From the NCBI RefSeq assembly GCF_002104995.1, contig NW_024468371.1, positions 1-29,566 of the forward strand: 29,566 bases of DNA, read 5' to 3'. How positions within the stretch are numbered: position 1 is the stretch's first letter; each line of letters starts with the position of its first letter. This stretch comes from Linderina pennispora (Eukaryota > Kickxellomycota > Kickxellomycetes > Kickxellales > Kickxellaceae). Positions 1-29,566 of this stretch are shown in pieces. Made by a program: the position numbers and the translations under genes. The notes beneath the pieces were generated by a model. It saw nothing but the letters and a program-made list of their open reading frames with translations, searched no databases and was not told the DNA's origin.

Positions 1-1
1 G

Positions 2-751
2 CTGGAAAATTTGCAATTAGGCTGGCATCCATTCAATGACACCAAAACCCTCGTTTTATTCAAGGACGCGCCAATACAGTCTGCCACTTTCGTTGATATG
101 GTTGATAGATTCCATTTCTCTGCGATAACCACCTTCAGAGATGTTCAAAATCTTTTTATTGTCGCCAGTACCTGGCAAGATAGTGTACATGACGAAGCTG
201 CGGCGTCTGTTGCAAAGGATCTTTTCAGAAAACCGTTCTCTACCTCCACCGCTGAAGTACGTGTTCAGACGAGCATACCGGTCCCACTCCCTGATACAAT
301 TCTGTGGACAAAGTTAGAAAAGCTATGTCTCCAATTCCCCGTATATCTCTCCAATCTTACTCATATTCTCCCTCAGCTTTCCTCGTCTACGCTGGCTTTT
401 TTCGTCGGGGCATATACAACACTGGAAATAACCTTGGAAATACAGAATCGGCACCCATTTGGAGCAGCACCCTTACTCAGCTTATCCTATTCTCAAGCAT
501 TGTGGATATACCAACGATTCCTTCTCTTGAGGCAATGCGCACTTTGGTATCTGGATTACCTTCCCTCCTCAAGCTGGTTGTTCCAGACGATATGGTATCT
601 ACAGTAGAAGATGTACTTTCTGAACGCGGTGTTTCCCAGGAATCGAATGAAAAGGCGCTTCAAGTTGTTGGATATTTTTCCAACAACAGCAGGGTTTTAT
701 CTTCGAGATGGCATTCCTTACACCAATAATCAAGGCAACCGAATTTTATAA
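2..751 (+). pseudogene. 5'-truncated, frameshifted F-box/LRR-like gene copy
   Basis: This is the C-terminal third of a protein closely similar to the gene at 1512-3245; the window edge cuts off the rest. Frame 2 runs from base 2 (LENLQLGWHPFND, matching LKDLRLQYYPFND in the intact copy) to about base 380. Relative to the intact copy, extra bases lie near 380-400 (a lengthened T run in the ggctttttt region) and near 665-680. The reading therefore shifts to frame 1 over about 400-670 and returns to the original frame for the tail PYTNNQGNRIL, stopping at 749-751. The similarity continues into the 3' flank (gaagtggctgtggcaataaa occurs after both copies), so this is a tandem duplication and not a retrocopy. 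Indels in T-rich runs could be real decay or sequencing error. The protein's function is unknown. Confidence 0.7.
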
Positions 752-1511
752 TGCACCTGACTGAAGTGGCTGTGGCAATAAATGCTACATTGTATAAACA
801 CAATATTAAGTTTGCTGTTATATGCATCCTCGAATAAGAAAAATGCTGAACTATCAGCCAACGTATACATAGGGTAAAAGCAAGTACACCCCCACCACTA
901 GATATTGGCTGATTGCACGCTATAATCGGTAGAGGAGTTTACTTGCCTCAATCGCTAATTGTATCTTGAGATCCATATCCACACTCGTGTGTGCTTGACT
1001 GGCCGCACCATGCCTCACATCCGCTAGAGACAAGGGACAAACACCCGTATGAATGTTAACACTTCTAGCTAGTAGTACAGCAGTACCTTGATTAAACCAG
1101 AATCGCTAGAGGATATTAGATTTATGCAACCCGTGTCAATATGTGAGGTCAGGTGTCAGAAGGTTACAAGCGATACAAGTAAAAATTGTAGAGCGGGCTG
1201 GAACACCCGAAGATAGATATATTGGGAAAGTGTGAGAGAGTGCAGAAAGGCACTAAGCAAGTAGAAAAATATAGAAGGAAGACGAGAAGGATCCAGTCCA
1301 GTATTGGACTGGGTAGCAAAATATAAAGAGAAAATAGAACAATGAAATGAGGAAAATCTAATTCAGATATCAGGTATTGCGGATGGTAAAGTAGGATTAG
1401 GGAGATTTTGACAAGGAGAGACATGTCCAAGATAAGTGCGGGTTGTCAACCACTGTTAACAGATACTGCATTTCTTTTCCACTCTTCCTCACAACCTCGT
1501 TTTTCACACTA
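752..1511. other. AT-rich intergenic region
   Basis: The first 100 bases are the duplicated 3' flank of the F-box-like gene, with aataaa-type poly(A) signals. I see no convincing gene in the remainder. The only long open frame (minus strand, 1164-1430) is low complexity (Leu, Ile, Phe, Tyr) and arises from the A/G-rich plus strand upstream of the next gene. The promoter of that gene must lie here, but no clear TATA box stands out. Confidence 0.5.
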
Positions 1512-3245
1512 ATGGCGAACTGGGCAACACTGAGACCATATATTCTTCGGCGAATTGTTTATATACTCGACAACAGTAATCGCCTTATGAACCCTGACGA
1601 TGTTGACATCTATACTTCATTCCTCCAGCTTAACCAGATTTGCCAACACTGGAGAAACACTATAAAAGAGAGCCTCTACACTACTGCGATTATCTTGTGC
1701 CAAAAACCAACTGCTGAGCAAATGCTTCTATATGGCAGCATCTCTGATTCTGGCCAACTCGCATCCAGAGGCATCTACCTCGCAGCCTCATCACCACAAC
1801 CAATTCTTTGGAGAACAGACATCTCAAATATCATGCGATTAAAAAACAGCAACTACACTCAGCAACTTCTTATCTCATCTCGAGACTGTATCATCGATTT
1901 TCCTTCTCTTGGAGACATCCTCGAAACATTTGGATTCAGCACTGTCGAATGGCTTAGATTGGAAAAAATACTTTTTATTGGAACTCCACAGGTAGCAAAA
2001 CAGGATTCCGACACCAAACTCCCAATAGCTGACGATACCAGTAAGCGGCTGTCACAAACCTCACAATATTTTATAGAGCATACCCCTCATGTGAAACATT
2101 TGTGGCATAGAAAATCCGGATATCTATTGAATAATCCGCCAGCATTCCCACTTGGTGATATGTTGGACTTTTACTTGCCACAGCTGCGAACAATAGCTTT
2201 GTCCGATTTCACACTTCCAGAAATGAACCATAAATACTTTTCCTCATATCTCGCTAGGTTGGATCTTCAGATCAACAGTGAGAGTGCTGAGCGTCTCCCT
2301 AAAATATATGCACCCTCACTCGAGTATCTGAGCCTATATTATTCTGACACTCTACATTCATGGCACATCTTCAGAGGCTGCCTGCCTGGATCTGTTATCT
2401 TCGAAAACCTTACGGTGCTTGAAATCTATCACTATCCCGAGATATCTGAGTCAATAGATGAATCAGACGCATACCTTCCTTCTATATCGTTTCCAAAGCT
2501 GAAGGATTTACGATTACAATACTATCCATTCAACGATCCCAGCATCTTCGCTTTATTCAAGGACGCGCCAATACAGACTGCCACTATCGTTGATGCTGTT
2601 GATAGATTCCAACTCTCTGTGATAACCACCTTCAGAGATGTTCAGACTCTACTCATTTCCACAAGAAGCTGGAATACTAGTGTGCATGATGAAGCTGCGG
2701 CGTCTATTGCAAAGGGTCTTTTCGGCAAACCGTTCTCTACTTCCACCGCTGAAATATTTATTGACACAAGCCTACCAATCCCACTCCCTGATACGATTCT
2801 GTGGACAAAGTTAGAAAAAGTGTATCTTCAGTTTCCGGTTTATCTCTCCGATCTCATCGACATTCTCCCTCAGCTTCCTCATCTGCGCTGGCTTCTTGTC
2901 GGGGCCATATACAACACTGGAAATGTCATAGGAAATACAGAATCAGCACCCATTTGGAGCAGCACCCTTTCTCAGCTTATCCTATTTTCAAGTGTTATTC
3001 ATATCCCAACAGCCCCTTCTCTTGATGCAATGTGCACTTTAGTCTCTGGATTACCCTCCCTCCTCAAGCTGGTTGTTCCAGGTGATATGCTGTCCACGGC
3101 GAAAGAAGCACTTTCTGAACACGCTATTTCTCGAGGGTTTAGCGAAGGGATGGTTCAGATCGTTGGATACCTTCCAACAAGAACGATATTTTATCTTCGA
3201 AATGGTATTCCTTACACTGATAATCAAGGCAGCCGAATTGTATAA
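1512..3245 (+). CDS. F-box/LRR-like protein, intact tandem copy
   Basis: This is a 577-residue protein. I chose the ATG at 1512 (MANWATLRPYILRRIVYIL) because the frame further upstream opens only with a non-ATG codon. Residues of about 6-60 look like a divergent F-box: the pattern LRPYILRRIVYIL, then SFLQLNQICQHWRNTIKESL, resembles the helix spacing of F-box domains that recruit SCF ubiquitin ligases. The rest has irregular leucine-rich segments (LPKIYAPSLEYLSLYY, FPKLKDLRLQYYPF) as in F-box/LRR proteins that bind substrates. Codon use is AT-rich, unlike the GC-rich genes from 4.9 kb onward. A broken paralogue lies immediately upstream, so this is a local tandem family. The role as substrate adaptor is inferred from layout; no specific orthologue is recognised. 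Confidence 0.72.
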   Translation: MANWATLRPYILRRIVYILDNSNRLMNPDDVDIYTSFLQLNQICQHWRNTIKESLYTTAIILCQKPTAEQMLLYGSISDSGQLASRGIYLAASSPQPILWRTDISNIMRLKNSNYTQQLLISSRDCIIDFPSLGDILETFGFSTVEWLRLEKILFIGTPQVAKQDSDTKLPIADDTSKRLSQTSQYFIEHTPHVKHLWHRKSGYLLNNPPAFPLGDMLDFYLPQLRTIALSDFTLPEMNHKYFSSYLARLDLQINSESAERLPKIYAPSLEYLSLYYSDTLHSWHIFRGCLPGSVIFENLTVLEIYHYPEISESIDESDAYLPSISFPKLKDLRLQYYPFNDPSIFALFKDAPIQTATIVDAVDRFQLSVITTFRDVQTLLISTRSWNTSVHDEAAASIAKGLFGKPFSTSTAEIFIDTSLPIPLPDTILWTKLEKVYLQFPVYLSDLIDILPQLPHLRWLLVGAIYNTGNVIGNTESAPIWSSTLSQLILFSSVIHIPTAPSLDAMCTLVSGLPSLLKLVVPGDMLSTAKEALSEHAISRGFSEGMVQIVGYLPTRTIFYLRNGIPYTDNQGSRIV

Positions 3246-3805
3246 TACATCTAGGTGAAGTGGCTGTGGCAATAAATACTACATCATAAATAATTCTAGG
3301 TAGAAAACTATCTAGTGGCAGATTTAATTGTATTTTGTATTATCAAGAGTCTATAGGTTGACTGAGCCAGCCACGATTCCCTACCCTCCCAAAAGGCAAT
3401 CAAGTCCAGAGACAATTTACGCACTACCAGTGGACCTGCGTTACTGGCTATAATATCTCTGGTACCGATTGAACTGATGGGCAGCCTTCTATTACCGGTC
3501 CGTACGTTAACCTTTCAACCACATTACCAAGTTACTTGAATGTAGACAAATATACTACCAAAATTGAATAATGAAACTAAAAATGAATGGGTATATATCC
3601 GCTTATGTGCTGCACATAGCGGTTGAAAAAGGTAACTATGCCATTGTCTATCATCGGCACGGGAACTGCGTCTCCCGCAGCCCTATCGACGATGAGGATG
3701 AAAACTACAATCTAACATTTTAGTCAAAAAGGCGAATTCTATTCTAGACATCGTTACAAGGTATACAGATCAAAAAAAGTATGTATTATAGTCTTTTACA
3801 TGTCG
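3246..3805. other. AT-rich intergenic region
   Basis: The region begins with the conserved 3' flank of the F-box-like gene (gtggctgtggcaataaat, a likely poly(A) signal). Nothing else recognisable was seen up to the minus-strand zinc-finger ORF. Confidence 0.4.
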
Positions 3806-3982
3806 TTAGGAATGCCTCCATGGTGCGCGGGGGCAGAGGTGGTTTACATGGTAGATCATTGCCTCATCGTATCCGAACTTGTCCCCACAGTATGTGCACT
3901 TGTAGACCTTTCTAGCACCCCCTTCAGTGTGTACCTGCTGGGTCCTGTTATTCGATCGAGGCCAACGGAAACAGTAGGACAT
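3806..3982 (-). CDS. possible zinc-finger protein or gene fragment
   Basis: A 58-residue minus-strand ORF starts at the ATG complementary to 3980-3982 and stops at 3806-3808. It contains YKCTYCGDKFGYDEAMIYH followed by VNHLCP, a C-x2-C-x12-H-x3-H-x2-C arrangement that resembles a C2H2/C2HC zinc finger. The stretch just upstream (4000-4140, another frame) is also Cys-rich (VCTRCTYY, LHCYPSYCRF), so this may be the last piece of a longer gene broken by a frameshift or an unrecognised intron. It may bind nucleic acid, but that rests only on the finger. It could be chance; the spacing of Cys and His and the conserved-looking KCxYC start are the only support. Confidence 0.35.
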   Translation of the reverse strand: MSYCFRWPRSNNRTQQVHTEGGARKVYKCTYCGDKFGYDEAMIYHVNHLCPRAPWRHS

Positions 3983-4180
3983 TGGTTGCTATTCGAACTA
4001 GAGCTGAGTGTCTGCGGATTGAAACGACAATAGGAAGGATAGCAGTGTAGGCTACGCTGAGTCCATTTATACTGATCTGCAAGATACATCGGCCTGTAAT
4101 AAGTGCATCTTGTACAGACGTTCTTCTGCATCACAAAGGGTCGCCATGACTGCCAATATTGGTCACACAGCCTCAAATTC

Positions 4181-4916
4181 AGCCTTATCTGACATGATAA
4201 GTTTCAAATCACCACTGCATGTCTGAAATCAGGGGTCTTTTGAGGACATCGGCGGTGGTCGCCTGCATACTGGCTACACTGATACGCATCATGCTTGTCT
4301 TGGTCAAAACCTCAGTATAAAGTGTACTTTTGATACATAACAAATACAGCCGCCCTCCAGCCACAGCGTGTGCAGCTGAGATAAAAGGGCTAGCGAACCT
4401 AGCCCATCACGGCACAGCTTGGGTCAGGATATCTAAATTCACGTGATTTGTTTTCTGTAACTGTATCACAACCCGCTCTTTGCTGATAACACCAGTGTAT
4501 CTGTAGCTTATTCTCCGTTGCCTCTGAGCTTCAAACTCGACCAGGGACCCGCCACGTACTGGGCGTATCTCATGCGTTGCTGAGCAGGTGTACCAAGGGT
4601 GGCATCGGGTCCAGCCCCAGGCGATCTGGCCAGCTGCACCATTGATCCGATCAAGAGCAGACTTGCAATTATTGCGTTTGCAGGATTCCCGGCCACGATG
4701 CACTTTATAGCGATTTGCGCTTACGAACACGCTATTTTGCTGTTTTCCTGCCAGCCCCTAGGCCGACTACTACGCGACCTGCAAAGCTCCTTGTTTGTGG
4801 CTGTTCAAACAGCTGCCGAGCCGTTTCTCTTCGCTGCTTTCCCCACTCCCAAACTTTTCAGCCATTTTTATCCCCTCTTGCCTTCTATTGTACCCTGTCA
4901 AACCCCCTGGGAGAAA
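4181..4916. other. intergenic; upstream region of the 4.9 kb gene
   Basis: No gene is supported. Composition shifts from AT-rich to GC-rich at about 4.5-4.6 kb. A pyrimidine-rich stretch (about 4820-4910) precedes the next start codon, as is common for leaders in this window. Overlapping ORFs on both strands are mutually exclusive and unremarkable. Confidence 0.4.
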
Positions 4917-6129
4917 ATGGCCATGGTACCGGAGACAGCGCATTGCTGGATTTGCGGGGTGTTTGTGGAGGGTATTGGCGACCTCTACAGCTCCGTGGAG
5001 TTGAAGACGTGGAAGGAGAAGATGCCCGAGGGCTGCGACCCCGCCAAGTGTGGACACGGTAAGAGGTTTTTTTTACTCGGGCTGGACCAGCTTCCTATTT
5101 TTGCTGGCAATCAGGCCCCGCGTTCTAGAATGGCAGAGAAAAGCATGCAAAAATGCAGCGGCCTTGATTTCCTCTTGATGTTTATGGATTGTAGACGTCA
5201 GCATCTTCCGTATCTGCGCCAGCGAAATGTACACCGAGCAGATACGCTTCCTGAATGTGTACAGCGGGGTCAGCCCGCGCAACCACGGCTGCTACACCGA
5301 CGGCCCGGGCGGCCTGGTGTTCATCGATGACGACCCTGTGTTTGCCGAGCACGAGCTCAGCATCATGTGTGCGAGCGAGATGACCGAGGAGTACAACAAG
5401 CCGCTGGCCATGAGCGTGGGCGAGGCGGCAAATGAAGTGACCGACATTCTTGTTGTCGTGGTCCATGATATGTGCCTGGAGATGCTGACGGCAGAGCTCG
5501 ACCGGCAAAGGATCCCGTGGACATACCGCGGGATTTTTGCGAATGCATGCGACAGCGGCAAGCATGTAATGGATCTGGACGTCGACGTTCCGGGGCTGGA
5601 GCGCAGCGAGACCGACAAGGTCAAGGAAATCCTGCTCAACGACGAAGAGTACAATGTGTCGGACCTGTGGATTATCTCGAGCCCCAAGTACGCGCCGGCG
5701 CCAGTCTATCTACAGCCCCACGAGAACCCGCGGGAGGTATTCAAGACCGTCGACTCGCAGGAGAAGTCGCAGCTGCTGAGCCTGCCGCCAGAGATGCTGG
5801 AGCTGGTTATGAGCTACCTGGACGAGGAGTCGCTGATCAGCATGGGCCTGTCGTGCAAGAAGGTGGCCAATATGCCTGGGTTTTGGCGGTGGATATTCCT
5901 TGCTACATTCAAAATCGCCAGCGCCAAGGGCTGGATCGACTGGCACCAGTACTACCGGCGCGCGCTGCGGTTCCGCCTGAACTTTATGAGCCGCGCGCGC
6001 ATCACCGGCGTTGTGCGGCACAACATCGCCCAGTACGACTCGTGGTCGCGCCAGCTCAGCACCGAAGCGCTGGAGTTTGCCGATGGGTTCCTGGCACACT
6101 ACGGCAAGACGATCGAAGACTACTGCTGA
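4917..6129 (+). CDS. F-box domain protein, one intron (5059-5194)
   Basis: Exon 1 is 4917-5058 and exon 2 is 5195-6129; joined they encode 358 residues. The intron starts GTAAGA and ends TTGTAG, and the join restores one frame (AKCGH then DVSIFRICASEMYTEQ). The N-terminus has a CWICG motif and a CDPAKCGH motif, a possible small zinc-binding unit at about residues 9-48. Residues of about 244-285 form a good F-box (LPPEMLELVMSYLDEE, then SLISMGLSCKKVANMPGFWR), so the protein probably binds Skp1 and acts as an SCF ubiquitin-ligase adaptor. The middle region (about 60-235) is not recognised. An alternative ATG lies two codons downstream. Composition is GC-rich and unlike the F-box-like genes at 1-3 kb, so it is a separate family. 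Mdm12 follows 103 bases after the stop on the same strand. Confidence 0.8.
5059..5194 (+). other. spliceosomal intron in the F-box gene
   Basis: This 136-base GT-AG intron has donor GTAAGAGG and acceptor GGATTGTAG. It holds in-frame stops that would otherwise truncate the protein after the CGHG motif. Removing it joins two ORFs with a consistent 358-residue product. Confidence 0.75.
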
Positions 6130-6232
6130 GCCAACCCCAAAAGTCAAATACACGCCGCCCCTGAAACCGCCGCACGCCCCTCTCTTTGCTCCAGCCGCTT
6201 CCCTTTTCCGTCCTAATTTCTTTATTTTAACA

Positions 6233-7246
6233 ATGTCGTTTACAATTCACTGGGAGAAGCTGGACAAGAAGGTTGCGCAGAGCATCCAGCTGCAGCTCAA
6301 CAGCTTTTTTGCGCGGCTAGAGAAGCGGCCGGTGTTCCTGGGCGACATTACAGTCGAGGGTCTCGATTTCGGCAGCACACCGCCCGACATTGAAATTCTC
6401 GACCTGACCGAACCCTACCCAGAATTCTACATGGCCACAGAGGAAGAGGAGGAGGAGGAGGACGCAGAGAGAGAATCAGACGTGGCGATGCAGCGGATAC
6501 AGGTCATGCCGGCATCGCAGACCGGTAGCAGAATGTTCCAGAGCCAAGGGCTGCGAGGTGCATCGACATCAGTAGCTGCAGCCGACAGCGATTACCAGGA
6601 TATCGATGACGACCTCGAGTCGGTGTTGAGCGGGCTTCCAGACCGTCCGATATCGCAGGCGTCGATTCAGCAGTTCCTGCAGCCGCCTATGGGCTTGCTT
6701 CGAACCGGATCAATGACTCCAGGCACCAGGATCTGGCAAAGCCCGTCGCTGTACTCGGCACAGACAATGCCACGGACCTCCCTCCAGCAACAACAGCAGC
6801 AGCGCATGTCACTCGGTACCAGCACATTTTCAAGTGCCATGCCGCACCGGATCGCTGTGGAGCGGACTGACGATGACATGCAGCTGCTAACCAAGCTCGA
6901 ATACAAAGGCGACATGTCGCTGGTGCTGAACACCGAGTTGCAGCTCAACTACCCGGCATCGCAGTTTGCGAGTCTGCCAGTCACAATGCACATCACAAAG
7001 ATCGAGTTCTCGGCGCTGGCCGTGGTCGCGTACTTAAAGGGCCGCATCAACTTTTGTTTCCTGGAGCCCGAGCCGCCACGCACCAGTCTGCTGGACAACT
7101 TTTGCATTCGCACTGAGATCGGCGACCAGCACCACCATGTACTTAAAAATGTCGAGAAGCTGGAGCTGTTCATTACCGAGCACCTGAGAAAGGCTATTGA
7201 CGACGACTTTGTCTTTCCGTGCTACCATTCATTCGAGCTGGAGTGA
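6233..7246 (+). CDS. MDM12: Mdm12, ERMES complex subunit
   Basis: This is a 337-residue protein. The N-terminus MSFTIHWEKLDKKVAQSIQL, then FLGDITVEGLDFGSTPPDIEILDLTEPYPEFY, is the characteristic start of the Mdm12 SMP domain, including the PPxIEI turn. The C-terminal half (LVLNTELQLNYPAS to CYHSFELE) is the second part of the SMP fold and ends at the usual family end. Mdm12 bridges Mmm1 (ER) and Mdm34/Mdm10 (mitochondrial outer membrane) in the tether that moves phospholipids between the two. Between the halves lies a low-complexity insert with an acidic Glu run (about residues 70-80) and a Gln run (about 185-190), typical of Mdm12 outside yeasts. The ATG at 6233 is preceded by an A-rich context (ttaacaatg) and a pyrimidine-rich leader. 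Confidence 0.93.
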   Translation: MSFTIHWEKLDKKVAQSIQLQLNSFFARLEKRPVFLGDITVEGLDFGSTPPDIEILDLTEPYPEFYMATEEEEEEEDAERESDVAMQRIQVMPASQTGSRMFQSQGLRGASTSVAAADSDYQDIDDDLESVLSGLPDRPISQASIQQFLQPPMGLLRTGSMTPGTRIWQSPSLYSAQTMPRTSLQQQQQQRMSLGTSTFSSAMPHRIAVERTDDDMQLLTKLEYKGDMSLVLNTELQLNYPASQFASLPVTMHITKIEFSALAVVAYLKGRINFCFLEPEPPRTSLLDNFCIRTEIGDQHHHVLKNVEKLELFITEHLRKAIDDDFVFPCYHSFELE

Positions 7247-7963
7247 TGACGTAGAGAATGTATTTACCTAGAGGACTTTTAATACCACCGACACCCTCTT
7301 CCGCCGATGCATAGAGTACAGGTGCACTGGCGGTCGGGCTTCGCGATGCTAGTGTCTGGGAACTGCATCCTGCCTGGGATAGCTAGGGATTTGGTGGAGG
7401 CTCTAGGGAATGGTGTACGTTGTAGAACAGATACCAGCGACAATAGGTCCATTGCCACCTGAAGCTCGCTTAGCCGTGTCGGCAAGCTGGCTCGCACATG
7501 CAACTAGAGGCACGAACCGTCCACATTTCCGTTGCTAGATGAATTGGCCCAGCTGTGCTTGTGCTTTGTGAAAGCCGGAAAGGAGACGCGCTGCCAATTA
7601 ATGTGTGGCATCCTATGCCTTGCGACCATCATCGACAACCACAGGCATAAGCGCATGCCTAGTGCCCACAGAGGATCTAATCGCATATCGTAATCTACCG
7701 ATCGACCCTGGCCGGGTTTCAATTGGAGCCTTTTTGCTGTGGACCGCCCGCTATTTACCCAATAGCCCGCCATTGAAGTGGGAGACCTCGCTGTTACCCA
7801 TTGTGAAATTAAAAATTCACACAATTACACCGCCAATACGGCACAATAAGACCACACGGGTGCAGCCGATGTGTAGGCCCAGAGTATACTTCAAAAATGT
7901 ATCCCCCCCATCTTCGAGAAGGCTACACAGCGCCTTGTCCGCCAGGAGAGGGCTCAGCCCAAC
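7247..7963. other. intergenic, upstream of the peptide array
   Basis: No gene is supported. Minus-strand ORFs here (7279-7503, 7504-7824) show no domain-like content. The 12-mer TGCCAATTAATG at 7592-7603 recurs exactly at 9247-9258, upstream of the third peptide copy. A CACAATTA element at 7820-7827 with a nearby GCCAATAC resembles CACAATTG/GGCAATAC upstream of copy 3. Confidence 0.4.
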
Positions 7964-7970
7964 TATAAAA
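7964..7970 (+). promoter_or_regulatory. TATA box of peptide copy 1
   Basis: TATAAAA, 115 bases before the copy 1 ATG. The same box recurs 98-132 bases before copies 2, 3 and 4. Confidence 0.65.
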
Positions 7971-8078
7971 GACCTGGCCACAGGACTCAGAGGGAGGGTC
8001 GAGACACAATCGACAAGCCCCTCTTCTCCATACCAGAATCCACTACCTCCCCTTTGCCAGCACAGCAAGATCAATACC

Positions 8079-8174
8079 ATGAACGCCTACGTCGCCATCG
8101 CAACCGTTGCCGTCCTCTTCGCTGCCACCATCTCTGCAGCTCAGGCCCAGGTCGTCGGTGGTGGTCCCTGGTAA
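8079..8174 (+). CDS. secreted mini-peptide precursor, copy 1 (31 aa)
   Basis: The ORF encodes 31 residues: MNAYVAIATVAVLFAATISA, then AQA and the C-terminus QVVGGGPW. Residues of about 3-20 are a hydrophobic core and AQA at 21-23 is a good signal-peptidase site, so the predicted product is the secreted octapeptide QVVGGGPW. It has no Cys, no dibasic Kex2 site and no CaaX box. It is the first of five tandem copies (8.1-11.5 kb) with the same length, frame and ending, while the flanking DNA has diverged; synonymous differences among copies support coding selection. The longer frame extending upstream is not used, because it runs back through the TATA box. Caveat: the last codon and stop read TG|GTAAAT, a possible splice donor, so this could be exon 1 of a longer gene. 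N-terminal Gln could cyclise to pyroglutamate. Function is unknown. Confidence 0.65.
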   Translation: MNAYVAIATVAVLFAATISAAQAQVVGGGPW

Positions 8175-8863
8175 ATGCCACGGCCACAACCCTGTTATTA
8201 GCTCTGTATATTAGCGAATACGACCGTATCTACCCAATATAATTCTATACCTTAAAGCCTAAGGCTTCTGTGTCAGTAGTTTGTCAATTGGAACTATGTT
8301 CCCAAGCAGTACCAACTGTTGCTAGGTAATGGCATTGTGTTTTACATAAACATTTGCTGCCAGCAGTCTACAGGATGATGTGTGTCGTTTAAGCCATCTT
8401 CAGGACTATCACAGCAGAAATGAATTTTCGGTCAAGCAGAGCTGTTCAGCGCATGTCGACACATGTATTGGAAATGCAAGCGTGTAGGATTGGTTGGCGT
8501 TCCCTACAAGTGTGGGCTCTACGCACACCATTCTACACACATCTCTTTCATATTTGGCCCACCAAGATAGGGCTAGCCTTCAGTATGCGGGGGAAGAGCG
8601 CAGCTGGTGTTTTTGAAGGACAGCGATTGGCGCTGAAAATCATGGTGGCCCCGGTTATTACAGCCCAATTGCCCAGCGGATACTGTTCATACAATAAAAC
8701 TCGGGTGCTATTGTAGAAATACAATTACAATTCAGATAGGAAACGGCACTATGTGCGCAATTGTACAGCTCAGCTTGAATCGTGCGTGCTATTACATCGT
8801 TAGAGACTCCCTCCGTAGCCTCAGACGCCTGTGGAGACTGGGTCAGCATGATCTTGTTCCAGC
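8175..8863. other. intergenic between peptide copies 1 and 2
   Basis: No gene is supported. A 98-residue ORF (8420-8716) shows no secretion signal or recognisable motif. An aataaa at about 8692-8698 could be a poly(A) signal. CAATTGTA at 8758-8765 lies about 105 bases before the copy 2 TATA box. Confidence 0.35.
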
Positions 8864-8870
8864 TATAAAA
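8864..8870 (+). promoter_or_regulatory. TATA box of peptide copy 2
   Basis: TATAAAA, 98 bases before the copy 2 ATG, in the same context (agcTATAAAAg) as copy 1 (aacTATAAAAg). Confidence 0.65.
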
Positions 8871-8910
8871 GCAGAATAGACTTGTTGTTTGTTGGAGTAG
8901 AACATCATCA

Positions 8911-8934
8911 AACAGCAACAGCAACAGCAACAGG
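8911..8934 (+). repeat. AACAGC microsatellite in the copy 2 leader
   Basis: Four tandem hexamers of AACAGC type (the last ends in AACAGG) lie between the TATA box and the ATG of copy 2, so they fall in the predicted 5' UTR. Confidence 0.8.
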
Positions 8935-8961
8935 TTCTAGCCCCTCTACAAGCACTTCCTC

Positions 8962-9054
8962 ATGGCTTCCACTGCTATCGCTACTGCCGCTGTCCTCTTC
9001 GCTGCCCCCATCTCTGGTGCCCGGGCTCAGGTTGTCGGCGGTGGTAGCTGGTAA
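8962..9054 (+). CDS. secreted mini-peptide precursor, copy 2 (30 aa)
   Basis: The 30-residue ORF reads MASTAIATAAVLFAAPISGA, then RA and QVVGGGSW. The signal-peptide core (AVLFAA) is identical to copy 1 and the cleavage site is ARA, which would release QVVGGGSW. Compared with copy 1 the mature peptide has one change (Pro to Ser), while codons for Val and Gly differ silently. It is shorter than most ORF-length cutoffs and overlaps a longer, unrelated frame (8882-9103) that has a low-complexity Ser/Thr/Pro/Leu composition and should not be preferred. As in copy 1, the end reads TG|GTAAAC, which could be a splice donor. No second exon with clear coding content was found before copy 3. Confidence 0.62.
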   Translation: MASTAIATAAVLFAAPISGARAQVVGGGSW

Positions 9055-9792
9055 ACATTACTGCGATTACCTCATCAGGACAAGAGCGCTTCATGTATAC
9101 TAGACCGTTGACAAAATATATATCTTAATATATCATTATCTCACTCGACCAGCCATGCTATTCATGTGTGTGGAATTGTGTATAGGTACACATGTTTCTT
9201 TCGCAGCTGGTTGCAGTGTGGTGCAAAAGCTACTTTCAAAGGATAATGCCAATTAATGACCATTCGTGCGCATGTTGCTTAGGATGTAAAGCGAGTTATC
9301 AGTATTTACTAGGCGGCACTCGTGTTGGACATGATGCTAACTTTTAATCTTGCTTGAGGGACTAATTCAGCAGCCCAAGCCAAGCACCCTGGAATACTTG
9401 TTTGCAAAAGCATTTCTGTTTACTCCCAGTGCCAGTTGGTGCAAATGCAGCTCCTTTGTGGTGCCCGGTATTGCCCACCTGACCATCCCCAAGTATCTCA
9501 TTGAAATCATGACAGATGAATAGTAAGCGGCTGTGATGATAGAAATTCTAGGGATCAGCGCAGAAAACCAGCACGCTCCAGTTCCGACTCTTGATCACAA
9601 TTGCTAATTTGGCAATACAAGGTCGCCTATTGTAAAAAAGACAGTACCCACATCAGCGCAATAGCGACTATTTAGACAGCGCTTGCTTCAATAAACACCG
9701 ATTGTGGTCAGTGGTCCCATTGGGGCTTTTACAACAAGCGGTCGCTGTTGCAGACACTAGGTGCTGTAGGCCGTGGTAGCGCCCCTTTCTCA
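9055..9792. other. intergenic between peptide copies 2 and 3
   Basis: No gene is supported and no long ORF is present apart from a short minus-strand frame at 9668-9871. It holds the 12-mer TGCCAATTAATG (9247-9258) shared with the region before copy 1, and CACAATTG at 9597-9604 followed by GGCAATAC. Confidence 0.4.
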
Positions 9793-9799
9793 TATAAAA
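9793..9799 (+). promoter_or_regulatory. TATA box of peptide copy 3
   Basis: TATAAAA, 132 bases before the homologous ATG of copy 3 and 114 bases before an earlier in-frame ATG. Confidence 0.65.
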
Positions 9800-9924
9800 G
9801 GCCACATCGCTGGCACTCCAAGAAACTGGCAAAACCACATAACTATTCCACTGCACTTTGAAGAAACTCACTCTCTAGAAACAACCTCAGGGTCTCTCTG
9901 TCACTGATGCTCCAAGAAACCAAA

Positions 9925-10020
9925 ATGAACACCTCCATCGCTCTCCCTACTGTCGTCGTTCTTGTCGCTGCCGCCATTTCTGCTGCGCAGGCGCAGGTTG
10001 TCGGCGGTGGCCCATTCTAA
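9925..10020 (+). CDS. secreted mini-peptide precursor, copy 3 (31 aa)
   Basis: The 31-residue ORF reads MNTSIALPTVVVLVAAAISA, then AQA and QVVGGGPF. It differs from copy 1 in the signal core but keeps the AQA cleavage site and the mature peptide except that the final Trp is Phe, so the aromatic C-terminus is conserved. It ends in TTC TAA with no GT, so the splice-donor reading possible for the other copies is not available here; this argues that the stop codon is the true end. An in-frame ATG at 9907 (MLQETK added) would be the first start after the TATA box; I chose 9925 because its length and alignment match the other copies. Confidence 0.65.
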   Translation: MNTSIALPTVVVLVAAAISAAQAQVVGGGPF

Positions 10021-10372
10021 ATACTTTACAAACGATTTTATATGGTGCACCGCACACAGCTGTACATTAAAACTATATTTGAAGTCCAAAGTACATAGCA
10101 TGGTGATGGCACATTTGTGCGACATATGCATGTCAATGATGGCAAAGCAAGCCAGATTAAACCGACTTGTAGCGTCTCAGTGACAGGTAGTGGGAGGATG
10201 AATAGCAATCCTTGACCAGATGCAGTGCAAGAAGGGCTGTTGCAGAATGAGGTCAGCAGTGGTGCCAATTCTGATTATATGATTGAAAACGGTGTTGAAG
10301 GTATGACCAAATGCACGAGTACAGCTGTTTCTCACTCGAGAGGGCAAATTCTATGCGGGAGTTGACACCATC

Positions 10373-10379
10373 TATAAAA
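10373..10379 (+). promoter_or_regulatory. TATA box of peptide copy 4
   Basis: TATAAAA, 107 bases before the homologous ATG of copy 4 (98 before an upstream in-frame ATG), in the context tcTATAAAAaag. The promoter is kept although the reading frame has two stops. Confidence 0.6.
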
Positions 10380-10479
10380 AAGGGTGTGAGTGCTGGGTGT
10401 ATATGAAGGACAAGGTTCCCTTCAGGAAAGATTCCTTCAAACCCCTCAAACTCCTGTTCACACAATCACAATGTTTACC

Positions 10480-10572
10480 ATGAGCGCTTCTATCGCTGCG
10501 ACATAGATTGCTGTCCTCTTTGCTGCCACTATCTCCACTGCTCAGGCCTAGATTGTTGGCGGTGCCTGGTGA
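10480..10572 (+). pseudogene. secreted mini-peptide copy 4 with two in-frame TAG stops
   Basis: The frame runs MSASIAAT-stop-IAVLFAATISTAQA-stop-IVGGAW, then TGA. Its length (31 codons with stop) and signal core (AVLFAATIS) match copies 1 and 2, with no indels. The TAG at 10504-10506 interrupts the signal peptide. The TAG at 10549-10551 replaces the conserved CAG codon for the first residue of the mature peptide, a single C-to-T change. An in-frame ATG at 10471 would add three residues. The last codon and stop read TG|GTGAGC, a strong donor-like sequence. The likeliest reading is a young pseudogene; read-through or RNA editing is possible but has no direct support. Confidence 0.6.
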
Positions 10573-11239
10573 GCACGATCGCTGTCCTTTTTTGCATTCT
10601 ACTCTTATACATACCATCCTACTATGAGCTGGCATTATAAGACAGGTACTCTAAGCCTGTCAAGCTAAACGTAGCCCTGTTATGGACGGTGTCGCCATGT
10701 AACCATGACGAAGAAATGGACAGGTGCAGTCTAGGTTCCACATAGTGGTCAACACTGAATCTGAAACTAGCTGGAAGCAGGTTCCATGTGTCATCCAGTG
10801 CATGCGTCGTACACGCACACCTGTTGTTTCTATTTCGCAAAATAGAGTTGGTGGTGTGGTCTCCAGCATTGTCAACTTGCCACTTGTGCAGTGACACCAC
10901 CCATGCTGTTTTTTTTTTTGCAAGACAGGGCGTATGCGTTGCGAGCGGAAAACAGAGATCTACTCGAGAAAACCAATCATGCTCCAGCCTCAAAATCGCA
11001 CAATTGCCCAATCCCATCCCTTTTTAAATTGCAAGCGCAGCCGAATGGTTGTTGCGAGAGACGTAATTGCAGCACGGAGAGAGAGCAATTGGCAACGGTA
11101 CAAAATAGCCTGATTTTCAATAGCCGGCAACAAGGGCATTCTGAATGCCATTGAGATGTGGGCGGTTGAAATTTTAATAAAAAGCAGGCCAGCACTCTGA
11201 CACGCATGCTGTGCACGCGGAAAGCGTCTGTTGCGTGGG
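10573..11239. other. intergenic between peptide copies 4 and 5
   Basis: No gene is supported. ORFs on both strands around 10.6-11.3 kb overlap one another and show no domain-like content. CACAATTG at 10999-11006 and a CAATTGGC at about 11088 lie upstream of copy 5. A T-run lies at 10908-10918. Confidence 0.4.
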
Positions 11240-11246
11240 CATAAAA
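11240..11246 (+). promoter_or_regulatory. TATA-like box of peptide copy 5
   Basis: CATAAAA, one base off the TATAAAA of the other copies, 120 bases before the position homologous to their start codon. Confidence 0.45.
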
Positions 11247-11359
11247 GGACAGATTTGTGGCAGACACAAAAGTCCAAAACCAGCTATAGATACGGCGGTC
11301 TCCAGCAGCAACAGACTAAGCCTTTTGCCGTTCGCAGGCATCCCTGGTCGTTTACAGGA

Positions 11360-11455
11360 AGGAATGCCTCTGCCGTCATCACAATTGCCGCTGTCTCCCT
11401 CGTCTCGACCACCACTGCTGCTCAGGCGCAGGCTGCTGCTGGTAGGATGTGGTGA
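11360..11455 (+). pseudogene. secreted mini-peptide copy 5, start codon lost (ATG to AGG)
   Basis: In the frame ending at TGA 11453-11455 the sequence reads (R)NASAVITIAAVSLVSTTTA, then AQA and QAAAGRMW. The span is exactly 96 bases, the same as copies 1 and 3, and the first codon is AGG where they have ATG; AAT GCC follows, matching copy 1 (AAC GCC). The AQA cleavage site and C-terminal Trp are kept, while the mature peptide has diverged (QAAAGRMW against QVVGGGPW). The ATG at 11363 is out of frame and opens an unrelated Pro/Leu-rich ORF. A longer in-frame extension upstream runs into the TATA-like box and has no ATG. This is probably a dead copy, or one that uses a non-ATG start. Confidence 0.55.
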
Positions 11456-12136
11456 ACCAGCTGCGCTGTTATACGCTTCGGCGCCTTGCTGTACAATATA
11501 CGACATGATGATACAAAAACCTGTATTTCGGGGAATTATTTTTATTGTAGTGATGTGTTCTATGATACTTTTGAGGGGGTGGGTAGCATGCAGGTGAAAA
11601 AAGGGGGTTCAGCATGACCGGCCGCTGGTGCACAGGGCACATGAGCATTCTCTGTCGCAGGAATCAGCGCTTGAGTGCATTTTTGGGTGGTGGCAGGCAC
11701 GTAGCTCGGGGGAATATAGAACAGAGGGCGGGAGGGAGGGAGCGAGAAAGAAAGTTGCTTGCACCGATAGCTATTTAGACGAGCGAGCATGCTGGGAGCC
11801 ATGCTTAAGTACCTGGCGAGCCAGGGCACACCTCACCCGTGCCACATTGCGTGCCTCCCCAAACCCATGCACCCCTCCGGCGCCTCTTCGCTCAGCACTG
11901 GGTCTAGGAGTAACATTTTAATAAGGCCATAACGGGAAGTGCGAACGCTAAGGAGCGTTTGAAATTGGGGGTTGAAGAGTGTCAAGAAAGGGAATACCGT
12001 TTCGTGCGGATTGTCTTGCATTTATAATGCATGCGCCAGAAAGAGACAGAAGAAAGGGAGGCTTAGTACAGGCGATTCACAGCCCATTCACAGTCAACTA
12101 AAGGGTCAATCGGGTAAACGGATGGTGGTTGTCTTG
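11456..12136. other. intergenic
   Basis: No gene is supported. It contains a GGGA-repeat stretch at about 11728-11745. ORFs on both strands (11560-11829 minus, 11628-11921 plus) overlap and lack recognisable features. Confidence 0.4.
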
Positions 12137-13075
12137 TCAGTCTAAATCTTTGAACTCGGCATCCTGAACACGCCTCTTTGCGTGTTTTTCAGACCGGCCA
12201 GCTGTCTGTGAATCGTTGAGGACATCCAGTTCCAGCTCGACAATCTGGTCGTTCTCGGTTTTGGCCAAAAGCCACACTTTTGCCTCTTTCACGTCATCCT
12301 CGACCTGGCCAGTGACACGGAGAAAGACGTGTGTCGCCTGGTTGTCGGCAAACACTGGGAAAATCGCTTCAATATCGGTCCTTTGTTTGCCAGACGAGGA
12401 GCTGACGGACGATGACGACGAGAACTCGAGTGGCTCGCCCAGAGAGACAGCTGATCCGGCGCCAATCAGATCCCGTACCTGGGGATCAACCTCGTAGGCT
12501 GCCAGAACCGCGTCTTCGGCCAGGCCTCGCAGCAGGGTGGCTGAGGGGCGTGTGCTGCTGAAGATGGAGAAGGGCGCCAGCCGCTCGATCGTCTGCTTGA
12601 TGTACGACACGACGTCGCCCAGTGGGCCCTTGCCGCTGCTGCCGTGCATGCCGCTCTCGTGCAGCACGCGGTTTATCTCCCGCGCAATCATCAGCATCCG
12701 GAAGCCGCGGTAGAATGCAAAGCCGATGCCGCCCAGAATAACGAGGCGGATCATCGGCCATGCCACCACGACAAGCGCAATTCCCCCGGCTGTATACAGC
12801 GCCGGCTTGAGCCACGGCACGGGGCTGTTGTTGGGCTTATAGTGCGGTCGCCGGTCAAACGGGTCGCGCTGGTCGCTATAGTACGTGCGCTTCTGGCCCG
12901 GATCGGCGGGTGCCCAGGGCTTGCTAGCAAGCACTACTGGTCTTGGTACTGGTGCGAGTGCCGACCGGCAATGCAGACTGGCAAACCTGCGCACGAATAC
13001 TGAGCGCGGCATACGCGCAATTGCGGGCGACAGCCCAATTCGAGGCAGGGGTCGACAGCACGTTGCAGTAAGCAT
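12137..13075 (-). CDS. putative mitochondrial membrane protein
   Basis: This is a 312-residue protein. The first 60 residues (MLTATCCRPLPRIGLSPAIA and on) are rich in Arg, Ser and Ala and nearly lack acidic residues, as in a mitochondrial targeting sequence. Residues of about 88-122 form one long or two short membrane segments (LKPALYTAGGIALVVVAW and MIRLVILGGIGFAFYRGF). The C-terminal half has a Ser-rich linker (about 218-230) and then a beta-rich stretch (ATHVFLRVTGQVEDDVKEAK, VWLLAKTENDQIVELELDVL) that reads like a small folded domain facing one side of the membrane. The architecture (presequence, membrane segment, soluble domain) is like inner-membrane import or assembly factors, but I do not recognise the family. 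Its start region is divergent with the RPEL gene across about 305 bases that must hold both promoters. Confidence 0.72.
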   Translation of the reverse strand: MLTATCCRPLPRIGLSPAIARMPRSVFVRRFASLHCRSALAPVPRPVVLASKPWAPADPGQKRTYYSDQRDPFDRRPHYKPNNSPVPWLKPALYTAGGIALVVVAWPMIRLVILGGIGFAFYRGFRMLMIAREINRVLHESGMHGSSGKGPLGDVVSYIKQTIERLAPFSIFSSTRPSATLLRGLAEDAVLAAYEVDPQVRDLIGAGSAVSLGEPLEFSSSSSVSSSSGKQRTDIEAIFPVFADNQATHVFLRVTGQVEDDVKEAKVWLLAKTENDQIVELELDVLNDSQTAGRSEKHAKRRVQDAEFKDLD

Positions 13076-13380
13076 CGGTAATAAAAAAAAGTGTGGAAAA
13101 CTTGGTAGCAGCGGAGACGATGAGCGGCCAGCTGGCCCAAGCAGCTTCAGGCCAGCACGGCGCAGTTTTCTCCGCGATAATCCCGAATCTGATTACTAGG
13201 GCCTGGGCGGCGATGAGGTCATTCGCCGCCTTCGCATGGCAGTGGTATAAACACACTTGGCATGTGCAGGTGCCAGTGGGCCATTTGCAGCAAGCCGTGT
13301 GTTTTTTCTTCACTCATCCACAGTTTTGCTTGCTTTATACTTTACAAGACACCCCTCTCACCCCTCTCACCCCCTGAACC
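13076..13380. promoter_or_regulatory. shared divergent promoter region
   Basis: This 305-base gap separates divergent genes. A TATAAAC at about 13247 could serve the plus-strand RPEL gene (about 135 bases before its ATG). A short direct repeat of CACCCCTCT lies just before that ATG (about 13350-13375). Confidence 0.4.
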
Positions 13381-13749
13381 ATGAGCACCGAAGGATACTC
13401 CCAGGCCACCGCCGACCAGCTTGCTCGGAAGCTTGAGCACCGTCCCACGCGCGAGGAGCTCGAGGCCGCCAACGTCCTCAAGAAGAGCACGGTTGCCCCG
13501 GCACTGCAGGCCAAGCAGGTCGAGCTGGACCGCAACCGGCTCGAGGACAAGCTGGCCAGGAAGCTGGAGAACCGGCCCACGCGCGAAGACCTCGAGAACA
13601 AGCACGTCCTGCTGGACCACAAGGTCGCGCCCGGACTGCAGGTCAAGCAGGAGGAACTGAAGCGAGCCAGGATTGCCGACGACCTGAGCAAGAAGATCCA
13701 GGCGCGCCAGTCGCCGGAGCAGCTGCGCGAGCAGCATATTCTGGAATAA
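13381..13749 (+). CDS. three-RPEL-repeat protein
   Basis: This 122-residue protein is almost entirely three RPEL motifs spaced about 44 residues apart: DQLARKLEHRPTREELEAAN (about 12-31), DKLARKLENRPTREDLENKH (about 56-75) and DDLSKKIQARQSPEQLREQH (about 100-119). In animals, RPEL motifs bind monomeric actin through the R-P-x-x-E-L core. In repeat 3 the core is degenerate (RQSPEQL in place of RPTREEL). Linkers between repeats are also repeated (VAPALQAKQVEL and VAPGLQVKQEEL). Actin binding is inferred from the motif and has not been shown for this protein. It is a single exon and ADAT1 starts 116 bases downstream on the same strand. Confidence 0.85.
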   Translation: MSTEGYSQATADQLARKLEHRPTREELEAANVLKKSTVAPALQAKQVELDRNRLEDKLARKLENRPTREDLENKHVLLDHKVAPGLQVKQEELKRARIADDLSKKIQARQSPEQLREQHILE

Positions 13750-13864
13750 AGCATCTCCAGACCTTCCATAGTTGTATTGTTTTCTCCTGTTGAACTTTTA
13801 GTTTGGGAATATTGTAAACCCACCCGCTGGCGCTATTCTGGCCATCTACTTTCAAAATACCGAC

Positions 13865-15040
13865 ATGGATACGAGTGCTGCGGACCAGATAGCGCAGTGC
13901 GTGATTGACCAGTACAACCGGCTGCCGAAGAAAGGCAAGCCGGCGACAAAGGCGCCGGGCAAGGATGAATGGACGGTTCTGGCCGGCATTGTGTTCGAGA
14001 CCCGCAATGCCAGCAAATACGAGTGCGTTGCGCTGGGCACGGGGCTAAAGTGTCTGCACATGCAGCAGCTGAGCAAATTTGGTGACAGCGTTCACGACAG
14101 CCACGCCGAAGTCATCGCCCGCCGCGCCCTCGTTGTATATCTAGCCGAGCAGCTGCTGCTGTGCAAGCAGGACAAAGACTCGATATTTGAGTCGCAGGAC
14201 GGCCGGTTTAAAGTCAAGGAGAGCCTGGGACTGAAGGTCCATTTGTACACGTCGCAGAGCCCATGCGGCGACGCGACTGTCGAGCACCTGCAGACAGCCC
14301 AGGACAAGGCGGAGGATAGCGAGCCGTCGGCCAAACGCCGCAAGGTGGGCGATGGCAGTGTGATTCGGGGCCATCAGAAATTCACAGACACTGGGTCACT
14401 GCGCCTGAAGCCTGGGCGCGCAGACTCCATCCCGACCACATCCATGTCATGCAGCGACAAAATCGCCCGCTGGAATGTGCTTGGGCTACAGGGCGCCTTG
14501 CTGGCGACCCTGATCCCGCCCATGTATCTGGCCAGCGTCGTTGTCGGCGAGCTGTTTACGGAATCGTCGGTTGACCGTGCCCTGAACAGACGTGTTGCAG
14601 GTGTCATTGGGCTGCCAGAGGCGTATCGGGCAAACACATGCCAGGTCCTGCACACGACAGTCGACTTTGCCCGTGGCCAGGCAGTAATGAAGAGCCTGGC
14701 TGCGGAGGCCATTACTGCAGACGCATCGGTGTGCTGGTACAGAGGCGCTAAGGCTTCGGCGGCCCTGGTCAATGGGCGTCGCCAGGGCGCCAAGGCCAAG
14801 AAAGGCGTCTGCCAGCCAGCCAACCTGTGGCCAGACATTTGCAAGGCCGCCATTTTCAGAAAGCTCAGCCCGCTGGTCTTGGGCGACAAAGAGGCGGTGT
14901 CTTACAGGCAGGCCAAGGACAGGGCCGTCGACTACACCGCAGCCAAGGGTTGCTTACTTTCAAAGCCGCCGTTCACCGCGTGGGTAAAGTGTCCTGACGG
15001 TCACGAGGGGTTCGACGTGACAGGCACGCTACTAGTGTGA
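13865..15040 (+). CDS. TAD1: tRNA-specific adenosine deaminase 1 (ADAT1/Tad1)
   Basis: This 391-residue protein has the A_deamin catalytic domain, which converts adenosine 37 of tRNA-Ala to inosine. The zinc ligands and proton shuttle are visible: H and E in [12 protein letters not shown] (about residues 77-88), the first Cys in SQSPCGD (about 133-139), and the second in [15 protein letters not shown] (about 196-210). N-terminal VLAGIVFE and [21 protein letters not shown] are typical of the family. Length matches Tad1-type proteins without double-stranded RNA-binding domains, which separates it from ADAR. The ATG at 13865 follows the RPEL stop by 116 bases. A single exon with no defects was seen. 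Confidence 0.92.
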
Positions 15041-15080
15041 CTTATAATACAGCATTCTATTGGTATCCAGAACTGTACGG

Positions 15081-15686
15081 CTACTGCTGCTCAGGCCGAG
15101 CATCTGTGCTATCCCCTGCCGACTCCTCCTTTGGCTTCTTTCCGTAGCCAAGCGCCGCGCGCATCCGGGCACCAAGCGACATGCGCTTCTTTGCTGGTCC
15201 GTCCGCATCTGCCTCCGCCGCGTCGTCCGACCCAACCATCGACTTTATCCTCGCAAACCTGATTTTCGGCTTGCCCGTCACCTCGTCTCGCTCGAAAAGC
15301 TTGTCGTCCATCCGCCGCAGCTCCTCCTCCTCGTCCTTATCGCTAATCCCCATGCGCTCCTTCATTGATGCTCCGAGCATCTGCTTCATGCCGTTGCGCA
15401 TGCGCTCCGAAAACAAAGTCGTGGACTGCACTTCTGTCGATTTAAGGTAGTAGTTGCCCAGCGCTGTGCCAAAGCCAACCACGGAGAATGCGTACAGCGT
15501 GCCTAGCCCAAATGCCTTCATGGCGACGTTGGCTGTCATGTCGTCGCCAGCGATCCTGGCCGTCTTGGCTGCCCGCCGGTGTGCGATCGCAACTGCTGTC
15601 AGAAGCGCACCAGTAGCGCCCACACCGAGCGTTGCCATGAACAGCTTTTGTTCTCTCTGCTGTCTAGCCCTCTCTGCGCTGGCCAT
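15081..15686 (-). CDS. TMEM242-like mitochondrial membrane protein
   Basis: This 201-residue protein has two membrane segments: FMATLGVGATGALLTAVAIA (about 16-35) and MKAFGLGTLYAFSVVGFGTA (about 56-75), the latter matching the LRALGWGSLYAW-type signature of TMEM242. TMEM242 in animals is a mitochondrial inner-membrane factor in ATP synthase c-ring and complex I assembly. The fungal protein has an extra charged C-terminal tail (about 110-201; EEEELRRMDDKLFERDEV, then basic KKRMSLGARMRAALGYGKK) not found in the roughly 140-residue animal proteins. The gene converges with ADAT1; the two stops are only 40 bases apart, so their transcripts may overlap at the 3' ends. Family assignment is from motif memory. 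Confidence 0.7.
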   Translation of the reverse strand: MASAERARQQREQKLFMATLGVGATGALLTAVAIAHRRAAKTARIAGDDMTANVAMKAFGLGTLYAFSVVGFGTALGNYYLKSTEVQSTTLFSERMRNGMKQMLGASMKERMGISDKDEEEELRRMDDKLFERDEVTGKPKIRFARIKSMVGSDDAAEADADGPAKKRMSLGARMRAALGYGKKPKEESAGDSTDARPEQQ

Positions 15687-16090
15687 TCTAACTTTTTATA
15701 GGTGTAGTTTGAATTGAAGAAGGTGTGTAGAAGAAAGGTAGCCGAGATAGAAGCTGCCAAGAGTCCTTGCTAGTTTTTTTTTTTTTTTTTTCGGATAAAA
15801 AAACACTCTTGCTGCTGAGCCATGTAGCTAATCAGTCCGCGAGCCGGTTGCAGCAGATCAGCGGCTCGCAGGTTCCAGGAACTGAGCCGGCAGAGCCCGC
15901 ATAGCGGAGAAGCAGCTTTCCATTGGCACCATCTCGCTACATGAAGACATTGCAGACATTGCAGACGCTCTGCTGTCAGATGTGAGCAGTGCTCTCTTGA
16001 GTAGACCACCCATGACAGAGTACGAGTGGGGATGTATTTGTCACATGAGCTAAGCGGTGGTGCATTGTCAATACGCATTATGAAAGTCAT
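15687..16090. other. intergenic with long poly-T tract
   Basis: This is the presumed promoter of the minus-strand TMEM242-like gene and the 3' region of the next minus-strand gene. An 18-base T run lies at 15774-15791 and a tandem GACATTGCA repeat at about 15946-15963. No gene was seen. Confidence 0.45.
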
Positions 16091-16579
16091 TCAGGAACAC
16101 TCCTGGTCGCAGGAATCATCGCCGGTCTCCGTGCCCATGAGCTCCTCATTGGGAATAGACATTTCGATCAGTGCTTTGCGAGCAAGTGTTGGCGCGTTAA
16201 CAGGGTTTGTTCCCAGAATACTAGCCTGCAGAAAGTCCAGCACCATGCGCTCTTCGCGGAACAGCTTGCACTTGGCCTTCAACTCCACACCAGTGGCATC
16301 CAGCATAGCCAGTATATGGCTGTATTTCTGCTTGTAGCGGCTGATGACCTCTTCGTCGCATGTGCTGTACACTATTTTCTTGCGTAGCCTCTTCGACATG
16401 CTCTTGAACCCTCGCATATCCTCGCTCAGCGCAGCTATACTGGTGTGATACTCGACGATGAGTGCTGTGGACGCCATGGTATCGTGGATGATCTTGCGCT
16501 TGTTTATGTCCTCTTCTATATCCAGAAGACTTGCGTAGTCCAACGACATGTTCTTGTAAATCCTGGCAATGGAGGTCAT
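16091..16579 (-). CDS. small helical protein of unknown function
   Basis: This is a 162-residue protein if started at 16579 (MTSIARIYKNMSLDYASLLD), where the ATG has a good context (CAAAAATGA on the minus strand). An in-frame ATG at 16639 would add 20 residues. The sequence is mostly helical, with a basic heptad-like stretch (MSKRLRKKIVYSTCDEEVIS) and a middle coiled coil up to FREERMVLDFLQASILGTNP. The combination of coiled coil and a late 'hydrophobic, short gap, A-L' segment faintly recalls CENP-H/Fta3-type kinetochore proteins, but I do not claim it. It has no signal peptide or membrane segment. Composition is normal, so it is likely a real, fast-evolving gene. Confidence 0.6.
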   Translation of the reverse strand: MTSIARIYKNMSLDYASLLDIEEDINKRKIIHDTMASTALIVEYHTSIAALSEDMRGFKSMSKRLRKKIVYSTCDEEVISRYKQKYSHILAMLDATGVELKAKCKLFREERMVLDFLQASILGTNPVNAPTLARKALIEMSIPNEELMGTETGDDSCDQECS

Positions 16580-16877
16580 TTTTGTCTTTGGGATGTTTTG
16601 AGAGATACGGCAGGAAGGGAGAAGGAATCGGATGCTCACATAGCACGCAAAGCTACCAAGATGGCGTTTATATGCGGTCTTGGATCGTTTTTATCATTGC
16701 CTCTTGCCCATTAGCATCTACGCAGTGATGCATCTTGTATCACTGTACATGCAGAGCATCAACTCCAATTGACTGGCACGAGCACCTGAACAATATTATT
16801 GAGCTACAACATCAATCTAGCATATATTCTACTTGCTCCCTCAGCAGCAGCACTATTGGTAGCACCACCTCGTCTCC

Positions 16878-17366
16878 TCACGTCTTGGCAAACATCTGCG
16901 TCCAATATAGACTGTGTTCGCCGAAGCCAACAATGTTATAGTCACCTAGCATGTTGCTGAGGTGCATCGGGCTGTGAATCCAAGCGGTCATGACCTCACC
17001 AACACTTTGCTGGTCGTGTGCGACATTTTCAGCAACCCCACGCCATTCAATGCCGGCTACACTGGCCCTGGCACCGAGAGTGCCGGCTGGGTCATCGTGC
17101 GTCATCATTCCCGAGGAAAACTGGTAATCCGAGTGTCTCTGGGCAGCCGCATTGAGACGGTAGTCCATGATCACCGGAGACTTGCCACGCTTTGCTCGCT
17201 CCTGGTTTAGAATGGCGAGCATCTGGCCGCGCCAATTAGAGGCAAGGCGGCTAGAACCTTCTGGTGCCGGTGCTTTTGCTGCATAGGTGCTGGCTTTCTC
17301 GCCAAACACCTGGTCAAGCAAAGATACAAGCAGGGCTAGAATAAACAAATGCCTGATATATGTCAT
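16878..17366 (-). CDS. secreted CAP/SCP (PR-1) domain protein, copy 1
   Basis: This 162-residue protein starts at 17366 with a signal peptide (MTYIRHLFILALLVSLLDQV, then FG). Upstream in-frame residues are judged to be leader. The CAP domain fills the rest: WRGQMLAILNQERAKRG, LNAAAQRHSDYQFSSGMMTH, then AGIEWRGVAENVAHDQQS, MTAWIHSPMHLSNMLGDYN and IVGFG near the end. The conserved CAP His and Glu residues (AQRHSDYQ, MTHDDP, AENVA, WIHSPMHL) are all present. Fungal CAP proteins are secreted and several bind sterols or lipids; the ligand here is unknown. A TATA-like run (atatatatat, 17461-17470) lies about 95 bases before the start. A frameshifted paralogue lies 545 bases upstream on the same strand. 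Confidence 0.87.
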   Translation of the reverse strand: MTYIRHLFILALLVSLLDQVFGEKASTYAAKAPAPEGSSRLASNWRGQMLAILNQERAKRGKSPVIMDYRLNAAAQRHSDYQFSSGMMTHDDPAGTLGARASVAGIEWRGVAENVAHDQQSVGEVMTAWIHSPMHLSNMLGDYNIVGFGEHSLYWTQMFAKT

Positions 17367-17460
17367 TGTCTGTTGACTGTTTCTCCAAGTTGGTAGCACT
17401 GTAGGAAAACTGAAATGCATAATGCTAGTTTTAAAAATGGATGAGGGGCAAGAGACTAGC

Positions 17461-17470
17461 ATATATATAT
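17461..17470 (-). promoter_or_regulatory. TATA-like element of CAP copy 1
   Basis: An AT dinucleotide run about 95 bases before the start codon of the CAP gene at 16878-17366, the spacing also seen for TATA boxes of other genes here. Confidence 0.5.
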
Positions 17471-17480
17471 TGACATCCAA

Positions 17481-17911
17481 CTACTTTTAGGCATGAATCC
17501 TGCTGAAAGCTAGAAATGCTGTTCTGGCTATTGTGAGGCTGAAGCAGCCAATAACTGTGAATGAACATCTGTATATTTGCATTTCTCTTAATCAGCACTG
17601 GTAAATGGGAAACAGCATTGGCGTTCAGTATCCGAGGTGAGGAGATGTCAAGTGCACTTGCCGTAGAACCGTGATTGCTGAATACACAAGAAATCTGAAT
17701 ACACTCGAAGGCTTTCTATGGCTGATTTGTATATTGAGAGGAAAATATATTGCCAAAAGGATAGATAGCTGTTGAATAGAGGTATAGGTAGTGCTGGGTG
17801 AGAGCAGAATAGTGCTGATACGCAGCCTGGTCGGCAAAGTTGCAGAAATCCAAGGTGAAAACCAATCTAGCACCAAATGCGGTTGCCAGGTCGCCAAATG
17901 AGGCTGGAGAA
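17481..17911. other. intergenic between the two CAP genes
   Basis: This is the upstream region of CAP copy 1 and the 3' region of CAP copy 2. A minus-strand ORF (17625-17942) overlaps the CAP copy 2 end in another frame and has no support. Confidence 0.4.
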
Positions 17912-18427
17912 CTAGGAAATCAGCGCAAACATCTGCGTCCAATACAGCCCCTGCTCTCCAAACCCTGCAATATTAAAGTTGCCGAGGATATTTGCCAGAT
18001 GATGCGGACTGTTAACCCACGAGTCCATTGCCTCCGCAGGGGTTTTTCTGGTTCCAGGCAACATTCTCTCCGGCATTAGTCCACGTGAGACCCGTTGCGG
18101 TGATTCTGTCGCCAAGAGATCCGGCCGGGTCTTGGTGCGTCATGGTCTGTACCGAGTACTGGTAGTTTGAGTGATTCTGTGCAGCGGCGTTGAGCAGATC
18201 GTTGGCGATCAGAGCTGGCAGACTGTACATTGCACGCTGGCTATTCACCATACGCAGCATATCGCTACGCCAGTCTCCAGCAAAGAACATGTCTCTGGAC
18301 GAACCAACATGCTTGATAGAATGTGGCTTCACATCCCTGGAGCCACGATCCTCTGGGAGTCCAGCGTAGAGCCAGTAATGGAAGGGGCAAATGAAGCAAG
18401 AAGAAGTTGGTTGATTAAACGGACCAT
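17912..18427 (-). pseudogene. secreted CAP/SCP domain protein, copy 2, frameshifted
   Basis: The CAP domain is split. One frame gives WRSDMLRMVNSQRAMYSLPA, LLNAAAQNHSNYQYSVQTMT, HQDPAG and AGENVAWNQK; the next frame continues TPAEAMDSWVNSPHHLANIL and FGEQGLYWTQMFALIS, ending with TAG at 17912. The break falls in a five-T run at about 18045 (AAAAA on the coding strand), where one base fewer restores the family sequence. A signal-peptide-like start, MVRLINQLLLASFAPSITGS, begins at 18427 but is also out of frame with the CAP domain, so a second shift lies at about 18335-18370. All CAP landmarks are otherwise preserved. One shift in a homopolymer suggests sequencing error; two shifts make true decay possible. 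A GT-AG intron (18428-18570) seems to sit in the leader, right before the ATG. Confidence 0.68.
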
Positions 18428-18570
18428 CTGTATGTAGTGGCGATTATGTCAGCTAAGAGTGCAGCAGCGATTCCTACATGTTACAAAATGAATTCGTTGG
18501 GAGGTCTAGTGCATAGGTTGGGATGAGAGGAGCTGGGGTATCCCGGACTATTGATAGGCATACGCCTTAC
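18428..18570 (-). other. probable leader intron of CAP copy 2
   Basis: On the minus strand, AAG|GTAAGG at 18570 and ACATACAG|ATGG at 18428 form a good GT-AG pair 143 bases apart, with CTGAC-like branch sequence near the acceptor. A TATATATA run at about 18656-18666 lies upstream. The reading frame also stays open across the join from an ATG inside that TATA run, so a longer N-terminus cannot be excluded. Confidence 0.45.
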
Positions 18571-19031
18571 CTTGATGGGGGTATGGGTGAAATTGATTCC
18601 TTGTCTTTCTCGGTATATCTCGCTCAGTTCCACGGCTCCTGGGCTGTTGGCGCCCATATATATACCACCTGGTCATGATTAGACACCTGAATATGCAGAG
18701 CCGTTGCGATCTATAGTAGGGGCCAAATCACAGTTCATGTGGGGCAGTCTCGACCACGACCAATATATTTAGATCCCACTTCCCACCGCATTACTGCTGT
18801 GTTCACATTACGCAGTCTGGCCAAGCTGTGTGATCGCTGCGACCCCTTGGTTAATGCACTACACGGGGTGTCTGGAATTACATCTGGCTCTGCCGTGCTT
18901 TGGACAGGCGGGACATTCCAACCACATATAACTTTATGCAGTTGGCTCCCTCCTCCACCCTGTGTTTCGCATGGCTCCAACGACTCTCTTTGTCAAATAG
19001 CTACGCAATCTTACTCTTCCAGTAAAAAAGA
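18571..19031. other. intergenic between CAP copy 2 and ceramidase
   Basis: These genes are divergent, so both promoters lie here: a TATATATA run (about 18656-18666) for the minus-strand CAP gene, and no clear TATA box for ceramidase. ORFs such as 18739-19188 plus and 18735-18980 minus are mutually antisense and not supported. Confidence 0.4.
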
Positions 19032-19829
19032 ATGGCACCGGTTGTTCGCGGCGGGTACTGGGGCGACATTACATCGTCGGTTGATTGGTGCGAGGAGAAC
19101 TACGAGTGGACACCATACATTGCCGAGTTCTTCAATGCATGGTCGTCGCTGGCCATGGTGTTTCTGGGCGAATCCTGTGCACACATGAACCCCACTGGGC
19201 ACAAAGGGTTTACAGTTCTGTCCCGCACAATAACTGTGGTGGGCATCGGCAGCTGGCTGTTTCATGCGACGCTGAAATACCAGATGCAGATGCTGGACGA
19301 GCTGCCGATGCTGTGGTCGGTGGCCACCGCGCTATACATGACACTGGTGACGCAGACAAATATCAGCACACAGCGGCTGCAGCAGGTGCTCGGGCTGTGG
19401 ACACTTGTGGTCACAGCGGTGACTGCCGGGTGCAGCGGGCGAGTGCAGTTTCTGCTGTTCCAGTTCAGCTTCAACATCTGCACTGTGGTGGTGGGATACA
19501 TGCTTTGGCAGGCAAAGTGCGGGCTGGATGCGGCGCGAATGGGGCACATTGGGCGGCTATTCGTGGATGGCAGCAAGGTGTATCTGTGCGCCGCCGCTGT
19601 ATGGCTTATTGACACGAACCTTTGCCCGTATATAAACGGGCACGATTTGCGCTCGGTCCTGCCCGTCAATCTGCAGCTGCACGCCTGGTGGCACGTCCTT
19701 GTGTCGTTTGGCCTGACATACCTCGTGGTGCTGATGATGGCACACCACTGCGTGGTCAACAGCATTCCGTTCAAGTTCAAGCGCGTGCTCTATATCTTTC
19801 CCTACATTTGCGCAGCACAGGAAAAGTAG
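19032..19829 (+). CDS. alkaline ceramidase (YPC1/ACER family)
   Basis: This 265-residue multi-pass membrane enzyme hydrolyses ceramides to sphingoid base and fatty acid in the ER or Golgi. Family signatures are in order: GGYWGDITSSVDWCEENYEW (residues 7-26), IAEFFNAWSSLAMVFLG, GIGSWLFHATLKYQMQMLDE with the catalytic-site His and Asp (about 72-91), WLIDTNLCPYINGHDL (about 190-205) and the C-terminal LQLHAWWHVLVSFG (about 214-227) with the zinc-binding His pair. Seven hydrophobic segments fit the family topology. The length matches yeast Ypc1/Ydc1 and human ACER3 (about 265-315). The ATG at 19032 lies in an A-rich context (aaaaaagaATGg). A single exon with no defects was seen. Confidence 0.93.
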   Translation: MAPVVRGGYWGDITSSVDWCEENYEWTPYIAEFFNAWSSLAMVFLGESCAHMNPTGHKGFTVLSRTITVVGIGSWLFHATLKYQMQMLDELPMLWSVATALYMTLVTQTNISTQRLQQVLGLWTLVVTAVTAGCSGRVQFLLFQFSFNICTVVVGYMLWQAKCGLDAARMGHIGRLFVDGSKVYLCAAAVWLIDTNLCPYINGHDLRSVLPVNLQLHAWWHVLVSFGLTYLVVLMMAHHCVVNSIPFKFKRVLYIFPYICAAQEK

Positions 19830-20257
19830 AGCCTGCAGGAGCGCCCGCAGCTCGGGCAAGAGTTGTGGCAAGATTGCCGCTGGCTTCTAGAAGGGCGTTC
19901 GGCCCAGTTTCGTGCGCCTGTCAGCCGCTATTGCATGCTATCTTTTTTGTTGTTGTTCCTGCACCAATCAAGGGGGATAGCCGCCCCCTGACTTGAGCGG
20001 GCAAGAAAAATAATCAATTTCTCTAATCGCGCCTGTCTTTCAGGGAGAAATGAGTGGGGGCGTGGCAACGCTGGGTGGAAGGGAAATTTTGCAGAGATAC
20101 GATCGTATCGGGGCTGTATAAAGGCCGGTGGAGGGAGCGGGCTGTCGGCGACGGTATCTGCAGAGATAACACCAGCCGCTTTGAGCACCATCGGCCTTCA
20201 GCTTTCCTACCTGTACACCAGCCTTTTTTACAACCACTACCCGCTTGCTATTCCACA
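19830..20257. promoter_or_regulatory. promoter region of the FAD oxidoreductase
   Basis: The upstream gap contains TATAAAG at 20117-20123, 141 bases before the ATG, and a pyrimidine-rich stretch before the start codon. No gene was seen. Confidence 0.5.
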
Positions 20258-21759
20258 ATGCTTACCGAGACCGAGGCTCACCGTAATCCCCTCAGCGAGC
20301 TCCAGGTGATGCAGCTTCTGCATCCAGATGCCAAGGAGTCGCTGCAGGAGGCGGCACAGAAGGACCCCGGATTGCCACGCACCAGCCCGACGTGGTCGAC
20401 GTGGCTGCGCAGCCTGCCCGAGCACTTTTCAACGAAGCACGGCCCACGGCCGCTGCCCGACGCAGCCGACATTGTCATCGTCGGGTCGGGATTCTCGGGC
20501 GCGTCAACCGCGTACCATCTGCTGTGCGAGCTCCAGTACCCAGGCAAGGTGGTGATGATCGAGGCCCGCGATGCCTGCTCTGGAGCCACTGGTCGCAACG
20601 GCGGCCACATGACGGCTCCCAACTACCGCGACTTTCTGATGGACGTCGAGCGCTATGCGCACCGCATGGCAGCCGAGGACGGGCGTGTGGAACCGACAGA
20701 GGCAGACCGCGAGATTGCCGTGCGCATGACGGTCGAGACGCGGCGCTTCGACGATGAGGGCGTCAAGGCCAATATTGCCTTTGCCAAGGAGCACAATATC
20801 GACTGCGGCTACAGACAGGGCGAGAATGTGCAGGTCTACGATACACCCGAGGTATATGCGATTGGACAGAGGCACTTCCAGGCTGCACAGAAGGCCGGCC
20901 TGACTGGCGCCCGCTGGCTGAGCAAGGAGGAAATGAAGAGGGTTCTTGGAACCACCGAGTATGCGGCTGCCGATGCTGTGCCGGGAGCGCACATGTTCCC
21001 AGCCAAATTTGTGTGGTACCTGCTCGATCAGGCCATTGCGAGCGGGCTCGAGCTGCACACGCACACGCCGGTCATCGACGTCAACAACGGCGTTGTCACT
21101 ACCAAGGACGGCAGCGTGGTCACAGCAAAGCACGTTGTGTTTGCAACCAACGCGTGGACATCGCATCTGGTGCCAGAGCTGCGCGGCCACATCATCCCGC
21201 TCCGCGACCAGGTCATCACTGTCCCACGCACCGACTCGGTCACCGAGCCGGTTCTGCCCTCCGGCGGCCTGTGGATGAGCAATGGGTCCGAGTACGCCAT
21301 CGAGCTCTCGAACGGCGGCCGGCTGATCATGGGCGGATTCTACGAGGAGAGCGGTCGCCACCAGGCCGGCAATGCCAACGACGCCGAGCTCATTCCTGGA
21401 GTCAGCACCGATCTGCGCGAGGCGCTGGTTTCCGTCCCTCCGCTGCAAAAGTTCCCGTATGACAAGCCAGCCAGCCCGAGATCCACGAGTGGACCGGCAT
21501 CATCGCGGTGTCTAATGACAGCGCCCCGTATGTGGGCAAGCTAGAGCGGCTGAGCTCTGACAAGTACTCCGCATGGATTGTGGCCGGCCACAACGGCGAG
21601 GGCATGCCGCGCTGCTTCCTGTTCGGCAAGTACATTGCGCAGAAGCTTGCCCAGTCGTTTGGCATGCATGTGGCCGACCCAATCGCTATCCCGCGTGCCA
21701 TGAAGCCGAATCCGCACCGCGTCAGTAATCTAGATTACTTTGCCTGGAATCTCGAGTAA
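20258..21759 (+). CDS. DAO-family FAD-dependent oxidoreductase, one frameshift
   Basis: This is about 500 residues across two frames. The dinucleotide-binding site IVIVGSGFSGASTAYHLL (about residues 73-90) and the FAD-family motif ACSGATGRNGGHMTAPNYRD (about 104-123) mark a DAO (glycine/amino-acid oxidase-like) flavoprotein. RLIMGGFYEESGRHQ, then the C-terminal EIHEWTGIIAVSNDSAPYVG and WIVAGHNGEGMPRCFLFGKY complete the fold. The frame breaks at about 21465-21480, where one base is missing or extra; the second frame resumes exactly at SQPEIHEWTG and stops at 21757-21759. Sequence either side is well conserved, so a base-calling error is as likely as real loss. A short intron cannot explain it, since donor- and acceptor-like bases are only about 15-20 apart. 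The substrate is unknown. There is no targeting sequence. Confidence 0.82.
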
Positions 21760-22172
21760 GCACCGAGGGCATCTAGCGAGAGTGTCAGCTTACTTTATTC
21801 CAGGCGAAGTTCCATCTCGTCTTTTCTGTGTTTCCTCCCAGAATACTCCCTGTATGGTCCTGTTCTTTTAGTTGCAACAAGAGCTTGTTTTAAGGGTATC
21901 CCCCTTGCTGCGGAGATGTGTGATCTGTGGTCTGGGTGGCGCGAGCGGCTGAGAGTCTGGACCAGCAAGCGAGCTTTTTCCGATGATGTCATGGCACGCC
22001 GCTCCTCACTGGCTCTTTCTATTTTCAGACTTGGCCTCACAGGATGAGCAAGGGCTTTTGGTGCTGGCAGCCGCTGTTGTGCTTATGCAGCCTCGCTCTT
22101 TTCCCACTCCCCCTTTCTTAGAACACGCCTATTTTTAATACCTCCTCCCCCTTCCGCAATTCAAAACAAGAA
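21760..22172. other. intergenic, upstream of the amino acid transporter
   Basis: No gene was seen. A pyrimidine-rich stretch (about 22090-22160) with TTTTTAATA precedes the next start codon. Confidence 0.4.
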
Positions 22173-23711
22173 ATGTTCAAGCCGTCAAATGGCAGCCACC
22201 AGCCGGTGCCCACGACAGAAGAGGAGGCCGACCGGATACAGCCAGACATCCACCAGGACTCGTACGAGTACCACGGACGGCTAAGCTCCAACAGCGACAC
22301 CGTGTTTGGCGGCGAGCACCACGACCGACACACACACGAGTACAGGCGCGGCCGGACCTCAGCGCTCTCGTCATTTGACAACCCGCGGCACTCGATGACG
22401 GAACTCAGCGAGATTGGCGGGGAAGCACGTGGGCGGCCAGCAATGGCGGCAGAAGAAGCGGGTGCTGATTTCGGCTATGAGGGCGGGGCATCGATGGTGT
22501 CCAGTTTCTTCAATCTGACAAACGCCATTGTCGGCGCCGGAGTCATCGGGCTGCCGTACGCCATGCGGCAGGCCGGGCTGCTGGTCGGCGTACTGCTGGT
22601 CGTCGCATTGGCAGGCATCGTGGACTGGACGCTGCGGGTGCTGGCGTACTGCGCGAAGCTGTCGGGCCGCAACTCGTACCAGGGGATGGTCGAGTACTGC
22701 TTTGGCAAGCCCGGGCTGGTCGCCAACTCGTTCTTCCAGGGCGCCATGGCGGGCGGGGGCATGGCATCGTTTATTGTTATTGTCGGCGACACATTGCCGC
22801 ATGTGCTCTCGGCGCTGATGCCCTCGGTTAGCAAAACCGGGTTCGGCGCTGTGGTGTTTTCACGCCGGTTCGTGATCGCCTTCTTTGTCATCTGCATGGC
22901 CTACCCGCTGTCGCTGTACCGGGACATTGGCAAGCTGGGCAAGACCAGTGCCTTCGCCGTCGTCGCCATGTGCACCATCATCGTGTCGGTGATCATCGAG
23001 GGCCCGCAGATCGACCCGGATCTCCGGGCATCGCCTGGGACGCCGATCGCGCTGGCCAACCCTGGGTTCTTCCAGGCCGTGGGCGTAATCACCTTTGCAT
23101 TTGTGTGCCACCACAACAGCTTCATGATCTACGGGTCGCTGAAGAAGCCGACGCTGAACCGGTACTTTGATGTCATCCACATGTCGACGGTAATTGCAGG
23201 CATCGCGAGCCTGGTGATGGCTGTTTCCGGGTATATGTTCTTCAAGGACAAGACCCACGGCAACATCCTCAACAACTTCCCGCAGGACAACTTTCTGATC
23301 AGCATTGCGCGCTTCCTCTTTGCGCTAAACATGATCACGACGTTTCCGATGGAGACGCTGGTGGCGCGCGAGGTCATCGACTCGCTGTTCTTCCGCGACC
23401 GCGAGTTCTCGATGCGCCGGCATGTTGTTATCACCACGGCGCTGTGTTTGGCTGGCCTGATTATCGGCGAAACAGTGTGCAATCTGGGGGTGCTGCTGGA
23501 GCTCACTGGCGGCATGTCGGCGTCGTTCCTGGCTTTCATCCTGCCCTCTGGCTGCTACCTGCGCCTGTCCTCGGCGCCCAAGCTCTCGCTCAAGATGATC
23601 CCCCACTGGCTGTGCGTTGCGTTCGGCTTCACAGTCATGATCCTGAGCACCGTGCTCAGCATCAAAAACGCCGCGTCAAACAGAAATCCGGTGGCCAGCT
23701 GCTGGCTGTGA
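22173..23711 (+). CDS. amino acid transporter, AVT/SLC38-like
   Basis: This 512-residue protein has a hydrophilic N-terminus of about 105 residues rich in His, Asp, Glu and Ser, then the Aa_trans domain with about eleven membrane segments. The first carries the family hallmark SSFFNLTNAIVGAGVIGLPY (about 110-129). Later landmarks are FVICMAYPLSLYRDIGKLGK, VGVITFAFVCHHNSFMIYGS (about 306-325) and FPMETLVAREVIDSLFF (about 391-407). The pattern is closest to the AVT2/SLC38A11-type branch. The family moves neutral amino acids across vacuolar or plasma membranes by proton or sodium coupling; direction and substrate cannot be read here. The start at 22173 has context acaagaaATGt. A single exon with no defects was seen. 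Confidence 0.9.
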   Translation: MFKPSNGSHQPVPTTEEEADRIQPDIHQDSYEYHGRLSSNSDTVFGGEHHDRHTHEYRRGRTSALSSFDNPRHSMTELSEIGGEARGRPAMAAEEAGADFGYEGGASMVSSFFNLTNAIVGAGVIGLPYAMRQAGLLVGVLLVVALAGIVDWTLRVLAYCAKLSGRNSYQGMVEYCFGKPGLVANSFFQGAMAGGGMASFIVIVGDTLPHVLSALMPSVSKTGFGAVVFSRRFVIAFFVICMAYPLSLYRDIGKLGKTSAFAVVAMCTIIVSVIIEGPQIDPDLRASPGTPIALANPGFFQAVGVITFAFVCHHNSFMIYGSLKKPTLNRYFDVIHMSTVIAGIASLVMAVSGYMFFKDKTHGNILNNFPQDNFLISIARFLFALNMITTFPMETLVAREVIDSLFFRDREFSMRRHVVITTALCLAGLIIGETVCNLGVLLELTGGMSASFLAFILPSGCYLRLSSAPKLSLKMIPHWLCVAFGFTVMILSTVLSIKNAASNRNPVASCWL

Positions 23712-23933
23712 TCTGTTAATTCAATCTGTAGTTTGATCAAATGGCATCTGTGATTGGCCTGCTCGCCGTTTCAGCAACAAACGAAATCTGTGGGGTAAAA
23801 GTGGAAAGAAAAAATTGGCGCAAGAAAAGGTTGTTTGACAGTTTCCCATTCGGTTTTTCCTCTTTCCTCGATACTCTATTTTACCTCACAGCTATATACA
23901 TATTTTGTCGATACCCCCTCACACTCCCTCGCC
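23712..23933. promoter_or_regulatory. promoter region of the kinesin-5 gene
   Basis: A CTATATACATA element at about 23891-23902 lies roughly 40 bases before the candidate ATG at 23934. Pyrimidine-rich flanks were seen and no gene. Confidence 0.4.
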
Positions 23934-26900
23934 ATGACTTGTCACGAAGCCAAACCAAGCAGGAGAAGGAAATTAATATCCAGGTCGTTGTCCGCTGCAG
24001 GTAAGCACATTCAAATAATGCCACCATGCTGCGCCAGTCAGACAAGCAGAGCACATGGAAGCTAATCGTGTTGGTTAATGCTGTAGGGGGCGCAATGACC
24101 GGGAACGCAGAGAGAGGCAGCGTGCCTGCCATGGATATAGCACCGCTGAGCGGCAAGGAAATCACAACTGCGCAATGGGGTAAACGTCCGGAATTACATG
24201 TTTGACAGGGTGTTTGGCCGCAGGCCGACCAGAAAGAGATATATGATAATGTCGTACAGCCCATTCTGGATGAGGTCTTCAGGGCTACAACTGCACAATC
24301 TTCGCCTACGGACAGACTGGGAAGGAAAGACCTACACAATGGAAGGCGATTTGGACATGCAGATGCCATCATTTGCAGACAGCAACCAGAGGCTGATAAC
24401 TAGCGGCCTGGGCAGCATCAGGATTCCCACCAATGCCGGCATTATCCCCCGCACGCTGTACAGCTGTTCAAGGCCATCGGCAATGATCCCGCCAGCATGG
24501 TGACAGTATCGTATATGGAGCTGTACAACGAGGAGTTCCGTGATCTGTTTGTGGACACGAACGCCAAAGGCGAGCCGAACGGGCCGCACATCCAGGTCTT
24601 CGACACTGGAACCAAGGGCAACATTCAGTTCCAGGGCCTCGAGGAGAAGCGGGTGCAGACGGCCGCAGGCGATTGCACTAATGCGCGATGGCTCGCTGCG
24701 ACGCCGAGTGGCAGCAACCAGGTGCAATGACACCAGCTCGCGCTCACACGCAATCTTCACAATCAACGTGCTTGTTCGCGAATCGGCACTGGGCTCTGAC
24801 GGCGACTACGTGCTCAAGCGCGGCTCAATCTGGTTGATCTTGCAGGCAGCGAGAATATTGGACGCAGCGGAGCCGAGAACATGCGCGCACGCGAGGCCGG
24901 CCAGATCAACCAGTCGCTGCTGACCCTGGGGCGGGTTATCACTTGCCTGGTCGAGAAGCACCAGCACATTCCATACCGCGACAGCAAGCTGACACGCGTT
25001 CTCAAGGACTCGCTGGGCGGAAAGACGCGCACGTGCCTGATTGCCACAGTGAGTCCATCCAAGGCGAGCATCGAGGAGACGATCAAGACACTGGACTATG
25101 CGGGCAAGGCGAAGAGCATCAAGAATAAGCCGGCAGCCAACCGCACAGTGTCCAAGGCCGACATTATCATCGAGCTGACAGGGAAGATTAACCGTCTGGA
25201 AGATGACCTCAACGCGGCGCGCGACAAAATGGGCTTCTATGTGTCGAAGGAAACGTACGATCAGCTGGTAGAGGATTCAAAGTCGGCAAAGATGCGGGGC
25301 GAGTCTTGGCAGAACGAGAGGGTGCTCATGGAGGACAACCTGAATCAGCTGAATGATGAGAACCGCAAGCTCAAGGAAAAATACGAGGAAATGGAGGACA
25401 AGCTGAGCGAGGCCAGGAACCAGCTGGTGCAGACGCAGCAGGATCTGGAGAATGCCCGTCAGGACTACAAAAACCAGATTGTTGTGTCCAAGGCCCATGC
25501 TATGCACGAAGAGGAGCTGGATGAAGCCGCGCGTACACTGCACAGCTCGCTCAGCGCTGCGACCAGGGACTCGGCGAAGCTCCATGCAAAGATCTCGCGC
25601 ATGCAGGAACGCGAGCAGCTGAATCTCAACGCGGTAGCCAGGATTGGCAGTCTGGTAGGTGAGGAGACATCGCGGGCGCTGTCGTCAGTCGCCGAATACA
25701 GCAAGCAGGCTGGAGCGCAAACCCAGCAGCTGCTGGCTACGCTGCATGACCGTGTCGGCGAGCAGTTTGAGACTGAAATCAGGACGAAGCTGAGCGAAGC
25801 AGAGTCGCGACTTGCAGCCCATCTGGCTGAGCTGGCTGAGAAGGCTGAGGAATCTGGCGTGGAGCAGCGTGATACATGCGTAGCGTCAATCGAGTCGGTC
25901 TCGGAGCTTGTCGCGCAGCTCAAGGTTACGATGGGCAATCTGGTCAAAAAGTGTGTTGGGGCTTGCGAACAAAGCACCTTGCGCATGGAGCAGTCCTCTC
26001 AGTGCCAGCTGGACGGCATCAATAGCGCAGCAGTCGGCGTCCGGTCGCTGCTCGACAAGTGCGTAGCGGACTCAGCTGCGGTTATGAAGGAGGCTCAGCT
26101 GAGCACCGAGAAGGACATTGCTGCAATGCACCGAGAGATCGAGGAGCTGCGGGTGCAGAACGCAGAGTATGTGCGCAGCTTTACCCAGAAAATCGAGTCG
26201 CTGCGCAGCGACTCGGAGTCATCTGACGCCAAGCTACTGGAGACCATCACCACGATGATTTCCGAGCGCCGCAGCCTCCAGGATGGCGTCCTGGCCGAGT
26301 CAATTGAATCTGCACAAAAACAGGAGACCGACACTAGTACGCGCACTGAAAACTTACTCAAGCGCACCCGCAGCATTGGGTCGGAGATTGATTTGCTGGC
26401 GCAGGGCGTGCTGGCCAAGGTTTCGCGCACACAGGCTGATGTCGACGAGCGGGTGGCCGCCGATGTTAAGGCAGCTAGTGACCTGGTGTCGTCTATGCAG
26501 GCGGAGGTGAAGTCTCATAGCCAGAACATTACAGTGCTGTTTGCAGAAGCCCCTGCTGCCACCTCGACTACACATGGCCGGGTTGTGCAGGCCGAAGGTC
26601 GTTTGAAGCAGTCGGTAGAGCAGATGCACGCCGCACTGATTGCTGCTGTTGCAGAGAGCCGTCAGCTGGCCGTTGCCTCCCATGGCCGCACTACCCAGAC
26701 AGTCGGCCAGGCGATTGGAACTTGGCACAATGCGCGTGAGGAGCTGGGTGAGCTAGCTGGCACACAGGCCAAGAGCGCGACCACTTCGGCAGTGCACTCA
26801 GCAATGGCATCACTGCTATTGCCGGTGTCGTAGAGCGTGAGACCAAGTCAGGCATCCTGCCTACCCCAGCCACTGCGGGAACGCCACGGGCTACTCGGTA

Positions 26901-27444
26901 TCAGTCAGTGTCGAGCTGGAACCGCACCATTCCTGACCTGGATATCATCCGCAAACTCGATGACCCGAATGTGCCAGCCAACCGGGAGATGCTGGTGTGG
27001 ACGAGTATCCCGGTATACCCCAGCTCTTCGACTGGTGAAAACAGCACCAGTGGCAGCACTCCATTCGGTACCAATGGATACAAGAGTCCCTCGTCGCGGT
27101 ACAGCAAGTCGCCTGTCAGAGACAGATCGCCCTTGAGGGCAGTGTCGCCTGCAAGGTCCAACTCGCCAGCAAGGACGAAGACTGAGACGAAAGTTGTGCT
27201 GAAGCGCGCATCCGACAAGACATCGTCGCCGACGCCAGATACTGTGCCCCAGCGGCCAGCTCAGCGTCCCAAGACCCAGGGCCCCCTCGACGGAGACGAG
27301 AAGGGTGTAGCGAAAGTGGTCTCTAAATCGGCCGCAATAGAAGCACCGACTGCGGTGGAGACACAGCAGACGGGGATCCCGGTTCCAGGGACAATACCCT
27401 CGCGCCTGCCTATGCCGCGGAGATCCCGCTATACTCGTGGATAG
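23934..27444 (+). CDS. kinesin-5 (BimC/Cut7/Eg5) with frameshifted motor half
   Basis: This is a plus-end mitotic kinesin that slides antiparallel spindle microtubules. The first exon ends with [10 protein letters not shown] at 24000 and a GT-AG intron (24001-24086) leads to GRNDRE, a kinesin-5 signature. Motor landmarks appear in shifting frames: [27 protein letters not shown] (P-loop, 24310-24332), NDTSSRSH (switch I, 24726-24749), [20 protein letters not shown] (switch II region), then [16 protein letters not shown]. About nine single-base indels separate these between 23,937 and 24,825. From about 24830 to 26800 one frame gives the motor end, neck and long coiled-coil stalk. A further shift at about 26800 leads to a BimC-box-like [16 protein letters not shown] and a Ser/Pro-rich tail ending at 27444. 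Total length, about 1,140 residues, suits kinesin-5. Residues are conserved between the shifts, which favours assembly error over decay. Confidence 0.85.
24001..24086 (+). other. spliceosomal intron in the kinesin-5 motor
   Basis: This 86-base intron has donor GTAAGC and acceptor GCTGTAG. Splicing joins VVVRC with RGRNDRE, restoring the canonical kinesin-5 [12 protein letters not shown] stretch in one frame. Confidence 0.8.
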
Positions 27445-27742
27445 CATTGCCTTTTTATAGTTTGTCCACCCAATACCATTGCTTTCTAGTTTGCTACTCT
27501 CTTTGTATATGGTGGTTGGCCGAGACTTTATTATGACACAGGATGTCGCAAAGAGCGTATAGGCTCATCCTTTGTAGAGAAGAATAGAGTTCAAATACCT
27601 GGATAGTCACAGCAGAGTGCCATATGGGGTTCTGGTTTATAAGGATTTGAGGGCACAGCTCTTTTTCGTATGCTGTGCTCACACACAAATAAATACCTGC
27701 TATCCTATATCTCCTATACACAGCGCTGGCAGCTCTACAACC

Positions 27743-28120
27743 ATGGCAGTACATGAATCCCGCAAAAGAATCGAGCAGTTCCAAGGACAGGGTCTGGCAA
27801 GCAGCATTTCAAGTCTTGACAAAATGATGGCCGATTATAGGGGGGTTGGTGCGGTTCTAAAGGGCTATATGCAGCTGCCCACACTGACGGACTCTGACAG
27901 CTCGCAGTTTATGGCGAAGGCAAAAGAGTTGCAAGCGGTCATCAAAGACATAAACATTTCAGTCCGCAGCATGTACTATGCTGCAGACACAAACTCGATA
28001 AAAGACCTTGAGGGCTTGCTCCTGGATTATGCACGCACGGCTTACGGAGAAGAGCACGAGGTCATTATCGGCGCAATGGAGATGGCGTTCGGCACAGTTA
28101 ATGACATGCCGAAGGCATAG
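27743..28120 (+). CDS. small helical protein of unknown function
   Basis: This 125-residue protein starts MAVHESRKRIEQFQGQGLAS at an ATG in strong context (caaccATGg). It is mostly amphipathic helix, with segments such as SSISSLDKMMADYRGVGAVL and FMAKAKELQAVIKDINISVR. There is no signal peptide, membrane segment or Cys cluster. I do not recognise the family. A TTATAAGG element at about 27637-27644 lies about 100 bases upstream, matching the TATA spacing of other genes here. The upstream extension of the frame is judged to be leader. Confidence 0.6.
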   Translation: MAVHESRKRIEQFQGQGLASSISSLDKMMADYRGVGAVLKGYMQLPTLTDSDSSQFMAKAKELQAVIKDINISVRSMYYAADTNSIKDLEGLLLDYARTAYGEEHEVIIGAMEMAFGTVNDMPKA

Positions 28121-28433
28121 CAGAGTATTAGCTGCAGAAGGATGTTTATATTTATTTGCTTCCATTAATGAGAGGTTTCCAGAGTGGTAGTTTGCCAGAG
28201 CAATATCCTCCTGGCACTTTAGTGAAAAGTAGCATTATCAGACATGGGTTTGTCAGGCATCTAAATCGCCCGTGGATGTTGTCAGGTTCCAAGTCAATTA
28301 TGAACACAATCACAAGGGCAGTCATGCAAGAGCGTGATTATATTGTGCCCAATTGTACAGGAATTGGGTTATGTGGTAAGGGTAAGGATGTATTTTGACA
28401 GAGTGAGCGTTTTATACAATAGAATAACAAGCA
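28121..28433. other. intergenic
   Basis: No gene is supported. The imperfect palindrome CCCAATTGTACAGGAATTGGG lies at about 28348-28368 and is not linked to any gene. Confidence 0.4.
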
Positions 28434-28909
28434 CTAATAGCACTGAAGAATACTGAGGCGCCTTGACAGCGATTCCATGCCGTGGGGAGTTTGGCGAAGA
28501 AGCCTGGGGACGGTTTGATCCGGGCTGTCCACCGTAGCCTTGCCATTGAGCAAGTCGATCCGACCATGAACCTCGGCTAACCCTGTTTTCATATCGTTAA
28601 GAGCAGTGATGTTCTGGTTCACGGCAAAGTTGCAATAAACATAGGGAAGAATCCGTTCTCAAAGAACTGGCGGCAATGGATCTCGCCGTCCTCATCAATG
28701 GAATAGACCGAATCACCATACGCCTTTGCAGCAAACCAACCCTTGGAACTGACCACAATGATGTAGCCGAAGCGGATCAGCGGGTCCACCGTATAGCTGA
28801 TGGTCTGACTGTGAGTTAGACGCCTCCAAGATGCCTTTGGATCAGTGGGACTCGTCTTGAAAAGGACAAAGAATGAATTGGCGGACAAGTTGCCGATGGA
28901 AAAATTCAT
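28434..28909 (-). CDS. unrecognised small protein, probably one gene with a frameshift
   Basis: Two minus-strand ORFs overlap by four bases: 28619-28909 (MNFSIGNLSANSFFVLFKTS and on, 96 residues) and 28434-28622 (NQNITALNDMKTGLAEVHGR and on). Read as one gene with a one-base shift at about 28620, the product is about 158 residues: a beta-rich N-terminal part (VDPLIRFGYIIVVSSKGWFA, DSVYSIDEDGEIHCRQFFEN) and a helical C-terminus. A TATA-like element (TATATA on the minus strand, about 28993-29000) lies about 90 bases before the ATG at 28909. I do not recognise the family. The two ORFs could be separate, but the tight overlap and lack of a promoter between them favour one gene. Confidence 0.5.
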
Positions 28910-29566
28910 TGTGCGTCGGAAAATTGTATGTGTGTGTACAGCGATGAGTTTTGGTGTGCAAGCACATGTCGTCGCTATCCGGGGCCAACCATCGCTTATA
29001 TATGTTTCCAGGAAAATAAACCCTTCAAAAGAGCGTAATGGCTGAATAGATCTTCAATCATGAACTGTGGTTGACAGTTCAGACTTGATGCACGGACAAA
29101 TTGGCGTATTATAGAGCTGGTTTCGTGAATACTGGAGCCCTGCTACAATGGCGCGCAATAGTCTCAATTGTACAATAAAATGCATTCCAAAAGTCCCCTA
29201 TTCACTGAGACAATATGCCCTGTAGCAGATTTGATGGAAGCAGGACAGGTGATGCGCTTTACAGAAACAAATGCTCTGCAAACATGCAGACAAAATGAAC
29301 CATGGGTAGAGATCACTGCATCAGGGTGACTCGTAGTTAGGTGCTTAAAAGTCTACATTAACACGATTGCTAAAGTAATACTGAAAACAATAGTGCTATT
29401 GATGCTTTTAATAAAAAAAATGGCATGCTTGCACAACAATTCACCTAATATACTCCGAGTAGATAAAATAGAGGCACAGATATACTCAGTCAATATCGAC
29501 TGTCATGAGGACACCAAAAGAACGCAACAAGTATATTGGGCATTTGAATAATCAGAGGGACGGACA
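28910..29566. other. AT-rich intergenic region to window end
   Basis: Apart from the TATA-like element of the preceding minus-strand gene, no ORF, RNA gene or repeat is supported. Several aataaa runs (about 29174, 29409) could be poly(A) signals of genes outside the window. Confidence 0.4.

Follow-up and report, generated by a model that had tools for sequence, protein, structure and literature searches.

An array of three octapeptide genes and two relics

Linderina pennispora is a soil fungus of the Kickxellales, and the window analyzed here (29,566 nucleotides) is one haplotype of a locus whose second haplotype lies on a 1.73-Mb contig, C112. A sequence-only reading of the window had described five same-strand genes, each for a minimal secreted octapeptide, between positions 7964 and 11455. 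Five copies do lie there on the + strand, and a repeat finder independently recovered an 82-nt unit in 5 copies, with identities to copy 1 of 80%, 74%, 65%, and 65%; however, only three copies are intact, and the other two have decayed. Copy 1 (8079–8174, +; 31 codons, mature part 8148–8171) reads MNAYVAIATVAVLFAATISAAQA, then QVVGGGPW-stop; copy 2 (8962–9054, +; 30 codons, mature part 9028–9051) reads MASTAIATAAVLFAAPISGARA, then QVVGGGSW-stop; and copy 3 (9925–10020, +; 31 codons, mature part 9994–10017) reads MNTSIALPTVVVLVAAAISAAQA, then QVVGGGPF-stop. These translations bear out both the three mature peptides and the lengths of 30–31 codons given for the intact copies, and the second haplotype encodes the same three octapeptides.

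Copy 4 (10480–10572, +) is one codon shorter and carries an in-frame TAG at the position of Gln-1 in both haplotypes; the window haplotype has a further TAG. Copy 5 (11360–11455, +) has AGG at the start-codon position in both haplotypes, and the open stretch upstream contains no in-frame ATG; its open frame ends in QAAAGRMW in the window haplotype and in QVAGGRMW in the other. Because of these lesions, we describe the array as three genes plus two relics, a split already implicit when the sequence-only reading called some of its copies "intact." Between the copies, DNA similarity does not rise above chance, as the sequence-only reading had also claimed, and a search of positions 7300–12100 for RNA families gave no match.

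Architecture of the predicted precursors

The design originally proposed for these genes, in which a signal-peptide-like segment ending in A-x-A is followed by a mature octapeptide, is supported in the sequence. All four intact genes (the three array copies and a fourth described below) show A-x-A, then Gln and seven further residues to the stop, and the first six mature residues are identical in all four. Copies 2 and 3 and the fourth gene pass a simple signal-peptide rule, and copy 1 qualifies on its own sequence through its hydrophobic segment and A-x-A. The signal parts have no positively charged residue close to their N-terminus, which leaves cleavage plausible rather than certain. The absences noted earlier also hold: the peptides contain no Cys and end in -PW, -SW, or -PF, and thus lack a CaaX box; KR, RR, and KK are absent from the four intact precursors; and each ORF carries a single octapeptide, without repeats.

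A fourth intact gene and the extent of the family

Searching the whole 26.17-Mb genome with copy 1 as the query gave 10 matches among 10 candidates scored (E from 1.5e-13 to 0.029). Both haplotypes contributed intact copies 1–3 and relic copy 4, C112 alone contributed relic copy 5, and the remaining match was an unlinked locus on contig C1. Matches between paralogues within the genome reach E values down to 3.5e-8. The locus on C1 is a fourth intact gene; its mature peptide, QVVGGGPW, is identical to that of copy 1 at 8/8 residues, while its signal part has diverged, with 10/19 aligned residues alike. This contrast points to the octapeptide as the target of selection.

Pattern searches were less specific. 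A first pattern, allowing up to 3 mismatches, gave 337 matches versus 158 for a backward control; among 20 of the 337 that were translated, 9 belonged to the octapeptide family and 11 had no signal peptide as judged by eye. A second pattern, allowing up to 2 mismatches, gave 347 matches versus 309 for its control, and its exact matches (n = 7) were copies 1–3 in the two haplotypes and the C1 gene. We also scanned 109.6 kb, made up of the window and its counterpart on C112, the region on C1, and two further stretches, for ATG-to-stop ORFs of 24–40 codons. Among the resulting 360 mini-ORFs, 10 pass the simple signal-peptide rule with 5–12 residues after the predicted site, and half of those (5/10) are members of the octapeptide family; copy 1 falls outside this count of 5 because an in-frame ATG upstream lengthens its mechanical ORF.

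Selection and codon choice

Comparisons of paralogues and of haplotypes, all within one genome, support the earlier claim of real genes whose peptide is under purifying selection. In the mature parts, silent divergence exceeds replacement divergence in all six paralogue comparisons, from a clear excess between copies 1 and 3 (pS 0.62, pN 0.11) to a bare one between copies 2 and 3 (0.29 versus 0.24). Between the haplotypes, the mature-plus-stop segments differ at 0/81 bases and the flanks at 38/772 (p = 0.017), which is weak evidence for conservation of the mature part.

Codon choice points in the same direction. Taking as reference the EF-1A exon of L. pennispora, which we recognized by sequence motifs, codon adaptation is 0.63 for copy 1, 0.50 for copy 2, 0.42 for copy 3, and 0.51 for the C1 gene, compared with 0.21–0.30 for five ordinary genes of the window. 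Among the other mini-ORFs (n = 355), the maximum is 0.47, and the values of copies 1, 2, and 3 and the C1 gene are reached by 0, 0, 2, and 0, respectively. Using mitochondrial EF-Tu as reference gives a difference in the same direction (0.66–0.80 for the intact genes, n = 4, versus 0.36–0.49 for the window genes, n = 5).

Shared promoter elements

The TATA-like box previously placed 98–132 nt before the start codons is confirmed as TATAAAAG, at -115 from the ATG of copy 1 (7964–7971, +), -98 from that of copy 2 (8864–8871, +), and -132 from that of copy 3 (9793–9800, +). All four intact genes have it between -98 and -132, against 0.30–0.37 TATAAA per kb. Further upstream lies an element that is new over the first reading of the array: the 300 bp before the TATA box of every intact gene contain 3–5 copies of (C/T)ACAAT, well above chance. 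There are three upstream of copy 1 (7800–7847; cores starting at 7800, 7821, and 7843), five upstream of copy 2 (8691–8764; 8691, 8710, 8721, 8727, and 8760), and three upstream of copy 3 (9597–9705; 9597, 9629, and 9701); the decayed copies are preceded by 0 and 1.

Across the four 300-bp stretches, ACAAT/ATTGT occurs 16 times versus 2.5 expected. The motif was chosen after inspection of the promoters. In the controls, 0/1000 shuffles reached 16 occurrences of ACAAT/ATTGT and 1/1000 contained any 5-mer as extreme, as did 0/200 random sets of genome stretches. Longer words are weaker, with the best 6-mer reached by 1/200 random sets and the best 7-mer by 12/200. A pyrimidine precedes ACAAT in 15/16 promoter occurrences versus 84/161 elsewhere. 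Allelic conservation gives still weaker evidence for this motif (p = 0.065) than for the mature part. As regards possible binding sites of HMG-box sex regulators, PMC3730723 quotes the HMG core as A(A/T)CAA(A/T)G; our motif corresponds to its inner five bases, while the first base differs (C/T in 15/16) and the last seldom fits (G in 2/16). The octapeptide genes appear genuine, translated at a high level, and under common control.

Proposed mechanism and alternatives

The ORFs, their conservation, the codon bias, the TATA boxes, and the shared upstream motif are direct results of computation; from them we infer expression, cleavage, pyroglutamate formation, secretion, and signaling. Each gene would act as a unit of its own TATA box, a (C/T)ACAAT cluster further upstream, and a single short ORF, whose product (a signal peptide plus eight residues) would enter the ER and be cut by signal peptidase after A-x-A. 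Secretion of QVVGGG(P/S)(W/F) would then require neither Kex2 nor prenylation. The Gln at its N-terminus would most likely close to pyroglutamate, and outside the cell the octapeptide would most likely carry a signal among the fungus's own hyphae, in self-sensing or sexual contact.

That the ORFs are chance occurrences or remnants of a dead family seems to us hardly credible: two of the five array copies are indeed dead, but the paralogue matches, the unlinked intact copy, the codon bias, and the shared promoter parts all speak against it. The sequence-only reading had itself named a case that would overturn it, namely that splicing makes the ORFs first exons of longer proteins. On that view, the Trp-stop (TGG-TAA or TGG-TGA) would double as a splice donor (G|GTAA or G|GTGA), and longer secreted proteins would continue beyond it. 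Short introns do occur in fungal genes, and TG|GTAA stands at the stops of copies 1 and 2 and the C1 gene and TG|GTGA at relics 4 and 5; any Trp before TAA or TGA, however, creates such a donor-like sequence by itself. Copy 3 ends in TTC-TAA in both haplotypes, with no donor there, and yet is conserved. The 800 nt 3' of the copies show no similarity to one another except where the segment following copy 3 overlaps that following copy 4, and the best frame-translated match (E = 0.002) pairs the promoter regions of copies 2 and 5 and has 1 and 5 stops inside. Nor did any database protein of roughly 25–79 or 55–175 residues match, in a database holding at least one deposited L. pennispora protein. 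We therefore regard the first-exon arrangement as improbable.

The remaining alternatives accept the ORFs and differ over the fate of the product. Fungi commonly have small membrane microproteins, and the hydrophobic, alanine-rich segments without a basic n-region could belong to uncleaved single-span proteins whose conserved tail is a membrane-anchored epitope. We think this a long shot, because the hydrophobic part is the most variable and the tail is fixed, the A-x-A before Gln is kept in every intact gene, and the hydrophobic run is short. Somewhat easier to entertain, though still unlikely, is that the octapeptides are secreted in bulk as antimicrobial, surface-active, or matrix peptides rather than as signals: the codon bias suggests high output, several gene copies raise the dose, a high dose fits a bulk product, and the sequence itself offers no mark of a ligand. 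Against it, each peptide has only eight residues, charge only at its termini, and no Cys, a composition unlike that of known antimicrobial peptides, and the invariance of residues 1–6 is more readily explained by a specific binding partner than by bulk chemistry.

On balance, we favor a minimal peptide gene family, three members in tandem and one unlinked, from which signal peptidase alone would free an octapeptide that is probably pyroglutamylated and likely a signal outside the cell. Real genes, purifying selection, and precursor architecture thus stand from the earlier interpretation, with its "five genes" becoming three plus two relics; what remains is strengthened by the C1 gene, the EF-1A-like codons, the identical mature peptides of the two haplotypes, and the shared upstream motif. 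If the octapeptide is a signal, this is directly testable with three small synthetic peptides, and like architecture is searchable in every fungal genome; surveys that seek Kex2 repeats or annotate longer proteins only would overlook such genes.

Receptor, cyclase, and mating context

Six-frame genome searches for STE3 gave no match, nor did any control genome give one. The sole STE2 match (on contig C208, E = 0.001), in a search that likewise drew no match from control genomes, was rejected as a receptor candidate on identification as an Aa_trans amino-acid transporter. A glutaminyl cyclase of the Glu_cyclase_2 type, the only type sought, was not found; controls matched in 3/14. The presence of the same three mature peptides in both haplotypes argues against allele-specific mating identity, and a mating-type-specific reading of the octapeptides is weakened. 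No paper containing "QVVGGG" was found, and none of the papers retrieved on the Kickxellomycotina, judged by title and abstract opening, concerns peptide signals of these fungi.

Comparison with known peptide systems

The octapeptide genes share with alpha-factor-type pheromones and Kex2-processed repeat proteins (KEPs) the predicted signal peptide route, a short linear peptide, and an N-terminal Gln, which in several KEP peptides becomes pyroglutamate, according to PMC9769878. Unlike those systems, they have no dibasic sites, repeats, pro-region, or STE13 dipeptides, and yield one peptide per gene. The a-factor-type CaaX lipopeptide pheromones come from very short genes in several copies, as here, but the octapeptide precursors have a signal peptide and no C-terminal Cys or CaaX. 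Cyclic fungal RiPPs (dikaritins, MSDIN peptides) are also short ribosomal peptides in families; the octapeptide genes lack their leader/follower recognition sequences and Kex2 repeats, and no tailoring enzyme was recognized among 14 window ORFs scanned with Pfam. In arthropod adipokinetic hormone/red-pigment-concentrating hormone, an octapeptide directly follows the signal peptide, with Gln at its N-terminus and Trp at position 8; the fungal octapeptides have no amidation Gly, dibasic site, or trailing peptide, most other residues differ, and the likeness is probably coincidence.

The octapeptide genes may represent a fungal peptide signal of a type not seen before. More tentatively, and with the odds somewhat against so specific a claim, they could be the first peptide pheromone or self-sensing genes of the Kickxellomycotina, with a secretory precursor as short as can be, no processing enzyme beyond signal peptidase, a transcription factor of their own that binds the (C/T)ACAAT clusters of the four intact genes, and a small vocabulary of PW, SW, and PF endings.

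Two haplotypes of the array locus

The Linderina pennispora genome comprises 222 contigs (26.17 Mb), one of which, C28 (29,566 bp), is the entire window. Comparison with positions 760–800 kb of C112, a 1.73-Mb contig, aligned window positions 1–26862 to C112:773.5–800.0 kb with identities of 91.5% (1–1154), 93.3% (1370–10732), and 98.3% (10853–26862); the final 2.7 kb of the window lies outside the stretch compared. Given this alignment at 91–98% identity, C28 is the second haplotype of the C112 locus; the assembly thus holds two versions, and we therefore have one further allele for every array copy. Approximately 130 bp near 10730–10855 are present in the window and missing from C112.

The sequence-only reading had described a five-copy array of minimal secreted-octapeptide genes. 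Five copies do lie there, all on the + strand, but only three are intact. Copies 1 (8079–8174), 2 (8962–9054), and 3 (9925–10020) are intact in both haplotypes, where they read QVVGGGPW, QVVGGGSW, and QVVGGGPF, exactly the octapeptides that had been named. Copies 4 (10480–10572) and 5 (11360–11455) are decayed: the Gln-1 codon of copy 4, which is one codon shorter, is TAG in both haplotypes, with a second TAG in the window haplotype, and copy 5 carries AGG at the start-codon position in both. An additional in-frame ATG 18 nt upstream of copy 3 (9907–9927) is seen in the window haplotype only.

Among the neighbouring genes, positions 13865–15037 encode a protein 99% identical to an L. pennispora adenosine deaminase. 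A 122-residue ORF (13381–13749) that adjoins a tRNA-deaminase-like gene contains three RPEL repeats (Pfam E 1e-21), an actin-binding motif. Two tandem CAP-domain ORFs occupy the − strand (16878–17480 and 18012–18332); one of them is short, with a Pfam match under the family's cut-off, and is possibly a fragment or an exon. Large, mutually similar ORFs of about 600 and 200 residues lie within positions 1–3284, the longer without a Pfam match, and with further such stretches in C112 at 772–777 kb they look like a local tandem family.

A fourth intact gene at an unlinked site

Pattern and protein searches of the whole genome identified a further intact copy at C1:2822293–2822376, reading MNAYTAVLVIAAVAAAASA followed by QVVGGGPW and a stop, which adjoins an F-box gene and lies outside any array. 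Its mature peptide is identical to that of copy 1 at 8/8 residues, and the signal parts are alike at 10 of 19 aligned residues. The genome-wide protein search gave 10 matches among 10 candidates scored: each haplotype contributed copies 1–3 and the relic of copy 4, C112 alone contributed the relic of copy 5, and the remaining match was the C1 gene.

Selection on the peptide and codon choice

Silent differences among Val and Gly codons had been read as the trace of selection on a peptide, a reading upheld by the mature parts, in which pS exceeds pN in all six pairwise comparisons of copies 1, 2, 3, and the C1 gene (copy 1 versus copy 3, pS 0.62 and pN 0.11; the weakest, copy 2 versus copy 3, pS 0.29 and pN 0.24). 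Between haplotypes, differences affect 0/81 bases of mature part plus stop versus 38/772 aligned bases in six flanks of 124–135 bp each (p 0.017, weak alone). The whole ORFs contain four silent and five replacement differences, and all five replacements fall in signal parts.

With a 356-codon EF-1A exon from this genome as the reference, copies 1, 2, 3, and the C1 gene have codon-choice scores of 0.63, 0.50, 0.42, and 0.51. By comparison, five ordinary window genes range from 0.21 to 0.30, and 355 other mini-ORFs average 0.18 (maximum 0.47), with 0, 0, 2, and 0 of them at or above the respective values; decayed copy 5 still scores 0.32. Strongly translated fungal genes show such codon bias.

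It is conceivable that the mini-ORFs are first exons in which the Trp-stop acts as a splice donor, as Trp followed by TAA or TGA resembles one (G|GTAA, G|GTGA). However, that resemblance arises automatically at any Trp-TAA or Trp-TGA, the donor is absent from copy 3 (which ends TTC-TAA), and the 800 nt 3' of the stops show no similarity between copies except where the segment after copy 3 runs into that after copy 4. Comparison of translated frames gave one match, between the segments following copies 1 and 4 (E 0.002); it includes 1 and 5 stop codons and falls within the promoter regions of copies 2 and 5. A protein database that includes at least one deposited L. pennispora protein, searched over lengths of approximately 25–175 residues, yielded nothing with an E-value of 10 or less, either at about 25–79 residues (148 candidates) or at 55–175 residues (1 candidate). 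We regard the mini-genes as almost certainly real.

A common promoter element

The TATA-like box reported 98–132 nt before the start was recovered at the intact copies: TATAAAAG lies at −115, −98, −132, and −103 from the ATG of copies 1, 2, 3, and the C1 gene, whereas TATAAA in general has a density of 0.30–0.37 per kb when the + strand is counted in the array and C1 regions. In the 300 bp upstream of each box, four sequences without detectable similarity, the top 5-mer is ACAAT/ATTGT, with 3, 5, 3, and 5 occurrences versus 2.5 expected in total. An equally extreme 5-mer appeared in 0/200 random sets of four genome stretches; for longer words, the best 6-mer was equalled in 1/200 and the best 7-mer in 12/200. 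Among 1000 dinucleotide shuffles, none held 16 ACAAT/ATTGT and one held any equally extreme 5-mer, in a somewhat lenient control in which ACAGC and other 5-mers score high too. At least three occurrences were found in 13/672 GC-matched, overlapping 300-bp background windows. The base preceding ACAAT, examined apart from the first count, is C or T in 15/16 promoter sites versus 84/161 elsewhere (p 0.0005). Allelic differences in the three array promoters affect 0/55 core bases versus 41/845 others (p 0.065), and the decayed copies have none (copy 4) and one (copy 5) upstream. (C/T)ACAAT agrees with the HMG-box core A(A/T)CAA(A/T)G (PMC3730723) at its five inner positions but not at its ends, and we therefore assign no regulator.

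Predicted processing, role, and relation to known systems

Given a secretory signal, A-x-A, and Gln, signal peptidase alone would yield QVVGGG(P/S)(W/F), with nothing further to process, and secretion of the octapeptide by this predicted route is probable. Secreted fungal peptides that begin with Gln can acquire an N-terminal pyroglutamate, whether or not an enzyme takes part (PMC9769878); a genome search for Glu_cyclase_2, one type of glutaminyl cyclase, found no gene, with controls matching in 3/14. High translation, several promoters that share an element, and a peptide whose first six residues are fixed while its end varies would suit an extracellular ligand more than a product made in bulk, and we lean, with some reserve, towards a putative signalling role. 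Because the mature peptides are identical in both haplotypes, they speak against a mating-type marker, yet are compatible with a pheromone common to both or with a self-sensing signal. No receptor emerged from the STE3 and STE2 searches of this genome, and neither family gave a match in any control genome. The stretch L033:706–2034 (STE2 profile E 0.0004, under the cut-off) proved to be an Aa_trans transporter, a trap for receptor surveys.

Our search of the literature outside subscription titles brought up no article about peptide signals of the Kickxellales group. Kex2-processed repeat precursors, alpha-factors included, are a known secreted-peptide route in fungi, present also in early-diverging lineages (PMC6339444); in contrast, the Linderina octapeptide genes are built without the defining parts of such precursors.
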